A stretch of DNA of 63,816 bases, taken from NCBI GenBank assembly GCA_025454315.1, contig JALOOP010000012.1:1-63816 (forward strand), read 5' to 3'. Origin of the DNA: Oculatellaceae cyanobacterium Prado106 (GTDB taxonomy: Bacteria > Cyanobacteriota > Cyanobacteriia > Elainellales > Elainellaceae). Shown here one piece after another: positions 1 to 63,816 of the stretch. Numbering within the stretch: the stretch's first letter is position 1; each line of letters opens with the position of its first letter. The position numbers were made by a program, and so were the translations under genes. Below the pieces are notes generated by a model. The model did not search any database. It was not told the origin of the DNA and saw nothing but the letters and a program-made list of their open reading frames with translations.

Positions 1-114
1 CTTGTTTTGTCAACTCTTGAAAAACAGGGTCTATTATGGCAATTAACTCTGTGAGAAGAATCTGAAATGTCCTCATAGCCTTGAATTTGGAATTGCTGTG
101 ATCACAGCGGACAG

Positions 115-2115
115 GTGATTGCAGAATACCTCGACCATCAACACCGTCTCCCCTCCCTGTTTGGCCTCAACTTTCCCGCCGACGATATCCCGCCCCACGC
201 CCGTCAGTTATTCCGGGAAGCCCGAGTCCGCAACGTAGTCGATGTGGAACTCGGTGTCATTGGTCAAAGCCGTCTCTGTGATCCAGACACCGGCGAAATC
301 CTGGCCGAAGATTGGGTCTACCGTCCGCTCGACCCCTGTCACATGGAATATCTCACGGCCATGGGGGTGCGCTCCAGTGTGGTCGCTCCCATTTTTGACC
401 ATGATGAAATGTGGGGACTCCTCGTCGGCCACCATGCCGATCGCAAAGAACTTGCTATGGAACAACTCCAAGCCGTACAACTGGTCGTGGAACAGCTTTC
501 GGTGGCGATCGCCCAGTCCAACCTCCTCACCGCCGCCCAGGAAAAGGCCGATCGCGAAGCCACCCTCAGCCGCATCGCCACCCTGCTCCACTCCCTCACC
601 ACCATCGAACTACAACAGGCTCTCGAAGAAACCGTCGCCGCCTTCCACGGCTCCGGCGGCAGACTCTACATCAGCAACGCCATCACCCAAGCCGATGCCG
701 CCCCCCTCAAGGAATCGCCTCTTCAGGTCTACACCTGTGGCCAACAGCCCGTCATGCCCGAACACACCATGCTTCAGGCGATGGAGCAGTCCTTTGGCAT
801 CCAGGACTACTTTGGCCATCGCATTCCCCAAGGCGACTACCGTCCCTGGGCGATCGAAGATGTCTACCAAATCGGCGATCTGCGAAACCTCCAGCCCCTG
901 CTCCGTCCTACCGCCATCCGCAGTCTGCTGATCGTCCCGTTAATGGCACGTCAACAAAGAGTTGGCTATCTCAGCATCTTCCGAGATGAATTTGTCGCTG
1001 AAACCCTCTGGGCGGGTGAATTTCATCCCGACAGCCGCCAAACCTATCCCCGCCAGTCTTTTGAAATTTGGAAGCATTCCCAAACCGGACGGGTCACTCC
1101 CTGGACGGACATTGACTGCGATATGGCAACTGCGATCGCCCAACAATTCGCCACCGCCCTCGAACAGCACGAACTCTATCGCCAAATCCAAACCTTCAAC
1201 GCCAACCTGGAACAGCAGGTCGAACAGCGCACTGCCGAACTCCAACAAGCCCTCGTCAACCTCCAGCGCACCCAATCCCAACTGATTCAAGCCGAAAAAA
1301 TGTCCGGCCTGGGACAACTGGTCGCCGGAGTCGCCCACGAAATTAACAACCCCGTCAACTTCATCCACGGCAACCTCAATCACGTCTGTGGCTACACTCA
1401 AGATCTTCTAAAATTCATCCAGCTTTACCAACAGCATTACCCCCCACTCCCTCCAGAAATTCAGGATCAGGTCAACGATCTAGACCTAGATTTCATCCGC
1501 CACGACCTGCCCCAAACCGTCGCCTCCATGCAGGCAGGCACCGAGCGCATTCGCCAACTCGTCCTCTCGCTCCGCAACTTTTCCCGCCTCGACGAAGCCG
1601 AAATGAAACCCGTCGATATCCACGAAGGCATCGAAAGCACATTGCTCCTGCTGCAACATCGCCTCAAAGCCAATGGCGATCGCCCCCCCATCACCATCAT
1701 CAAGGAATACGGCACCCTCCCCCTCGTCGAATGCTACGCCGGACAACTCAACCAGGTGTTCATGAATATTCTCAGCAATGCGATCGATGTTCTAGAAGAA
1801 GAAAATCGCCATTGCCCTCTCTCCGAACGCTCAGGGAAATCAGGCCAAATTCGCATTGAAACCGCTCCAAAAGACGATCAGCACATCACCATCCGCATCT
1901 CAGACAACGGCAAAGGCATGACCGCCGCCGTCCAACGCTGCATCTTCAACCCCTTCTTCACCACCAAACCCGTCGGTCAAGGCACCGGACTCGGCCTCTC
2001 CCTCGTCTACCACATCATCGTCGAAAAACACCAAGGCACCCTCGACTGCGAATCTCAACCTGGCCAAGGAACAGAGTTTGCGATCGCCATTCCCCAACAG
2101 TGGGTTCCCCGGTAA
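115..2115 (+). CDS. Phytochrome-like GAF-PHY sensor histidine kinase, N-terminally truncated
   Basis: Cytosolic light or signal sensor kinase. Residues about 1-125 are the second half of a phytochrome-type GAF domain: FPADDIPPHAR resembles the phytochrome FPATDIPxxAR motif, and Cys75-His76 in DPCHMEYLTAMGV sits where bilin is attached. Residues about 150-360 resemble a PHY domain with the tongue motif PRQSF at 312-316. A coiled coil leads to the kinase core: H-box GVAHEINNP, N-box NILSNAID, G1 DNGKGM, F-box FFTTKP, G2 GTGLGLSL. The ORF opens with GTG at 115 and an in-frame stop lies at 82-84, yet the GAF domain should begin some 40-60 residues earlier. No other frame of bases 1-114 supplies it. 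Either the gene is a 5'-truncated remnant or its start has been rearranged. No receiver domain is attached. Kinase assignment is firm; bilin binding is inference. Confidence 0.85.
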   Translation: MIAEYLDHQHRLPSLFGLNFPADDIPPHARQLFREARVRNVVDVELGVIGQSRLCDPDTGEILAEDWVYRPLDPCHMEYLTAMGVRSSVVAPIFDHDEMWGLLVGHHADRKELAMEQLQAVQLVVEQLSVAIAQSNLLTAAQEKADREATLSRIATLLHSLTTIELQQALEETVAAFHGSGGRLYISNAITQADAAPLKESPLQVYTCGQQPVMPEHTMLQAMEQSFGIQDYFGHRIPQGDYRPWAIEDVYQIGDLRNLQPLLRPTAIRSLLIVPLMARQQRVGYLSIFRDEFVAETLWAGEFHPDSRQTYPRQSFEIWKHSQTGRVTPWTDIDCDMATAIAQQFATALEQHELYRQIQTFNANLEQQVEQRTAELQQALVNLQRTQSQLIQAEKMSGLGQLVAGVAHEINNPVNFIHGNLNHVCGYTQDLLKFIQLYQQHYPPLPPEIQDQVNDLDLDFIRHDLPQTVASMQAGTERIRQLVLSLRNFSRLDEAEMKPVDIHEGIESTLLLLQHRLKANGDRPPITIIKEYGTLPLVECYAGQLNQVFMNILSNAIDVLEEENRHCPLSERSGKSGQIRIETAPKDDQHITIRISDNGKGMTAAVQRCIFNPFFTTKPVGQGTGLGLSLVYHIIVEKHQGTLDCESQPGQGTEFAIAIPQQWVPR

Positions 2116-2289
2116 GAGCGTAGATGGGTGGAAGGGCGAAAGGGGAAGGGCGAAAGGGGAAAGGGATTTCAATGAATCAATTTATGGACGACACCGCGAT
2201 TTTTCCTGGCTCCTTTCTAGATCAATTTTCTAAAGGATGTCCAAGATTCCCCCTTTCCCCTTTTCCCTTTCCCCTTTCCCCTCTCAAAC

Positions 2290-2928
2290 TCACTGAGGAG
2301 AATCCGTAAAAATCGCGCCCTGAACCGCCAAATCCACCTTATCTCCTTCTGCCAGCCCCGGATTATCACAAAAAATGGCCTGCTCCACATTGCTGCGGCT
2401 GAAGTTGGTGCCGCTGAGATGGGTTTCGCCCAAGTCCGCACCGCGCAAATCTGCCAAACTCAAATCGGCCATGCTCAGATCCGCAAGGCTAAAATCTGCA
2501 CCTCTCAGATCGGCACCTCTCAGATCCGCCCCGCGCAAATTCGCTAGCCGCAGATCGGCTCCTCTAAGATCCGCCCCACGAAAATGAGTCAAGCTCAAAT
2601 CCGCGCCGCGCAAATCGGCTCCGCTCAGATCCGCCCCAATAAACCTTGAACCAATGAAGTAACTGTTGACCATCGAAGCTCCGCTCAAGTTCGCTTCACT
2701 CAAGTCAGCGTCACGCAAGTCAGCCTCCACCAGGTCAGCTCCAAGCAGCTTAACCCCATTGAGCTTGACGCCAATTAAATCCACACCAATATTTTGATTC
2801 TCCTGTCGCCACTGATTCCAGTCCTGAACATCCTTCTTCAAACGATTGAGTTGATCCGCCTTAGCCTGGGCGGCAAGTTGTTTGGCCAGTTCCTGTACGT
2901 TGGGTTGATTCACAATGGCGCTACTCAA
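2290..2928 (-). CDS. Pentapeptide-repeat protein
   Basis: A 212-residue protein with a short helical N-terminus (about 50 residues, AKQLAAQAKADQLNRLKKDV) followed by roughly 20 tandem A(D/N)LXX units from about residue 55 to 190, for example GADLRGADLRLANLRGADL. The family folds into a right-handed quadrilateral beta helix; functions vary and none can be assigned here. There is no signal peptide or membrane segment. The apparent start is TTG at 2928, with GTG at 2913 as an alternative; neither has a clear Shine-Dalgarno. It converges with the upstream kinase, and the spacer between them carries GGGCGAAAGG-type low-complexity repeats. Confidence 0.85.
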   Translation of the reverse strand: MSSAIVNQPNVQELAKQLAAQAKADQLNRLKKDVQDWNQWRQENQNIGVDLIGVKLNGVKLLGADLVEADLRDADLSEANLSGASMVNSYFIGSRFIGADLSGADLRGADLSLTHFRGADLRGADLRLANLRGADLRGADLRGADFSLADLSMADLSLADLRGADLGETHLSGTNFSRSNVEQAIFCDNPGLAEGDKVDLAVQGAIFTDSPQ

Positions 2929-4494
2929 AAATTTCAGAATGAAAGAATTTTAGTCGTCGCATCGACGACAGATCAATCGTGATCCAGCAAATTAATCGAA
3001 TTTTTTGGCCTGATCCAGGACTAATGTCCAAAAAAAGATTCAGTCCCAAATTTCTAGCCCCAACCGATGCAATCCACTGCAATCCACTGCAATCCACCCT
3101 GACCTTCCGCGAAATCCAGGACTTATCAGTGAACCCGGCAATCTAGAATCCAGCAATCTAGAATCCGGCAATCTAGAATCCAACAATCTAGAATCCGGCT
3201 ACCTAAAAGAGAGCCTCGGTTCATGCCGTCAGGTTCGAGCCAATGTCAATTTAGGAGTAGATGATTCGGGCAGTTAATCATGGCAGGCATCCTTACCCCT
3301 GATGCTCAAAATCATCTTACAACAACCTCATCCCATCAGTGGGGTTCTACGTAGAAAAGTGTTTGACTCCTCATGAAGCCTTTAAACTCCTAAAATCCTT
3401 TTACAAAAGTTATCTATTAAAACCGGAAAGAAAATTACAAAATCTAAAAAGACAAAACAACACCCCTTCTTTCCCACCTGCCTTTTTTCTTTTTCCCACC
3501 TAGAATTCTCTTTCCCAGACATCGCGTGACCTCCCTCCATTTCCCAGGTTGCCGTCCATATCCTTAATATCCACAGCAATGAAAGTGCTTTTTGTTACGT
3601 TCATGCTTGCGCCCAACCCAACAAGGGTAAGCTAGACAACTTTTGAGAAAAACAAAATTCGGCTTCAGATCTTTACGGACAACAGTGCTTGTACTTAGAA
3701 TTGACGGTAAGCTCAAAATTCCCCCCGCAAAGATTTGCCAGATCTTTACGGTTTAGCAATGGATACTCAGTGAAAATCTGGTACCCTGGTTAAAATACGT
3801 AAATTGGTCTTGTCAAATTTGTCACTCTGCCTTGCTGTCAGACTGAACTTGAGCAGGAATGAATTTGAGCCAGGAAGAATGGGCGATCGCCATCCTTCCA
3901 AAACAGTCATCGCAGGGGCAAGGGTCTACCATCAGGCAACGGTTACGATTGGGCAACGGTTACGATCAGGCAACGGTTACGATTGGGCATCAATTCGGGC
4001 GATCGAGTAATCCCAATTACTCCATTTCCCCATCGGATTTCGTATCGAATTCATCAGGTTTTCTCAGGCATCGCCCCTAAAGTAGTAGAGGATTTCACGG
4101 AATGGATTCCAGAACTGGAGTCTTATTCTTCCTCAAGGTTCTGCTTTGCGATGCCGGGTTTTACTGTATGCGATCGCCCACACAACCTACCCATGTGACT
4201 CACATTGTCCCGATTCTCACCCTGAATATTCCTGCTTGGGAACATCCTCCCTTCCCTTTTGCAACTCACCGTTCCACCTTGAGGCTTCGAGAACGCTACT
4301 CGTCGCCATTGGGTCGCATCCCGTCCTTCTCGTTGCACAAGAATTCAAATTTTACTAAGAATTCGAGTTTCACAAGATTCACGGCTTCAAACAGATTCAA
4401 ATAGATTCAGATTCAACCAGATTCAGATTTAACCAGATTCAGACTAGAGCGATTTCACCTTTCATCCCATCCTCAAGCACCCCTCAAGCACCCC
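2929..4494. repeat. Gene-free spacer with four small tandem arrays
   Basis: No convincing gene in 1.56 kb; the short ORFs here lack coding character. Visible structure: a 10-bp array AATCCACTGC at 3071-3097; four 15-bp units CAATCTAGAATCCRG at 3139-3198, each holding TCTAGA; three copies of CAACGGTTACG spaced exactly 17 bp at 3937, 3954 and 3971; and a degenerate array of AACCAGATTCAG (period 16) at about 4390-4445. The last lies just upstream of the taxis operon, so its promoter must lie in or next to it. Confidence 0.75.
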
Positions 4495-5559
4495 ATGAAT
4501 ACGACCTCCATGAGTAGCTACGAGCCATCCCAAAGACTCCATCCCCCCAGCCTGTTGGCGCAGCTCGCGAATCGCCAACTCAATGGGTGTTTAAAAGTAC
4601 TCAGTGGGGCGGCTTCATGGTCAATCTACTTGGAACAGGGACGACTGATCTACGCCACCAGTTCGATCGATCCCTTTGGGCGCTTGGATCGACATCTCCG
4701 ACGACTCAGCATCCGCATTCCCAGTCTCGTCAGCGCCGTGCGCGTCCAGGTCAGACTCCTATTTGAAACCCCCTCCCCCGAAGACGAAGCCACCCAAAAC
4801 GGCGACTACCGCGCCATCTGCTGGCTGGTCGAACAGCACCACCTCAGCAGCGATCAGGCCACCATCCTCATCGAAGAACTCTCCAAAGAAGTCCTCGACA
4901 CCTTCCTGCAAGTCCAAGAAGGCAGCTACGAATTCGCCGAATGGGATCAGCTCAACGAGTTCCCTCGCTTCTGCCGCCTCGACCTGGTTCCCCTCGTCGA
5001 AGCCTGTCAAAATCAATCGCGCCGCCGCCAAGCCTTCAACCAGGTCGCCACGCCTGCCGATCGCGCCGAACTCCCCAGTCGCAGCGCCTTCCTCCAACCC
5101 GACCTAGGCCGTCGCGCCGAAAATAATGGCAATGGCTCTACCCTTGGCACCACAACCCCCACCGCCCGCAATCAACAATCCAGCGCCGCCAAAACCAACT
5201 ACACGATCGCCTGCATCGACGACAGCCCCACCGTCCTCAACGCCATCAACTCCTTCCTCAACGACAAAGGCGTGGCCGTCATCATGATCAACGATCCGGT
5301 CAAGGCGCTCATGCAAATCATTCGGAGTAAGCCCGATCTCATCCTGTTGGATGTCACCATGCCCAACCTGGATGGCTACGAATTATGTTCCCTGTTGCGA
5401 AAGCATCCCCATTTCAAAAACACGCCTGTGGTCATGGTCACCAGCAACACAGGCTTCATTGACCGTGCAAAAGCAAAACTAGTCGGTGCATCGGGTTATT
5501 TAACCAAGCCTTTCACTCAACCGGATCTCATCAAAATGGTCTTCAAGCATCTCAGCTAG
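4495..5559 (+). CDS. pixG: PATAN (DUF4388)-receiver protein, PixG-like
   Basis: First gene of the taxis operon, 354 residues. The N-terminal half (about 15-190) matches the PATAN/DUF4388 domain of cyanobacterial PatA-type regulators: LLAQLANRQLNGCLKVL followed by YLEQGRLIYATSS. A linker rich in polar residues leads to a CheY-like receiver (about 238-354) with acidic pair D242-D243, phospho-acceptor D286 in LILLDVTMP and K338 in LTKPF. In PixG/PilG proteins the receiver is phosphorylated by the CheA homologue and steers type IV pilus motors. The ATG at 4495 is used. Oddly, the last codons and stop (KHLS-stop) form the first unit of a five-unit 15-bp array that continues downstream. Pix versus Pil naming rests on the MCP in the same operon. 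Confidence 0.85.
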   Translation: MNTTSMSSYEPSQRLHPPSLLAQLANRQLNGCLKVLSGAASWSIYLEQGRLIYATSSIDPFGRLDRHLRRLSIRIPSLVSAVRVQVRLLFETPSPEDEATQNGDYRAICWLVEQHHLSSDQATILIEELSKEVLDTFLQVQEGSYEFAEWDQLNEFPRFCRLDLVPLVEACQNQSRRRQAFNQVATPADRAELPSRSAFLQPDLGRRAENNGNGSTLGTTTPTARNQQSSAAKTNYTIACIDDSPTVLNAINSFLNDKGVAVIMINDPVKALMQIIRSKPDLILLDVTMPNLDGYELCSLLRKHPHFKNTPVVMVTSNTGFIDRAKAKLVGASGYLTKPFTQPDLIKMVFKHLS

Positions 5560-5619
5560 AAGCATCCCAGCCAAAAACATCTCAGCCAAAAACATCTCAG
5601 CTAAAAGCATCTCAGCTAG
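5545..5619 (+). repeat. Five 15-bp units duplicating the 3' end of pixG
   Basis: Units 5545-5559, 5560-5574, 5575-5589, 5590-5604 and 5605-5619 follow AARCATCYCAGCYAR. The first encodes the KHLS-stop end of pixG; read in frame the others give KHPSQ, KHLSQ, KHLS-stop and KHLS-stop. The stop codon itself has been copied and mutated. Confidence 0.9.
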
Positions 5620-5665
5620 AAAGACGAATAAACCTCCACCATCAGCTTTGGAAAATCCATTGATT

Positions 5666-5725
5666 CTTGTGGGATAGGCGTCTCGCCTGTCCATGTGAGG
5701 ACAGACGAGACGCCTATCCCACAAG
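5666..5725. repeat. Dispersed palindromic repeat, copy 1
   Basis: Arms of 27 bp (CTTGTGGGATAGGCGTCTCG on the left) with a 6-nt loop and one arm mismatch. The same hairpin recurs at 36094-36153, where it sits inside a mobile 117-bp element. The remaining spacer 5726-6352 shows no gene I trust; an 84-codon A-rich ORF at 5797-6051 has no recognisable features. Confidence 0.85.
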
Positions 5726-6352
5726 AGTAAACCGGAGTCATAGGGTTGAGTCCGTTTTAAAGGTTGCTTTTATAGAGCAACTCATCCGAAAATTAAATGA
5801 ATGAACGGATTCAAAAAATGCTTTTGGGATGGATATGGGCTGACTCTTTAAGGAGGTTCAACCTAACGTACAACACCCCTGACTGCAAACAAAACAGAAA
5901 TGAAGACACCAACTTAGAAGATATCCAAGGGTTCAACCCAAGATTCAAAACCAGGATTGAGCTGGGATTAGGAAAACACAACTTTAATTCCATCGTCGAT
6001 CGCTTTTGCATCAAATGCGAATCTTCTAAAGAAATGTCTTCATCAGAATAGTTCATATCAGGTTGAGCGATGACATCATGTTTTGGATCGGCTGTTCATG
6101 CTTTCAAAAGTACCTGACCTTTAGAGACTGTGTTTAATCACACGCTTTTGATCATGCTTTAGACCAGAAAGGAATAACAGATTCAGCATCACCGTCTCTC
6201 TTTGGCATCAAGGCTGGATAAAACGATTTCTTCAGTGACTTCCGCTATCAGGACTTCCATTGTTGAAATCCAAAATCCAAACTCAGGAATCCAATAGGGA
6301 GCGTGGAAAAACATGATTCCCGATTATTGCAAGCAAGGATAAGACAAACTTC

Positions 6353-6715
6353 ATGGGTATGATTTTAGTCGTTGAAGATACACCGTCCGAAATGGAATTG
6401 ATGAGCCATTACCTGCGGGAAAGTGGCTACAGCGTCATTGGTGCATTAAGTGCGAAGGAAGCGATCGCCAAAGCGGTCGAACAAAAACCAGATGCGATCG
6501 TCACCGACGTGGTGATGCCGGGAATGAGCGGCTTTGAACTCTGCCGCAGTCTCAAAAAACATCCTGCCACCGAAAAGGTGCCCATCGTCATCTGTTCTTC
6601 CAAAAATCTCGAAATCGATCGCCTTTGGGGGATGAAGCAAGGAGCCGATGCTTACATCACCAAGCCCTACACCCGAGAACAACTCGTGCGCGCCGTTAAA
6701 TCGGTCACGGGCTAA
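6353..6715 (+). CDS. pixH: CheY-like response regulator, PixH-like
   Basis: A stand-alone receiver of 120 residues with all catalytic positions: acidic pocket E/D in VVEDTPSE, phospho-acceptor D52 in IVTDVVMPG and the lysine in YITKPY. In Pix/Pil operons PixH is the second CheY, thought to oppose PixG or act as a phosphate sink for the CheA homologue. It lies 794 bp downstream of pixG, with repeats between them, and 139 bp ahead of the CheW gene on the same strand. Start ATG at 6353. Confidence 0.9.
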   Translation: MGMILVVEDTPSEMELMSHYLRESGYSVIGALSAKEAIAKAVEQKPDAIVTDVVMPGMSGFELCRSLKKHPATEKVPIVICSSKNLEIDRLWGMKQGADAYITKPYTREQLVRAVKSVTG

Positions 6716-6854
6716 ACGGGCGATCGGGTTACGGCGATCGGGTTCAAGGCGCTCAAGCTAAACGGCTACGGGTACAAACATGACAAGCTAACGGCTACAG
6801 GCTATACGGCCACAGGATACAAGACCAGGCGAAACTCCTACAGACAAACACTCT

Positions 6855-7373
6855 ATGAATCCCTCATCGCTTGCCCTGCCCACAAATCGGTTGGCGAAAG
6901 CTGCCGGGGAAACCTACCTCAAATTTCAACTCAATCGTCAGGTGCCTGCCGTCTTCTCCATGCGCCATGTGCAGGAAGCCCTCATTCTCCCTGCCCGTCG
7001 CCTCACCACCATGCCCAATATGCCCGCCCCCGTCCTAGGGTTGACCAATCGGCGCAACCGCGTCTCCTGGGTGGTGGATCTCCCCCAACTCCTGGGACTC
7101 TCTGCCCTAGATAGCAACACCCAGCAGCACACGCTGATTCTGGTACAAGTCGGCTCCGTACCCATCGGCTTCGCCGTCCAGCAGGTCGAAGGCATCACCC
7201 GCCTCAATCCCGAAGACATTCAATCTCCCCGAGGTCAGGTTACCTCTGCGCTCGTGCCCTATCTTCGCGGTTGCATTCTCCAAAAACAAGACGACAAGCA
7301 GGAAGTTTTAATTGTGCTAGATGCAGAGGCGATCGCCCAATCCCCCCTCCTGCTCGGCAATGAGCCCGTTTAA
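6855..7373 (+). CDS. pixI: CheW-like adaptor, PixI-like
   Basis: A 172-residue single CheW domain. It couples the chemoreceptor to the CheA-type kinase at the membrane-associated signalling array. Recognisable stretches are FSMRHVQEALILP, PAPVLGLTNRRNRVSWVVDL and VGSVPIGFAVQQVEGITRL, following the CheW beta-barrel pattern. It stands between the CheY-like gene and the MCP gene, the usual order in pixGHIJL and pilGHIJL operons. The spacer from here to the MCP (7374-7726) has no gene and no obvious structure; a secondary promoter there is possible. Confidence 0.88.
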   Translation: MNPSSLALPTNRLAKAAGETYLKFQLNRQVPAVFSMRHVQEALILPARRLTTMPNMPAPVLGLTNRRNRVSWVVDLPQLLGLSALDSNTQQHTLILVQVGSVPIGFAVQQVEGITRLNPEDIQSPRGQVTSALVPYLRGCILQKQDDKQEVLIVLDAEAIAQSPLLLGNEPV

Positions 7374-7726
7374 TTTCCCATGAAACCCATCGGCGAAACC
7401 TGTGCATCAGCCCCACTTTGAAATCCCCTTAAAATTCTCGGCATCCCTGTTCCTGACTTCAAATTAAAATTTCGACTCGGTTCAATTCCAGTTTCCGGGT
7501 GTCATCTCAACAGGTCAGGCTTGACGGTTAGAGAGGTTACACTCCACGCAATTTCTCTAATCGATAGAAGCCATCGAATATCGTTTAACACGCTTTGAAC
7601 TTGTCTTATTAGTTGTCTTTGATTTTCAATCCTCCGTTATTCTGTTTCTCATTTTTTGCGATCGCTTTTCCACCATTCGTCCGCTGAGCCACGAATCCAC
7701 CTTTGCGCTACGAGGCATTTTCTTCT

Positions 7727-10708
7727 ATGACCATCCAACCTCCCCGGCAAGCAAACACCAATGGGCGGAGCCAAACTGAAGATCGGCTCCCCACTATCAC
7801 AGGGGAGTCGCCCAGTCCATCCCCCACTAAAAGTAAGCCCACGGTCGTTCACTATCGCGGTTCCACCACCAATGCTGGCTCACCCCAGTCGGGGCTATTG
7901 AAATGGTTCTTTAACCTGCCCGTGCGGCGCAAACAGTTGCTGGCGCTGATCACTTCCGAGATCCTGTCCGTCGTTGGCCTCGTTGGCGTTGGTTCCTGGC
8001 TGATTATCTCGGGGGGACGCGCCCAGCTTGCCAACCAGGCCAAATCTGAGGTGGATGTCGCCGAAATCGCCTACAACATCAAAATCAACCAGATGCGCTT
8101 CGGTTCTCGTGGACAAGCTGACAACACCGCTGTCATTAATGCCGCTCGGGAAGCTGCTGCCGGACGTTTGTCCCCCGATCTGCGACAACAGGTGAAAACA
8201 ATCCTGTCCAACGAAGTCAGCGCCCGCAACATGGAGTTTGCCACCCTGGTTAGCCCCGATCTGCGAATCATCGTCAACGCCAACGCCGATCGCGCCGGAG
8301 AAAGATTCGATCCCGAAGGCCTGGTCGGAACGGTGTTGACCAACCCGCGTCAACTGACCGCAACGACGACGATCACCATGGCTGATCTGCAAAAAGAATC
8401 GCCCCCCTCGATCGCCAGCCTCCCCAACCAAGAACAGTTAATCCGCTACGTCATCACCCCCATCCGCAGCCCTGAAACCCAGACCCTGGTCGGTGTTCTG
8501 GTCTTCGGTGATGTTGTCAAACCGCAAATCCCCGAAACCGCTCTAGAAGCTTTAGCCAGCGGCTACAGCGCCGTTTACCGCCGTTTACCCAGCGGTGAAT
8601 TCCAACTCGCCACCAGCCTAGAACTGGGCGATCCGCCCAACTGGAACCAGCTTCGCACCAACGCCGAAATTCCCCTGGAAAACCACTCCGTCCTGCAAAA
8701 AGCGGCTGACGCTCTGGAACCCCAAGAAAACGTCGGGGAAGCCGTCACCCAGCGGATGCGAATCGGGGGCACGGACTACACCGTAGCCGCCGAAGCCCTG
8801 TCCGATTTCCGGGGACAACCAATCGCCGTCCTCGTCCGAGGCACTCCCGAAAATGCTCTCAACGCTCTAATCCGTAATAGTTTGGCGCTCCAGCTTAGCG
8901 TAGCCTCCCTGGCTCTACTGGCCGATGTCTTCCTGGCCAGCATATTGGGACGTTCGATCGCCAATCCCATCGAAAATCTCCGTCGCTTCACCCAGCGATT
9001 TGGCGGGGGCGATCGCCAAGCCAGAGCCGAGGTGTTTGCCCAGGATGAAGTCGGCGAACTGGCAGAGTCCTTCAACACCCTGGCCGAGAACGTCCAAACC
9101 TCCGAAGTCCAACTGCAAGACCAAGCTATGCGCCAACAGATGGAGGCCGAGCGCGCTATTCTCCTGGCCGATCTCACCAGTCGGATGCGGCAGTTTGGCG
9201 ATCGCGATCGCATCTTCGCCATTGCCACCCAGGAAGTCCGCGAAACCCTCAAGGCCGATCGCACCCTGGTCTATCTCTTTGATGGCAGTTGGTCGGGCGA
9301 AATTGTCGCTGAATCGGTCAAACTGGGCTACCCCACCGCTTTGGGCGCACAAATCACCGATCCCTGCTTCATCGAGCAATATGTCGAAAAATATCGTAAA
9401 GGCCGAGTCCAGGCCACCCGCGACATCTACCAGGCTGGACTGACCGAGTGCCACCTGCGCCAGCTTGAACCCTTCCAGGTCAAAGCCAACCTGGTCGTTC
9501 CCATTCTCCAAAACGGCGAACTTATCGGCCTCATGGTGTCGCACCAATGCTCGGGCCCCCGCGACTGGGCCGAGTACGACATCAGCTTCTGTCGCCAAGT
9601 CGCGATTCAACTGGGCTTTGCCTTAGAGCAATCTGACCTGTTCCAACAGCGGGAAAAATCCCGGATGGAAACCGAACTGCTCTCAGAAGAACGCCGACAG
9701 CAGAAAGAAGAACTCCAGCGGCAGCTTGTGGACTTGCTCAGCGAAGTGGAAGGCGCATCGCGCGGTGACCTGACCGTTCGAGCCGAAGTCACCGCCGGAG
9801 AAATTGGCACGGTCGCCGACTTCTTCAACTCCATCATTGAAAGCTTGCGGCAAATCGTCATCCAAGTGAAACAGTCCGCCCTCCAGGTGAACGATTCCTT
9901 GGGCGAAAACGAAAGCGCCGTCCGTCGTCTCGCCGATGACGCTCTCCGCCAAGCCGAAGAAACTACCCGCACCCTGGATTCCGTCGAGCAAATGACCCAA
10001 TCCATCCAGCAGGTGGCCGATCGCGCTCAGCAAGCTGCCCTAGTCGCCAAAACTGCCTCCGAAACCGCAGAAGCAGGCGGCTCGGCGATGGATCTCACCG
10101 TCCAAAACATCCTCAGCCTGCGGGAAACCGTCGGTGAAACCGCCAAGAAAGTCAAACGTCTGGGTGAATCCTCCCAGCAAATTTCCAAGGTCGTCTCGCT
10201 GATTAATCAGATCGCTATGCAGACCAACCTCCTCGCCATCAACGCAGGCATTGAGGCAGCTCGGGCTGGTGAAGAAGGCCAGGGTTTCGCGGTCGTCGCC
10301 GAAGAAGTCGGAGAACTGGCCGCCCGATCGGCAGCCGCCACCCAGGAAATCGAAAAAATCGTCGATAACATCCAGCGCGAAACCAACCAGGTCGTCGAAG
10401 CCATGGAGCAAAGCACCTCCCAGGTCGTGGAAGGGACGCACCGAGTCGAAGATGCCAAGAAGAGCCTCAGCCAAATCATGGAAGTGTCGCGCCAAATCGA
10501 CATCTTGGTGCAGTCCATTTCCGAATCCGCCCTCTCCCAAGTGCATACCTCGACTTCAGTATCCAAGCTGATGAAGGAAGTCGCCGAAGTCTCAGAGCGC
10601 ACCTCCGACTCTTCCCGTCAAGTTTCCGACGCAATTCGGCAAACGGTCGGCATCGCCCAGGATCTGCAATCCTCCGTGGGTGCCTTTGAAGTCGGTCGGA
10701 ATGATTGA
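7727..10708 (+). CDS. pixJ: Methyl-accepting taxis receptor with cyanobacteriochrome-type GAF, PixJ-like
   Basis: Membrane phototaxis receptor of 993 residues (ATG 7727; an in-frame TTG at 7703 adds 8 residues and is less likely). Order: proline-rich cytosolic start; TM1 about 65-90 ([14 protein letters not shown]); extracellular cache-like region to about 380; TM2 about 385-405; HAMP; GAF about 470-640; second HAMP-like linker; coiled-coil signalling domain with hairpin tip [25 protein letters not shown]. The GAF domain carries DPCF with Cys547 and ECH with Cys575-His576. DXCF-type cyanobacteriochromes use exactly two such cysteines, and the 28-residue spacing equals that of TePixJ (Cys494/Cys522). 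So bilin binding and blue/green sensing are likely, though inferred. It would pass signals through the CheW and CheA homologues on either side. Confidence 0.9.
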
Positions 10709-10800
10709 CCTGAAACAGCCCATTATTCTTTGAAGTCGATCGAGATCATTAACCTGAATCAACCCACTACTCACACGAAACCCATTACTCCCCAGAAACT

Positions 10801-13800
10801 ATGTCACAGGATAAGGAACTTGAGATACGACTTCAGTTTCTCGATGAGGCGCAGGAATACCTGGGCACGCTGGAAGCTGCGGTGATGGGGTTATCCAATG
10901 CGGGAGTAGACCTCGATCGCATCAATGCCGCCCTCCGCGCCGCTCACTCTATCAAAGGAGGAGCCGGATTGATGGGCTACGATACCCTCAGCCAGCTCGC
11001 CCATCGCCTAGAGGATTCCTTCAAAGTCCTGAAGGTTCAACGCAATACGATCGCCATCACCCCCGACCTGGAAGCCCTCCTGCTCTCCGCCGTCGATTGC
11101 ATGAACCAGGTGATTATCTGCGATCGCCAAAACCAGCCCATCGACCCCGACTGGCTCGGCGATCAGGCCGCCCCCATCTTTGAAGACCTCTATGAGCGCT
11201 TAGGCGAACCCCAGGCCGAAGATGCCAGTTCCATCCTGGGAGCCGACGAAGGCCAGGACATTGTCCGTCTCCTGTTTGAATCTGAAGTCGATGGCTGTCT
11301 CCAGCGTTTAGAAAGCGCCCTTGCCAATCAAGACCCCTGTCTGCGCGAAGAAGTCGAAATCCTGGCGCAGGAGCTAGGCGGTCTGGGTGAAATGCTGCAA
11401 CTCACCCCCTTCAGCCAACTCTGTGAATCCGTCGCCGATCACATTGCCTTTGCCCCTGACCAAGCCCAAGAAGTCGCAGAACTGGCGCTGGCGGCTTGGC
11501 GGCGATCGCAAGCCCTCGTCCTCACGGGACATCTCGACACCCTGCCCAATTCCATCCAGGCCAGTTTCGCCGCTCCTCCTCGTTCTACGGTTGCCTCTAC
11601 GGATGCACCAGAAATGGCCGCAGCATCCTGGACACAGATGGACACTGACGCAGACCTGTTTGACACAGTAGGCAACAGCATTGGCCTCGATGATCCGCTG
11701 AGTGATGAAGCGACCCGATTTGATCCGATCGCATCCTCCTTCAACGGCAATTTTGACAGCGATTTTGACGGAACCTTTGACGGAGCCTTTGACGGAGAGA
11801 CGGCGGCTCAAGAATTCGTGGAGGCGATCGATGCAGCGGAGAGAGAGGGCGATCGCCCCACCCCCACGACACCTGAATCAGACATCGGTTCAGACATCGG
11901 TTCAAACATCGGTTCAGATATCGGATCAAGCATCGGATCAAACATCGATTCAGACATCGACTCAGGCATTGAATTAAATACCGAGTCAGATATTGGATCA
12001 AGCATCGGCTCAGACATCGAAGTAAACATTGAAACCGACATCGAGTCGGATATTGAAGCTGACGAAGTGGCGATCGTCATTGGAGATGATGTCACCCAAA
12101 ATGGCACCGGGATCTCCTCCAACGGCAATTCATGGAGCAATGCGTTCCCAGTCAACGGCACTGGCTCCAAGGGCATTGGCTTCAATGGCACTGCCTCCAA
12201 CGCAACTGCTTCCAACGGAATTGCTTCCAATGGAATTGCCTCCAATGGAACCGTCCCCAACGGCAGCCCCATCGCCGACGCTGAAATTCTGCCCACCCCT
12301 ACCCCCCGCCGCTCTACCTCCTTTCGAGCCGCCGCTTTCCCAGCATCGGAAGGCAATCCCCCACCCCATGCCAGTTCTGCGCCAGAAGCCCCCGACACAA
12401 CCGTGCGCGTTCCCAGCAAGCAGCTCGATCAACTCAGCGACCTATTCAGTGAACTCACCATTGAACGCAACGCCCTCGACCTCCACCTGGGACGACTCCG
12501 CACCCTGATCCAATCGCTCAGCCATCGCGTCCAGGTGCTAGAGCAATCCAACGGACAGTTGCGCGAAGGCTACGACAATGTCGCCACCCAGGCCGACCAA
12601 GGCTTACAAAAACTCCTCGTGGGCAGTTCCCCCGAAGTCCCGCCCAATCTCCAAAGCATTGGCCTCGCCGATCTCCTGGCGCATACGCCGCTGATCCGCT
12701 CAGATGAACCGCTCGAATCGGAAAAGGCTTTGCAAAATGCAGCGGCACAGCTAGAATCCCTCGGAGTCAACAGCAGCTTCGATGTTCTAGAAATGGATCG
12801 CTACAGCAACTTCCATCTCCTCTCCCAGGAAGTCATGGAAACCATCGTCCAAATCCAAGAAGTCACCACCGACATCGAACTCAGCCTGGACGACTCCGAG
12901 CAAACCGCCCGCAACCTCAACAAAACCTCCCGCCAGTTGCAAACCCGCCTCACCAAGCTGCGGATGCGCCCCCTGTCGGACATTCTCGATCGCTTTCCCC
13001 GTGCCCTACGCGAACTCTCCCTACAGCATGGCAAACCCGTGCAGCTAAAAATCACGGGCGGCAGCAACTTAGTCGATCGCAACATCCTCGAATCCCTCAG
13101 CGATCCGCTCATGCATCTCCTCCGCAATGCCTTCGACCACGGCATTGAACCCGCCGAAACCCGCATCGCCCGAGGCAAACCCCCCGAAGGCACCATCGAA
13201 ATCCACGCCTCCCACCGCAACAACCGCACCATCATCACCCTCAAAGACGATGGCGGCGGCATTCCCCTCGATCGCATCCGCGCCAAAGCCATGCAAATGG
13301 GACTCGACGAAGTCCTGATCGCTGCCGCCAGTGATGACGATCTGCTGTCCCTCATCTTTGAACCCGGTTTTAGCACCTCTGAGCAGGTCACCTCCCTCTC
13401 TGGACGGGGCGTGGGCATGGATGTCGTGCGCGATCGCCTCCGTCAAGTCCAGGGCGAAATCACCGTCAGCACCGAACCCGGCATCGGCACCACCTTCACC
13501 CTCTCCGTGCCCTTCACCCTGACCGTCACCCGCGTCCTCATCGCCGAAAGCAACCGAATGCTCCTGGCCTTCCCCATCGACCTGATCGAAGAAATGATCC
13601 TGCTGCCCCCCGAGCAAGTCATGTCCATGGCTGGCAACGAAGTCTTTAGCTGGGACAATATCCTGGTTCAACTGATTCGCTTGGGCGACTGGCTAGAGTT
13701 TAACTGTCCCCGCCAACTCGAAGGCTTAGACACCCCCGCCTCCGTCAATGTGCCCACCGTATTGATGCTCAACCAGGGCAGCCAAATCGTCGGCCTCCAG

Positions 13801-14418
13801 GTCGAAAAATCCTGGGGCGAACAGGAAGTCGCCATTCGCAAAGTCGAAGGTCGTCTCCCCATGCCCCCCGGCTTCTCCAACTGCACCATCCTCGGCGATG
13901 GCCGCGTCGTCCCCCTGGTCGATGTCTCCGATCTGCTCCGCTGGATTGCCAGCAGCGAACGCGCCCGTGTCGAACGGCGCAATCGGCGATCGCCCTCTCT
14001 CCCCCCCGCCACTTCCGCCCCCCGTCCCCCCGTCCTCGACCCCGACCAGCAGCCCACCGTCCTAGTCGTCGATGACTCCATCAATGTCCGCCGCTTCCTG
14101 GCGCTCACCCTAGAAAAAGCAGGCTACCAGGTCGCCCAAGCCAAAGACGGCCAAGATGCCCTCGACAAACTCTCCGCCGGACTCAACGTCCAAGCCGTCG
14201 TCTGTGACATCGAAATGCCCCGCCTCGACGGCTTCGGCTTCCTCGCCCGCTTCCGCTCCGACCCCCTCTTCGAGCAAATCCCCGTCACCATGCTCACCTC
14301 CCGCAGCGGCGACAAACACCGCCAGCTTGCCATCAGTCTAGGAGCCAAAGCCTATTTCTCAAAACCCTACAATGAGCAAGCCCTACTCAAAACTCTAGAA
14401 GGCTTAATCCACGCCTAG
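10801..14418 (+). CDS. pixL: Hybrid CheA histidine kinase, PixL-like
   Basis: Central kinase of the taxis array, 1205 residues. Order: HPt domain with phosphorylatable H49 (AAHSIKGGAGLMGY); a second HPt-like helical domain at about 155-250 (FESEVDGCLQRLESAL) without that His motif; a long low-complexity region at about 300-520; dimerisation helices; HATPase with N-box HLLRNAFDHG, G1 DDGGGI and G2 GRGVGMDVV; CheW domain about 890-1060; receiver with acceptor D1136 in VVCDIEMP. It autophosphorylates and feeds the two CheY-like proteins of the operon. The low-complexity stretch is built from 12-bp units (Ser-Asp-Ile-Gly) and 15-bp units (Asn-Gly-Ile-Ala-Ser) and looks like a flexible spacer. Start ATG 10801. 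Confidence 0.92.
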   Translation: MSQDKELEIRLQFLDEAQEYLGTLEAAVMGLSNAGVDLDRINAALRAAHSIKGGAGLMGYDTLSQLAHRLEDSFKVLKVQRNTIAITPDLEALLLSAVDCMNQVIICDRQNQPIDPDWLGDQAAPIFEDLYERLGEPQAEDASSILGADEGQDIVRLLFESEVDGCLQRLESALANQDPCLREEVEILAQELGGLGEMLQLTPFSQLCESVADHIAFAPDQAQEVAELALAAWRRSQALVLTGHLDTLPNSIQASFAAPPRSTVASTDAPEMAAASWTQMDTDADLFDTVGNSIGLDDPLSDEATRFDPIASSFNGNFDSDFDGTFDGAFDGETAAQEFVEAIDAAEREGDRPTPTTPESDIGSDIGSNIGSDIGSSIGSNIDSDIDSGIELNTESDIGSSIGSDIEVNIETDIESDIEADEVAIVIGDDVTQNGTGISSNGNSWSNAFPVNGTGSKGIGFNGTASNATASNGIASNGIASNGTVPNGSPIADAEILPTPTPRRSTSFRAAAFPASEGNPPPHASSAPEAPDTTVRVPSKQLDQLSDLFSELTIERNALDLHLGRLRTLIQSLSHRVQVLEQSNGQLREGYDNVATQADQGLQKLLVGSSPEVPPNLQSIGLADLLAHTPLIRSDEPLESEKALQNAAAQLESLGVNSSFDVLEMDRYSNFHLLSQEVMETIVQIQEVTTDIELSLDDSEQTARNLNKTSRQLQTRLTKLRMRPLSDILDRFPRALRELSLQHGKPVQLKITGGSNLVDRNILESLSDPLMHLLRNAFDHGIEPAETRIARGKPPEGTIEIHASHRNNRTIITLKDDGGGIPLDRIRAKAMQMGLDEVLIAAASDDDLLSLIFEPGFSTSEQVTSLSGRGVGMDVVRDRLRQVQGEITVSTEPGIGTTFTLSVPFTLTVTRVLIAESNRMLLAFPIDLIEEMILLPPEQVMSMAGNEVFSWDNILVQLIRLGDWLEFNCPRQLEGLDTPASVNVPTVLMLNQGSQIVGLQVEKSWGEQEVAIRKVEGRLPMPPGFSNCTILGDGRVVPLVDVSDLLRWIASSERARVERRNRRSPSLPPATSAPRPPVLDPDQQPTVLVVDDSINVRRFLALTLEKAGYQVAQAKDGQDALDKLSAGLNVQAVVCDIEMPRLDGFGFLARFRSDPLFEQIPVTMLTSRSGDKHRQLAISLGAKAYFSKPYNEQALLKTLEGLIHA
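11876..12260 (+). repeat. In-frame minisatellite inside pixL
   Basis: Bases 11876-12060 consist of drifting 12-bp units around GACATCGGTTCA, all in frame and encoding S-D-I-G variants. Bases 12150-12260 are 15-bp units encoding N-G-(T/I)-A-S. A shorter F-D-G repeat lies at about 11755-11800. All preserve the reading frame. Confidence 0.85.
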
Positions 14419-14445
14419 GATAAACATTCCGCTAACAAATTCATT

Positions 14446-14757
14446 GTGAGATACGAGATTATCTTTTCGCCCGAAGCTGAAGAAGACATTATTGCCCTAA
14501 GAGCGAGTGATCGTGCGAAAGCTTTGGATGCAATTGAAACGTTTCTGAGATACGAACCAGAAAAAACGAGCAAGAGTCGAATCAAAAGTCTTCGAGAAAT
14601 GCAAAGACCTCAATATCGGTTACGAATTGACGATCTGAGAGCCTTCTATGATGTAAGTTACACTGATGATGGAGTCGGTGTAGTGGAAGTCCTACGGATT
14701 CGAGAGAAGTCGGAGACAATGAGATGGTTAGCCGAGTTTGGTAGAGGAGACGAATGA
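14446..14757 (+). CDS. RelE/ParE-family toxin
   Basis: A 103-residue protein with the RelE/ParE fold pattern: MRYEIIFSPEAEEDIIAL, then QYRLRIDDLRAFYDV and VVEVLRIREKSE. RelE-type members cleave mRNA on ribosomes and ParE-type members poison gyrase; the sequence does not settle which. The start is GTG at 14446, 27 bp after pixL, and its stop overlaps the antitoxin start by 4 bp (ATGA). The toxin comes first, as in higBA-like modules, the reverse of most ParD-ParE pairs. It may read through from the pix operon since no terminator is visible between them. Confidence 0.85.
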   Translation: MRYEIIFSPEAEEDIIALRASDRAKALDAIETFLRYEPEKTSKSRIKSLREMQRPQYRLRIDDLRAFYDVSYTDDGVGVVEVLRIREKSETMRWLAEFGRGDE

Positions 14758-15011
14758 AGCAAGTCCCAATTGATGAAATCAAAAACGACCTGCCAGGTTA
14801 TTTACAGATCGCTGAGAGAGAAAGTGTGATTATCACTCGTGACGGTCAACCTGTAGGGGTTTTGATTGGGTTAGAAGATGCGGAAGATTGGTGGGAAGAA
14901 CTCATTTTGCATGATCCGCGCTTTGAAGCAGAAATTGCTCAAGCTCGCCAAAGCCTGAAACAAGGCAAAGGGATCAGCATGGAAGAAATGAAGGCAAGAT
15001 ACTCTCTGTAA
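14754..15011 (+). CDS. Phd/YefM-family antitoxin
   Basis: An 85-residue antitoxin. The N-terminal half is a Phd/YefM DNA-binding domain (VPIDEIKNDLPGYLQIAE, then VIITRDGQPVGVLIGL); the acidic, Trp-containing C-terminal half (EDAEDWWEELILHDPRF) is the kind of tail that wraps the toxin. It is translationally coupled to the RelE/ParE toxin through an ATGA overlap. Such pairs autorepress their own promoter, but no operator is evident here. Confidence 0.87.
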   Translation: MKQVPIDEIKNDLPGYLQIAERESVIITRDGQPVGVLIGLEDAEDWWEELILHDPRFEAEIAQARQSLKQGKGISMEEMKARYSL

Positions 15012-15131
15012 CAATAAGGAAGGCGACAATAAGGAAGGATTGAGGCCAATGAGTTAATGCTGCCTTGCGCTCCGCTAACGAACCCTATTGGCTCTATAGT
15101 TCTACTTGCGCCTTAACAAACCTAATGTGAC

Positions 15132-15326
15132 TTATGCTAACCGCTGATACAACTCAGCATTTTTGGTCAGCACATGATTTGCTGCATCCACAAACTCACC
15201 TTTTTGATCCAGCCACTCCTCCAAGCTTGCCTTCAATAAGACCTCAAGCGGAATCCCGTGGACGGTTGCCAAATCTTGTAGCTTTTGGAATTGGGTGTCA
15301 GAAAGGTCAAAGGTAATCGAAACCAT
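15132..15326 (-). CDS. Orphan antitoxin-like protein
   Basis: A 64-residue protein starting at ATG 15326 (a further 6 residues from 15344 are possible). MVSITFDLSDTQFQKLQDLA resembles ribbon-helix-helix antitoxins, and the end KNAELYQRLA is typical of small antitoxins that precede Doc/Fic-type toxins in cyanobacteria. No toxin follows it on this strand: downstream lies the oppositely oriented Phd gene. It is either a solitary antitoxin or the remnant of a pair. Family placement is tentative. Confidence 0.6.
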   Translation of the reverse strand: MVSITFDLSDTQFQKLQDLATVHGIPLEVLLKASLEEWLDQKGEFVDAANHVLTKNAELYQRLA

Positions 15327-15394
15327 AGTGATCACGCTCCTCATATTTCTGGGTCAAGTTTAGCATTTCCCTCCCAAGGGATTACGGGAGTTGT

Positions 15395-15417
15395 TGTAGG
15401 GGTAAAACACCCCTACA
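15395..15417. other. Small perfect hairpin
   Basis: TGTAGGGGT and ACCCCTACA are 9-bp perfect arms around a 5-nt loop. It sits between two divergently oriented TA genes; no T-tract follows, so it is more likely a repeat fragment or operator than a terminator. Confidence 0.5.
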
Positions 15418-15543
15418 GTGATGCACAATTCCCCAAAAAATGCGTCGCATCCTGCTGGTTCGATTTGTTAGCTGGGCTTACTGTCTTCGGTTCAGGTGAG
15501 TGAGGTTATAATAGGCTGGTCAAGTGATCTGTAAATCTCCTTC

Positions 15544-15750
15544 ATGGGTATGAGTAGTTTGCAAGAAATCGAAAATGCTGTTAAGCAGCTATCCGCAGAA
15601 GAGCTTGCTAACTTCCGGGTATGGTTTGCAGAATTTGATGCAGCCGTCTGGGATCGACAGTTTGAGGAAGATGTTGCAGCAGGTCGGCTTAATGATTTGG
15701 CTCAAAGGGCACTGAAACATTTGAGAGAAGGGCGTTGCACTGACTTGTGA
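15544..15750 (+). CDS. Small acidic antitoxin of a TA pair
   Basis: A 68-residue protein beginning MGMSSLQEIENAVKQLSAEE, a pattern common to short cyanobacterial and proteobacterial antitoxins paired with RelE-like toxins, followed by an amphipathic helix (FRVWFAEFDAAVWDRQFEED). It has no evident DNA-binding domain. The start is ATG 15544 or 15550. Its stop overlaps the GTG start of the toxin gene by 4 bp (GTGA), so the two are coupled. It presumably neutralises the downstream toxin. Confidence 0.75.
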   Translation: MGMSSLQEIENAVKQLSAEELANFRVWFAEFDAAVWDRQFEEDVAAGRLNDLAQRALKHLREGRCTDL

Positions 15751-16007
15751 AACATCGTGCGACTCCTGATTTTTGGTATCACTATCGACTGTTGCCAAGC
15801 GAGATTCAAGAACTAGCCGATCGCTGCTATGCTTTGCTCAAGCAAGATCCTCGGTATCCATCGCTGCACTTCAAGAAGGTAGGGGAGTTTTGGTCAGTAC
15901 GGATAGGTATTCATTATCGTGCTTTAGCTGTAGAGGAAGATGATGAGATTGCATGGTTCTGGATTGGAACCCATGCAGAGTACGACCGTTTGTTGCGGGG
16001 TGGTTGA
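15747..16007 (+). CDS. RelE/HigB-like toxin
   Basis: An 86-residue protein with the small RelE-superfamily pattern: FWYHYRLLPSEIQELADRCY, then HFKKVGEFWSVRIGIHYRAL with the basic strand residues, and a C-terminal WIGTHAEYDRLL, the latter typical of a family whose catalytic residues are a Tyr/His near the end. It probably acts as an mRNA interferase on the ribosome. GTG start overlapping the antitoxin stop. A strong terminator-like hairpin follows 52 bp downstream. Confidence 0.8.
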   Translation: MKHRATPDFWYHYRLLPSEIQELADRCYALLKQDPRYPSLHFKKVGEFWSVRIGIHYRALAVEEDDEIAWFWIGTHAEYDRLLRGG

Positions 16008-16059
16008 GTACAAGCCTTACAACCTGCACCAGTCACCGAATCGAATGCCTGATGATTAC

Positions 16060-16108
16060 AATAAAAGCAGTCGGGGTCGCAAGAAGTGCGACTCCGACTG
16101 CTTTTATT
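16060..16108 (+). terminator. Bidirectional terminator-like hairpin
   Basis: 22-bp arms (left AATAAAAGCAGTCGGGGTCG, right ending CTGCTTTTATT) around the loop AGAAG, with a single mismatch. A-tract and T-tract on the two sides suit termination in both directions. It closes the TA operon. Confidence 0.85.
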
Positions 16109-16124
16109 TTGTGAGCAGATCTCT

Positions 16125-16346
16125 ATGAACTCCACCCATCCTTCTCCAACCATCCGCATCAGCCAGGAAGAATATCGGCTGATTCAACAACTGCGCGATC
16201 GCAAACCCGCCCAAAATCCCCCCACCGCTCCGTTCAAACTGGGCGATCGCATTGCCGATCGGGTCGCTTCCATCATTGGCTTTAAGATAGCTTGCATCCG
16301 TACTTTTTCTCCAATCCTTCAGGAATCACTGGGTAACCTGACGTAG
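16125..16346 (+). pseudogene. DUF1003 protein, N-terminal fragment
   Basis: A 73-residue ORF from ATG 16125. IRISQEEYRLIQQLRDRKPA followed by KLGDRIADRVASIIG matches the N-terminus of DUF1003 membrane proteins, in which the next residues should be a transmembrane segment starting SWxFI. Here the sequence switches to FKIACIRTFSPILQESLGNLT and stops, with no membrane segment in any frame nearby. It is therefore probably a decayed remnant. Confidence 0.6.
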
Positions 16347-16475
16347 AGAGAAGAAGTTTTGCGATCGCCCTCAGCTAGTTCTTAGCCAGTTCCTAGCCAG
16401 TTTTCTGAACAGATCGCAAATTCAATTGACCACAAAACAGGCTCCAGTCAGGATATTTCAGTCAAGGGATTTCTC

Positions 16476-17018
16476 ATGCGATCGAAAGGTGAACTGCAAA
16501 ATCTGCTGAAAGAACAGTATGGTGTCAACAAGAACATCAGCCAGGATCTGACCGCAGAAGAATGCTTAAATTTATTGCAGGTACTCGGACAAGAACCCAG
16601 CGCCGTCAAACTAGTCGAAGCCTTTTCCCAGAAAAACGCCAGCTTAGGTTACAAAAATTCCTTCTTTTCGAGAATGCGAAACAACGCCGAAAAGAAGCTG
16701 GAAGCTACGAAAGCAGAGTATCGTCAATTAGAAGCCTCTATCCAAGACATAGAAGCCTCAAAACAAGCTTTAATGGCGCGTAAGGAACAACTCGAACAAG
16801 AAACCGCTAGCCTCGCCTCCGAAGTCAAAACCTTGTCCGATCGCAACACTGAACTCGTGAATGTCAACGATCAGTTAAAGAAAGACAACAAACAACTCAA
16901 AAATATTGTCGATGCCATTCGCTTGCGACTCGCCCATGACACCAATGAACTCCTGAAATATGAGGACAATGAGTTACAAAAAGCACTCATTCGCTTATTT
17001 CGATGGACGCTGGGTTAA
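16476..17018 (+). CDS. Coiled-coil protein of unknown function
   Basis: 180 residues. The first 60 form a small helical domain (GELQNLLKEQYGVNKNISQD, then LTAEECLNLLQVL). Residues about 70-145 are a long coiled coil with heptad Leu/Ala and many E/K/Q (AEYRQLEASIQDIEASKQAL, SLASEVKTLSDRNTELVNV). The C-terminus is again helical. There is no signal peptide, membrane span or enzymatic motif. Start ATG 16476. I do not recognise a family; position among TA genes and an HNH gene suggests accessory DNA. Confidence 0.75.
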   Translation: MRSKGELQNLLKEQYGVNKNISQDLTAEECLNLLQVLGQEPSAVKLVEAFSQKNASLGYKNSFFSRMRNNAEKKLEATKAEYRQLEASIQDIEASKQALMARKEQLEQETASLASEVKTLSDRNTELVNVNDQLKKDNKQLKNIVDAIRLRLAHDTNELLKYEDNELQKALIRLFRWTLG

Positions 17019-17224
17019 GGGATGGAGCGAAAATGCTGGATTCTAGATTTAAACCGCAGAGACGCAGAGACGCAGAGAGGTAGAGGAGTTTTATGCAGCT
17101 TTTGGGTCTTTATTGAAGGATATTGAAGCGTTTTGTTTTTCGTTCTTTCTTGATTCTTAGAATGTGGTTTTAGCGTTTGACTTTTAGGATTGGATAGACT
17201 GCGATCGCCCCAGGAGCAACAAAG

Positions 17225-17632
17225 ATGGCAAAACCGAAAGCCGCAAAACAATTCAACGGCATGAGCTACACTGAGGTTCAGCGCCATAATACACAGAGAC
17301 GCGCTCAGATCTCCCCAACCGATCAAAAATGGCTCAAACAAAACGGCTATCGCAACGTCGGTTGGGAAAATATCGTCCGGCTTTATCAACAGATTACCGA
17401 TCTCATTGAAAAATCTCAAATCGCCGATCTTTCCCTAGAAGAACTCTTCCTAGAAGCCGATCGCATTGGTCAACCCTACCAAACTGCCGAAGAAATCGCT
17501 GACTTTAACCAACAGCTTGCCCAAACCGTAGACGCGATCGCCACCCAAGTCGATCGCCAATTCCCCGACACCGAAATCGAGATCATTGACTATGGTTCTG
17601 GGAAAAAGCGATCGCCCAAAGTCCGTCGATAG
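17225..17632 (+). CDS. Conserved hypothetical protein upstream of HNH gene
   Basis: 135 residues, unrecognised. Basic N-terminus (MAKPKAAKQFNGMSYTEVQR), then HNTQRRAQISPTDQKWLKQN and helical segments (WENIVRLYQQITDLIEKSQI, EELFLEADRIGQPYQ), ending in a basic tail (GSGKKRSPKVRR). No membrane or catalytic motif is visible. It lies only 39 bp ahead of the HNH endonuclease gene on the same strand, so the two are probably one transcript. Upstream, 17050-17075 holds a CGCAGAGA octamer array. Confidence 0.7.
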   Translation: MAKPKAAKQFNGMSYTEVQRHNTQRRAQISPTDQKWLKQNGYRNVGWENIVRLYQQITDLIEKSQIADLSLEELFLEADRIGQPYQTAEEIADFNQQLAQTVDAIATQVDRQFPDTEIEIIDYGSGKKRSPKVRR

Positions 17633-17671
17633 AATCATCATAAATCTGACTATTCAAAATCTAAAATTTCC

Positions 17672-18136
17672 ATGTCCGACTCCGCCCCCTTACCCCAAAA
17701 GCCCCTCAAAGACCTCTTCGCCCTCGCCGACCACATCGGCAAAAAGCGCTACCATCGCCTCACCCCCGAAGACTTTGAAGACTACCGAAAATACGATTAC
17801 TGGCGCTACATCAACGGCGACAGCGAATGCGGTTCCACCCCCGAAAGCCAACGCTGGGTACGCGACCATTCCGACTCCCATTGCCCCATCTGCACCCAGC
17901 GCTACACCCAAGCCAACGGACGCAGCATCGACCATAAATTACCGCGATCGCAATACCCCTGGTTCTCCCTCGACTTCCGCAATTTCTGGGTCATCTGCCA
18001 ACTCTGCAACCAGGAAAAAGGAGAAATGCACTGGTACGAATACGAACACTATATCTATACCAAGTATCCCGATCGGTACCCTGATGTGCGATCGGCTCGT
18101 CCAGTTCAGTTTCTTTCCAAGAATTCCAACAAATAG
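17672..18136 (+). CDS. HNH endonuclease
   Basis: A 154-residue protein. Zinc-finger-like CPICTQRY (about residues 71-78) and ICQLCNQEKG (about 111-120) give two CxxC pairs; between them SIDHKLPRSQY supplies the conserved Asp-His of the beta-beta-alpha-Me fold, and LDFRNFWVICQLCNQEKG carries the Asn and terminal part. HNH proteins of this type nick or cut DNA with a divalent metal; phage, defence or repair roles are all possible. Start ATG 17672. It follows the 135-residue hypothetical. A repeat array of GGCGAAA units starts right after its stop. Confidence 0.85.
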   Translation: MSDSAPLPQKPLKDLFALADHIGKKRYHRLTPEDFEDYRKYDYWRYINGDSECGSTPESQRWVRDHSDSHCPICTQRYTQANGRSIDHKLPRSQYPWFSLDFRNFWVICQLCNQEKGEMHWYEYEHYIYTKYPDRYPDVRSARPVQFLSKNSNK

Positions 18137-18142
18137 TGAACG

Positions 18143-18320
18143 GGAAAGGGGCAAAAGGGGAAAGGCGAAAGGCGAAGGGCGAAAGGCGAAGGGCGAAAGG
18201 GATGCCATTGAATGAATCCTTGAAAAGCCGAAGAAACTTCCCCGCTCTCTTGCTTAAATCCTTTCCACGAATCAGTCTAGATTTCCCCTACTCCCTACTC
18301 CCTACTCCCCACTCCCTACT
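18143..18320. repeat. GGCGAAA and CCCTACT heptamer arrays
   Basis: GGCGAAAGG-type units at about 18143-18200 and CCCTACT/CCCCACT units at about 18288-18318, flanking a short unremarkable stretch. These are STRR-like heptamers of the kind known from cyanobacteria. Confidence 0.8.
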
Positions 18321-18662
18321 TCAAATCGCTTGCCGTTGAGAATAAACTTCCTCCAGCAGCAGATCTCGCAGTTCATTGGCAATCTCATCAGGTGGGTTGC
18401 CTGCGAGGGCACGTCCAATGAGGCGTTCTGCATCTCGCAGTTCCTGACATTCGATCGCCAAGACAGCAGCACTGCGGTGCAGCACAGAACGGGTCGGTTC
18501 CAGGTCAAATTGATTCGCTACTAAATCGGCTGCGGCGCGTTCTTTGGTGAAAGCGGCTCTGGAAAGGGCAGTAAACGCTTCTGCATCACCGCGTTGGCGC
18601 GCCATTACAGCCTGATCGACGAGTTCCATCGCTTCTCGATGAAGAGTGTCTACGTCCTGCAT
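18321..18662 (-). CDS. Small all-helical protein of unknown function
   Basis: 113 residues, start ATG 18662. The whole chain is amphipathic helix: TLHREAMELVDQAVMARQRG, DAEAFTALSRAAFTKERAAA, then RSAAVLAIECQELRDAERLI and NPPDEIANELRDLLLEEVY. The helix-turn-helix periodicity resembles TPR repeats; a TPR-like scaffold for protein contacts is the most that can be said. It is transcribed away from the CheW-like gene, sharing the 430-bp divergent spacer. Confidence 0.7.
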   Translation of the reverse strand: MQDVDTLHREAMELVDQAVMARQRGDAEAFTALSRAAFTKERAAADLVANQFDLEPTRSVLHRSAAVLAIECQELRDAERLIGRALAGNPPDEIANELRDLLLEEVYSQRQAI

Positions 18663-18867
18663 TTTTCTACAATCCTTGCTCTAGGAGCATCAAAGCAAAC
18701 TGAAACTGCTTCCGCACAAATTGCCCCAAACGTGAGCGACCATCCGGGGCGATCGGGTTTATCGTGACACAGATCCTGAACGTGAAGCTTTGCCAGTGGA
18801 CTACTGTCAGTCATCGAACTTTTGATTTTGGCTTTGTCGTTTCAGAATTTTACAGTAGTTTCCCTAT

Positions 18868-18897
18868 TGCAGAAACATATATAGTTGTGTTTCTGCA
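18868..18897. promoter_or_regulatory. Inverted repeat in divergent promoter region
   Basis: TGCAGAAACA and TGTTTCTGCA are perfect 10-bp arms separated by an AT-rich 10-nt centre (TATATAGTTG). It lies in the 18663-19091 spacer between two divergent genes, about 205 bp from one start and 195 bp from the other. Shape and place fit a dimeric repressor or activator site. No T-tract follows. Confidence 0.5.
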
Positions 18898-19091
18898 CCG
18901 ACTAGGAGCAAAGTCTTTGAACACTGATTAGCGACCAGAATTCTCTGTTTTTTGGCTCTACTGCTAGGACAATGGAACTCGTCTTCAATGCGCCTAAAAA
19001 AACAAGCTTGACAGTGTTCCGGAATTACTGTTGAGTTTTGTAGTGACGAATATTTTGAATCCCATCAAAGAAACTCACCGCCATTGCGTCC

Positions 19092-19736
19092 ATGTCACTG
19101 ATGCCCAAACGCCTTGCCAAACGTCGAGCCGAAGCACTTCAGCCGCTGATTGTGTTTCAGATGCGCCAAGAGTCCTTTGCGCTGTTGATTCAATGTGCCC
19201 AAAAAGTCATCCCACTGGGTACAGTATACGGCACACCCGAAGGCGGCATCCGTCTAACGCGCTATCAAAACCGCGAAATTCCCGTCATTGACATCGAATC
19301 GCGCATCTTCACCACCCCGCGACCTAACCCAGTCCAACTAGAAGCAAGCCGTATATCCCCTACGGATACGAATGGATACATGAATGGATATACGAATGGA
19401 TATACGAATGGAGGCAGGAATGAATCCACAGTAGATGCCGTCGATGTCCTGCCCCAACCCCATCTCCTCATTGTGGACAATCTCCAGGGTGACCCCATTG
19501 GCATCCCCTTACCTTCTCCACCCACGTTACGTCGCGTTCCCATCGCTGCCTTCGCACCATTGCCAGCCCTGTATCTTAGCAATAGCCCCATCCGTTGTAT
19601 CAGCGCTCTCGTCCACACTAACGAAACCGAACCCCCTTTCTTTCTTCTAAACCTCGATCAAATTTGCCAGGGACAATGGGCACTAGGCACAACATTACCC
19701 GCGTTTCTGCCCCAAATTGTAGGCGGTGTGTCCTAG
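19092..19736 (+). CDS. CheW-like domain protein
   Basis: 214 residues. After a basic start the chain reads as a CheW-type beta barrel: LIVFQMRQESFALLIQCAQK, VIPLGTVYGTPEGGIRLTRY and REIPVIDIESRIF, and after a spacer HLLIVDNLQGDPIGIPL, RCISALVHTN, FFLLNLDQI. The spacer contains an in-frame 12-bp repeat encoding NGYMNGYTNGYTNGG at 19370-19412. Similar single proteins lie outside chemotaxis operons in cyanobacteria; a link to the pix array is possible but unproven. Start ATG 19092. Confidence 0.7.
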   Translation: MSLMPKRLAKRRAEALQPLIVFQMRQESFALLIQCAQKVIPLGTVYGTPEGGIRLTRYQNREIPVIDIESRIFTTPRPNPVQLEASRISPTDTNGYMNGYTNGYTNGGRNESTVDAVDVLPQPHLLIVDNLQGDPIGIPLPSPPTLRRVPIAAFAPLPALYLSNSPIRCISALVHTNETEPPFFLLNLDQICQGQWALGTTLPAFLPQIVGGVS

Positions 19737-19804
19737 CGTTTTGGATTTTAGAAGTTGAATGACATAACGCTAAAACATAGCCGCTTGGATTGCCCTAAAA
19801 TCCT

Positions 19805-19860
19805 TCCCTCGTAATACAAGAAGGAATAAACTCCTCTGCGTCTCTGCGTCTCTGCGGTTG
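19805..19860. repeat. TCTCTGCG octamer array
   Basis: CTCTGCGTCTCTGCGTCTCT followed by GCGGTT. One of about eight copies of this array in the window (also near 17050, 22170, 28478, 32634, 32767, 47187, 63598). Confidence 0.85.
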
Positions 19861-19908
19861 AAGTTAAAATTTCAGCTTACAGGGTGTTGATTCTTACTCC
19901 CTTAATGC

Positions 19909-22110
19909 CTAAGACATCAACCGTTGTCCTAACAAGGTATATCGCTGTCGATCCCTCACCTGCTTCACCGCCACCCCGATCGCCTTCTGCGGTCCCACAA
20001 AAATCGCCAACTGCTTAGCCCGAGTCAATCCGGTATAAATTAAATTGCGCGATAACATCGGGTAATGCTGCATATAAAGCGGTAATATGACCGCCGGATA
20101 TTCACTGCCCTGGGATTTGTGAATGGTCACGGCAAACGCATGGCCAATCTCATTGAGATCCGCCGCATCATACACCACCTGATGATCTGTAAACAGCGCC
20201 GTCACCGCTTGTTCCTCAGCATCGATCGCCGTAATCACCCCCAAATCTCCATTGAATACCTCGCGATCGTAGTCATTGACCTGCTGGATAATGCGATCGC
20301 CCACCCTCAACGTCATCCCACCCCGCACCAACTCTGGTTTATCAGCCTGGGGCGGATTGATCAACTGCTGTAAAACTTGATTCAAATTGCGCGTCCCCAC
20401 CGTGCCGCGCGTCATCGGACAAAGCACTTGCAAATCACGCGCCGGATCAAACCCCGTCTGCGGGATAAAATGCTGAATCAAATCTTGAATGGCCTGCACC
20501 CCATCCTCGGGTTCCGGCGCACTCAGCCAGAGACAATCCGACTGGGGCTGATCGGCCATCGATTCAAGTTGCGGAAACTCACCCTGATTCATCCGGTGAG
20601 CATTGCGAATGATCATGCTCGCCTGCGCTTGCCGAAACACCTCGGTCAACCGCACCACGGGAATTTGCTGAGACGCGATCAAATCTCCCAACACATTCCC
20701 CGGCCCCACACTCGGCAATTGATCTGTGTCGCCCACCAGCAGGATCTGCGCCTGGGACGGCACCGCCTTAAACAGTGAATGCGCCAAAAACAAATCCAGC
20801 ATCGAAGCCTCATCGACAATAATCGCATCCGCCGCGATCGGGTTCTCCAAATTCCGCTTAAACTGAAGCGTCTTCGGCTCAAACTCCAGCAACCGATGCA
20901 CCGTTTTCGCTTCCTGTCCCGTCACCTCACTCAATCGTTGCGCCGCCCGTCCCGTCGGAGAAGCCAGAGCGATCGCCTTCCCCATCGCCTTCCATAGCGC
21001 CACAATCACCCGCGTCGAAGCCGTCTTCCCCGTCCCCGGCCCCCCCGTCAACACCATCAGCCGCTGACTCGCCGCCATCTCCACCGCCTGCCGCTGCTGT
21101 TCTGAAAGCTGCAACCCCGTTTTCTCCGTGAATCGATCCACCCAGTTTCGCACCCGCTCCAGATCCACCTCGATCGGTTCTCCCAACAGCGTCACGATCC
21201 GTTCCGCCAACTTATACTCAGCGCCATAAAAAGTCGGCGCGTAGCAGAGGATCGATTCCGTGTCCTGTTCGATAAATCGCTGCAACACCAGTTCCCCATC
21301 CCCAGCCATCTTCGTCAACAGCGGCTCCAGTTCTTCCGGCTGGGGTTGATGATCAGCGATCGCCAATCGGTTTACCCCGCGCTCCACCAGTTCCGCCCAA
21401 GGCAAATAACAATGCCCATCCTCCGCCGCTTCCCCCAGCACATGCAAAATTCCACTGCGATACCGGAACTCGGAATCCGGCGATAATCCCAGGTTACGGG
21501 CGATCGCATCTGCCGTCACAAAGCCAATGCCATACACATCCGTCGCCAGTTGATAAGGATTTTCGGTGACGGTTGCGATCGCCTCATCCCCATACTGCTT
21601 ATAGATTTTCACCGCAAACGTCGTAGACACCCCATGACTCTGCAAAAACAGCATGACCTCTTTAATAGCTTTTTGACTCGACCAAGCCGTTTGGATCATC
21701 TGCACCCGCTTCTGAGCAATCCCCGGCACCTCCGACAACCGCTCAATGTGATGCTCAATCACCTCCAGCGTCTCCAACCCAAAGTGCGCCACAATTCGCT
21801 TCGCCGTCACCGGCCCCACCCCTTTAATCAATCCACTCCCCAAATACTTTTCAATTCCCGTCAGCGTGGCCGGCTTCGTCTCCCGATAGCGCTCCACCTG
21901 AAACTGCTGCCCATATTTCGGATGATCCCGCCAAGTCCCTTCCAGTTGCAGCGTCTGTCCCGCCTGAATGTTGGCAAAATTCCCCACGATCGTCACCAAC
22001 TCACCCGCACGCGGAGCCTTCAACCGCGCCACCGTATACCCCGACTCCGCCGAATGGTAAGTCAACCGTTCGACAACACCTTGAATGGATTCGGGCGGGG
22101 GGGAGGACAT
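19909..22110 (-). CDS. recD2: RecD2-like 5'-3' DNA helicase
   Basis: 733 residues. N-terminal OB-like region (about 1-90), tandem helix-hairpin-helix motifs (about 90-190: LIKGVGPVTAKRIV, LSEVPGIAQKRVQM, GIGFVTADAIARNL), then SF1B helicase motifs: Walker A GGPGTGKTASTRV (about 356), Walker B IIVDEASMLD, motif III LLVGDTDQLPSVGPG, C-terminal AVTIHKSQGSEYPAV and LIYTGLTRAK. The extended N-terminus marks RecD2, which works without RecBC in repair and fork processing. The start is ATG 22110; immediately upstream is a CCCCTTT-type array (22112-22155) instead of a recognisable ribosome site. Confidence 0.93.
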   Translation of the reverse strand: MSSPPPESIQGVVERLTYHSAESGYTVARLKAPRAGELVTIVGNFANIQAGQTLQLEGTWRDHPKYGQQFQVERYRETKPATLTGIEKYLGSGLIKGVGPVTAKRIVAHFGLETLEVIEHHIERLSEVPGIAQKRVQMIQTAWSSQKAIKEVMLFLQSHGVSTTFAVKIYKQYGDEAIATVTENPYQLATDVYGIGFVTADAIARNLGLSPDSEFRYRSGILHVLGEAAEDGHCYLPWAELVERGVNRLAIADHQPQPEELEPLLTKMAGDGELVLQRFIEQDTESILCYAPTFYGAEYKLAERIVTLLGEPIEVDLERVRNWVDRFTEKTGLQLSEQQRQAVEMAASQRLMVLTGGPGTGKTASTRVIVALWKAMGKAIALASPTGRAAQRLSEVTGQEAKTVHRLLEFEPKTLQFKRNLENPIAADAIIVDEASMLDLFLAHSLFKAVPSQAQILLVGDTDQLPSVGPGNVLGDLIASQQIPVVRLTEVFRQAQASMIIRNAHRMNQGEFPQLESMADQPQSDCLWLSAPEPEDGVQAIQDLIQHFIPQTGFDPARDLQVLCPMTRGTVGTRNLNQVLQQLINPPQADKPELVRGGMTLRVGDRIIQQVNDYDREVFNGDLGVITAIDAEEQAVTALFTDHQVVYDAADLNEIGHAFAVTIHKSQGSEYPAVILPLYMQHYPMLSRNLIYTGLTRAKQLAIFVGPQKAIGVAVKQVRDRQRYTLLGQRLMS

Positions 22111-22913
22111 GGGAGGGAAGGGGAAAGGGGAAAGGGAAAAGGCGAAAGGGAGAAAACAGTTTTCACTCTGCGTCCTCTGCGCCTCTGCTTCTCTGCGCTC
22201 CTCACATCAATAGGTGAAAGGCGAAAGCAGAGCTTTGTAATTAGTCGCAAAGTCAGTCGCAAAGATTGTAGCTGAACTCAGCAAAATGGTTATTATTCAC
22301 CTTATTCAGCATTGTAGGCTAAATCATTTATCCAGCCCGTAGAGTCATGATCCAGACTGCTCTCACACCAACCGCACCCAATCCAATCAACAGCATGAAT
22401 CATTAAAGATTCTCCTCATCAACCCCCCATTGCCAAATCCCCATAAATCTAAAGTAAACCCCTAGCGTTCTACATCAAAAAATCTACGTCCCTCTCAGCG
22501 CACTCCCTTTCCCCTTTCCCCCTTCCCCTTTCGCCCCTTCCACCCTCTCGCCTCTCCCACCAAAGAAATCAACTACACTCCCCCACCGCGTTTTACGCAA
22601 ACGATCGCCCATTCTCCTCCAGTTTATGGAGACGCACATCTACCCAGTGGAATTGTTGTTTGTTTCCGGAAACTGCGACAATGTATGCGGAACCTTTCCT
22701 TGGCTTGATTTGTCTATCAGCTCAGGTTACATTTTTGGGTCTACCCGCTGCTCCTCACTAGTAGTCAGGGTAGGAAGCTGCACAGCCTCAAAACTTTTCT
22801 GTGAAGGAACCGGATAGATTAAGCACAAGACCGAAAACAACCAGCGCTTTTCTTCTATCATCAGTTCCGTCACAAAACTATCACAAGAACTATCCCTGAG
22901 AGCTAGATCTATT
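22111..22913. other. Spacer with repeats, divergent promoters
   Basis: No gene seen in 800 bp. It begins with a GGGGAAA array (22112-22155) and a degenerate CTCTGCG array (22170-22200), then AT-rich sequence, and a pyrimidine-rich CCCCTTT array at about 22505-22550. Promoters for recD2 (-) and the SLH gene (+) must lie here. Confidence 0.6.
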
Positions 22914-24122
22914 ATGAAGTCTACATTCCGTCGTTTCGTAGCCCTCGCGGCTCTGACCACCGCAACCGTTAGCACCCTGGCGACTGCGGCACCCTCCCTG
23001 GCCAACAATCCCTTTAGCCAACAAGAAGTCGATCAAAGTAAGTTTATTGCGATCGCCTCTCCCTTCCGCAATGGCACCTCCCACCAGTTGATGGTAGTCG
23101 AACAAATCAACGACACCCGCGCCTGCTGGTCTGAAGCTGGCGGCGCACCCAACATTATCGATCCGCTGCTGATGCAGTTTGACTTCACTGGCGTTTGCGG
23201 TCGCAGCCTCGACAGCAACGGCTACTCCATCCGCATGAACGGCGAAGATCTGGGGCTACGCTACGGCCTCCGCATCGTCCGCCGCGACAACGACATGGTA
23301 CTCGTGGGCGCGCCCCGCAGTCGCAACGGTGGCCAAGAAATTGTCATCGGTCGGACGGCAGGTGTCACCAACAGCTACGCCAAAATTAACCTGGAACCGG
23401 GCTGGCGCTTCACCAAACGGATGCTGGGCGATCGCATCCTCGGTCACGTCTATCTGACCTACGACGGCAACGCTCCCGACGGTGGCAATAATGGCGGCGG
23501 CAACGTCGTTAGCCGCTTCCGCGACACAGCCGGCGACATCTACCTGGCAGAAATTAACCAGGCCGTTGACCTTGGCTTCATTGCAGGCTTCTCCGACGAC
23601 AACACCTTCCGTCCCCAACAGTCCCTCACCCGCGAACAGTTGGTGTCCATGGTTCTCGGTGCCCTCAGCAAGGTTCCCAACGTCCAAATGACGGTTCCCG
23701 CCACCGCCACGGCTAATCCCTACAGCGATGTCCAATCTAACCGCTGGAGCGCTGCCAAGATTGCCTTCGCCAAGGCCAACAACATCGTCAGCGGCTACGA
23801 AAACGGCACCTTCCGCCCCGAGCAACCCGTCACCCGCGCTGAACTGATGGCCGTCCTCCGCCGCGCCGCCGAGTTTGCTAAGGCACAACAAGGCCAACCC
23901 GGACAACTGCAAGGCAACCGCCCCGCCCAAAGCTTCGCCGACACCGGCAGCCACTGGGGCAACGCGCTCATCAGCCAAATGTCCACCTACTGCGGTGTTG
24001 CATCCCCGCTCAACGAGCGCGGCAACAGCTTCGCCCCCGACAGCCCTGCCCAACGCAACTACGCCGCCGCAGCCACCCTGCGGATGCTCAACTGCGCCAA
24101 AGGCACCACGACGGTGCAGTAG
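22914..24122 (+). CDS. Secreted DUF3747 protein with three SLH domains
   Basis: 402 residues. Signal peptide at 1-31 (basic start, hydrophobic LAALTTATVSTLATAA, cleavage near SLANN). Residues about 32-190 match DUF3747 (KFIAIASPFRNGTSHQLMVV, CGRSLDSNGYSIRM). Three S-layer homology domains follow: FRDTAGDIYLAEINQAVDLG (about 199-250), YSDVQSNRWSAAKIAFAKAN (about 265-320) and FADTGSHWGNALISQM (about 345-395). SLH domains attach proteins to the cell wall or outer membrane, so it is a periplasmic or envelope protein. Start ATG 22914, terminator 55 bp past the stop. Highly expressed genes in cyanobacteria often look like this, but that is inference. Confidence 0.9.
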   Translation: MKSTFRRFVALAALTTATVSTLATAAPSLANNPFSQQEVDQSKFIAIASPFRNGTSHQLMVVEQINDTRACWSEAGGAPNIIDPLLMQFDFTGVCGRSLDSNGYSIRMNGEDLGLRYGLRIVRRDNDMVLVGAPRSRNGGQEIVIGRTAGVTNSYAKINLEPGWRFTKRMLGDRILGHVYLTYDGNAPDGGNNGGGNVVSRFRDTAGDIYLAEINQAVDLGFIAGFSDDNTFRPQQSLTREQLVSMVLGALSKVPNVQMTVPATATANPYSDVQSNRWSAAKIAFAKANNIVSGYENGTFRPEQPVTRAELMAVLRRAAEFAKAQQGQPGQLQGNRPAQSFADTGSHWGNALISQMSTYCGVASPLNERGNSFAPDSPAQRNYAAAATLRMLNCAKGTTTVQ

Positions 24123-24176
24123 GGAGCAGTAAGGCTGGCTTCACTGTTCAAGTTTTCTCCTAGGTTGTGAATGACG

Positions 24177-24208
24177 AGAGGGGTAAGGGAACTTACTCCT
24201 CTTTTTTT
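24177..24208 (+). terminator. Rho-independent terminator of the SLH gene
   Basis: AGAGGGGTAAG and CTTACTCCTCT pair around loop GGAA with one G-U, followed by seven T. A GGCGAAA array and GGATGGGT octamers follow at about 24209-24303. Confidence 0.9.
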
Positions 24209-24627
24209 GGGCGAAAGGGGGAAGGGGAAAGGCGAAAGGCGAAAGGCGAAAGGCGAAAGGCGAAAGGCGTGGATGGGTGGATGGGTGGATGGGTGGACGG
24301 GTGAAAACTTCTATTAGGAATTAATCGAGGTCAATATCTGAACAAGGGGGAATGTTCTTTCTATGATTTGGATTAGCGCACGCGATCGCACTCCATATCC
24401 AATGAACCTTCCACGAATCTTCATAGAAGTCTCCATTGCACCATCCAAAAGATTCATCTAAACTCAAAGTCCTCCAAGCTGATCCTCTCAGCAAATTTCC
24501 CAAATCCTGGTAGGGTGCGTGAAAACGAAGTGGATGCTGTTAGCGAAATGCTTCATAACATCCCGAAACTCCTGGGTTCTCCTTGATCTCTCATTGTCAA
24601 GCTACCGTGCCTGCAGAAGTCCAGATC

Positions 24628-24809
24628 GGCTTCGCTCCAAGGTTTTCGCCCCCACTCTTCCAATTCTGGCCCCAACTTTGAGGGACTCTGAATTCCATGA
24701 ATCTTCTCAGATTACTCCATGAAAATTCCGATGAAGACTCCTTGAAAACGCCTCGAAGGCTCGGCTCCCCAAAGTTGGGGCGGGGGGGCGGAAACCTGCA
24801 AGCGAAGCC
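24628..24809. mobile_element. MITE-like element, copy A
   Basis: 182 bp with terminal inverted repeats: left GGCTTCGCTCCAAGG-TTTTCGCCCCC, right (reverse complement) GGCTTCGCTTGCAGG-TTTCCGCCCCC. Internally it carries CCCCAACTTTGAGGGACT near the left and CCCCAAAGTTGGGG near the right. Copies B, C and D lie at 24811, 42031 and 62237. Confidence 0.75.
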
Positions 24810-24810
24810 G

Positions 24811-24993
24811 TCAGACCTCTAGGTTTAGCGCCCCCACTCTTCCAATTCTGGCCCCCAACTTTGGGGGACTTTGAATTCCATAAATCTTCTCAGATTACTC
24901 CATGAAAACGCCTGGGAATACCCACTGAAAACGCCTCGAAGGCTCGGCTCCCCAAAGTTGGGGCGGGGGGGCAAAAACCCAGATGCGAAGCCA
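24811..24993. mobile_element. MITE-like element, copy B
   Basis: Starts directly after copy A in the same orientation; the inner 150 bp is closely similar, including CTTCTCAGATTACTCCATG and AAGGCTCGGCTCCCC. The right terminus is intact (GATGCGAAGCC); the left terminus is diverged. No ORF. Confidence 0.7.
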
Positions 24994-25600
24994 GGTAGAC
25001 TTGACGATGTTAAACAATGTTTCGCCAGCAGCATCAAACGAAGTGGAACGCAATCCAACCTCAATCCGAAAGATCAAAATCTCAACCAAACCGTCGATTT
25101 TAAATCATTGAAGCGCTTCAACGGCTAATCCCTGGCGCAGCCCTAGATTGTCAGAACCATCCCTAAAACAAGTTCTAGAAAGCTCTCCAGTAATCCTAGA
25201 ATCGCGATCGCCTCCCAATCCAGCAAGAGCTAATCCATGTTGGAGTCGAGATTTTGAATTTTAGATTTTGAATTTTAGATTTTGAATTTTAGATCTTGAA
25301 TTTTAGATTCTGGACTGTGAAATCCTCCAACAGAAATTCTTAGAAGTTCACTTCATTCAACTTCTACCAAAAACACTCAACAAACCTTTGACATAAAAAT
25401 GGAACCACTCCCCACTCCCCACTCCCCACTCCCCACTCCCCACTCCCCAACAAATAAGCCCAAGCTAACCTAGCCTGGGCTTAAAAGATAAACCAATTTC
25501 GACACTCAAAGGAGCATGGAACAAAGAGCGATCGCTAGCAGTAGAAACATTAAACCCGTCCCCACTGCACACTCCCCATTCCCGACTCCCTAACTCAAAA
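24994..25600. repeat. Spacer with 14-bp and heptamer arrays
   Basis: No gene is visible. Four 14-bp units GATTTTGAATTTTA at 25250-25305 and a CCCCACT heptamer array at about 25402-25449. A second short CCCCACT-like run precedes the H1-like gene end at about 25560-25590. Confidence 0.75.
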
Positions 25601-26203
25601 CTAGGTAGACTTCTTGCGTCCGCGAGTTGGGGCGGTGCGGGCTGAAGTCGAACGGGTGGTTTTGGCGCGAGTGGTCGGTTTGGGTTGAGCGGCTTTGGCA
25701 GCAGCGCGTCCCCGAGGCCTCGCAGGAGCAGCGGCTGGCTCTGCTTTGGCGCGGGTGGCTTTGGGAGCCGGAGCAGCGGCAGCAGCAGCCTTGGCTGGGC
25801 CTCTTCCGCGACGTTTCGCAGGTGCAGCTTCAGCAGCAGGAGCCTCTTCTTTAGCGGCGGGAGCTGATGCAGCAGCCGATGCCTTCAGCGTTCTCGGACG
25901 ACGGGTTCTGGTTTGTTTTACACCACCCTCACCCTGTTGTCGTTTGGCAGCAGCCAGGTAACGCTTGAGGGAGGAAGCGGTAATTCCCACTCCCTTGCTT
26001 GCCAGGATGGAAGAGATTTCATCATAGGTGTACCCACGGTTGAGTGCAGTCGTGATGGAATCCTTTAGAATCGTCACGGCTTCCCGGAGTGACCAAGATT
26101 CCTTGGGACGTTCGGGAAGATCTTGAAGCGTCGAAGTCGCTTGATCGATCGCAAGCTTGGGGACGACGACGGAAGCCGGTGGTCTTTGTTTTGTAGCTGG
26201 CAT
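25601..26203 (-). CDS. Histone-H1-like basic DNA-binding protein
   Basis: 200 residues with two parts. Residues 1-95 are ordered and carry a probable helix-turn-helix (REAVTILKDSITTALNRG, YTYDEISSILASKGVGITAS, SLKRYLAAAKRQQ). From about 100 to the end it is Ala/Lys/Arg/Pro-rich with AT-hook-like cores RRGRGPAK, RPRGRAAAK and RGRKKST. This matches the general make-up of bacterial H1-like nucleoid proteins (HctB/AlgP-like tails), which compact DNA or regulate genes. Start ATG 26203; the upstream region to 26340 is very AT-rich and probably holds its promoter. Specific function unknown. Confidence 0.75.
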   Translation of the reverse strand: MPATKQRPPASVVVPKLAIDQATSTLQDLPERPKESWSLREAVTILKDSITTALNRGYTYDEISSILASKGVGITASSLKRYLAAAKRQQGEGGVKQTRTRRPRTLKASAAASAPAAKEEAPAAEAAPAKRRGRGPAKAAAAAAPAPKATRAKAEPAAAPARPRGRAAAKAAQPKPTTRAKTTRSTSARTAPTRGRKKST

Positions 26204-27434
26204 AGTTATGTTCCTGCAAATGTTGCTTTCCTCGCGTTGTTTTAGTTCGGAAAGCTGCGTTTAATCTAGATTACCAATTTATCTACTTTTTCGATCACTT
26301 TTTTTGTCATTTATTTGAGATAAATTTTTCTCGTCGATCCACAACGCCTCCCAACTGCTCCAAAATGCCTCCTCTCGATCGCAACTCTCGCCTGACTCTA
26401 GTCTAAATGTCTGGATGAATAGGCTTTTTAACAAGCATGTAAAATCCATCCTCCAGAGGCGATCGCTCCTCTGTCTTTAGCCTCAATTTCCCCTCTAGCG
26501 ATCCCATCCACTCCCAGACTATTCTCGATAGTCAAACGATCGCATCCCATCCGGTTCAGCACAAAGATCTCGGTTAAACCAGAAGAACTTTAGATCTAAT
26601 CAAAAGCGCTGAAATCTTTACCCACCAAGAGTTTTGTTGTTTGGTGGATGTCTTGGATCTCTAGGAGTGCGATCGCACATCCCAGCAACCACAACCCTGC
26701 TAGCTCAAGGTAAACCGCTCATTCGTTGAAGTGGTCAAGGATGGATTGGGCGATCGCTTCCCCTAAAATCCATGCTCCCGACACTCCAGGCTATCGCTCA
26801 CAGTTAATACTACCTATCCAAACGGACAAAAGAAGATGGATCAATCGCTATCCTTCCCGTTCCATTTCCTATCCCAAAAGTCGTATTTTCAAAACCTGCA
26901 ATAAATCTTGATCTTCTTCGATCGATTTTGTCGTCATTTACCGCACCATTCTTTTGCTTTTGCGGTGGAGTAACTCAGTTTTTGAGACGGTTCACACTCC
27001 CAATCGTGATCCAAGATCTCAATTAACTCATGCCAACATTCCAAATTCCGAGGCCAGATTTCCAGGGCTGAGTATCACAGACTGCATCGATCGCCGCAAA
27101 CTCCACCCATCCCCAGAATCAATGCCAACGTTAAAGCCGTCTTATCTAACACCCTCATCTAGCAACCTGATGGAACAACACCCCGATCCAACTCAGAGCG
27201 GTTTCCAGCAGAAAGCACACAGAACGAACAGCCGCGAGTACACAAAATCCTACCCTCAACTCAGATCGCAACACTCCCCAAGTTCCACCTCATCGCCCAC
27301 CCAGATTTCCCATTTTCCGCACCGAATTCCCACACGCTCCACCACTCCCCACCCGCAACAAACCCACCCCAAAGATAATGAGAAGATAGAAAACACCCAA
27401 ACCCATCCACCCATCCACCCATCCACCCATCCCT
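26204..27434. other. Gene-free spacer
   Basis: 1.2 kb without a credible gene; the long ORF from 26954 is a Pro/Ser/His-rich out-of-frame artefact. An AT-rich stretch at 26260-26330 suits a promoter for the H1-like gene. The right end (27400-27433) is an array of CCATCCAC octamers that runs to the next start codon. Confidence 0.65.
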
Positions 27435-28361
27435 ATGAAAAAGCCCTGGCAATTCTTCCTCCCCCTCATTCCCCTTGGAATCCTCCTGACCATCCTGTTC
27501 CATTTCTCACCCTTCTCCGGTTCCTCCCTCTCCCCCCTCCCGAGCCTGTCTCCAGCCTCCAGTCAGGCTCAATCCCCGCCCTCCATCGTGCAATACCAGA
27601 AACATTCCCTCCCCCAAACCGACCTGCATACCCTCTCAATTCCTGCCGAGCATCTCTCCCGCCTCACCCTCGCTGTCGCCGACTCGTTGCAAACCGTCTC
27701 AGAATTTGCTCAATCCTCCGGCGCGATCGCCGTCCTCAACGCCGGTTTTTTTGATCCACAAAACCAAAAATCCACCTCCTTCATCACCCTCCAGGAAACC
27801 TTGGTCGCCGATCCCCGCACCAACGAACGTCTCATGGAAAACCCCAAACTCACCCCCTACCTCGACCAAATCCTCAACCGCACCGAACTACGCCGCTACC
27901 AATGCCAATCCACCGATCCACAAGCAGTCATCCGCCTCGACATCGTTCGCCACCAAGCCCCCACTCCCACTAACTGCCAGACCATTGACGCGATCGGAGC
28001 CGGCCCCCAACTTCTACCCGCTCTCACCCTAGAAGAAGAAGCCTTTGTCGATCGCAGCACCGGACGAGATGCGATCGGCAGCCAGCAAGCCAACGCCAGA
28101 ACCGCGATCGGCCTCACCTCTACAGGCACCCTAATCTGGGTCTTAGTCGCCCAAAAATCCACCGATCCGACCACATCCGGCCTCACCCTGGAACAACTGG
28201 CCGACTGGCTCAAAACCCAAGACATTGTGCAAGCCCTAAACCTAGACGGCGGCAGTTCCTCATCCCTGTATTACCAAGGCCAAACCTTCTACGGCAAAGT
28301 CAACGGAGAAGGCGATCGCGTCATCCGTCCCGTCAAGTCAGTGCTGCTTCTAAAGTTGTGA
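27435..28361 (+). CDS. Phosphodiester glycosidase (NAGPA-type) family protein
   Basis: 308 residues, membrane-anchored or secreted: residues 5-25 (FFLPLIPLGILLTILFHF) form a signal anchor. The rest matches the phosphodiester glycosidase fold of NAGPA-type proteins: AVLNAGFFDP, IDAIGAGPQLL, NARTAIGLTSTGTLIWVLV, and the conserved LNLDGGSSSSLYYQG with the DGGxS motif. Such enzymes cleave sugar phosphodiesters in the periplasm or envelope; the substrate is unknown. The ATG at 27435 directly follows a CCATCCAC array, so no Shine-Dalgarno is visible. Confidence 0.85.
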   Translation: MKKPWQFFLPLIPLGILLTILFHFSPFSGSSLSPLPSLSPASSQAQSPPSIVQYQKHSLPQTDLHTLSIPAEHLSRLTLAVADSLQTVSEFAQSSGAIAVLNAGFFDPQNQKSTSFITLQETLVADPRTNERLMENPKLTPYLDQILNRTELRRYQCQSTDPQAVIRLDIVRHQAPTPTNCQTIDAIGAGPQLLPALTLEEEAFVDRSTGRDAIGSQQANARTAIGLTSTGTLIWVLVAQKSTDPTTSGLTLEQLADWLKTQDIVQALNLDGGSSSSLYYQGQTFYGKVNGEGDRVIRPVKSVLLLKL

Positions 28362-28720
28362 ATAGGGAGTGGGGAGTGGGGAAAAGGGGAAAGGGGAAAG
28401 GGAAAAGGGGAAAGGGGAAAGGGAGGGAGTCTTAGAAATATCCTTTGTGTCCTCCTCTCCTCCTCTCCCATTCTTTCTCTGCGTCTCTGCGTCTCTGCGG
28501 TTAAAAAAGTTCGGGCATCAGTTGCGATCGCCAAAAAAAATTGAGGAACACCCGCCGACCAAAATCAGCAAACATCCCCCAATCCAAGTTTCGATATCAA
28601 TCCAGTATTCCCAAGTCGGAAGTCCGAGAGCCCAACTAAAACAATTCACCGTCTCAGTTCACAGAAGAGACACTGATCTCCCCCACTCCCCACTCCCCAC
28701 TCCCTACTCCCTACTCCCTC
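28362..28720. repeat. Repeat-filled convergent spacer
   Basis: Bases 28365-28425 are GGGGAGT then GGGGAAA units, 28478-28500 a TCTCTGCG array, and 28680-28722 CCCCACT/CCCTACT units. The first and last are in opposite orientation, giving the spacer a loose inverted symmetry between two converging genes. Confidence 0.75.
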
Positions 28721-30025
28721 CTAATACTCTCGACCCTTAATCTCAGCCAACTCCTCCTCCGTCATCACCTCATTCTCGCTATAGTAGCCCGAAGCCTTCT
28801 TCGCCTCGATCTCCACCTGAGCATCAGCGGGAATCAGTTCCGGCGGAATAGCCACCCGCTGAACCACCTCGATACCCGCATGGGTAATGGCGTTGTACTT
28901 CATGTTGCTCATCGACACCAACTGGTCAATCCGAGTAATCCCCAGCCAGTGCAGCACATCGGGCATCAGTTCCTGGAAGCGCATATCCTGCACCCCCGCC
29001 ACACACTCCGTCCGCAGGAAGTAAGCATCCGCGCGATCGCCCCCCTCCTGCCGCTTCCGAGCATTGTAGACCAGGAACTTGGTCACCTCACCCAAAGCAC
29101 GACCTTCCTTGCGGCAATAGACAATTACGCCAGCCCCACCGGCCTGAGCCGTTTGGATGCAAACTTCAATGCCATGCACCAAATAGGGACGACAGGTACA
29201 AATGTCAGAACCAAAGACATCAGAGCCATTACATTCGTCATGAACTCGAACCGCAACGGGCTTGTTCGGGTCGGTAATCGCATCCACATCCCCCACGATA
29301 TACACCGTTGTTCCTCCAATCGGCGGCAGAAACACATGCAGATCTGGACGGGTAACCAACTCCGGGAACATCCCCCCGGTTTGTTGGAACAGGACGCGCC
29401 GCAGATCCCATTCATCAATGCCCAGTCGTTTGGCAATGCCGGGAAGATACCAAACCGGATCGATCGCCGCCTTCGTCACGACCAAATTGCCATCGGCTTT
29501 GAGGATTTTGCCGTCTACCTGAAGTCGTCCCTGATCAATCTCAGTTTTTAGTTCGGGGATATAAATATGGGCTTTGGTGATGGCGATCGTCGGCAAAATC
29601 TCGTGGTCTGTGGGGTAATGGTCGCCGAAGGCATTGCTGGCGATCGCCCCAAAGGGATCGAGGGAGACAATCTTGCTAGGGTCAGCCCAACTGGGATGGG
29701 GGCCAATATGAACAATCGGCGAAGTGTTGGTCAGGTCAGCTTTGTGACTCGGATCAAGCACACCACTGGCCACCGCCAGGGCACGGTAGACCCCATAGGA
29801 ACCTGCATGGGTACCAATCACATTGCGGTGACGCGCACTGTGCAGAGAGCCAATCACAGGGCCGCGATCGCGCGGATCAGCCGCCCCCCACTGAATTGGG
29901 ATGACCTGACTGCTGCCCTTGTTTTGATGAGATGTTAAGATAATATGCTTTGATTGAATGCGCCCTGGGTTTGGCGTTCCTGGGTTCGGCTTTACCGAGC
30001 GGTCTGTTAAAGAACGATCTGTCAT
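28721..30025 (-). CDS. URC1-like GTP cyclohydrolase II family protein
   Basis: 434 residues. The C-terminal half has the GTP cyclohydrolase II zinc site (HDECNGSDVFGSDICTCR, three Cys) and the GRALGEV motif; the N-terminal half (SARHRNVIGTHAGSYGVYRA, SIVHIGPHPSWADPSKIV-like) is typical of the longer URC1 subgroup rather than RibA. With uracil phosphoribosyltransferase and DUF1688/URC4 next door it belongs to the URC uracil-catabolism set described in the yeast Lachancea kluyveri, where URC1 opens the pyrimidine ring route at nucleotide level. No DHBP-synthase domain is attached, against a riboflavin role. Start ATG 30025, divergent from upp. Confidence 0.85.
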   Translation of the reverse strand: MTDRSLTDRSVKPNPGTPNPGRIQSKHIILTSHQNKGSSQVIPIQWGAADPRDRGPVIGSLHSARHRNVIGTHAGSYGVYRALAVASGVLDPSHKADLTNTSPIVHIGPHPSWADPSKIVSLDPFGAIASNAFGDHYPTDHEILPTIAITKAHIYIPELKTEIDQGRLQVDGKILKADGNLVVTKAAIDPVWYLPGIAKRLGIDEWDLRRVLFQQTGGMFPELVTRPDLHVFLPPIGGTTVYIVGDVDAITDPNKPVAVRVHDECNGSDVFGSDICTCRPYLVHGIEVCIQTAQAGGAGVIVYCRKEGRALGEVTKFLVYNARKRQEGGDRADAYFLRTECVAGVQDMRFQELMPDVLHWLGITRIDQLVSMSNMKYNAITHAGIEVVQRVAIPPELIPADAQVEIEAKKASGYYSENEVMTEEELAEIKGREY

Positions 30026-30443
30026 ACGAATCGTGCCACCCCATATTTAGTGATGTACTTTAGTGTTTCATTTTCAGTGCTGAGACTCTGTTGGGACAGG
30101 ATATTGAGACGGGACTCCGTTTAGATTAATCTGTCTAACTTGTCCAGTTGCTCCAATCCCTATTTTGTCCAACATTTATCCGACATAGACTGGTATTGAA
30201 CCAGAATTTGTCTAAAATGTTACCAACCCACCCGTGCCTTTGCAGGACAATGGTCGGTTGGATTTTGGATAGATGGTGAGCCTGATAGAAATATTAAGAA
30301 CGGTACTTTGGTGAGCATAGCAGGTTTTTCAGCCTTGGCGACTCTCTCCAGGTCTAAACCCAAAAGAGGTCAGCCCCGCTCACCACCCCAACAGGAATCC
30401 AAGTCTAAAATTATACCAGTATCCCAATCCTATCCCAACAGTA
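30026..30443. promoter_or_regulatory. Divergent promoter region URC1/upp
   Basis: 418 bp without a gene between two outward-reading genes of the same pathway. It is AT-rich with repeated TTGTCTAA/TTGTCCAA-like words at 30130-30220. Shared regulation is plausible; no clear operator can be named. Confidence 0.5.
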
Positions 30444-31085
30444 ATGGTTGCAGAACACGCGGAACTCATTGTCATTGACCACCCCTTGGTGCAGCATAAA
30501 CTGACGTTAATGCGTCAAATTGAAACGGACACCCAGGACTTTCGCAGACTGCTAAAGGAAATCTCACTGCTGCTTGCCTATGAGGTTACCCGTGATTTAC
30601 CCCTAAAATACGAGGTCATCCAAACCCCGGTCGCCGAAACCAAAGCCCCCATGCTGGTAGACAAAAACATGGTCATTGTCTCCATCATGCGCGCCGGACA
30701 AGGACTCCTAGACGGCATGATGGAACTCCTCCCCACCGCCAAAGTCGGCCACATCGGCCTCTACCGCGAACCCAAAACCCTGATGACCGTAGAATACTAT
30801 TTCAAACTCCCCGTCGATATCGAACAACGGGACATGATCGTTGTCGATCCCATGCTGGCCACCGGAAACTCCGCCGTCGCCGCCGTCGATCGCCTCAAAG
30901 AAACCAACCCCGCCTCCATCAAATTTGTCTGCCTCCTCGCCGCCCCCGAAGGCATCCAACACTTCCACGAACAACACCCCGATGTCCCCATCTACACCGC
31001 CTCGGTAGACGATCGCCTCGATGAGCATGGCTACATCATTCCAGGGTTGGGGGATGCGGGGGATCGGTTGTTTGGAACCAAGTAG
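30444..31085 (+). CDS. upp: Uracil phosphoribosyltransferase
   Basis: 213 residues, close to the family length of 208. Converts uracil plus PRPP to UMP in the cytosol. PRPP-binding loop [19 protein letters not shown] (about residues 130-148), uracil-binding region [20 protein letters not shown] with the [17 protein letters not shown] end, and N-terminal [12 protein letters not shown]. In the URC route it makes the UMP that enters catabolism; it also serves salvage. Start ATG 30444. Downstream lies a GGGGAAA array and then the URC4 gene. Confidence 0.96.
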
Positions 31086-31400
31086 GCGAAAGGGGAAAGG
31101 GAAAAGGGGGATTCAGGGAACAAGTCGAGGAACTGTTGATTACCCCTTCGTTGATGACTTGATGATTGCTGACAAGCAAACGGCAAGTATTCTATGTCTC
31201 TTCATCAATTGCTTCCTCCGTTCCTGCTTCAACCAATAAACCAATAAGCTACACCTTTCCCCATTCCCTTTACCCAAACAACGCAGACAACCAGAGGCGT
31301 AAACGCCGTAAAAAGAACCCATCGTCCCCCTTTCGCCTTCCGCCTTTCCCCTTCCCCTTTCCCCTTTCCCCTTTCCCCTTTCCCCTTTCCCCCTTCCCCT
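31086..31400. repeat. Spacer ending in CCCCTTT array
   Basis: Short GGGGAAA run at 31088-31110, an ordinary stretch, then a CCCCTTT heptamer array at about 31335-31400 that abuts the URC4 coding sequence. No complete gene is visible. Confidence 0.7.
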
Positions 31401-32597
31401 CGCGATCGCTGTGGTCAACTGTTTGCGATCGCCGTCCAAGATCAACTGCCGCATTTTCGCCTCGACTTAGAAGCGCTGGATCGGGTGGCGGATTATGTCA
31501 TGGAGGTGATGCGGGTGGCCTATCCCGATTTGCAGGTGCCGTTTCATAGTCGTTGGCGACATTTTGAAGCAGGCGGCGTGAATCGAGTCGCTCAATTAGA
31601 AGCACGCTTAGCAGGCGTTGATCCCCTCGAAAAAGCCCGCGCTAAATTTGATTTGGTGATTCCCAGTGTCCTGTTAGATGCGGGGGCAGGAGCCGCTTGG
31701 CAATACCAGGAATCCCAGACCGGGAAAGTATTTCAGCGATCGGAAGGACTCGCTGTCGCCAGTTTTGATCTATTCCTGGCAGGCGGTTTTTCCAGTCAAG
31801 CCGATCGCCCCTTCCAAGCCGATGCCGATGGTCTTCAAAAATTGACCGAGGAAACTTTAAAGAACGGCTTTCAGGTCACCGCTGACAATCCCCTAGTCGG
31901 AGTCGAGGGCAGATTGGCGTTGATGCAACGATTGGGGGCAACGTTAGCGCGATCGCCCCATCTTTTCGGATCAACCGCACCCCGCCTCGGTCACCTCGTC
32001 GATTATTTAGTCACCCAAGCAAAACCCGGCGATTCCTCCACCCGTGAACTCTCTGCGACGACCGTATTCACCGCCGTGTTAGAAGGACTGAGCGAGATCT
32101 GGCCGGGAAGAGTGGCGATCGCCCAGACCAACTTGGGAGATGTTTGGCCTCACTCGGCGCTCCCCGATCAGACCCTCGGCGGACAACTCGTGCCGTTCCA
32201 CAAACTTTCCCAGTGGCTCACCTATTCTCTCCTCGAACCCTTACAAGATCTCGGATTCATCCTGACCGACCTGGATCAACTCACGGGTCTTTCCGAGTAT
32301 CGCAACGGTGGCCTATTCCTGGATCTGGGCGTTCTCCACCCCAAACATCCCGACATCCTCCAAACCGCCCACCGCCCTGACTCCGAAATCATTGTCGAGT
32401 GGCGTGCCCTAACCGTCATCCTGCTCGATCGCACTGCCGCAATCATCCGCAAAAAACTGGGCATGGATGGGCGATCGCTCCCCCTCGCCAAAGTCCTAGA
32501 AGGCGGTACCTGGGCCGCAGGCCGCAAAATCGCCGCCCAACTCAGACCCGGAGGCGTACCGCCCATCCAAATCATCAGCGATGGCACCGTCTTTTAG
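31401..32597 (+). CDS. URC4/urg3 (DUF1688) family protein, 5' end replaced by repeat
   Basis: Uracil-catabolism protein of the URC4/Urg3 family, catalytic role not fully known. Hallmarks: YPDLQVPFHSRWRHFEAGGV, DLVIPSVLLDAGAGAAWQY, SEGLAVASFDLFLAGGFS, FHKLSQWLTYSLLEPL, GLSEYRNGGLFLDLGVL and EWRALTVILLDR. The first GTG in frame is 31485, but family-like sequence extends upstream in the same frame (RDRCGQLFAIAVQDQL, PHFRLDLEALDRV) back to 31401, where it hits a CCCCTTT array. The usual first 10-15 residues and any ATG, GTG or TTG are missing there. Translation from 31485 would lose about 40 conserved residues. The gene may be crippled, or use a non-standard start. Confidence 0.8.
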   Translation, partial: RDRCGQLFAIAVQDQLPHFRLDLEALDRVADYVMEVMRVAYPDLQVPFHSRWRHFEAGGVNRVAQLEARLAGVDPLEKARAKFDLVIPSVLLDAGAGAAWQYQESQTGKVFQRSEGLAVASFDLFLAGGFSSQADRPFQADADGLQKLTEETLKNGFQVTADNPLVGVEGRLALMQRLGATLARSPHLFGSTAPRLGHLVDYLVTQAKPGDSSTRELSATTVFTAVLEGLSEIWPGRVAIAQTNLGDVWPHSALPDQTLGGQLVPFHKLSQWLTYSLLEPLQDLGFILTDLDQLTGLSEYRNGGLFLDLGVLHPKHPDILQTAHRPDSEIIVEWRALTVILLDRTAAIIRKKLGMDGRSLPLAKVLEGGTWAAGRKIAAQLRPGGVPPIQIISDGTVF

Positions 32598-32633
32598 AAT
32601 GGTGACAACCTGGATAACGGCTGAAATTGAATT

Positions 32634-32792
32634 AACCGCAGAGACGCAGAGACGCAGAGAAATTTGTTGTTATCTATCCGAACAGCAGCTAAATAAGGTA
32701 TTGAACGCTCAATCCTAAGCCTTAAACGACTTGAACTTTCACAGAACAAACTAAGGCTCCCTCCTCCTCTGCGTCTCTGCGTCTCTGCGGTT
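32634..32792. repeat. Element with 26-bp perfect inverted ends
   Basis: AACCGCAGAGACGCAGAGAC plus GCAGAG at 32634-32659 is exactly complementary to 32767-32792. The 107-bp interior has no ORF. Elsewhere this octamer array occurs singly; here two opposed copies form a MITE-like unit in the convergent spacer between URC4 and the metallo-hydrolase. Confidence 0.8.
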
Positions 32793-32823
32793 TAAATTTG
32801 AACCAACCGCTGCCTGTCCTGTT

Positions 32824-33819
32824 CTAAACCTCGAACTGCCACTGCACTGGCTCCCAATCAAACCCCCCAGCCGCCCGAGGAATCAAATGGCCAATTCCAG
32901 GGAAAGGAAAATGGTAGGCAAACATGAGCGCGCGATCGCCCGCAATCTGAGTCAGAAAACTCTGCCGAGTCGCTGCCGCCTGTTCCGGATCAGCGTCAAA
33001 AATCGGTTGCCAGCTTGGATTCCATAGGTTGATCGTATGTGTATGCACCACATCCGCCACATGAATGATGGACGCATCGCCGGAAGTAATTTTGAGCGCG
33101 ACATGGCCGGGAGTATGGCCAGGGGTGGCAATCGCCGTAATCCCCGGAATAATCTCCTGGTTCATTTCAAAGCGAGTCACCCGGTCTTTGACTGCGCCTA
33201 ACTGCTGCTTGGCAACCGTGACAAATCCTTGTTTCAGTTCCTCCCCGCCCTTAAAATTGGGCAGGTTCACCGTCGGAGCCGTCCAAAAACTCCACTCTGT
33301 ATTAGAAATGTGATAACGAGCATTGGGAAAAACCAATTTGCCCGATGCATCCGTTAATCCGCCAATGTGATCGCCATGGGCATGGGTGATGATCAGCGTG
33401 TCAATATCGGCAGGACTCAACCCCGCCAGTGCCAAATTGCTGACCAATTTACCGACCGTTTCGCCGTTGAGAATACCACTGCCGCTGTCAATCAGGACTT
33501 TGTTGCTGCCCGTATCGACATATAAGATGTTGCAGTCGGGCGTTAGCATTTCGGATTGATAGCCTTGACGCAAGACAGCCTGTAGCTGTTCTGGCGTGAC
33601 ATTGCCCGCAAAAGCCGCCGCCGGCGCATTCAAAATGCCGTCACTGAAGGTAATCAGTTGAAAGGTGCCGAGCTTGAATCGATAAAAGGTGGCGTTGCGT
33701 GTGGCGGTGGCTGGGGTTTGTGCCCGAGTGGTGGCTTGTAGGGTGAGGGGGAGAGTGGTGGCGATCGCAGCAACCGTAGCGGTCTTCAAAAAAGCCCGAC
33801 GAGAAAGGGAATGAATCAT
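32824..33819 (-). CDS. Tat-exported MBL-fold metallo-hydrolase
   Basis: 331 residues from ATG 33819 (a TTG two codons upstream is less likely). N-terminal twin-arginine signal SRRAFLKTATVAAIATTLPL. The mature part is a metallo-beta-lactamase fold: TLIITHAHGDHIGGL gives the HxHxDH zinc motif (about residue 145), with further His in ATPGHTPGHVAL, Asp in IIHVADVVH and His in FAYHFPFPGIGH. Members of this subgroup hydrolyse lactones or phosphoesters; AHL lactonase-like activity is possible but unproven. Acts in the periplasm. It converges with URC4. Confidence 0.88.
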   Translation of the reverse strand: MIHSLSRRAFLKTATVAAIATTLPLTLQATTRAQTPATATRNATFYRFKLGTFQLITFSDGILNAPAAAFAGNVTPEQLQAVLRQGYQSEMLTPDCNILYVDTGSNKVLIDSGSGILNGETVGKLVSNLALAGLSPADIDTLIITHAHGDHIGGLTDASGKLVFPNARYHISNTEWSFWTAPTVNLPNFKGGEELKQGFVTVAKQQLGAVKDRVTRFEMNQEIIPGITAIATPGHTPGHVALKITSGDASIIHVADVVHTHTINLWNPSWQPIFDADPEQAAATRQSFLTQIAGDRALMFAYHFPFPGIGHLIPRAAGGFDWEPVQWQFEV

Positions 33820-34210
33820 AAACAATCTTTCAGGGTGATGGACAAATGGATCAATGCTGCTGATTGGAACGGTGAGAGGGAGTCTGTGTCTGATTCCAGA
33901 TCAACCCATTGAATCCTATGGAACGCTAAACCAATGCCACCCGTTCATCCGGTAAAATCTCATCGAGTAAAATCTCATCGAGATTAATCCAAGAGAAATG
34001 ACATGGAGCAAACCATAAATAAATGCATCGGAGAAACCCTTGATGCATCAAGAAAATCATTGAATGTGTATCGAGATCTCATCCATATATATCACCCTGG
34101 TGTGATTTTTGATATCTTTGCGACTAAAATATTGTGACTCAAATAGTGATGCGCTCAACCTAGGAATAATCGAGGTGAAGCGATCGCCCCATAGCCTAAA
34201 AGCATTTTCT
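33820..34210. other. Spacer without gene
   Basis: 390 bp. The only structure seen is a 15-bp duplication TAAAATCTCATCGAG at about 33954-33984. It contains the promoter of the metallo-hydrolase and the 3' flank of the kinase gene. Confidence 0.55.
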
Positions 34211-35536
34211 CTAAGACAGATTCGCAAAATTCAACCAATCTTGAATTTCCTGCACCAACCACAGCGCTTCTAACTCTGTCAGACAGCCCCCCACATCATG
34301 CACCGATTGCTGGGTGCGAATCATTAGATGCTGCTGTTGTTCCATACTCAACAGAAAAACACCAAGAATCTGGGAAATGTTGCCTTCTAACGATTGAGTC
34401 GGAAACCCGAGAAAACGACGAACGATCTGGAAGCGATCGCCCTCAAAACTCAGATCCACCTGTTCACTCAATTGTTGAATACATAAATAGACAAAACTCG
34501 CCACCATCATCAACGACAGCAGCAACCCCGTCACCCCCGATGCCGTTACGACCATCAGCGCTATTCCCGCCAAGAGAATCAGCTTAGAACCATCCAACTT
34601 GGGAAAGCGTTTAAAGGAGCGCCATCCTTGCAGTGCCGGGAAGTGAATTTTCAATGCAAATGCCGATTTGATTAAGCGAATTTGACTGCGATCGGGTTGC
34701 AGCTTTCGCATCATTCGGGAGGCGGATGGCGTTGCAATCTGTTCTTCCTTGAGCGCCGTCAAGGCCGCATGAGCCGTGGAAAAACGCCGTTCGATCGCAG
34801 GTTCTGTCAGTTTGGCTAACCAGGCTGTAAAAAAAGGCGACAAATCGACGAGATCCGCAAACTGAATCCGCAGGTCGCGCTGAGGCAAATCCATCGGTGC
34901 GACTCCGGTCGCTAAATGGATCAGGGTAGCGCCCAGTGCGTAGAGATCGGAAGCGGGCAGGGCATGTCCCCAAAACTGTTCCTGGGGCGCGTAACCACAG
35001 GTTCCCACCACGGTAAACGGAACACCCGTCAGCGTCACCTGATCTTGAACCGCACCAAAGTCCACCAGGTAAATTTCCCCATCCTCACCCCGAATCAGAT
35101 TGCTGGGTTTGATATCGCGATGCAACACTGCAGGATCAAAACTATGCAGGTAGATCAAAATCCCCAGCAAATCCCCAGCCAGTTTTCGCAGTTCAGCCTC
35201 GGTCATCACTTCGCCTTGATCCAGGGAGTCTTGCAGCGATCGCCCCACCACATAATCCTGCACCAACCCCAACCACAACCCCTCATCCTCCATCGAAAAA
35301 TCATCCCGATAATGGGGCACACGCCGATGATCCAAGGTCTTTAAAACCTGCGCCTCTCGTTCAAATAGCTTCAACTCATCCCATTGCAGTTGGGGGTTAA
35401 AAGCCATCAGTTTGACCGTGACGGGTTCTTGGGTGTGGCGATCGATCGCCAACCAGGTCTGCCGTCCGCCTGCTCGAAGGCTTAACATTGTTTGCAATTG
35501 ATAACGATTGATGAGGACTTGTTGAGCGTTCAACAT
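34211..35536 (-). CDS. Membrane-anchored Ser/Thr protein kinase
   Basis: 441 residues from ATG 35536 (a longer form from 35581 adds 15 residues). Eukaryotic-type kinase domain at about 10-265: Lys in VTVKLMAF, catalytic HRDIKPSNL, VDFGAVQD, and GTCGYAPQEQFWG with the activation-segment pattern common in cyanobacterial kinases. The glycine-rich loop is degenerate (LRAGGRQTW). After a linker, a hydrophobic pair at about 330-370 (LILLAGIALMVVTASGV, LLLSLMMVASFVYLCI) anchors it, and a C-terminal cytosolic domain (about 375-441) is unrecognised. Substrate unknown. It stands alone. Confidence 0.88.
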   Translation of the reverse strand: MLNAQQVLINRYQLQTMLSLRAGGRQTWLAIDRHTQEPVTVKLMAFNPQLQWDELKLFEREAQVLKTLDHRRVPHYRDDFSMEDEGLWLGLVQDYVVGRSLQDSLDQGEVMTEAELRKLAGDLLGILIYLHSFDPAVLHRDIKPSNLIRGEDGEIYLVDFGAVQDQVTLTGVPFTVVGTCGYAPQEQFWGHALPASDLYALGATLIHLATGVAPMDLPQRDLRIQFADLVDLSPFFTAWLAKLTEPAIERRFSTAHAALTALKEEQIATPSASRMMRKLQPDRSQIRLIKSAFALKIHFPALQGWRSFKRFPKLDGSKLILLAGIALMVVTASGVTGLLLSLMMVASFVYLCIQQLSEQVDLSFEGDRFQIVRRFLGFPTQSLEGNISQILGVFLLSMEQQQHLMIRTQQSVHDVGGCLTELEALWLVQEIQDWLNFANLS

Positions 35537-35844
35537 AATACAGGTGCTACGGATGGGTTTCGCTACAGCAGCATGAATCAACTGCCATCAACCCTGGGAA
35601 GTATTCCCCTATCCTATGACAATCTGTCTCGATTAATATCTCTGTTTTTCATTTGACATGCCCAGTTCATCAGTACTTCAGAACCAAAGAGACAACCCTA
35701 GGTTCGCAAGTGTCACCATTCCTTAACAAGGTGAGCGATCGAGAGATGGAATGAAAAAACAAACCTGACTACCTGATCCATCCCCTGTAGGTTGGGCGGA
35801 GCGCAGCACAACCCAACATCACAGCCATCAATCTCAATTCAATG

Positions 35845-36017
35845 GTTCAGATCGTCGAGTATGTTCCGGTGATACTCGCAATGATGAGGACTAAAGTCCT
35901 CACTACAAACAGGCTTGTAGTAAGGACTTCAGTCCTTACTAGCCTGAACGATGATGCAGAGTATACCCGTGCATGATGCGATGTTCAAAATTGGGTGAAT
36001 CAGGCGTTATGGACATC
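35845..36017. repeat. Tandem spacer duplication, copy 1
   Basis: 173 bp starting GTTCAGATCGTCGAGTATG and ending GCGTTATGGACATC. It contains an internal GGACT/AGTCC-rich hairpin. Its right end duplicates the last codons and stop of the UPF0175 gene (DVHNA-stop, reverse strand). Confidence 0.9.
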
Positions 36018-36307
36018 GTTCAGATCGTCGAGTATGTTCCGGTGATACTCGCAATGATGAGGACTAATGAAAGTTGAGAAAATAATCGGGGATTTGTGGG
36101 ATAGGCATCTCGCCTGTCCGCGCTCTATGACAGGCGAGACGCCCATCCCACAAGAATTACCGGATTTAATCTTCAACTTTCATAAGTCCTCACTACAAAC
36201 AGGCTTGTAGTAAGGACTTCAGTCCTTACTAGCCTGAGCAATGATGCAGAGTATACCCGTGCATGATGCGATGTTCAGAATTGGGTGAATCAAGCGTTGT
36301 GGACATC
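36018..36307. repeat. Tandem spacer duplication, copy 2, with insertion
   Basis: 290 bp, nearly identical to copy 1 except that 117 bp is inserted between GGACTA and AAGTCC. Its right end is the true 3' end of the UPF0175 gene. A third fragment (TTTGTAGTAAGGACT) lies at about 36572-36597, on the other side of that gene. Confidence 0.9.
36067..36183. mobile_element. 117-bp MITE-like insertion
   Basis: Ends ATGAAAGTTGA and TCAACTTTCAT are perfect inverted repeats. The core is the dispersed hairpin also seen at 5666-5725 (arms 36094-36118 and 36129-36153). Copy 1 of the surrounding duplication gives the empty site, so the insertion is directly visible. Target duplication is either absent or a TA-like dinucleotide. 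Confidence 0.85.
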
Positions 36308-36541
36308 TTGAGCAAGTTCTTCAAGACTGAGGTTGAAGGGAGAAACCTGATAACGTCCCAGAATATTCAGAAATTCTACCCGCGAGAGGTCAGCTAGTTG
36401 AGCCGCAAGTCCCGAGGAAAGTCGTCCGAGTTCAAAGAGTTTGATGGCAGCCAGGCGACAAAGCTCTTGCGAAAGGCTTTCGGGACTTTGCTTGAGGCTG
36501 ATAAGAACTTCTTCGGGAATCGTGATTTCAACGGTACTCAT
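36290..36541 (-). CDS. UPF0175 family antitoxin-like protein
   Basis: 83 residues from ATG 36541 (a TTG three codons earlier is possible). MSTVEITIPEEVLISLKQSP, then EELCRLAAIKLFELGRLSSG-like helix and AAQLADLSRVEFLNILGRY match UPF0175, small proteins usually followed by a PIN-domain (DUF3368) toxin gene. No such partner follows on this strand; the downstream sequence is repeat DNA that includes a copy of this gene's own last codons. Thus it is an orphan, possibly left after loss of the toxin gene. Confidence 0.8.
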   Translation of the reverse strand: MSTVEITIPEEVLISLKQSPESLSQELCRLAAIKLFELGRLSSGLAAQLADLSRVEFLNILGRYQVSPFNLSLEELAQDVHNA

Positions 36542-36596
36542 AATGGACAAAGGCAGTTGAGGGACGACCCAGTTTGTAGTAAGGACTTTAGTCCTC

Positions 36597-39002
36597 CTAA
36601 ACCGTCGCTTCCTCCGGCAATCCTGCCCTCATTCGACTGAGATACCCAATCAAATTCTCCATTTGCTGATCCGCCTTGAGGATGCCCAAACCGCGCACCG
36701 TCACCTTTCCAGGCATATAGACAAAGCGCGACTTGAGATGCTCCGGCAGCTTGTCCTTAAGCAGATTCCAGGCGGGTTCTTCCATGGGCGTTTCCAGAAG
36801 AATATGCTGTTTGCCTTCTGGTTTGATCCGGCTGAAGCCCAGCGTTTTGGCCATTTGCTTCAGTTCCATGACACAGAGCAACTGCTTGGCTGCACTCGGC
36901 AGGGGGCCATAGCGATCGCCCCAATCCGCCGCAATTTGCTCCAACTCCCATTTGCTCTGGGCTGCCGCGACCGCCCGATAGGCACTCATCTTTTGATCCA
37001 AATCGGGAATATAGTCCGCTGGAATAAATGCCGTCAGGTTGAGATCGATTTGGGTATCGTCCACCTGGGGAATTTCCTGACCGCGAATTTCCTTGATCGC
37101 TTCTTCCAACATTTCCATATACAGGTCAAAGCCGATCGCATCCATCTGCCCCGACTGTTCCGCGCCCAGCAGATTGCCCACCCCGCGAATTTCCATATCC
37201 CGCACCGCCAGTTGATAGCCCGATCCCAACTGCGTAAATTCCTGAATGGCGCGCAGCCGTTGCCTTGCCGTATCCGTCAACTGACTTTGCTTCGGATAAA
37301 ACAACCAGGCATGAGCCTGAATTCCTGATCTCCCCACCCGTCCCCGCAGTTGGTAAAGCTGCGATAACCCAAACTTTTGCGCGTCTTCAATCAAAATCGT
37401 ATTCACCCGAGGAATATCCAATCCCGATTCAATGATCGTGGTACAAACCAGAATATCCGCGTCCCCGTTGCTAAAGGTGAGCATTGTCGCTTCCAGTTCA
37501 CCTTCCTGCATTTGTCCATGGGCGATCGCCAATCTCGCTCCCGGCACCATCTCCCGCAGTTTCGTCGAAGTTTCCTCAATGCCCTCCACCCGAGGCACCA
37601 CATAAAACACCTGTCCGCCCCGATCTAACTCCTGGCGAATCGCCGTCCGCACCATTTCCGTATCGTAGGGCGAAAGATGGGTTTTAATCGCACGACGAGA
37701 AGGCGGCGGCGTGGTGATCAAGCTCATTTCCCGCACCCCCGACAGAGCCATGTAGAGCGTCCGAGGAATCGGCGTGGCGCTCAGCGTCAGGACATCGACA
37801 TGGGTTTTGAGGGATTTGATTTTTTCCTTTTGGTTCACCCCAAAGCGCTGCTCCTCGTCCACCACCAGCAGCCCCAAATCTTTCAACACCACCCCTTTCC
37901 CCAAAAGCTGATGGGTACCCACCACCACATCCATTTCTCCGGTGGCTAAGCGCTTTTGGATTTCCTTGCGTTCCTCAGCGGTACGGAAGCGATTCAGCAG
38001 ACCCACCTGAATCGGGTAGGGCGAAAAGCGTTCCTTCAGGGTGTGGTAATGCTGCTGCGTCAAAATCGTCGTCGGAGCCAAAAGCGCCACCTGTTTGCCA
38101 GCGGTCACCGCTTTAAAGATCGCTCGCAGTGCCACCTCGGTTTTGCCAAAGCCGACATCGCCGCAGACCAGGCGATCCATAGGGCGATCGCTCTCCATAT
38201 CCCGCTTCACATCCTGCACCGCCTTCAACTGATCGGCAGTCGGCTGATAGGGAAAGGAATCCTCCAGTTCCTGCTGCCAGGGCATGTCCACCGGGTAAGT
38301 GTAGCCCTGTTGCTGCGCCCGTTGAGCATAGAGCTTGAGCAGATCCACGGCCACTTTTTTGATGGCATTGCGGACTTTGCCCTTGGTTTTTTCCCAGGCT
38401 TTGCCCGACATTTTGTTGAGTTCTGGGATGCGATCGCCCGCCCCCCGAAACCGCGACAGCGAACCCACCTGATCCGCCGCCACCCGCAGCAAGCCATCCG
38501 CGTACTGCAACACCAGATATTCCCGAGTTTCCTGGTTAATCGTCAGGCTCTCCAACCGGAGAAATTTGCCCACGCCATGGTTGCGATGCACGACAAAATC
38601 GCCCACATGCAGCTTCGTCGGATCAACTTGCTTCGAGGTCGCCTGTCGCCGCTTGCGGACATAGCTCGGCGTTGCCAAAGAATGCTGCCCAAAAAACTCG
38701 CGATCGGTCACCACCACCAGCCGAAAGGTGGGCAGGATAAACCCTTCCAGTTCCGCCAACCCCGAATACTTGACCGCCACCGGAATCCGCTGCGCCTGGA
38801 GTTTGTCAATGGCCAAAAAGTCCCGAGGATTGGGCACAAACTGCGCCGGACAGTCATGCTCCTGCAACAGCGCCACCGACCGAGAAGGCTGCGCCGAAAC
38901 CAACCAGATAGAGAAATGGCGATCGCGCTCCTGCCGCAGGGTTTCCGCCAACCGGGCAAACTGATGGGGCACCGCAGGCACCGGACGGCTAGCCAAATTC
39001 AT
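36597..39002 (-). CDS. mfd: Transcription-repair coupling factor, C-terminal part (D3 to D7)
   Basis: 801 residues, from the D3 region onward: D3 ([20 protein letters not shown]), RNA-polymerase-interacting domain ([20 protein letters not shown], about 130-200), RecG-like translocase with Walker [20 protein letters not shown] box [26 protein letters not shown], and motif VI GRVGRSG, then the C-terminal UvrA-masking D7 domain. It frees stalled RNA polymerase using ATP. The ATG at 39002 overlaps the stop of the upstream ORF, which encodes the rest of Mfd, by 4 bp (ATGA). The split lies in the linker before D3, so both halves keep whole domains. Confidence 0.93.
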
Positions 39003-40318
39003 GCCGTTCGATACAGCCGTTCAAAGGGTTCCAGCGACTGCATCGACTCGTCAAAGGAATGATGCACCTTGGGCAACAGAGCCGCTACTTCCTGCCAATG
39101 TTCCTCCGCATTCTCAGACCAGCGATCGCCATGCGCCCGACACTGTTCCGGCTCATCCACCGCAATCAACGTGTTCGCCGGCAAGTAATCCAAAAGCGAC
39201 GCCGGATGCTCAAAGGCCACGCCCAGAAATCGCCGCATTCCCTCCAGGGTTGTCCCTGTTTGAAGCTGTTCCTGTTCCTCCGCTGAAAGGGGCAGTGAGG
39301 CGATCGATTGATCTGCCGCTAGATCCAGCAGCCGTTGGGCAATGATGGGACTAAAGGAAGTGGTCGTCAGGGTGAGGCGCGTGATGCTGTCGAGCGATCG
39401 CTGTGTGGCCGGGTCAAACTCCCGGATCTGATCCAACTCATCGCCAAACAACTCCAGCCGCACCGGAAGCTCCGCCGCCACCGGAAACACATCAATAATG
39501 TCCCCCCGACGGCTCCACTGTCCTTCCGTTTCCACCAGCGAAACCCGCTCATAGCCCAAATTCGCCAACCGATGGCTAAACGCTTCAAGATCCAGATCCA
39601 TCCCCTTATTCAGGGTGAAACAATAGGGCGAAAAGGCGGCGATCGGCGGCAAATGAGGCTGCAAAGCGCGTTCCGTGGTGACGATCGCCATCCCCTGACG
39701 AGCCATCGAAATCAAATTCCCCGAGTTCCCAACAGGATTTCCAGCGGCATTTCCAGCGGCATTTCCAGCGGCATTTCCAGCGGCATTTCCAGCAGAACTC
39801 CCCTGGGAACTGCTATTCGAGATTCCATTAGAACTTCCATTGGAGCTTCCATTGGCACTGCCCTTGGAACTCCCAACAGAGCTTCCACTAGAGCTTCCAT
39901 TAGGACTCCCATTGGAGCTTCCGCTAGAACTGCCATTGGAACGGCTCCCGGAATCGCCCTGGTTCGCCTTCCCCACCCCCATCCCCAACAAATCGGCCAA
40001 AACCTGAAGCTGCCCCCAGGTCATTTCCGCCTCGGGATCAAACGGTTCATAGGGCGAAGCTTCCGAAGTGGGATAGAAATGCACCGTCTGCCACCCCATC
40101 GCCTCCACCTGCGCCGCCCATCGCCCCGCCTCCTCCAGCGTCGCCGTCACAATCAACAAAGGCCGCTCCTGCGCCTGTGCCAATGTCGAAGCCACCAACC
40201 CTTTAGGAATCCGCGCCAACCCATTGAGGCTGAGCGATCGCTGCTGGTTCAACTTGGCCAGCAGTTCGGCAGTGAGGGGCGATCGGCTGAGGGCACGGGG
40301 GATGGAGGAGAAAGCCAT
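38999..40318 (-). CDS. mfd: Transcription-repair coupling factor, N-terminal UvrB-homology part
   Basis: 439 residues from ATG 40318; an open frame runs upstream but only through repeat DNA. It holds the D1a-D2-D1b module that resembles UvrB and recruits Uvr[87 protein letters not shown] and [21 protein letters not shown] Ser/Gly/Asn-rich insertion of about 80 residues (including AGNA repeats) interrupts it near residues 125-205. It ends [10 protein letters not shown]-stop, where normal Mfd continues into D3. Just upstream of the start is a CCCTTTC-type array. Confidence 0.88.
39733..39960 (-). repeat. In-frame repeat inside mfd
   Basis: At 39737-39795 five 12-bp units (GCTGGAAATGCC on the coding strand) encode A-G-N-A. 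From there to about 39955 related 15-bp units encode S-S-N-G-S. The array keeps the reading frame. Confidence 0.85.
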
Positions 40319-40480
40319 GGCGAAGAAGGGCGAAAGGGGAAGGGCGAAAGGGGAAGGGCGAAAGGGGAAGGGTGAAAGGGGAAGGGCGAAAGGGGAAGGG
40401 CGAAAGGCGAAAGGGGGGTGTGGCTGAACTTTTCTTGGGTTCCTTTCCCCTTGTCCCTTTCCCCTTTCGCCCTTCCATTC
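40319..40480. repeat. GGGCGAAAGG array at the mfd start
   Basis: GAAGGGCGAAAGG units at 40322-40411 and an opposed CCCCTTT run at 40445-40475. The array begins directly at the base before the mfd ATG (reverse strand). Confidence 0.85.
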
Positions 40481-40647
40481 CTTGCCTAATGACCAGGAAA
40501 ACTCTCGGGTCATGCGGGGAAACATTAACCTATTTTAGTGGGGAATTGCGGGCTAGGTGGGCATGTTCCTAGAGAATCAGTCTTCCTGTGTCGCGTTCGT
40601 CTACCATTAAACTTACTGCATTCCCTTACCTAACCCCGAATTCTCTC

Positions 40648-41937
40648 ATGACCACCGATATTCTGATTGTTTTGGTTTTAACGATCGCCAATGGGATTTT
40701 CTCTATGTCGGAGATGGCGGTCGTTTCATCTCGGAAGGTGCGGCTGCAGGAGTTGGCGGAACGGGGGGATGCAAAAGCTAGATCAGCGCTGGAGTTGGCC
40801 AATTCGCCGAATCGCTTTTTGTCTACGGTGCAGGTGGGCATTACGCTGATTACGATTCTAACGGGGGTCTTCGGGGGCGCAACGCTGGCGGCTCCTTTGG
40901 CTAGTGCGATCGCCCAAATTCCCGGCTTGAGAGAGTCGAGTGGGGCGATCGCTCAAGGGTTAGTGGTCATCTTCATCACCTACCTGTCGCTGATTATTGG
41001 CGAACTAGTGCCCAAACGATTGGCCTTAAACAGTCCCGAACGGATTGCCACGCTAATCGCCATGCCGATGCGGTTGGTGGAAAAATTCACCTCGCCTATT
41101 GTTTGGTTTCTCAGCCTTTCGACAGATTTATTGCTGCGGCTCATGGGCGGACATCGCGCCTCGGACGAACCCCTGATTACCGAAGAAGAGATCAAGGTTC
41201 TCATGCGACAAGGAACCGAAGCAGGCACCTTTGAAGCTGCCGAACAGGACATGATTGAGCGCGTCTTCAACCTGGGGGATGAACCTGTCAGTGCCATCAT
41301 CACGCCCCGGTTAGATATTGTCTGGCTCGACCTGAGTGATTCCGTTGAAATCAATCGCCAAAAGGTCACCGAAAGTCATCACAGTCGTTACCCGGTTTGC
41401 CAAGACAGCTTAGACAATGTTCTGGGAATTGTCCATGTCAAAGATATTTGGGCGCAAGGGGCAGCCGGAAAACCCATCGATTTCACCCAAATCCTCCGAC
41501 AGCCGCTGTTTGTCGCCGAAAGCACCGATGCCCTCAAGGTCTTAGAACTCTTCAAAAAAACAGCCACCCAAATTGCCCTAGTCGCCAATGAATACGGTGT
41601 CACTCAAGGATTGGTAACCCTGAACGATGTTGTGGAAGTCATCATTGGAGATATTCCCTACGCCGGAGATGAAGAACCGGAAGCGGTACAGCGCGAGGAT
41701 GGTTCCTGGCTCGTCGATGGCATGATCTCTATTGACGAATTCAAGGAACTCTTGGACATCGAAGGATTACCCGGCGAAGAACGGGGCAATTATCAGACTT
41801 TAGGCGGATTTGTTATTACTCAATTAGGCCACATTCCCCGCACCTCCGATCACTTCATCTGGAAACAATTCCGCTTCGAGGTGGTAGATATGGACGGCAA
41901 TCGGGTGGATAAGATTTTGGTGGCACCTGTGCGGTAG
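40648..41937 (+). CDS. CNNM/CorC-type membrane protein with CBS pair
   Basis: 429 residues from ATG 40648. Residues 1-195: DUF21/CNNM transmembrane domain with about three to four spans (ILIVLVLTIANGIFSMSEM, VGITLITILTGVFGG, GLVVIFITYLSLIIGELVPK). Then a CBS pair (about 215-340: MIERVFNLGDEPVSAIITPR, VYANEYGVTQGLVTLND-like ending) and a C-terminal CorC_HlyC domain (about 355-429: REDGSWLVDGMISIDEFKEL). Members are implicated in Mg2+ or other divalent-cation transport; the old name hemolysin is misleading. It is divergent from mfd. Confidence 0.9.
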   Translation: MTTDILIVLVLTIANGIFSMSEMAVVSSRKVRLQELAERGDAKARSALELANSPNRFLSTVQVGITLITILTGVFGGATLAAPLASAIAQIPGLRESSGAIAQGLVVIFITYLSLIIGELVPKRLALNSPERIATLIAMPMRLVEKFTSPIVWFLSLSTDLLLRLMGGHRASDEPLITEEEIKVLMRQGTEAGTFEAAEQDMIERVFNLGDEPVSAIITPRLDIVWLDLSDSVEINRQKVTESHHSRYPVCQDSLDNVLGIVHVKDIWAQGAAGKPIDFTQILRQPLFVAESTDALKVLELFKKTATQIALVANEYGVTQGLVTLNDVVEVIIGDIPYAGDEEPEAVQREDGSWLVDGMISIDEFKELLDIEGLPGEERGNYQTLGGFVITQLGHIPRTSDHFIWKQFRFEVVDMDGNRVDKILVAPVR

Positions 41938-42410
41938 GTGGAAGGGGGGAAGAGGGAAAGGGGAAAGGGAGGACAAAGCATAAGCGCTTTTTTCCTGACA
42001 TTTCCCTACTGTGTACACACTAGTGTCGATCGGCTTTGCTTCGAGGTTTCCGCCCTCACTCTTCTAATTCTGGCTCCCAAGTTTGGCGGACTTTGAATTC
42101 GATGAATTTTCTGGGATCTCTCTATGAAAAATCCTTAGAAAACTCCTTGAAAGCTTGGCTTCCCCAAAGTTGGGCATTACCGCTAGGAAGGCAGATATCC
42201 AAAAATTTTCCAGATACCCACTCCGCTCTAGATATCTGAAAGGAAGGTTAAGATAATCCGGAAACTTTCCAGATAACTACCCTGTGAGGAATAATTTCTG
42301 GGAGGTTTTGGTAGACTTACCATTCATCTAACCTGCTCGAAGCTGACAGGTATGACGGGCATGGCAGGGTAAAATGATGGAGGTAAATCTTTTTTGTCAA
42401 GGAAACGGTT
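41938..42410. other. Spacer with short array and a decayed MITE
   Basis: GGGGAAA run at 41945-41970, MITE-like copy C at 42031-42170, and two direct copies of a TTTCCAGATA-containing word at about 42200 and 42265. No gene. Confidence 0.6.
42031..42170. mobile_element. MITE-like element, copy C (decayed)
   Basis: Left end GGCTTTGCTTCGAGG-TTTCCGCCCTC and following CACTCTTCTAATTCTGGCTC match copies A and B; CTTGGCTTCCCCAAAGTTGG near the right matches too, but the right terminal repeat is missing. Confidence 0.65.
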
Positions 42411-42617
42411 ATGAGGTTCAGCGTAACGCTAGATCGCGATGAAAATGGAGTTTGGGTTGTGGAGTGCCCCAGCATTCCAGGTTGCGTGAGTCAAGGTCAG
42501 ACCAAACAGGAAGCTCTTGAAAATATTAAGGATGCGATCGCCGCTTGTTTACAGGTTCGAGCAGAGCGTGGGATGCCGCTGACTGTAGAGACTTATCAGG
42601 TTGAGGTCGTAGCATAA
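42411..42617 (+). CDS. hicB: HicB-family antitoxin
   Basis: 68 residues. MRFSVTLDRDENGVWVVECP, then SIPGCVSQGQTKQEALENIK is the HicB partial RNase-H-like fold with the PGCxSQGxTxxEAxxNI motif. It binds and inhibits HicA; in this short form no separate DNA-binding domain follows. Its TAA stop shares one base with the ATG of hicA. The order is antitoxin before toxin. Confidence 0.92.
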   Translation: MRFSVTLDRDENGVWVVECPSIPGCVSQGQTKQEALENIKDAIAACLQVRAERGMPLTVETYQVEVVA

Positions 42618-42841
42618 TGGGTTCTGCTTTACCTGTCATGAGTGGACGCGAAGTCGTGCGTGTCTTGGAATCGTTAGGATGGGAGGCTGTACGGCAGACA
42701 GGTAGTCATATCATCATGACGAAAGACGAAGAAACTGCCACGCTTTCGGTTCCTGATCATCATGAAGTGTCAAAAAGAACTTTGCGAAGTTTAATTCGCA
42801 ATGCTGGGTTAACCGTAGAGGAATTTGTTGCTGCTAAGTAG
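42617..42841 (+). CDS. hicA: HicA-family mRNA interferase toxin
   Basis: 74 residues with the dsRBD-like HicA fold: MSGREVVRVLESLGWEAVRQ then TGSHIIMTKDEE containing the catalytic His in the GSH motif, and VPDHHEVSKRTLRSLIRNAG. It cleaves mRNA when freed from HicB. A start at the second Met (42638) would also be compatible with the family. Translationally coupled to hicB by a one-base overlap. Confidence 0.92.
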   Translation: MGSALPVMSGREVVRVLESLGWEAVRQTGSHIIMTKDEETATLSVPDHHEVSKRTLRSLIRNAGLTVEEFVAAK

Positions 42842-42919
42842 CTCGTGGAAAGCAAGCTAACGCCTTTCCTTTAGTCTTGTCCCCCGTAATCCGCTTGCAC
42901 CCGACCGTTTCAGATCTTT

Positions 42920-43102
42920 TTGTTAAATCCGAGAGGTTGTTTGCGGCAGGTTAGGCAAACCGTTAGTCTGCAGGTCTATTCCCAAGCGATTCACACCCAC
43001 TTTGCCCAGCATCTTAGTGCGGAGGAAGTGCGGGTTCTCATGCAGATCTGTCAAAAGTTGCTGAGCGCTCCAAACGCAGCGAAACAAATCTTGGATGAAT
43101 GA
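42920..43102 (+). pseudogene. Possible MarR-family C-terminal remnant
   Basis: A 60-residue ORF whose end, HFAQHLSAEEVRVLMQICQK, resembles the dimerisation tail of MarR regulators (LTPKG...F..LSxEExxxLxxLLxKL), preceded by LNPRG where MarR proteins have TPKG. The winged helix that should precede it is absent from the preceding bases, which are occupied by hicA. Probably a decayed fragment; low certainty. Confidence 0.35.
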
Positions 43103-43494
43103 TAGCGATGTTTCCACGCACCCTACCAGGATCTGGGAGATTCACCAACAGCATCCCTGTTATTCCACGTACCCTACATAGATCCTGGAAATTCGCTATT
43201 ACATCGGCGAATTAGCGGCGAATGAACCAGGGCAAAAATTCAGGGAGTGAAGCTAGTGAAACTTGTGGGTCTACAGCCGCCAAACAAATCAAAAATGGTA
43301 CTGTAGTAAAGACAGTCCAAAAAACAGAAACAGTCCAACAAGTTTTCTAATTGGTTTTCTAATTGGATTGTTATACAAATTACATCTGCACTGTCCGGAT
43401 ACTCGGTAAACTCGCTGAAAAGAATTCAAAGAGCAGATCCCCATCTCTCCCTTCCCCTTTTCCCCTTTCCCTTTCCCCCTTCCCCCAAATATCC
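43103..43494. other. Spacer before the EPS locus
   Basis: Contains two direct copies of a CACGYACCCTAC..AGGATCTGG word at about 43112 and 43160 (an inverted relative occurs at 24497-24520), then a CCCCTTT array at 43448-43485 that ends 9 bp before the first glycosyltransferase ATG. No gene. Confidence 0.6.
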
Positions 43495-44619
43495 ATGGAA
43501 CTCTACCTGTACGTCAGGCACTTTCCAGCAGAGGGCGATCGCCTGCATGATGGCATTGTCAAAGCGGTGCATGGGTTAGCTACTGGACTCGTCGCTGTGG
43601 GGGCAAAGGTCACCATTTTGTGCGAAAGTTCGGCGATCGCAGACAGTTCCCACCAAACCGACGCCGGATACCGGATTGAATGCTTTGCCAACCCGATTCA
43701 GCATCGTCCGGCTTTTCGATTGTCGGAGAGTTTAAAGTTTTACATTGCCAATTTGCCGCACCGTAGCCGCGTCATTCTCAACGGCATCCTGCATCCCAGC
43801 ATCTATGCTATGGCACAGTTGTGCCAACAATGCGGGGTGCCCTATATTGTGGCTCCCCATGATGTCTACAGCCCCGAGATGTTTCGCAAAAATCCCCATC
43901 TCAAATGGGTCTACTGGTACCTGTTTGAAAAGCGCACTCTCCAGCAAGCCAAAGCCGTGCAGCTTCTCGATCTGCGGCAGGAAAAATGGCTGCTGCGCCT
44001 CGGCATCCAAACCCCCTGTTTTGAAATCCCCAACGGCTTCAGCCCCGCTGATATTCTCCCGGACGACAGCCTGCGTTGGAATACCCAGGCCACGCCTCGG
44101 ATTTTGTTCTTTGGCCGTCTCGATGCTCACCACAAAGGACTCGATCGCCTCCTGGATGCCTTCCGCAAAGTCGTCAAGCTCACCGATGCCCAGTTGACCC
44201 TGCAAGGACCGGATCAGGGCGATCGCACTCGTCTGCAAAAACGTGCCCGTTCCATGGTGGCCAAAAATCAGGTCATTTTCCTGGAACCCGAGTATGAAAA
44301 ATCCCCGACAGCAGCGATCGCACCCTACGATATTTTCTGTCTCCCCTCCCGCTACGAAGGCTTTGGGCTATCGGCTCTAGAAGCCATGCTGGCCGGACGA
44401 GTATTATTGGTTTCCCAGTCGGCTGGGATTGCGCCCCATGTGCAGATGAGCGGCTGTGGTTTGGTTGTTAAACCAGAAGTGACTGCGATTAAATCTGGCC
44501 TACTGGAATTGCTACAACGTCGAGGGGAATGGCGATCGATGGGACTCCGGGGACGGCAGTATGCCCTGGAACAACTCAACTGGCAGCGCATTGGTGCCAA
44601 AGCATTGCGGCAATATTAA
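43495..44619 (+). CDS. GT4-family glycosyltransferase
   Basis: 374 residues from ATG 43495; an open frame upstream runs through repeat DNA. GT-B fold, retaining family 4: acceptor half about 1-190 (LHDGIVKAVHGLATGLVAVG, YIVAPHDVYSPEM), donor half with RILFFGRLDAHHKGLDRLL and the nucleotide-sugar E-x7-E motif in SRYEGFGLSALEAMLAG. It transfers a sugar from an activated donor to a lipid-linked glycan at the inner membrane. It opens a run of glycosyltransferase genes and is followed by a terminator, so it may be its own unit. Confidence 0.9.
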   Translation: MELYLYVRHFPAEGDRLHDGIVKAVHGLATGLVAVGAKVTILCESSAIADSSHQTDAGYRIECFANPIQHRPAFRLSESLKFYIANLPHRSRVILNGILHPSIYAMAQLCQQCGVPYIVAPHDVYSPEMFRKNPHLKWVYWYLFEKRTLQQAKAVQLLDLRQEKWLLRLGIQTPCFEIPNGFSPADILPDDSLRWNTQATPRILFFGRLDAHHKGLDRLLDAFRKVVKLTDAQLTLQGPDQGDRTRLQKRARSMVAKNQVIFLEPEYEKSPTAAIAPYDIFCLPSRYEGFGLSALEAMLAGRVLLVSQSAGIAPHVQMSGCGLVVKPEVTAIKSGLLELLQRRGEWRSMGLRGRQYALEQLNWQRIGAKALRQY

Positions 44620-44701
44620 GCGATTTCATCTGTGTTGCTTTGGTGAAGAAATGGGACGAACTAGACTTTGGTCAAGATTTGTCCTGAAACATCTCCGTAA
44701 A

Positions 44702-44745
44702 TGCCGTTAAGAGAAGCAAGACGATTGTCTCTTGACGGCAATTTT
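44702..44745 (+). terminator. Terminator after first glycosyltransferase
   Basis: TGCCGTTAAGAGA and TCTCTTGACGGCA pair with one mismatch around a 13-nt loop; ATTTT follows. Confidence 0.7.
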
Positions 44746-44830
44746 GACGACTAGGCAGCACCTCTGCCCCCTCATCCTTGCTGATCATCAAAGGCCGTCC
44801 AAGCCCCCTGCATCTCGCCGAGGAAATTTT

Positions 44831-46045
44831 ATGGCCGTTGTGGATTATGCCGCTTCCAGCCGTACCCCCACTCAAAATGCTCCCCTGCGCGTTCTATTTG
44901 TCAGCCATACCTATGTAGTGGGTGTCAACCAGGGGAAATTGACTGCGATCGCCCAACTCCCCCAAGTTCAGGTTGGATTACTTGCCCCCAGTAACTGGCA
45001 AGCCTCAGAATGGAATCGTCGTTTAATCGTTGAGCAGCCCCATGCTGCCATTCAGTTTTATTCCGCCCCCGTGCAGTTCAGTGGGCGCGGCGGTGCCCAT
45101 TTTTATGCTCCCTGGAAAATTTGGCAAGTCCTGCAAGATTTCCAGCCCGATGTGGTGCAGGTGGAAGAAGAAGTCTTTTCGCTCTGTGCGTTTCAATTTG
45201 CCATTTGGGCGAAATTGACCGGGAAAAAACTCGTGATCTTTGGCTGGGAAAATCAACCCCGACAGTTCCCCAAAGTTCGCCAATTTGTCCGGGATTTTGT
45301 GCTGAATAACGCCGCGCTCATCATTGCAGGCAACCAGGATGGCGCAAAGATTTTACGACAGTGGCAGTACGACGGCTGCATTGCAGTCATGCCCCAAATG
45401 GGCGTTGATCCCACCCTGTTCCAACCGCAGAAATCTCAGCAACGCTCATGGGTTCAGTCCGCGTTTTGCATTGGTTATCTGGGTCGTCTTGTCCCCGAGA
45501 AGGGCATTGATACGATCCTGACTGCTCTGCGATCGCTCAAAGATCAAGGATTAGCCTGTCGTCTGGTTCTCTGTGGCACCGGATCAGGAGAAGCCGAATT
45601 TCGACAACGGGCAGAAACGCTGGGAATCGCCGACCAAATTACCTGGAAAACGGCGATCGCCCATGAGCAAGTCCCCGAAGCGATCGCATCCTGGGATGTG
45701 TTGCTGCTGCCCTCCCGAACCACCGCCACCTGGAAAGAACAGTTTGGCCATGTCCTGATCGAAGCCATGGCCATGGGCATTCCCGTCGTAGGATCGGATT
45801 CTGGCGAAATCCCTAACGTGATTGGGCGATCGGATGTGGTCTTTCCAGAAGGCGACGACACCGCTTTAGCCAAGATTTTGCAGTGTCTGATCCGCGATCC
45901 CCAATGGCGGTCAGAGTTGCGAACCTATGGACTGAATCGAGTTCAGCAATGCTACACCCACGATCGCATCGCAGAACGGTTGATGTCCCTGTGGCAGCAG
46001 ATTCTCCAGCCTCCAGACCTTCAACATCCGGGAGGTCAGCCATGA
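44831..46045 (+). CDS. GT4-family glycosyltransferase
   Basis: 404 residues. ATG 44831 is chosen because GAGGAAATTTT precedes it and homology starts soon after (PLRVLFVSHTYVVGVNQGKL). Donor domain: IGYLGRLVPEKGIDTILTAL, then DVLLLPSRTTATWKEQFGHV with the E-x7-E in EQFGHVLIEAMAMG. A member of the EPS glycosyltransferase set; donor and acceptor are unknown. Its stop overlaps the next start (ATGA at 46042-46045), so the two are coupled. Confidence 0.9.
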   Translation: MAVVDYAASSRTPTQNAPLRVLFVSHTYVVGVNQGKLTAIAQLPQVQVGLLAPSNWQASEWNRRLIVEQPHAAIQFYSAPVQFSGRGGAHFYAPWKIWQVLQDFQPDVVQVEEEVFSLCAFQFAIWAKLTGKKLVIFGWENQPRQFPKVRQFVRDFVLNNAALIIAGNQDGAKILRQWQYDGCIAVMPQMGVDPTLFQPQKSQQRSWVQSAFCIGYLGRLVPEKGIDTILTALRSLKDQGLACRLVLCGTGSGEAEFRQRAETLGIADQITWKTAIAHEQVPEAIASWDVLLLPSRTTATWKEQFGHVLIEAMAMGIPVVGSDSGEIPNVIGRSDVVFPEGDDTALAKILQCLIRDPQWRSELRTYGLNRVQQCYTHDRIAERLMSLWQQILQPPDLQHPGGQP

Positions 46046-47235
46046 AAATTCTGATTGTCCGTCCCATGCCCGAGTTCAGCATGGATGTCTACGCGGAAGG
46101 GCTGATTGCAGGACTCAAGGCCGTTCGACCCGATTGGCAAATCCGCGTGATGGCACCAGAAGCTTACGATCGCACCAGTCGTTCTTGGTCAGTGCGCTGG
46201 CAAAAATACACTGAGCGATTCTGGCATTTCCCTCAACGGGTGAAGCAGCAGGCGATCGCATTCGGTGCCGATCTCATCCATATCTTGGATCACAGTGATG
46301 GTCATCTAGTTTACACGCTGCAATCAACGGGCATTCCCGTGGTGGCAACCTGTCATGATTTGATCAATTTCTTGTATCCCGAAAATCTCAAGGGTTCAGT
46401 CAAGCTGCCCTATGTCAGTGATGCGCTGTGGAAGCATTCGGTCAAAGGTTTACAGCAAGCCCATCGAGTGGTCACGGTTTCCCAACAGACGGCTCAAGAT
46501 GTGCGATCGATTTTGGGGATTGGGGGCGATCGCATCCAGGTCATCCCCAATGCCGTAGAACCGCTGTTTCAACCCCTGCCCAGTTCCGCAAAGCCAGATC
46601 TCCGACCGCATCATGGCATTTCTCCTGATGATTTCCTGTTGCTCAACGTCGGTTCCAACCATCCCCGCAAAAATCTCTCCACCCTCCTTCAGGCGATTCA
46701 GATATTGTGCGATCGCCATCTCCCCATCCATCTCCTCAAAGTCGGCGCAGACTTCACCCCCGACCAACAAACCCTGATCCAAACCCATCATTTACCCGTC
46801 ACTTCCGCAGGCCGTCCCGATCGCGCCACCCTCGTGCAATATTACAACGCCGCCGATCTCCTGGTCGCCCCCTCCACCCACGAAGGCTTCGGCATGACCC
46901 TCCTCGAAGCCATGGCCTGCGGCATCCCCATCGTCACCGCCAACCAATCTGCCCTCCCCGAAGTGATCGGCGAGGCCGGACTCCAGGTGAACCCCCAAGA
47001 TGCCAGCGCGATCGCCGATGCTATCCACCATCTCTACCAAGATACCGCCCTGCGATCGACCCTCCGCCAAAGGGGACTGCTGCGCGTTCGTGGCTTTACC
47101 TGGGATGCGATCGCCACCCAAATGGCACAACTCTATGAGCAGGTCTACCAGTCTCGCTCTAGACCCCATCCCGAACTCATTTACCACCGCAGAGACGCAG
47201 AGACGCAGAGAGAACCAGGGGAAATGCGGAGATAA
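46042..47235 (+). CDS. GT4-family glycosyltransferase with repeat-derived tail
   Basis: 397 residues from ATG 46042, overlapping the preceding gene by 4 bp. MKILIVRPMPEFSMDVYAEG begins the acceptor half; AHRVVTVSQQTAQDVRSILG, NVGSNHPRKNLSTLL and the E-x7-E motif in THEGFGMTLLEAMACG identify family 4. The last residues HRRDAETQREPGEMRR are encoded by a CGCAGAGA octamer array (47187-47212) that has invaded the 3' end and replaced the original stop. Confidence 0.9.
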   Translation: MKILIVRPMPEFSMDVYAEGLIAGLKAVRPDWQIRVMAPEAYDRTSRSWSVRWQKYTERFWHFPQRVKQQAIAFGADLIHILDHSDGHLVYTLQSTGIPVVATCHDLINFLYPENLKGSVKLPYVSDALWKHSVKGLQQAHRVVTVSQQTAQDVRSILGIGGDRIQVIPNAVEPLFQPLPSSAKPDLRPHHGISPDDFLLLNVGSNHPRKNLSTLLQAIQILCDRHLPIHLLKVGADFTPDQQTLIQTHHLPVTSAGRPDRATLVQYYNAADLLVAPSTHEGFGMTLLEAMACGIPIVTANQSALPEVIGEAGLQVNPQDASAIADAIHHLYQDTALRSTLRQRGLLRVRGFTWDAIATQMAQLYEQVYQSRSRPHPELIYHRRDAETQREPGEMRR

Positions 47236-47346
47236 GGAGACGAGGAATTGAGGAGACAGAGGCAAGACCTAAGTCCTTTCCCCTTTCCCCTTTCGCCCTT
47301 CCCCCACTCCCCACTCCCCACTCCCCACTCCCCACTCCCCTTCCCT
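47236..47346. repeat. CCCCTTT and CCCCACT arrays before a start codon
   Basis: CCCCTTT at about 47277-47300 then CCCCACT at 47302-47340, ending 6 bp before the ATG at 47347. Confidence 0.85.
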
Positions 47347-48573
47347 ATGAAAATCCTCATGTCTGCATATTCCTGCGAACCTGGACGAGGCTCAGAACCG
47401 GGCGTCGGGTGGAATATTGTGCGGGAAGTGGCGCGGCATCATGAGGTGTGGGTGTTGACTCGACCGGATGAGAGTGGGGATGCGATCGCCGCAGAACTCG
47501 CCCGCAATCCTGTGCCCAATCTTCATTTTGTCTACTTTACTCTGCCAATTTGGGGCGGGGGCTGGCGCTGGGGGCAGTCGGGGGCGATGCAGATCCATTA
47601 CTATCTGTGGCAAATTCAGGCGTATTTTGTGGCGCGTCGGTTGCATCAACAGCTTGGGTTCGATGTCGTTCACCATGTCACCTTTGTCAAATACTCTACG
47701 CCGAGTTTTTTATCGTTACTGCCCATTCCCTTTGTCTGGGGGCCGGTGGGTGGGGGAGAATCTGCGCCAGCCAGTTTTTGGCAAGATTTCAGTCTACGCG
47801 CCAAGGTCTACGAATATGCCCGAAGTCTAGTGCGAAAGGTGGGAGAACTCGATCCCTTCGTGCGAATCACGGGGCGGCGCAGTGCGATCGTCCGAGCCAC
47901 CACTCTGGATACGGCCAAACGCCTCTATCAACTGGGGATTCATCCCGTCGAGATTGCTCCAGAATCGGGCTTGTCGAATGAAGATATCGTGCAACTGGGG
48001 CAATGTCCCTTGCCGACAGCGGCTCCCCTGCGGTTCATTAGCATGGGACGGTTGTTGCATTGGAAAGGCTTCCATCTGGGCATTCGCGCCTTTGCCGCTG
48101 CCCAACTCCCCGAGGCCGAGTATTGGATTGTCGGAGATGGCCCGGAACAAGCGCGACTTCAGGCATTAGCAACGGAACTAGGCGTTGCGTCCCAGGTGAA
48201 ATTCTGGGGCAGATTACCCCGTGCCGCCACGCTCGAAAGATTGGCCGACTGCCATGTGCTGGTGCATCCCAGCCTGCATGATTCGGGCGGTTGGGTCTGT
48301 ATGGAAGCGATGGCCGCAGGACGACCTGTGCTATGTCTGAATCTGGGCGGACCAGCAGTGCAAATTACTGAACAAACAGGCATCAAGGTGGATGCGATCG
48401 CCCCTTCCCAAGCCGTTCAAGATCTTGCCCAAGCCATGATCCACTTGGCTCAACATCCCGAACAGGTGCAGCAAATGGGACAGGCAGGACGGCAGACCGT
48501 GCGACAGACCTTTAGTTGGCAAGTGCGGGGCGAAAGTCTGGCGAAATTGTACGAGGAGAGGGTGGGATGCTAA
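47347..48573 (+). CDS. GT4-family glycosyltransferase
   Basis: 408 residues from ATG 47347. MKILMSAYSCEPGRGSEPGV plus GWNIVREVARHHEVWVLTR is the glycine-rich acceptor-side loop of family 4; the donor side has SMGRLLHWKGFHLGIRAFA and LHDSGGWVCMEAMAAGRPV, in which the first Glu of the E-x7-E pair is replaced (Asp-Ser-Gly), though the second is kept. VWGPVGGGES is typical of a subgroup found in EPS clusters. Its end overlaps the start of the polymerase gene by 7 bp. Confidence 0.9.
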   Translation: MKILMSAYSCEPGRGSEPGVGWNIVREVARHHEVWVLTRPDESGDAIAAELARNPVPNLHFVYFTLPIWGGGWRWGQSGAMQIHYYLWQIQAYFVARRLHQQLGFDVVHHVTFVKYSTPSFLSLLPIPFVWGPVGGGESAPASFWQDFSLRAKVYEYARSLVRKVGELDPFVRITGRRSAIVRATTLDTAKRLYQLGIHPVEIAPESGLSNEDIVQLGQCPLPTAAPLRFISMGRLLHWKGFHLGIRAFAAAQLPEAEYWIVGDGPEQARLQALATELGVASQVKFWGRLPRAATLERLADCHVLVHPSLHDSGGWVCMEAMAAGRPVLCLNLGGPAVQITEQTGIKVDAIAPSQAVQDLAQAMIHLAQHPEQVQQMGQAGRQTVRQTFSWQVRGESLAKLYEERVGC

Positions 48574-49904
48574 ATTCGGTCAAAACGGCGGCTCAGCCCA
48601 ATCGTCAGTTGCTGCGAAGCTCGACGCTGATTATCGTCACCTTTGCGATCGCCTTCTACCCCCGCATCCTAGCCGCAGCGGGTGTGCCTGCGGTGGTCAA
48701 TTTTCTACATTTTGCCTGTATTTTTCTGCTGCTGGGGTTTGTGCTGCCCCGAATTCGATCGCGGCTGCATGTCAAGCTTTCGACGCAGTTGTTGTATGGC
48801 TTGTATGCGCTATTTTTGGCGATCGCCACCAGTGCCTTCTGGAATGATGCTGGCATTATCAATATCATTCTCAGTTTTTTGCTGCTGAGCGAACCCTTTA
48901 TTATGCTGCTGGCGATCGTCGGCATTCGCATGACGCCCAGTAGCACGCAACGCTTCCACGGCTGGTTATTGGCCGCTGGTTTAATCAATCTTTTGTTTGC
49001 CTATATCCAATATTTCGTCTTGAAGTTGCAGGTTGTAGGCGGCCCCGATGCCATTAAGGGCGTATTTCTAAACCAGGGCGCAGGTCACCATGTCGGCGGA
49101 GCGGTCGCTTTGACCTCAGCCGTGTATGTCCTTAATCATCCCGCGTTCGGGGCACTATGGCTACGGGCGTTCCTGGCGCTCTCGTTTCTACCCCAGACCT
49201 TTCCCATGTCCGATTCCAAGCAGGTAGTCGCCGTATTTCTCGGGTCAATGCTGCTGCTCACCCTCACCAAAATTCAAAAAATCGGAACTGCGATCAAGTA
49301 CTTGGTCATCAGCGTGCTGGCAATTTTTGGGGTGTATTGGGCGATCGTCACGCTGTTCCCCGGTTTAGGATACTGGCTCAACTTTTCCCTGCTGGTTTCC
49401 AGTTTCCAAGCCAAATTCTCCGTCTTCTCCATCATTCACGATGCCTTCACCTCTCCCTTCAACTGGCTATTTGGGCTAGGTCCCGGACATACCATTGGCC
49501 GCCTAGGCTGGCTGATTCCAGACTATGCCCATATCCTCAAACCCCTCGGTGTCACCGCCACTCAAGTCACGGCTGACATCTTCACCGAAAATGACACCAA
49601 TCATTTGACCAACGCCATCACAGGTTCCAGCATGTTCTCCCTGACCTTCTCTTGGGCAGGGATTTGGGGCGATCTGGGTCTATTTGGCACAGGTGCCTAT
49701 CTCTACCTCTGGTGGGTCACCTGGCGACACATCTGCGTCGATAACCTATCAAAATTCCTGGTACTCAACATGCTCCTATTCGGAGCCATTTTCTCCTGGC
49801 TCGAAGAACCAGGCTACATGCTCTTCGTCGTCAGCATCATCGGCCTCCAGTGGCAATCCCGACAGCAAAAACTCGCTGAACAATCCGCTGAATCCTATCC
49901 CTGA
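48567..49904 (+). CDS. O-antigen ligase/Wzy-like polysaccharide polymerase
   Basis: 445 residues from ATG 48567, overlapping the preceding gene. A polytopic membrane protein with about 10-12 hydrophobic segments (TLIIVTFAIAFYPRILAAAG, FACIFLLLGFVLP, LGSMLLLTLTKI, YLVISVLAIFGVYWAIVTLF) and a larger external loop around residues 270-360 (LFGLGPGHTIGRLGWLIPDY). This topology is that of Wzy polymerases and O-antigen ligases, which join lipid-linked repeat units in the periplasm. Sequence alone does not separate polymerase from ligase. Confidence 0.75.
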   Translation: MLNSVKTAAQPNRQLLRSSTLIIVTFAIAFYPRILAAAGVPAVVNFLHFACIFLLLGFVLPRIRSRLHVKLSTQLLYGLYALFLAIATSAFWNDAGIINIILSFLLLSEPFIMLLAIVGIRMTPSSTQRFHGWLLAAGLINLLFAYIQYFVLKLQVVGGPDAIKGVFLNQGAGHHVGGAVALTSAVYVLNHPAFGALWLRAFLALSFLPQTFPMSDSKQVVAVFLGSMLLLTLTKIQKIGTAIKYLVISVLAIFGVYWAIVTLFPGLGYWLNFSLLVSSFQAKFSVFSIIHDAFTSPFNWLFGLGPGHTIGRLGWLIPDYAHILKPLGVTATQVTADIFTENDTNHLTNAITGSSMFSLTFSWAGIWGDLGLFGTGAYLYLWWVTWRHICVDNLSKFLVLNMLLFGAIFSWLEEPGYMLFVVSIIGLQWQSRQQKLAEQSAESYP

Positions 49905-49949
49905 AGGCAAAAGGGGAACACAGATGCACACAGATAAACACAGATGAAT

Positions 49950-50166
49950 GGGGATGGGTGGATGGATGGGTGGATGGATGGGTGGATGAGTGGATGGGTG
50001 GATGGGTGTTTCAAGGGATACCTTCTCTTAAACACAAGAAATTCTATAAGAGAGAGTTTTTTGTGTTGCGTATAAGTCCACCCTCCCTCACCCATCCACC
50101 CATCCACCCTGTCACCCATCCACTCCCCACTCCCTACTCCCTACTCCCTACTCCCCACTCCCTCCC
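49950..50166. repeat. GGTGGATG octamers and CCCTACT heptamers
   Basis: GGTGGATG units at 49955-50008, the opposite-strand CCATCCAC at 50092-50125, and CCCCACT/CCCTACT at 50127-50164, ending 3-5 bp before the next ATG. Between them is an AT-rich stretch with an imperfect hairpin (AAACACAAGAAATTC...TTTTTTGTGTT). Confidence 0.85.
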
Positions 50167-50168
50167 CC

Positions 50169-51344
50169 ATGCGTATCCTCTTCGCCCACAATCGCTATCA
50201 ACTCGCTGCCGGAGAAGAGATGGTGGTGCAGGCAGAAATGGCGTTGCTTCAGGAGCAGGGAAATGCAGTCAGTTTATTCGAGGTGGATAATCGATCGATT
50301 CAGAGTCCCTGGAGCAAATTAAAAGCCGCAGCGGCATCGGTGTATTCCTGGAGTGCGCGACAAGAATTATGCCAACGAATTGAGCAGTTTAGGCCAGATG
50401 TGGTTCATGTGCATAACTTTTTCCCCTTGCTGTCTCCCTCCGTCTACGATGCCTGTCAGATGATGGAGGTGCCCGTAGTGCAGACTTTGCACAACTATCG
50501 TCTCACCTGTGTCAACGGCAAGTTATTTCGGGATGGACAAATCTGCGAATCCTGCTTAGGTCAATCCATTCCCTGGGCTGGGATACGCCAGGGTTGTTAC
50601 CGGGATTCGGTAGTGGAGAGTGCTGCGGTGGGGGTAATGATTGGGGTGCACCAGATGCGGAGGACTTGGGGCGATCGCGTCAACGCCTTCATTGCCCTAA
50701 CCCCCTTCCAGAAAGCAAAAATGACGCAAGCCGGATTACCCCCTGAGCGAATCCATGTCAAACCCAACTTTCTCTTTGATCCCCAATTACCCCCGCGTCA
50801 AACCCCTGGAGACTATCTTTTGTACGTCGGGCGACTCTGGTCAGAAAAGGGCATTCAAACCTTAGTTGATGCCTATCTTCAGCATGACATTTCAATGCCT
50901 CTAAAGATTGTGGGGGAAGGGATCATGCGGGAGAATTTAGAGCAGCAAGTACAGCGGGCGGGCAAGGCGATCGAATTTTTGGGATGGCGCAGTAAGCCCG
51001 AGGTTTTAGCATTGATGCAAAATGCCCGCGCGCTGGTGTTTCCCTCGGTGTGGTATGAAACCTTTGGGCTGACGATGATTGAAGCCTTTGCCTGTCGCGT
51101 CCCGGTGATTGCGTCTCGGTTGGGCGGAATTGCAGAAATTGTCCAGTCGGGTGAAACTGGGCTATTGTTTGAAGCGGGGAATGGGGCAGAACTGGCGGAG
51201 CAGTTAGAGTGGGCGATCGCGCATCCCCAAGCAATGCAGGTCATGGGACAAAACGCAAGACAGGTCTACGAGAACCGATATTCTCCTACAGCAAACTACG
51301 AACATCTCGTGAGAATTTACGAAAAAGTGGGTTCTATGAATTGA
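50169..51344 (+). CDS. GT4-family glycosyltransferase
   Basis: 391 residues from ATG 50169. Acceptor half: HNRYQLAAGEEMVVQAEMAL, VVHVHNFFPLLSP, QTLHNYRLTCVNGKLFRDGQ, and a Cys pair region ICESCLGQS that marks this subgroup. Donor half: LLYVGRLWSEKGIQTLVDAY and E-x7-E in WYETFGLTMIEAFACR. Last gene of the glycosyltransferase run; it converges with the lasso-peptide operon, 56 bp away. Probable role: adding a sugar to the EPS repeat unit. Confidence 0.9.
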   Translation: MRILFAHNRYQLAAGEEMVVQAEMALLQEQGNAVSLFEVDNRSIQSPWSKLKAAAASVYSWSARQELCQRIEQFRPDVVHVHNFFPLLSPSVYDACQMMEVPVVQTLHNYRLTCVNGKLFRDGQICESCLGQSIPWAGIRQGCYRDSVVESAAVGVMIGVHQMRRTWGDRVNAFIALTPFQKAKMTQAGLPPERIHVKPNFLFDPQLPPRQTPGDYLLYVGRLWSEKGIQTLVDAYLQHDISMPLKIVGEGIMRENLEQQVQRAGKAIEFLGWRSKPEVLALMQNARALVFPSVWYETFGLTMIEAFACRVPVIASRLGGIAEIVQSGETGLLFEAGNGAELAEQLEWAIAHPQAMQVMGQNARQVYENRYSPTANYEHLVRIYEKVGSMN

Positions 51345-51400
51345 GCCTTTTATACAATCCAAAACATGAATACTGTAAAGACTGAAGCAGAAAGCCTAAA

Positions 51401-52531
51401 TTACTCCATCAACTCTAACCGATCCCCCTTCACCAACCACCCCAAAAACGACTGCAAATACAAAGCCTTCTCCTGAATCCGATCGCTCACCCGCATCTGA
51501 TACACCGTCTTGCCCAAAAACTGATCCGACACCCGAGTTTCATACATCAATTGCTCATAGGTTTGCCGCATCAAGACCATCACGGCAGCATCGGACTGCA
51601 TGACTCGTAACACTTCCGGGGGAACGGGCGCATCTAGTATTTTATGTGCCAACAGAACCCCTAAAAAGAGCATTTTCCGACAGATGAGGACTTGCGATCG
51701 CCCCATCACCCCATCCCAGTCCAACGCCGCGCCCCGCAACCGCAGAATCTCCGCCACATCACACAGCCAGGTCAACCGCTCCCAGCGATGCCGCGAACCA
51801 TGAACACAAAGAATCGGTAGCCAATCCTCTAGGGATAAATTGACGAACGGCACGCCCTTAAATGTAGACGGCTCCAGATGTTCCCAAAAATGCCGGGGTT
51901 CAATAATCGAAGTACAGCGCGGCGTAATTCGCCAATGCAACTCTAGGGCAACGCTTCTATCGGCTCGAATGAAGGTGTAATTATGCTCATCATTGGATTG
52001 CAAAAAAGCGATCTCTTCGGCTTCTGTCATCGGATCTTTGGGGAAGTACCCTTGCTCGATGAGCAGTTGCTTAGCTGGCAAAATATCCTGTTCCTGTAGC
52101 ACAATATCTAAATCACAATATTGACGAAACGCAACATCTCCATAAACTGTGTCAGCTAGCACAGGCCCTTTATAAGGAACCGCCGCCATCTGATGATCGG
52201 CAAACAGCTTCAAAAATTTGAGCAACTCGGCGGTAAATAATAAACTCCGCTGAGCATTGGTTGAAAAGAGGTGCCGCAAGGATTGCAGTGTTTCTGTTGG
52301 TACCAGGCTTGGGCAAGTTTGGTTGAGGCTACGATAAAGCAAGGGCATTACCCCATGCCGATAGGCTAATTGCACCAAATACGGCCAGTCGAGATCCTGC
52401 TGCACCAGGCTCACGATCTTTTCCTGTTGTGTGGCATCCAATTGCACTCGTGAGCAGTAGACCAATAGCTCATGTTCAAGGCGCAGGGGGCGATTGACGG
52501 CATTCATGGAAGGCTTGAAGAAGAGTTTCAT
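51401..52531 (-). CDS. Nucleotidyltransferase-family protein of the lasso cluster
   Basis: 376 residues, start ATG 52531. It matches the nucleotidyltransferase family (Pfam NTP_transf_5) often found in lasso-peptide and other RiPP clusters: AAVPYKGPVLADTVYG, then YCDLDIVLQEQD with the paired Asp metal ligands, HNYTFIRADRSVALELHW, and a helical C-terminal half. A tailoring or regulatory role in the cluster is assumed from association; the reaction is not known. It is the last gene of the operon, 48 bp after the exporter gene. Confidence 0.82.
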   Translation of the reverse strand: MKLFFKPSMNAVNRPLRLEHELLVYCSRVQLDATQQEKIVSLVQQDLDWPYLVQLAYRHGVMPLLYRSLNQTCPSLVPTETLQSLRHLFSTNAQRSLLFTAELLKFLKLFADHQMAAVPYKGPVLADTVYGDVAFRQYCDLDIVLQEQDILPAKQLLIEQGYFPKDPMTEAEEIAFLQSNDEHNYTFIRADRSVALELHWRITPRCTSIIEPRHFWEHLEPSTFKGVPFVNLSLEDWLPILCVHGSRHRWERLTWLCDVAEILRLRGAALDWDGVMGRSQVLICRKMLFLGVLLAHKILDAPVPPEVLRVMQSDAAVMVLMRQTYEQLMYETRVSDQFLGKTVYQMRVSDRIQEKALYLQSFLGWLVKGDRLELME

Positions 52532-52579
52532 AGCAAAAGTTATCGGGAGAATGAAGGCGGCTTAAACTTAATTCTGGAA

Positions 52580-54487
52580 TCAGTTTTGGGCTGTAACTTG
52601 GGGCAGTGGAACTCGCGGTTCGGTTTCAGAGGATGCAACAGGACTATGCATCTGGGTATTCCAGGACTCTGCGTAAAAGCCTCCCTGAGCCACCAACTCA
52701 TCGTGATGCCCGGATTCCACGACTTTGCCATCCCGCATCACAAAGATCAGATCGGCGCGCATGGCTAAGGTGAAGCGATGGGTGATGACGATCGCCGTTT
52801 TTCCCTCAGCCAGCGATCGAAACCGCTCCAACCAATCAAACTCAGCCCAAGGGTCCATGGCGCTGGTGGGTTCGTCCAGAATCATTAAATTAGCTTTTCT
52901 CAGGAAGGCGCGGGCTAGCGCGAGTCGCTGCCACTGTCCGCCGCTGAGTTCGGTGCCGCCAGGAAACCACTTTCCCAGTAGGGTTTCATACCCTTGGGAA
53001 AGGCTCATAATTTTGTCATGGATACCAGCATTGCGTGCGGCTTGTTCCCTATCAACCGGGGAAGGATTGGCGGCAATATCTCCCAAGGCTAGGTTTTCTG
53101 CTGCTGAGACATAGTAGGGCATTGGGTTCTGGAACAAAACGGTAATCATCCGTCGCAAATCGGCCACGGCAAAGGAGCGCAAGTCCATGTCATCCAGTTC
53201 AATGGCTCCCGATTGGGGATCATAGAACCGACACAGCAACTTAATTAGCGTACTTTTGCCTGCCCCGTTGTCCCCCACAATGGCCACAATCTTTCCGGCT
53301 GGAATCATCAGATTGAACGACTCCAGGACAGCCTCTGGACTCCCTGGATAGCGAAACGTCACTTGACGAAAACGAATGCCTGTTTGAAGCGCTGCTGGAA
53401 TCGGATGAGGATGGGGCGGATCAACCAGTTCGGGTTGTAGGTTGAGAAATTCAAAAAGATTGCCAATAAAGAGACTGTTTTTATAAATCTGTCCAAAATT
53501 GCCCAACAAAGACTTGATGATCGATTGGCCTCGGTTAAACGCCTGATAAAACAGCGCTAAGTCACCGAGAGTCAGCAATCCGAGCAAAACCTGTCGCCCC
53601 ATCCAGGCTAGAGCCGCCGCCGCAATCAGGAGGGCGATCGCCCCTGCCAATAGACGACTCAGGGTCTGTGCCCGCAGCAGGTTCATCGTGTCATGCCGCA
53701 GTCGTTGTCGGATGCGTTGGTAGGCAGCTTGGAAAAATGTTCCGTAGTTGAATAATCGGAGTTCTGCCGCAACCCAACCGCTGGTCAACAAAACATCGTA
53801 GTAGTGTAATCGACGACGATCCATCGTCGTTCGCTGTGACCATTGGTATTGCCGCAGATTATGCTGTAGCGTGATATAAAAAGCAGGCAATGCACTGACA
53901 CAGAGCAAAATCGGCAGCCAATAGCCATAGGGTAGCAAAATGGCCGCCATGGCCAACAGCGTAATCCCATTCTGCAACAGGCTCCCCATGTTTTCGAGGA
54001 GCGCCAGGGGGCGGGTGGTGGCTCCTTCTCGGGCTTGTTCCAGGCGATCTTGATCATCGGAAGACTCGTAGCAACCATAATCAATCCGGGCAGACTGCTG
54101 ATGCACTAATCCGCTAATGTAATCCTGCACTAGCTCAGATTGCGCTGTGCGAACCCATTCGCTCATGCCCTGAACCACTTCGCTCAAGATAATTACGGCG
54201 GCCATCAGTGCGACTGGCACTAGAATAATCTGAATACTTTGCCAGGAAACGCCGATTCCCGCTGTCACCAAGAGTTGATCCACCAGCGTGCGGGTGAGAT
54301 AGACCGTTGCACCGGGCAAAAGCCCTTGCACGATGAGGAGTAAAATCCAGGCGATCGTCCAGCGTTGCGAGGCGGCCCAAATTAATTGAAAGGTTTTGGG
54401 CAGGTAGGAAAATTGTGCAAGCGGATGCTGAATTTTGGAGAGAATTTTGGTGCTCCAGAAATTAGCAAAGATTCGAGGGAATAACAT
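52580..54487 (-). CDS. Lasso peptide ABC exporter (D protein)
   Basis: 635 residues: a fused half-transporter. Six membrane spans at about 40-330 (WTIAWILLLIVQGLLPGATV, ILVPVALMAAVIILSEVV, LLGLLTLGDLALFYQ) then a nucleotide-binding domain: Walker A VGDNGAGKSTLIKLL, signature LSGGQWQRLALARAF, Walker B LMILDEPTSAMD, H-loop VITHRF. No N-terminal C39 peptidase is present, as expected for lasso clusters where B2 removes the leader. It should export the mature peptide and give self-protection, as McjD does for microcin J25. Confidence 0.88.
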   Translation of the reverse strand: MLFPRIFANFWSTKILSKIQHPLAQFSYLPKTFQLIWAASQRWTIAWILLLIVQGLLPGATVYLTRTLVDQLLVTAGIGVSWQSIQIILVPVALMAAVIILSEVVQGMSEWVRTAQSELVQDYISGLVHQQSARIDYGCYESSDDQDRLEQAREGATTRPLALLENMGSLLQNGITLLAMAAILLPYGYWLPILLCVSALPAFYITLQHNLRQYQWSQRTTMDRRRLHYYDVLLTSGWVAAELRLFNYGTFFQAAYQRIRQRLRHDTMNLLRAQTLSRLLAGAIALLIAAAALAWMGRQVLLGLLTLGDLALFYQAFNRGQSIIKSLLGNFGQIYKNSLFIGNLFEFLNLQPELVDPPHPHPIPAALQTGIRFRQVTFRYPGSPEAVLESFNLMIPAGKIVAIVGDNGAGKSTLIKLLCRFYDPQSGAIELDDMDLRSFAVADLRRMITVLFQNPMPYYVSAAENLALGDIAANPSPVDREQAARNAGIHDKIMSLSQGYETLLGKWFPGGTELSGGQWQRLALARAFLRKANLMILDEPTSAMDPWAEFDWLERFRSLAEGKTAIVITHRFTLAMRADLIFVMRDGKVVESGHHDELVAQGGFYAESWNTQMHSPVASSETEPRVPLPQVTAQN

Positions 54488-54525
54488 CGCAGAACACTCC
54501 TGATGCTGACTGGGAAATCAAAGAT

Positions 54526-55470
54526 TTAGCAAGGGCTTCGCAAATGCTCCTCCAATCTTTGAGCCGTTTCACTAAGTTGCGAGAGATCTCTGGGACGCAG
54601 TAACTGCCAGACCGCGACTTGTTGTGCCACTTGAGTCAGTTTCAAAAAATGATCAGCGCGATCGCCCTCCTGCAACAACTCCGCACCAAACCGGGTGATA
54701 TAAGAATTTCGCATTAATGCCAGCAAAACTTCTTGGGGCGACATTCGCCGAATTTCGATCGCATCGCCCAATCCCAAAACAAAAATATGCTGAAGCGGGA
54801 CTGGACTCGGATCAAATGCGTCTGAAAGGCGACAGTCTCGTTTGTCGAGATGGGGAACCAGGGTTGGAAAATCATCAAGACAGTACCCCAAGGAAGTCAC
54901 GGCATCTGTCCAAAGTTTCAGTTGAGGAAAGGCCGGAATGACCTGTTGCGTGGTTCCAGTCGCCATGAGCGGCACGACATCATCAGATAACAAGCGATGT
55001 CCGCGCTTGCAGAGGGTGGCGGCGATCGTCGATTTGCCCCAGCCCTTGTCTCCCACAAAGAGAACCGCACGGTCTTCAACGGCGATCGCACTCGCATGTA
55101 AGATAAAATGCCCCCGTTGATGCAACAGCACCCCAAGAGCCGCTCCTAAAATAAACAGTCGTAACCGACCCGCATCAGCGTCAGGAACCCGATCCACGAT
55201 GATTTCCCGCCCATTCCGAATCAAAAGCGTGCCAACACTCTCCCAGTAAAGATACATGCCTTCAGCCGTGAGTTGAGAGCCGTGAAAACAGGATGTATCG
55301 ATGGGATTCGTTAGCGCCTCCAAGCGAATTGTGGCATCCACCTGATCGACAGGACTCACGACTAACTCAGGGAGCGGAATCTCAGAACGGATATGCAGAC
55401 CATAGGCCCTGTAGCAAATGGTCGCTCCAGATGGCGCAGAGGGAGTCATTGAGAGCAGAGGAGTAATCAT
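54526..55470 (-). CDS. HPr-kinase-like lasso tailoring kinase
   Basis: 314 residues. Central Walker A GDKGWGKSTIAATL (about 140-153), preceded by HFILHASAIAVEDRAVLFVG and followed by RGHRLLSDDVVPL with the HPr-kinase-type Asp pair; ends in helices. N-terminal third (GLHIRSEIPLPEL) is a beta-rich module usual for this subgroup. In paeninodin-type clusters such kinases phosphorylate the C-terminal Ser side chain of the precursor. The precursor here ends in Ser, consistent with that role. Start ATG 55470; 258 bp after the precursor gene. Confidence 0.85.
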   Translation of the reverse strand: MITPLLSMTPSAPSGATICYRAYGLHIRSEIPLPELVVSPVDQVDATIRLEALTNPIDTSCFHGSQLTAEGMYLYWESVGTLLIRNGREIIVDRVPDADAGRLRLFILGAALGVLLHQRGHFILHASAIAVEDRAVLFVGDKGWGKSTIAATLCKRGHRLLSDDVVPLMATGTTQQVIPAFPQLKLWTDAVTSLGYCLDDFPTLVPHLDKRDCRLSDAFDPSPVPLQHIFVLGLGDAIEIRRMSPQEVLLALMRNSYITRFGAELLQEGDRADHFLKLTQVAQQVAVWQLLRPRDLSQLSETAQRLEEHLRSPC

Positions 55471-55613
55471 AGCAAAGGCCGGATCATGGGCGAAATATAA
55501 ACGACGGTGAAGTACCAGGGGGAAGCAAATTTGTTGAGGCTACACGACAAGACGGCAACCCCAACAAACCTAGATCCATCATGGCAACCCTCCATCAAGG
55601 TGAGGATGACGCA

Positions 55614-55678
55614 GGTAGGGTAGAAGGCTGATGAAATGCATCAGTTCCCTAAAGTTCTGAGATTTCACCAGCCCTACC
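55614..55678 (-). terminator. Hairpin between precursor and kinase genes
   Basis: Three stacked helices: GGTAG/CTACC, GGCT/AGCC and GAAAT/ATTTC, with a 7-nt bulge and a 3x3 internal loop; the loop is 24 nt. There is no T-tract on the transcribed strand. A partial terminator or mRNA stabiliser after the precursor gene is the likely role. The rest of 55471-55728 has no gene. Confidence 0.5.
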
Positions 55679-55728
55679 GCCCCTGCGAACCTACTCATCA
55701 TGGGATATCGGATGACACGATGGGCAAC

Positions 55729-55866
55729 CTATGAGGTAATGTCGTTGATGTTGGTGACAGTAGTACCTCTGGGTACATCGGTTCTGCTTCCACCACCCGC
55801 CTGGGTAATGGTTTCAACATTACCGTGAACCATCAGTTCAGGTTTTTGGTAAAGACGCTTAGACAT
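55729..55866 (-). CDS. Lasso peptide precursor (A)
   Basis: 45 residues from ATG 55866, preceded by AAGGAGAAAACC, the clearest ribosome site in the cluster (a 63-residue reading from 55920 lacks one). Leader 1-22 (55801-55866) has Y6-Q-K-P9-E-L11, the YxxPxL motif bound by the RRE of B1, and Thr21 at position -2. The predicted core (55732-55800) is 23 residues: ring segment AGGGSRTD, tail VPRGTTVTNINDITS. Ala1 would form an isopeptide with Asp8, giving an 8-residue ring. Bulky plugs are scarce; Arg11, Val15 and Ile18/Ile21 are candidates. The C-terminal Ser23 is a possible phosphorylation site. Position between cyclase and kinase genes supports the call; alternative Gly start with Asp7 is less likely. 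Confidence 0.87.
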   Translation of the reverse strand: MSKRLYQKPELMVHGNVETITQAGGGSRTDVPRGTTVTNINDITS

Positions 55867-55970
55867 GGTTTTCTCCTTAAATGTAAGTGAACTCGACAGA
55901 ACCAAGAGAGGTTCATCCATACAGCTATCGGAAACCGATTATTCCAAAGTAGCTGTGCTGTCGGATGCCA

Positions 55971-57995
55971 TCATGTGGACTGACAACCGACAGAAGAGCT
56001 ATTTGAGTCTTGAATTGAGTCTTGAACCGTTGTCCGTAAGGGTTGCTCGATCATCGGCTCCTTATCGGTTGACATGCACCCTAATGCGGTTTGCTCCAGC
56101 CACAGCGACAGATTCATCGCTTGCCAAAGATTGGACACATCACTGTCGTGGAAGGTCTGATTCAAAAAACGTTCACCGGTAAGCCGGAGCCGACCAAAAT
56201 TGAGGTAGGAAGCACTTTTCCACGGATAGTCCCAAAATCCTGCCAGGCGATCGCGCTCATAGGCCAAAAAACTATAGTCAAAACCAAACCCCATATTGGC
56301 CTTTCCTTTTCGCCATTGCACCGACTCCGGTAGAATTCCAGCCATCGCTTGACGCATGACGAGTCTGGTCCAGCCCTGCCCCATCTTTTGTTCAGGGGGA
56401 ATCGCCAAACAAAACTCAATCAGTCGCTTATCCCAAAATGGAAATCGGAGTTCAATCGAGAATGCAGCAGCAGCATGATCAAGATTTTCCAGAGTGTGAG
56501 GCATCACACCTCGCACCAGGTTGTAGTAGTGTTCGGCCTTAGCCGCAGATAGATCCTGAGGAATGGAAATGAGGTTCTGTTGACGACGAGTTTCCAACTG
56601 CAAACGTTGAATAAAGTCAGGGTGAATCGTATCATCCCAGGCAATGGAGTTTTGTGGGGCTGCGGGTTTTAGCCAACGCCAGATCTTGTTCACCGCTCGC
56701 TGAACTTTATGAAGGGGTGGAATTTTGGCGATCGCACCTCTGACCTTAGAGCGCCACAGAATCTGCCAAAACATCCCTCGAAACTTTGGGTTAAAATGTT
56801 CTGTCAACCCTCGAATTTCTTGATAAAGCCGCAGCCATTGCCTTGCCTGAAGCAGATCCTTGAGGTACGCCGTGCCATGAGACACCGTGCTATCCCCATC
56901 AAAGCCATCCAAAATAACTCTCGTGTTGCATCCTTGAGCAACTTTGTACAGACTCCAATTGAGGTAGAGGTTGTAGGCCGAGAGCGGCTGATCCTGGTGC
57001 CACATCACGCGGTCTAGGTCGATCAGAGGGCTAATGCGATCGCCATGAATATCATGCGATGCCAAATTTTCCTGCTCCAGCACCGCATGGATGTAGGGTC
57101 GCTCATCACATTCAGGCACCTGCTCAAACAGAGCCGAAAACGTGGAGAGTTTTTGTCCAGCCAGCAAACGGCTAGCCACGCAGGTAATCGACGAGGAGTC
57201 CAGGCCACCGCTCAGCATGGAACCGACGGGCAACGCACTTCTCAACCGACAACGCACGGCTTCGGTAAAAATTTTACGAAACTCCTCAGCGTATTGCTCC
57301 GCAGTCTCAAACTGTAAGCTCTGATAGGGGTTGAGTTGCCAATAGAGATTCGTTTGCAGGCTATCCGCGCAAACGGTGAGCGTATGGGCAGGCGGCAGAC
57401 GGAAAATATCTTGATAAAAGGTGATGGATGTATCGTCAAACTCGGTCAGGAGATAATTGGCAACGCGCGCTTCGTTGAGTTCTCGGGGGACGCTGGCGAT
57501 CGCCAACAGCGCCTTAATCTCAGACGCAAAAACGAAAACCTGATCTGTACAGTGGTAATAAAACGGCTTCACCCCAAAATGATCTCGGGCACAGAACATT
57601 TGTTGTTTATGCTGATCCCAAATCGCAAACGCAAAATCTCCCAACAAATGTTCTGGACAAGCCTCCTGCCATTTCTCATAGGCCGCCAAAATCAAATCGC
57701 TATCCGTAATCTTTTCCACGGGCGCTGTCAACCCCAGCTCCGCAATCAACTCATCTCGATTATCAATTCGGGCATCTGCGGTAAGAACATAGGATGACTG
57801 CACCAGCGGCTGCTTTTCCAATAAAGACTCGGGCGTTGTCCACAGCATCTGATGCCCCAACCCGACACAGCAGCCTTCTATCCAAGTGCCCGAACCATCC
57901 CCGCCCCGATGCGATAGACAAGTCATCATGTCCGACATCTCTGCGGCGGTGACTGAACGGCGATCGCGATAAAAAAGTCCTAAAATACCACTCAT
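55971..57995 (-). CDS. Lasso cyclase (C), asparagine-synthetase-like
   Basis: 674 residues. N-terminal glutaminase-like domain and C-terminal ATP-pyrophosphatase domain as in asparagine synthetase B. The protein starts MSGILGLFY: the Cys2 nucleophile of glutaminase is Ser, so it should not use glutamine, as expected for a lasso cyclase. PP-loop motif LPVGSMLSGGLDSSSITC (about 240-258) activates the ring Asp as acyl-AMP, to be attacked by the core N-terminus. Further AsnB-like parts are LPDGDSTVSH-like FDGDSTVSHG and IELRFPFWDKRLIEF. Its ATG overlaps the B2 stop by 4 bp (ATGA). Confidence 0.92.
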   Translation of the reverse strand: MSGILGLFYRDRRSVTAAEMSDMMTCLSHRGGDGSGTWIEGCCVGLGHQMLWTTPESLLEKQPLVQSSYVLTADARIDNRDELIAELGLTAPVEKITDSDLILAAYEKWQEACPEHLLGDFAFAIWDQHKQQMFCARDHFGVKPFYYHCTDQVFVFASEIKALLAIASVPRELNEARVANYLLTEFDDTSITFYQDIFRLPPAHTLTVCADSLQTNLYWQLNPYQSLQFETAEQYAEEFRKIFTEAVRCRLRSALPVGSMLSGGLDSSSITCVASRLLAGQKLSTFSALFEQVPECDERPYIHAVLEQENLASHDIHGDRISPLIDLDRVMWHQDQPLSAYNLYLNWSLYKVAQGCNTRVILDGFDGDSTVSHGTAYLKDLLQARQWLRLYQEIRGLTEHFNPKFRGMFWQILWRSKVRGAIAKIPPLHKVQRAVNKIWRWLKPAAPQNSIAWDDTIHPDFIQRLQLETRRQQNLISIPQDLSAAKAEHYYNLVRGVMPHTLENLDHAAAAFSIELRFPFWDKRLIEFCLAIPPEQKMGQGWTRLVMRQAMAGILPESVQWRKGKANMGFGFDYSFLAYERDRLAGFWDYPWKSASYLNFGRLRLTGERFLNQTFHDSDVSNLWQAMNLSLWLEQTALGCMSTDKEPMIEQPLRTTVQDSIQDSNSSSVGCQST

Positions 57996-58543
57996 CGTTG
58001 AACTCCTTCCAGCGATGGAAGTGTGACATAACGCGGCAGATCGGGCAGATTCCCAATCAAGACCTTACCCTGGTCTTCCAGCCAAGCATGAGCCTCTAGT
58101 TGGCCTGCGGGGGATTTTGCAACCCCAATTCGCAGGTGGGGATCATAGCCTTGTCCATTGAGCATCACTTTGGCCGTCAAAGCCCTGGCTAAACATTTGG
58201 CTCCTCCCGGCATATATCGGGTGCTGACATTCACTCCCCAAATGATCTGGGAGATCGAAACCTGGGGTGCTGCGACAGGATTCGATCGCATTGAAGCATC
58301 AGATGGGAACCGGGTTAAACGAGAATCAGTCTGGTCAACATGAACGGATGAATTCACTGGGCAACAATCCGCATCACGCGAAGCAACCTTAGAAAATCGA
58401 TCCAGCCCCTTCAGCAAAACGCGAAAGGGAAGCAACCACAGCCCGACTCGAATCGCCAATAGCAACAAGAAGGTCGTCAGGAAAAGTCTGCGATCGCCCC
58501 AAGACATCCTCCACAGAACCTTGCCCTTACGCAGCGCTTGCAT
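57992..58543 (-). CDS. Lasso leader peptidase (B2), transglutaminase-like
   Basis: 183 residues, start ATG 58543 with GGTGGAG eight bases upstream. N-terminal hydrophobic helix (LFLTTFLLLLAIRVGLWLLP), a variable linker, and the McjB-like cysteine-protease core: Cys in MPGGAKCLARALTAKVML, His in QLEAHAWLEDQG; the third (Asp) residue I cannot place with certainty, Asn in VLIGNLPDL being nearest. With B1 it removes the leader from the precursor before cyclisation. It overlaps B1 by 17 bp and the cyclase by 4 bp. Confidence 0.88.
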   Translation of the reverse strand: MQALRKGKVLWRMSWGDRRLFLTTFLLLLAIRVGLWLLPFRVLLKGLDRFSKVASRDADCCPVNSSVHVDQTDSRLTRFPSDASMRSNPVAAPQVSISQIIWGVNVSTRYMPGGAKCLARALTAKVMLNGQGYDPHLRIGVAKSPAGQLEAHAWLEDQGKVLIGNLPDLPRYVTLPSLEGVQR

Positions 58544-58853
58544 GGCGAATCTCCACCAGCCCAGCCGCCTGCAAGTCTTGTAAAAGGTTTAAGAGATCCT
58601 GGTCGCACACCTCAGCCTCGACCTCATATTCCTGCTGAATGGTTTGTCGGATGGCGGCGATCGAAGTGGACTGCTGCAACAATTGCCAAATCCGGGCACC
58701 GACTTCATTCAGGCCATAATAAACGCCGGATCTTAAGTCTAAAATCACCGCCTCACCCGCCAAGTCAGAAGAAATCTGCTCAGGCGCAACGGTCACGCTC
58801 ATCGAATCTAATAATGTTGAATCAATTTCTAAAAGGTTCATGGTATTTGGCAT
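58527..58853 (-). CDS. PqqD-like RiPP recognition element (B1)
   Basis: 108 residues from ATG 58853, chosen for the AGGTGAG seven bases upstream; GTG 58865 and ATG 58841 are alternatives. The fold is PqqD-like: VTVAPEQISSDLAGEAVILD, LRSGVYYGLNEVGARIWQLL, IRQTIQQEYEVEAEVCDQDL, LNLLQDLQAAGLVEI. Such RREs bind the YxxPxL motif of the leader and deliver it to the protease. First gene of the operon. Confidence 0.9.
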   Translation of the reverse strand: MPNTMNLLEIDSTLLDSMSVTVAPEQISSDLAGEAVILDLRSGVYYGLNEVGARIWQLLQQSTSIAAIRQTIQQEYEVEAEVCDQDLLNLLQDLQAAGLVEIRHASAA

Positions 58854-60036
58854 AATGACGCTCACCTAAACACGAGTCGGGGTTTACAAAGGTGGGTTTG
58901 CGGTAACTGCCTCTAGCTCGGTTCGACTAAAGTCGATACTACAAACACAGACCTCAAGCACAACAGACGAAACACACTCAAGGGAAAAGAACGAAACAGG
59001 AGGAAACATCAGGACAAAACGCTTCAGGCAACCCGAAAATTTCTGACCTGGAATCCTAATCTCGAATCCTAACTTTGAACCAGTTGGGTACTCATGGTGA
59101 CTGCGGTCAACCAGCAGTGTTGTAAGGTGCATTGCTGCATAGGAGACAGTGCAGCAGGCTGTTCTATGAATGGCACTGTCGATGACGACGGCTGATCACG
59201 GAGAAGCAGAAGATACAAATAATACATGGAATTAGCTAAAACACTGAAACATCTTGGAGGATTGGGCGATCGCTCCAGAAAAGAAGGCTCGACTGAATCT
59301 CCAACAAACGGAGGTAGCATCTTGCAAGATTCACGCAGGACTGATGATTGTCCAATTCTGTTCAACCGAGTTCAACTAGGTTATGACCCGGCTCAGTAGA
59401 TGCATCGAAGCTTCAGGGGTGAAACCTGAAGTAATTTGCTATACCCCCTCTTGCGATAGAGGACAGGTTCAATCCGGATGCTTTTCAGAAGGCCACTGAA
59501 AATACATGGGGATTTCATCTGAATTTCGTAAAATATTGCGGAAACGGCTGGTAGAAGCGCCTGAACGAAGATCAAAAGAGGTCAAATAGGTAGATGCCGT
59601 TTGTAAAGAATAAAACAATACCAGGTTCAGTACGGCGGCAAAAGTCTCAGCAGAGAGAAATCCAAACGAGTCTTGATTCTGGATTGCTTGGCACGGCTCA
59701 GACTTGGCATGGCTAAGGCACAGCTAAGACATCGCTAAGACATAGATGAGTTCTGTCTCAAACTTAGCGAACTCAAACTAAGCCAGAGTGCCTAAACTTA
59801 CTCGTCACGATAGGTAAAAAATGAGGCAACGGATATACCCCATAGGGATGATTCACGCAAACTTCAAAGAAGCTTGATGTCCTGCGACAAAATTGTGAAG
59901 TAGAGATAGAGAGTTTTTCAAAACTTCCTGACCTTTTTGCTGGGTCTATGTAAGGGGAGCTACGGGCAATATGTCCCAGAAGTTTCCTGTAAGCTTTGTC
60001 CCATCAGACTTTTGTAATCGGCGGAGGAAAATTGCA
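58854..60036. promoter_or_regulatory. Divergent promoter region of lasso operon and EPS gene
   Basis: About 1.2 kb without a credible gene between the B1 gene (-) and the GumC-like gene (+). AT-content is raised at 59385-59600. Around 59697-59750 there are near-repeated words GGCAYGGCTAAGGCACAGC and GCTAAGACATCGCTAAGACAT. I could not define boxes or a riboswitch. Confidence 0.5.
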
Positions 60037-61893
60037 ATGATGGAAGCAACCTTAATTGCGCTACCGTTTTTGCCCGATCTCGATCAATCTGGATCATCGG
60101 CAGAACAGTCCGCTTCAGCTTCAGCTTCGTCAGCATCAGGCCGTCGATTAAAATCGCTTCCCACTCAGCGGCAGGCGCTCCAAGTTGTACCCTCGCTGTC
60201 CCAAGCCCGACCCAAAGTTGCTCAGCCCAAAGTTGCTCAGCCCAAAGTTGCTCAGCCCAAAGTTGCTCAGCCAACCCGCGCCACATCTCAAGCTGCTACG
60301 GCTCAAGCTGCTACCCCATCTCGCTCTCGTCCCACGCCCTTCCCGGATGAGGCATGGCAATCCGCTGTCCCAGCAACCAAAACCATGGATGCTCATCAGC
60401 GCGTCACGGTGATTGCCGGAGTAGCGATCGCCGTCACCGCAGGCACCCTCACCCAGGCGCTTAACCAAGCTCCCGTCTACGAAGGCTCCTTCCAGCTTTC
60501 CGCCACGCCAATTCAGCAAACCAATGCCCAATCCTCTAGCGCTACGGCCACGGTTCAAAATAACATCACGCCGCCCAGCCTGATCAGCGACAGCGAAATC
60601 CAAATCCTGGAAAGCCCCCGCATCCTCGATCCCGTCGTCCGGCAACTGCAAACCCAACTGCCCCAACTCGACTATCAGACCCTAGTCGAAAACCTCACCA
60701 TTACCCAACAGGGCGATCGCACCCTGCAAATCCACTACCGCGATGTCGATCCCCAGCGCGTCAAACTCGTCCTGGCTCAACTCACCCAAGCCTTCATCGA
60801 CTACGGTTCAGAGTGCAAAACTAGCACCTGCAAAGGCAAAGAGCATATTAACGAGCAAGTTCCTCAAGCCCAGGAGCGCATCTATCGCCTCCGCGCCGAA
60901 ATTCAAAAACTCCATCAGCAGCACGGCATCACCAACCTGCAAGCCCAACTCAAACTCCTCGACACCCGCACCCTCGACCTCGACAAGCAATCCGCCCAAC
61001 TGCAACAGCAACGCGCTGAAGCCGAGCAAATGTACGGTCAGTTGCAGCAGCGCATGGCACTGAAACCGGAAGAGGCGATCGCCACCCAACTCCTCAACCA
61101 AAGCACCCGCTACCGCACCCTCCTCGTCCAGTTCCAAACCCTGGATAACCGGTTTGCCAGCGGCTTTGGCGATGTCGGTCTAACGGGTGAAAATCAACTC
61201 CAGATCCAAAACCTACAAGTCCAACACCAAGCCCTCCTCCAACAACTCACCCAAGAAGCCCAGCTCATCCTCCGTCAATACCTCAGCAACCCCACCTCTA
61301 ACCTGCAAAACCCCATCTTCCAGGATCAAATCAACCTGCCCCTCCTGCAACAATCCATCGTCACCACCCACACCATCGAGGTCATGCGGGTTCGACAAAA
61401 CACCATTGGTCTAGCCCAACAAAGCATTGAACAACAGCGCAGCCAACTGATCGCCGTCCTCAGCCGCTACGACCAACTCAAACAAAAACTCGACAGCGAA
61501 ACTGCCATCCTCCAGCAATACTTCAACAAACTCGACGCCCTCCAAAAACAATCCCCCAGCACCAACCTGGCACTCACCCTAACCACCGCCCCCGAACTAC
61601 TCAGCGACAACTGGGGCAACCCCCAAGCGATCGTCCCCGATCTCCAGCGCAATCTAGGCATTGGCGCAATCATCGGCCTACTTCTGGGTGTCGGCGCAAC
61701 GGCTGCTCTCGATCGCCGCAAAGACGAGGAAACTGCGATACGTGCTAGCGCACAAGCTAGCGCCACCGCCCCCCACCCCACCCGCAACGGAATGGCGATC
61801 GACTTTGCCAATCTCCCGGTCGATCTCCTAGTCAGCAAAGCCAAAAACCTTGCCGACACCCGTCTCCGCGAACAATTCACCCAAGTCGCCTAA
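60037..61893 (+). CDS. GumC/Wzz-like EPS chain-length protein without kinase domain
   Basis: 618 residues from ATG 60037, which has GGAGGAAA upstream; ATG 59971 would add 22 residues and also has a weak site. After a Ser/Ala-rich N-terminus with KVAQP repeats, TM1 lies near 119-139 (VTVIAGVAIAVTAGTL), followed by Wzz-type domain (ISDSEIQILESPRILDPVV, TITQQGDRTLQIHYRDVDPQ), a long periplasmic coiled coil (about 250-530), and TM2 near 565-585 (LGIGAIIGLLLGVGATAALD). Such polysaccharide co-polymerases set chain length with Wzy. No Walker motifs follow, so the tyrosine-kinase part is absent or elsewhere. Confidence 0.85.
   Translation: MMEATLIALPFLPDLDQSGSSAEQSASASASSASGRRLKSLPTQRQALQVVPSLSQARPKVAQPKVAQPKVAQPKVAQPTRATSQAATAQAATPSRSRPTPFPDEAWQSAVPATKTMDAHQRVTVIAGVAIAVTAGTLTQALNQAPVYEGSFQLSATPIQQTNAQSSSATATVQNNITPPSLISDSEIQILESPRILDPVVRQLQTQLPQLDYQTLVENLTITQQGDRTLQIHYRDVDPQRVKLVLAQLTQAFIDYGSECKTSTCKGKEHINEQVPQAQERIYRLRAEIQKLHQQHGITNLQAQLKLLDTRTLDLDKQSAQLQQQRAEAEQMYGQLQQRMALKPEEAIATQLLNQSTRYRTLLVQFQTLDNRFASGFGDVGLTGENQLQIQNLQVQHQALLQQLTQEAQLILRQYLSNPTSNLQNPIFQDQINLPLLQQSIVTTHTIEVMRVRQNTIGLAQQSIEQQRSQLIAVLSRYDQLKQKLDSETAILQQYFNKLDALQKQSPSTNLALTLTTAPELLSDNWGNPQAIVPDLQRNLGIGAIIGLLLGVGATAALDRRKDEETAIRASAQASATAPHPTRNGMAIDFANLPVDLLVSKAKNLADTRLREQFTQVA
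60214..60273 (+). repeat. 15-bp array encoding KVAQP
   Basis: Four units AAAGTTGCTCAGCCM at 60214, 60229, 60244 and 60259, nearly identical at DNA level, hence recent. Confidence 0.95.
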
Positions 61894-62007
61894 CCCTACT
61901 CCCCTATCTATTCCTCCCGTCCATTCTGAGGGACGCAATGATGAAAGACCTCAGAGGCAAAATCACCAGCCTAAAAATTGCCCCACAGGCAAAGCATCGA
62001 TTTCTAA

Positions 62008-62091
62008 GCGCCCAAATCGCCTAATTTGGGCGCATCGATGATAGGCGATGTTGGGGCATCGATTGTATCGATCGTCCCAACATCGCCTATC
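62008..62091 (+). terminator. Two consecutive hairpins after the EPS gene
   Basis: First: GCGCCCAAAT/ATTTGGGCGC (62008-62033, 6-nt loop). Second: GATAGGCGATGTTGGG/CCCAACATCGCCTATC (62040-62055 and 62076-62091, perfect 16 bp) followed by AATTTTGTCC. They would stop transcription from the GumC-like gene. Confidence 0.75.
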
Positions 62092-62236
62092 AATTTTGTC
62101 CAAATACCTGATTCCTGCTGTCCTGAGAGCCTTTCAGCGTCAACAGTCAGATTGTTATGCGGATTGAAGTGGTATAGTTCATTTGAACTTGTCCCGGTTC
62201 TACAGCTAAAGCTCCTGTAGACACACAAATTTTGTG

Positions 62237-62412
62237 AATCCCCAAGATCCTCGCGCCCCCCAGCCCCCAACTTTGGGGGAGCCGAGCCTTCGATGAGTCT
62301 TCACCGGAGCTTTCATAAACGTCCTCATGGAATGAATAATCCCGGAAGCCTCATTGAAATCAAAGTCCCCCAAGGTTGGGAGATTTAGGGGGCGAAAATC
62401 TGGAAGCGAAGC
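62237..62412. mobile_element. MITE-like element, copy D (inverted)
   Basis: Opposite orientation to copies A-C: CCCCCAACTTTGGGGGAGCC and GAGCCTTCGATGAG at the left, CAAAGTCCCCCAAGG and GGGGGCGAAAATCTGGAAGC at the right. The remaining spacer up to 62661 has no gene seen. Confidence 0.7.
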
Positions 62413-62661
62413 AGATACCTGTATCCGTTAGCGTTCTAAAGATTTATCGGGATAAGTTCACAAAATGCTTCTAGGAAGAGTTCCAAGAACCTGCCAACTG
62501 AACGTCTCTACAGCTTCCCATTCCAGTTCAATCGGCGCTATGGAAGGCGCTATAGAATCAGTATCACCAGATGAGTTTTGCCATTCCTTTTCTACAAAAA
62601 CTCATTCTCAAAAATTCAAAATTCAAACAGGCATTTCATTCCATTCCAGATCCAGGTGCTC

Positions 62662-63721
62662 ATGCCAACCTCATTCCTCATCCCCGAAATCTACACCACC
62701 ACCGAGCATGACCACCATCTCTTCCAACTCTGGCATGAAATCCACCAGCTTCCCCCCGCCGACCTCAACATCACCCTCGACTTCCAAAAATGCACCTTCC
62801 TCAGCCACAACGGCGTCGCCTTCCTCGGCGGACTAGCCCACTTCATCCAAGCCCGAGGCGGTAAAATCACCTTCCAGTGGGACACCCTCCTGCCAGCCAT
62901 CCGCACCAACCTGGCACAAAACGGCTTCCTCTCCAAATTTGGAGCCGACCAACCCCCCTGGGACGGCAACTCCATCCCCTACCGCAGCGATCGCCACCCC
63001 ACCCCCCAAGACATCCTCGACTACCTGATGCACAAATGGCTTGGCAAAGGCTGGGTCAACATCAGCGAAGGATTACAATGTGCGATCGCCGGACGAGTCT
63101 GGGAAATCTACGACAACGCCCTCACCCACAGCCAATCCGAAATCGGCATTTTTAGCTGCGGCCAACATTACCCCAACCGCAAAGAACTCCACCTCACCCT
63201 CCTCGACTTCGGCGTTGGCATCCCCACCCAAGTCCGCTCCCTCCCCCAAAACGCCCATCTCCCCACCCCCCAAGCCCTTCCCCGGCAACAGCACCGCCGC
63301 TCAACCTACAGGACGAGGACAAATAGGCCGAGGCATGGGACTCCACCTCCTCCAAGAATTCCTCACCCAAAACCAAGGACGGCTCAGAATCTACAGCAAC
63401 GACGGCTACGTTAGCATCAAGAAAGGCAAAATCGCATACCACCCCCACCCCATCAACTTCACCGGAACCTTCGTCAATATTGCCTTTCAGTGCAATGAAT
63501 CCTACTATTGTCTAAAGTCAGAAGCCCCAAAAGACGAACCCCCTCAACCCTGGTTCTATCCCCCATCCCTTCTCTCTTTCTCCCTCTTCCTCCCTCTCTG
63601 CGCCTCTGCGTCTCTGCGTTTTCTTCCCCACCCCTCCGCCCCATCCCCAACGCTCCAACCCAGCCTCACCCATGCAGTACCAAATCTACGACATCACCGG
63701 AGACTACGCCACCGACGCTGA
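62662..63721 (+). pseudogene. STAS-HATPase protein, frameshifted
   Basis: From ATG 62662 the first frame encodes a STAS-like domain (FLIPEIYTTTEHDHHLFQLW, LDFQKCTFLSHNGVAFLGGL) and the first part of a HATPase (GRVWEIYDNALTHSQSEIGI, LLDFGVGIPTQVRSLPQNA). Between about 63262 and 63285 the reading moves to another frame, which supplies GNSTAAQPTGRGQIGRGMGL with the second glycine box and TGTFVNIAFQCNE. Compared with relatives a few codons are also missing at the junction, so a small deletion is likelier than a single-base error. The second frame runs on to 63721 through a CTCTGCG array. Known relatives pair with DUF4325 STAS-like genes, as here; role unknown. Confidence 0.75.
63595..63625. repeat. 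CTCTGCG octamer array
   Basis: TCTGCGCCTCTGCGTCTCTG followed by CGTTTTC, within the 3' end of the frameshifted STAS-HATPase gene. Confidence 0.8.
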
Positions 63722-63816
63722 AAGTGGCCAACAGCTCCATGACCTCATCCACCCCCAACTCCTCGCAGGCCACCCCGTCACCCTCGACTTCACCGGGGTC
63801 AAAGTCTTCGCCTCCG
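63672..63816 (+). CDS. STAS-like DUF4325 protein, partial
   Basis: Start ATG 63672; runs off the window after 48 codons. MQYQIYDITGDYATDAESGQ, then LIHPQLLAGHPVTLDFTGVK is the start of the DUF4325 STAS-like fold. Such genes follow HATPase/STAS genes as two-gene units in many bacteria, resembling anti-sigma kinase and antagonist pairs; the function here is unproven. It overlaps the tail of the frameshifted gene. Confidence 0.8.
   Translation, partial: MQYQIYDITGDYATDAESGQQLHDLIHPQLLAGHPVTLDFTGVKVFAS

Follow-up and report, generated by a model that had tools for sequence, protein, structure and literature searches.

Which product is specified when lasso peptide genes stand beside a kinase and a nucleotidyltransferase, and where would such a peptide be modified? 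We addressed this in Oculatellaceae cyanobacterium Prado106, in a 63,816-nucleotide stretch of contig JALOOP010000012.1 (the window), where the original prediction had placed a lasso peptide cluster of seven co-oriented genes, most of them overlapping or close together. The cluster probably encodes a lasso peptide resembling paeninodin and pseudomycoidin, with a phosphate on the C-terminal Ser and perhaps a sugar at the same place. It would add one more member to a known kind of gene kit, its product being predicted from the genes.

Seven co-oriented genes form a lasso peptide cluster

All seven genes were present on the minus strand at 51401-58853, in the transcription order B1-B2-C-A-K-D-N, each with a family match in HMM scans (Table 1). 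The spacing was also as described: B1 and B2 overlap by 17 nt and B2 and C by 4 nt, and the remaining gaps span 38-258 nt (C-A 104, A-K 258, K-D 38, D-N 48 nt). An absence of lasso-domain hits for B1, B2 and C in HMM searches, named as refuting the lasso reading, did not occur, and that reading stood in outline: a RiPP recognition element (RRE; B1), a leader peptidase (B2) and an AsnB-like macrolactam synthetase (C) occur together.

Table 1. Features of the cluster (positions in the window)
Feature	Position	Strand	Assignment
B1	58527..58853	-	discrete PqqD-like RiPP recognition element, 108 aa from ATG at 58853
B2	57992..58543	-	leader peptidase, transglutaminase-like, 183 aa
C	55971..57995	-	macrolactam (isopeptide-forming) synthetase, AsnB-like, 674 aa
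A	55729..55866	-	45-aa precursor: leader MSKRLYQKPELMVHGNVETITQ + core AGGGSRTDVPRGTTVTNINDITS
A-K intergenic region	55471..55728	-	two long hairpins
K	54526..55470	-	HPr-kinase-like peptide kinase, 314 aa
D	52580..54487	-	ABC exporter, MsbA-like; membrane domain fused to ATPase
N	51401..52531	-	nucleotidyltransferase-family protein

B2, C and A exceeded the NCBI curated lasso cut-offs, and B1 fell narrowly below its own (NF033536, 75.9 bits; cut-off 80) while passing the Pfam PqqD model (PF05402, E 5.9e-22), in scans of a 101-aa frame from 58832 that begins seven residues after the likely ATG. AGGTGA lies 8 nt upstream of this ATG. The relatives of B1 among solved structures included TbiB1 (PDB 5v1u, 3.7e-10) and a lasso PqqD chaperone (9x90, 6.8e-11). 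B2 (NF033537, 102.5 bits, cut-off 33; PF13471, 1.1e-21) keeps in alignment a Cys of the CLARA/CLTQA type and the His of (E/K)AHAW, which we take to be the catalytic residues, and carries after its N-terminal hydrophobic segment an insertion that the aligned relatives lack; a search with its sequence against solved structures gave one chance-level match. C scored 814 bits against NF033535 (lass_lactam_cya; cut-off 525), and its SGGLDSS motif was invariant across 13 aligned cyanobacterial C proteins, the window's included. D matched PF00005 (105.6 bits, cut-off 25; E 4.2e-30) and MsbA-type models, none of which was over its cut-off among the 25 listed of 198 matched. Searches with the C protein, K, the B2 family and the N family found no second lasso cluster in the assembly, which is 92% complete and in 609 contigs.

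The precursor A scored 35.9 bits against NF033528 (lasso_cyano; cut-off 33); A and C thus exceed the cut-offs of both cyanobacterial lasso families, whose models cover A and C alone and not K or N. The leader carries YxxPxLxxxG and a Thr at -2, by which the cut site was provisionally placed, giving a core of 23 residues with Asp8 in the range (core 7-9) expected for the ring Asp or Glu. An Ala1-Asp8 ring is predicted. The core ends in Ser and also contains Ser5 and several Thr; the C-terminal Ser and a DVPxGTP-like stretch are common to A and its near relatives.

AAGGAG forms a ribosome site for A, and the A-K intergenic region with its hairpins had a minimum free energy of -96.6 kcal/mol (z -3.62), with none of 200 shuffles as stable. 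Hairpins also directly follow A in two genomes of the same family, L189 (z -6.54) and L190 (z -2.48). They are a putative attenuator or processing element that may yield more A than K-D-N. A transposon or repeat origin was rejected: in a search of the genome only the query itself matched strongly (next-best match, E 0.7), and a repeat finder reported neither direct nor inverted repeats at the site. No known RNA family or tRNA was detected in the window at the thresholds used.

The kinase and the C-terminal Ser

K matched PF07475 (37.9 bits, cut-off 33.3; E 1.7e-9) and scored 33.8 bits against TIGR00679, the model of bona fide HPr(Ser) kinase/phosphatase, far under its cut-off of 240. The residues H125, P-loop Lys146/Ser147 and D163/D164 (H / GxxGxGKS / DD) are intact; across 81 aligned K proteins the essential columns were kept in 79-81, and the first P-loop Gly in 75. 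The AlphaFold2 model (pLDDT 91.5) matched PEP carboxykinases and HprK. Like paeninodin (pade), ThcoK and SyanK clusters, the window thus combines an HprK-like kinase bearing His-Lys-Asp-Asp with a C-terminal Ser on the substrate, and PadeK, ThcoK, SyanK and PsmK are reviewed as acting on that residue.

In a quick tree, built without bootstrap, the window's K fell in a six-member cyanobacterial clade (SH-aLRT 99), and the precursors paired with this clade end in Ser in all six. The kinase of a Priestia paeninodin-family cluster (L196), 29% identical to K, stood elsewhere; it is the tree's sole Bacillota kinase, and its branch is long and of unsure placement. The paeninodin-type reading held for the kinase residues and the C-terminal Ser and failed for the grouping of K; the window differs from paeninodin in having an N gene as well. 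K would work like the paeninodin kinases, by analogy, and we do not claim membership in their subfamily. Because the core ends in Ser, the K residues are intact and the K clade is paired with Ser-ending precursors throughout, phosphorylation of the product appears more likely.

The match between kinase and precursor end extended across the tree. Of 81 K-bearing loci, 11 without a parsed precursor were dropped and four small ORFs that looked spurious were discarded on visual inspection, leaving 70 clusters, two of which were mixed and stood outside the change counts. Over 68 clusters the Ser/not-Ser state requires 10 changes, where 300 shuffles never needed fewer than 15; over 33 cyanobacterial clusters it requires 4, and the lowest shuffled value was 6. 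A kinase by itself is no predictor of a C-terminal Ser, since 41 of the 70 clusters had no Ser-ending precursor. Sixteen Ser-type kinases share an insert after NSY/FSY, seven of them being close Mesorhizobium-type relatives.

The nucleotidyltransferase and the proposed pathway

N matched PF14907 (201 bits, cut-off 31.2; E 3.1e-59), with K121, G122, R136, D140 and D142 all unchanged in an alignment of 20 sequences. It stands in the same cluster as K, as in pseudomycoidin (psm) of Bacillus pseudomycoides, a phosphoglycosylated lasso peptide whose cluster likewise holds an HprK-like kinase and a nucleotidyltransferase and whose modification site is the C-terminal Ser, matching that of the window's core. 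The rest of the psm gene list presumably matches the window's too. Gene order differs in L196, the Bacillota stand-in for psm: C-A-K-B1-B2-D there and B1-B2-C-A-K-D-N in the window. We presume N to be the counterpart of PsmN and BsfN, paired by description rather than by sequence.

From these parts we infer a pathway, including its chemical steps, cut site, ring size, step order and the role of N. B1 would bind YxxPxL in the leader of A and present A to the other enzymes; K would move a phosphate from ATP onto the C-terminal Ser hydroxyl of the linear precursor, B2 would cleave after TQ, and C would link the amine of Ala1 to the side chain of Asp8 so that the ring encloses the threaded tail; the result would be a lasso of 23 residues, eight of them in the ring. 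The phosphate would then be modified by N, which most likely attaches a hexose or another sugar unit to it, and D would export the finished product.

There is a little under an even chance that N is not a hexosyltransferase but a true nucleotidyltransferase, placing AMP or another NMP onto the peptide or its phosphate, or a sugar-phosphate transferase of the LicD/FKRP kind. A sequence search against solved structures found no relatives, and the N model (pLDDT 87.7) gave weak Foldseek matches, none with E < 0.001, to the antibiotic nucleotidylyltransferases LnuA and ANT(2'')-Ia and to FKRP, solved with CDP-ribitol. A hexose rests on one in vivo precedent: PsmN, reviewed as adding hexoses, gave a reported in vivo product bearing one or two of them, although the same review leaves open an indirect route of nucleotidylation followed by host glycosylation. 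Since the pairing of kinase and nucleotidyltransferase has this precedent in pseudomycoidin, a phospho-hexose form should be looked for, not only +80 Da.

Two further systems bear on the comparison. The bsf cluster of Bradymonas sediminis has the same seven genes (A, B1, B2, C, D, K, N) and a B1-assisted kinase; its BsfA ends in Asp with Ile at -2, whereas the window's A has a C-terminal Ser and Thr at -2. Clusters for linear polyphosphorylated peptides (LPP) in Bacillota, found after related lasso clusters had been seen in capsular polysaccharide loci, share with the window a discrete RRE, an HprK-like kinase, an NTP transferase and an MsbA-like exporter; they lack a cyclase and have a signal-peptidase-like protease, whereas the window has C and B2.

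Conservation in related genomes

L189 and L190 keep all seven genes. The two encode one precursor protein, with 8 silent DNA differences in A, and dN/dS between them was 0.06-0.14 in the six enzyme and transporter genes, calculated on stop-to-stop frames that include a few residues ahead of the true starts. The gene set and order recur in other genomes, and purifying selection acts on the genes in these kin, which confirms the cluster as real, well beyond chance. The flanks of L190 differ from the window's, marking out the seven genes as a unit; the five flanking ORFs of at least 200 aa there encode an M23 peptidase, a photolyase, a protein without a family, elongation factor G and a tRNA synthetase. 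Exopolysaccharide genes adjoin the cluster in the window; a conserved link to them was not seen in L190, the one of the two kin whose contig is long enough for the comparison.

The cluster, though it looks intact, could be silent or cryptic, with nothing made during ordinary growth. Silence in the laboratory is reported for the bsf cluster, and our scan of the region for sigma-70 promoters and terminators gave no excess over shuffles (6 promoter-like matches, 9.5 expected). Low dN/dS and silent-only differences in A argue that the product has been used over evolutionary time in these kin, and we regard a cryptic cluster as unlikely.

It is more doubtful still that K phosphorylates a ring or tail residue, Ser5 or a Thr, and that something else accounts for the retention of the C-terminal Ser. 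In favour of this, BsfK, whose cluster likewise includes a nucleotidyltransferase, modifies core Ser3, which shows that HprK-like kinases are not bound to the final residue; many K-bearing clusters lack a C-terminal Ser; and Ser5 occurs in four of the six members of the window's K clade (the window, L189, L190 and L032). Against it, L152 (QGGPPVRVD) and L033 (QGGPAFRVD) have no Ser5, and all six members retain the final Ser.

Kinase-bearing lasso clusters across cyanobacteria

We searched 386 genomes sampled from the phylum, that of the window among them, and 14 controls with NF033535. Some match occurred in 143 of the 386 and in 9 controls, with no control over the cut-off; the matches under it are probably mostly ordinary asparagine synthetases. 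Over the cut-off were 19 places in 17 genomes, counted as lasso cyclases and including L159, which passes with its pieces summed. A kinase lay within 2.4 kb of all 19, the window's among them, and N accompanied 8, making N an optional part of such clusters.

A second census comprised 37 hand-picked cyanobacterial loci with a C of at least about 670 bits against a custom profile and one or more further lasso genes adjoining. It left out partnerless high-scoring C genes under the NCBI cut-off (such as L174, L175 and L177), the lower-scoring loci L159 and L162-L173, and the duplicates L154 (contig of L043) and L194 (contig of L064). Six loci (L189-L193, L195) had been fetched through K and bias the set towards it; with these removed, K was present in 30 of 31. 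Kinase-bearing lasso clusters are therefore widespread in cyanobacteria, and phosphorylated lasso peptides may be common there, as a kinase adjoins every cyclase over the cut-off.

A second cyanobacterial kinase lineage is possible, with long-tailed precursors that lack a C-terminal Ser and mostly carry an internal GSxD-like site. An internal GS/DS-x-D/N motif occurred in 23 of 31, against a mean of 5.8 and a maximum of 12 in 1000 shuffles, figures that overstate the evidence because the motif was picked after viewing the sequences. We tentatively suggest, at rather less than even odds, that lasso clusters in cyanobacteria generally encode phosphopeptide pathways, their HprK-like kinases being split between a C-terminal-Ser type (the window's clade) and a type serving long-tailed precursors without a C-terminal Ser, most of which have a GS/DS-x-D/N site that would be phosphorylated internally or exposed by trimming back to its Ser.

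The role of phosphorylation in lasso peptides is still an open question according to one review, and the function of phosphoglycosylated lasso peptides is still under study according to a second. In the literature searched we found no phosphorylated lasso peptide described from cyanobacteria; if the reading with two kinase types is true, the window encodes one, perhaps phosphoglycosylated. The computed [M+H]+ values are 2271.132 for the lasso of the 23-residue core, 2351.099 for its phosphorylated form, and 2513.152 and 2675.204 for the phosphorylated form bearing one or two hexoses; a core beginning at Gly would give 2200.095 for the unmodified lasso. The exact masses computed for the 23-residue core are 2270.125 Da for the predicted lasso, with +79.966 and +162.053 Da for the modified forms.

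Organization of the gene cluster

The original prediction placed seven co-oriented genes in this region, and all of them are present, in the order B1-B2-C-A-K-D-N, encoding a PqqD-like RRE protein (B1), a leader peptidase (B2), an AsnB-like macrolactam synthetase (C), the precursor (A), an HPr-kinase-like peptide kinase (K), an MsbA-like ABC exporter (D) and a PF14907 nucleotidyltransferase-family protein (N). B1 overlaps B2 by 17 nt and B2 overlaps C by 4 nt, followed by gaps of 104 nt (C-A), 258 nt (A-K), 38 nt (K-D) and 48 nt (D-N). The B1 start proposed earlier, at 58853, was retained, the ATG there being the most likely start.

Lasso-domain matches for the biosynthetic proteins were borne out for B2 (NF033537, 102.5 bits, curated cut-off 33) and C (NF033535, 814 bits, cut-off 525), and the precursor also scored over its curated cut-off (NF033528, 35.9 bits, cut-off 33). 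B1, scanned on a frame seven residues shorter than the ATG form, exceeded the Pfam PqqD cut-off (78.2 vs 23.4 bits) but fell under that of the lasso-specific NCBI model (75.9 vs 80 bits); among solved structures, its closest relatives include TbiB1 and a chain labelled as a lasso PqqD chaperone. K matched Hpr_kinase_C (37.9 bits, cut-off 33.3) and N matched NTP_transf_5 (201 bits, cut-off 31.2). By the TIGR00679 model, K falls short of a bona fide HPr kinase/phosphatase (33.8 vs 240 bits). B2 carries an insertion of ~27 residues after its N-terminal hydrophobic segment, absent from the same-family kin clusters L189 and L190 and from other aligned relatives.

Positions of features in the window and in the fetched lasso loci
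Feature	Locus	Position	Strand	Basis
Seven-gene cluster B1-B2-C-A-K-D-N	window	51401-58853	minus	
Exopolysaccharide-like surroundings	window	43363-51344 and 59971-61893		
B2 insertion	window	58307-58387 (B2 residues about 53-79)		
RNSYITRFG motif of K	window	K residues about 254-262		
Precursor-like ORF	L198	8920-9084		
Tandem precursors and second kinase gene	L142	5767-7840 and 11883-12953		
Three precursors, one kinase	L153	7832-8613		
Internal GS/DS-x-D/N site	L035, L036, L037, L041, L042, L061, L143, L144, L145, L146, L148, L149, L192, L195			

The precursor and the A-K gap

The precursor comprises 45 residues and is preceded by a good ribosome site (AAGGAG). Its leader contains YQKPELMVHG and a Thr at -2, so by the penultimate-Thr rule reported in PMC10368454 cleavage is expected after TITQ, giving the predicted core AGGGSRTDVPRGTTVTNINDITS. 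The core ends in Ser and has Asp at position 8, which would fit an eight-residue ring closed on Ala1; a core start shifted by one residue towards the C-terminus would make it a seven-residue ring.

The A-K gap folds into two long hairpins (z -3.62; 0 of 200 shuffles as stable). L189 and L190 likewise have hairpins directly 3' of A (z -6.54 and -2.48, respectively), and the stretches 3' of A in L152, L034 and L033 are also more stable than shuffles (z -2.57, -4.70 and -4.22, respectively). It is a fair guess that these hairpins form a putative attenuator favouring A over K-D-N.

The kinase, the nucleotidyltransferase and a proposed pathway

The window K has every residue described as important in lasso kinases, namely a His, the P-loop Gly/Lys/Ser and two Asp (PMC10368454, PMC9266682). 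Across 81 kinases of cyclase-bearing loci, 79-81 conserve the His, Lys, Ser, both Asp and two of three Gly columns, and 75 conserve the first P-loop Gly column. In the PDB, the structure model of K, built from 23 sequences (mean pLDDT 91.5), matched both PEP carboxykinases, with a best E of 6.1e-8, and HPr kinases, with a best E of 1.6e-6; the modelled fold is that expected of the lasso-kinase family. For N (pLDDT 87.7) the PDB matches were weak, none with E < 0.001; the best-ranked of those at a probability close to 1 were a fungal nucleotidyltransferase-like protein, LnuA, ANT(2'')-Ia and FKRP. R136, D140 and D142 of N are invariant across 20 aligned sequences. Model and alignment fit the nucleotidyltransferase superfamily, and would fit transfer of NMP, sugar or sugar-phosphate alike.

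PadeK-type kinases reportedly take the linear precursor rather than the folded lasso as substrate, acting at its C-terminal Ser (PMC9266682); in pseudomycoidin, PsmK is described as phosphorylating the C-terminal Ser, to which PsmN adds one or two hexoses (PMC9266682, PMC8498205); and in the bsf system B1 reportedly accelerates both kinase and peptidase (PMC10368454). From these precedents and the gene families, on which every step rests, we infer the following order: K, assisted by B1, would phosphorylate Ser23, B2 would then cleave the precursor, C would close the ring, N would modify the phosphate, and D would export the product.

Prevalence and conservation of the cluster

The cluster belongs to an already known kind of lasso cluster. 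Cyanobacterial lasso peptides have been pointed out in PMC8600333 and PMC7533575, both citing Tietz et al. 2017, and NCBI already has cyanobacterial lasso models. Among the matches listed, titles and abstract openings contained no kinase-linked or phosphorylated cyanobacterial lasso peptide, a weak negative, since few subscription papers were covered.

Among 386 sampled genomes of the phylum (the window's included), NF033535 scored over cut-off at 19 cyclase places in 17 genomes. K was present in all 19 clusters, on the same strand and within 2.4 kb of the cyclase; B1 was found in 18, B2 in 17, an exporter in 17 and an N homologue in 8, counted within 8 kb in fetched stretches, some of which stop at a contig edge. 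In a wider, hand-picked census of 37 cyanobacterial clusters, K was nearby on the same strand in 36 (30/31 without the six clusters found through the kinase), the exporter in 32 and N in 22; the sole cluster without K, L054, lies on a stretch that stops 539 nt after C. K is thus near-universal and N optional in cyanobacterial lasso clusters.

Outside cyanobacteria, K-bearing lasso clusters occur in Rubrobacter, Mesorhizobium, Acidobacteria, Rhodothermales and three archaeal loci. The archaeal lasso-like clusters, in Halopiger xanaduensis plasmid pHALXA01 (L198), Halosimplex salinum (L059) and a Methanobacteriaceae MAG (L044), contain B1, B2, C, K, D and N; the precursor-like ORF of L198 is absent from the record's listed features. 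Euryarchaeota have already been named as lasso sources.

A kinase match turned up in 8 of the 36 genomes from the window's order, counting the window's own; all 36 fall in one family. Two of the eight, L189 and L190, keep all seven genes in identical order. Their precursors are identical over 48 residues, with 8/144 nt differing between the genes, and the six remaining genes had dN/dS of 0.064-0.142; window-L190 values were left out, silent sites being saturated in four of six genes. The window cluster is flanked by exopolysaccharide-type genes. Of the five larger ORFs flanking L190, the four with families encode an M23 peptidase, a photolyase, elongation factor G and a tRNA synthetase. Since these flanks are unlike those of the window cluster, the unit seems to consist of the seven genes. 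The exopolysaccharide-like region in which the window cluster lies includes five group-1 glycosyltransferases and a Wzz-like protein just under the Pfam cut-off (24.4 vs 25.5 bits). Some Bacillota lasso/LPP clusters are reported to reside in capsular polysaccharide loci, but the L190 cluster does not.

Kinase descent and the precursor C-terminus

A parsed precursor accompanied 70 of the 81 kinases: 27 clusters had only Ser-ending precursors, 41 had none and 2 were mixed. In a quick tree with SH-aLRT support only, the window, L189 and L190 kinases formed a three-member clade (support 100) within a six-member clade (support 99) that adds L152, L032 (shortened by a contig end) and L033; all six are Ser-ending. 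The Ser-ending trait required 10 changes over the 68 unmixed clusters (15-27 in 300 shuffles) and 4 over 33 cyanobacterial clusters (shuffle minimum 6). These counts show the precursor ending to track descent of the kinase, but because the whole cluster may be co-inherited they do not in themselves point to the phosphorylated residue.

Tyr in an NSY/FSY motif occurs in 21/27 Ser-type versus 8/41 non-Ser kinases, and a short insert after it in 16/27 versus 1/41, seven of the 16 being close Mesorhizobium-type relatives. Motif and insert together are a possible specificity mark of the kinase.

Long-tailed precursors and a possible second kinase lineage

A kinase clade of 19 (support 89), mostly with HSR/HTR at the NSY position, includes 18 cyanobacterial clusters with long-tailed precursors, none Ser-ending except in L061. 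Many of these precursors carry D-x-x-(L/F)FNG-like stretches on the C-terminal side of the ring. The motif [GD]S-x(1,2)-[DN], chosen post hoc after viewing the sequences, occurs in the tails of 23 of the 31 precursors in this 18-cluster set (within-tail shuffles, mean 5.8, maximum 12/31), and in every precursor of 14 clusters; L043, L142, L147 and L193 are without it. This lineage with its internal motif is the part that a specialist might find new. In L153, from a different clade, one of the three precursors ends in LTFS and two in LTFSGTF, which suggests either internal-Ser phosphorylation or C-terminal trimming. The cyanobacterial locus L142 has five tandem precursor genes as well as a second kinase gene.
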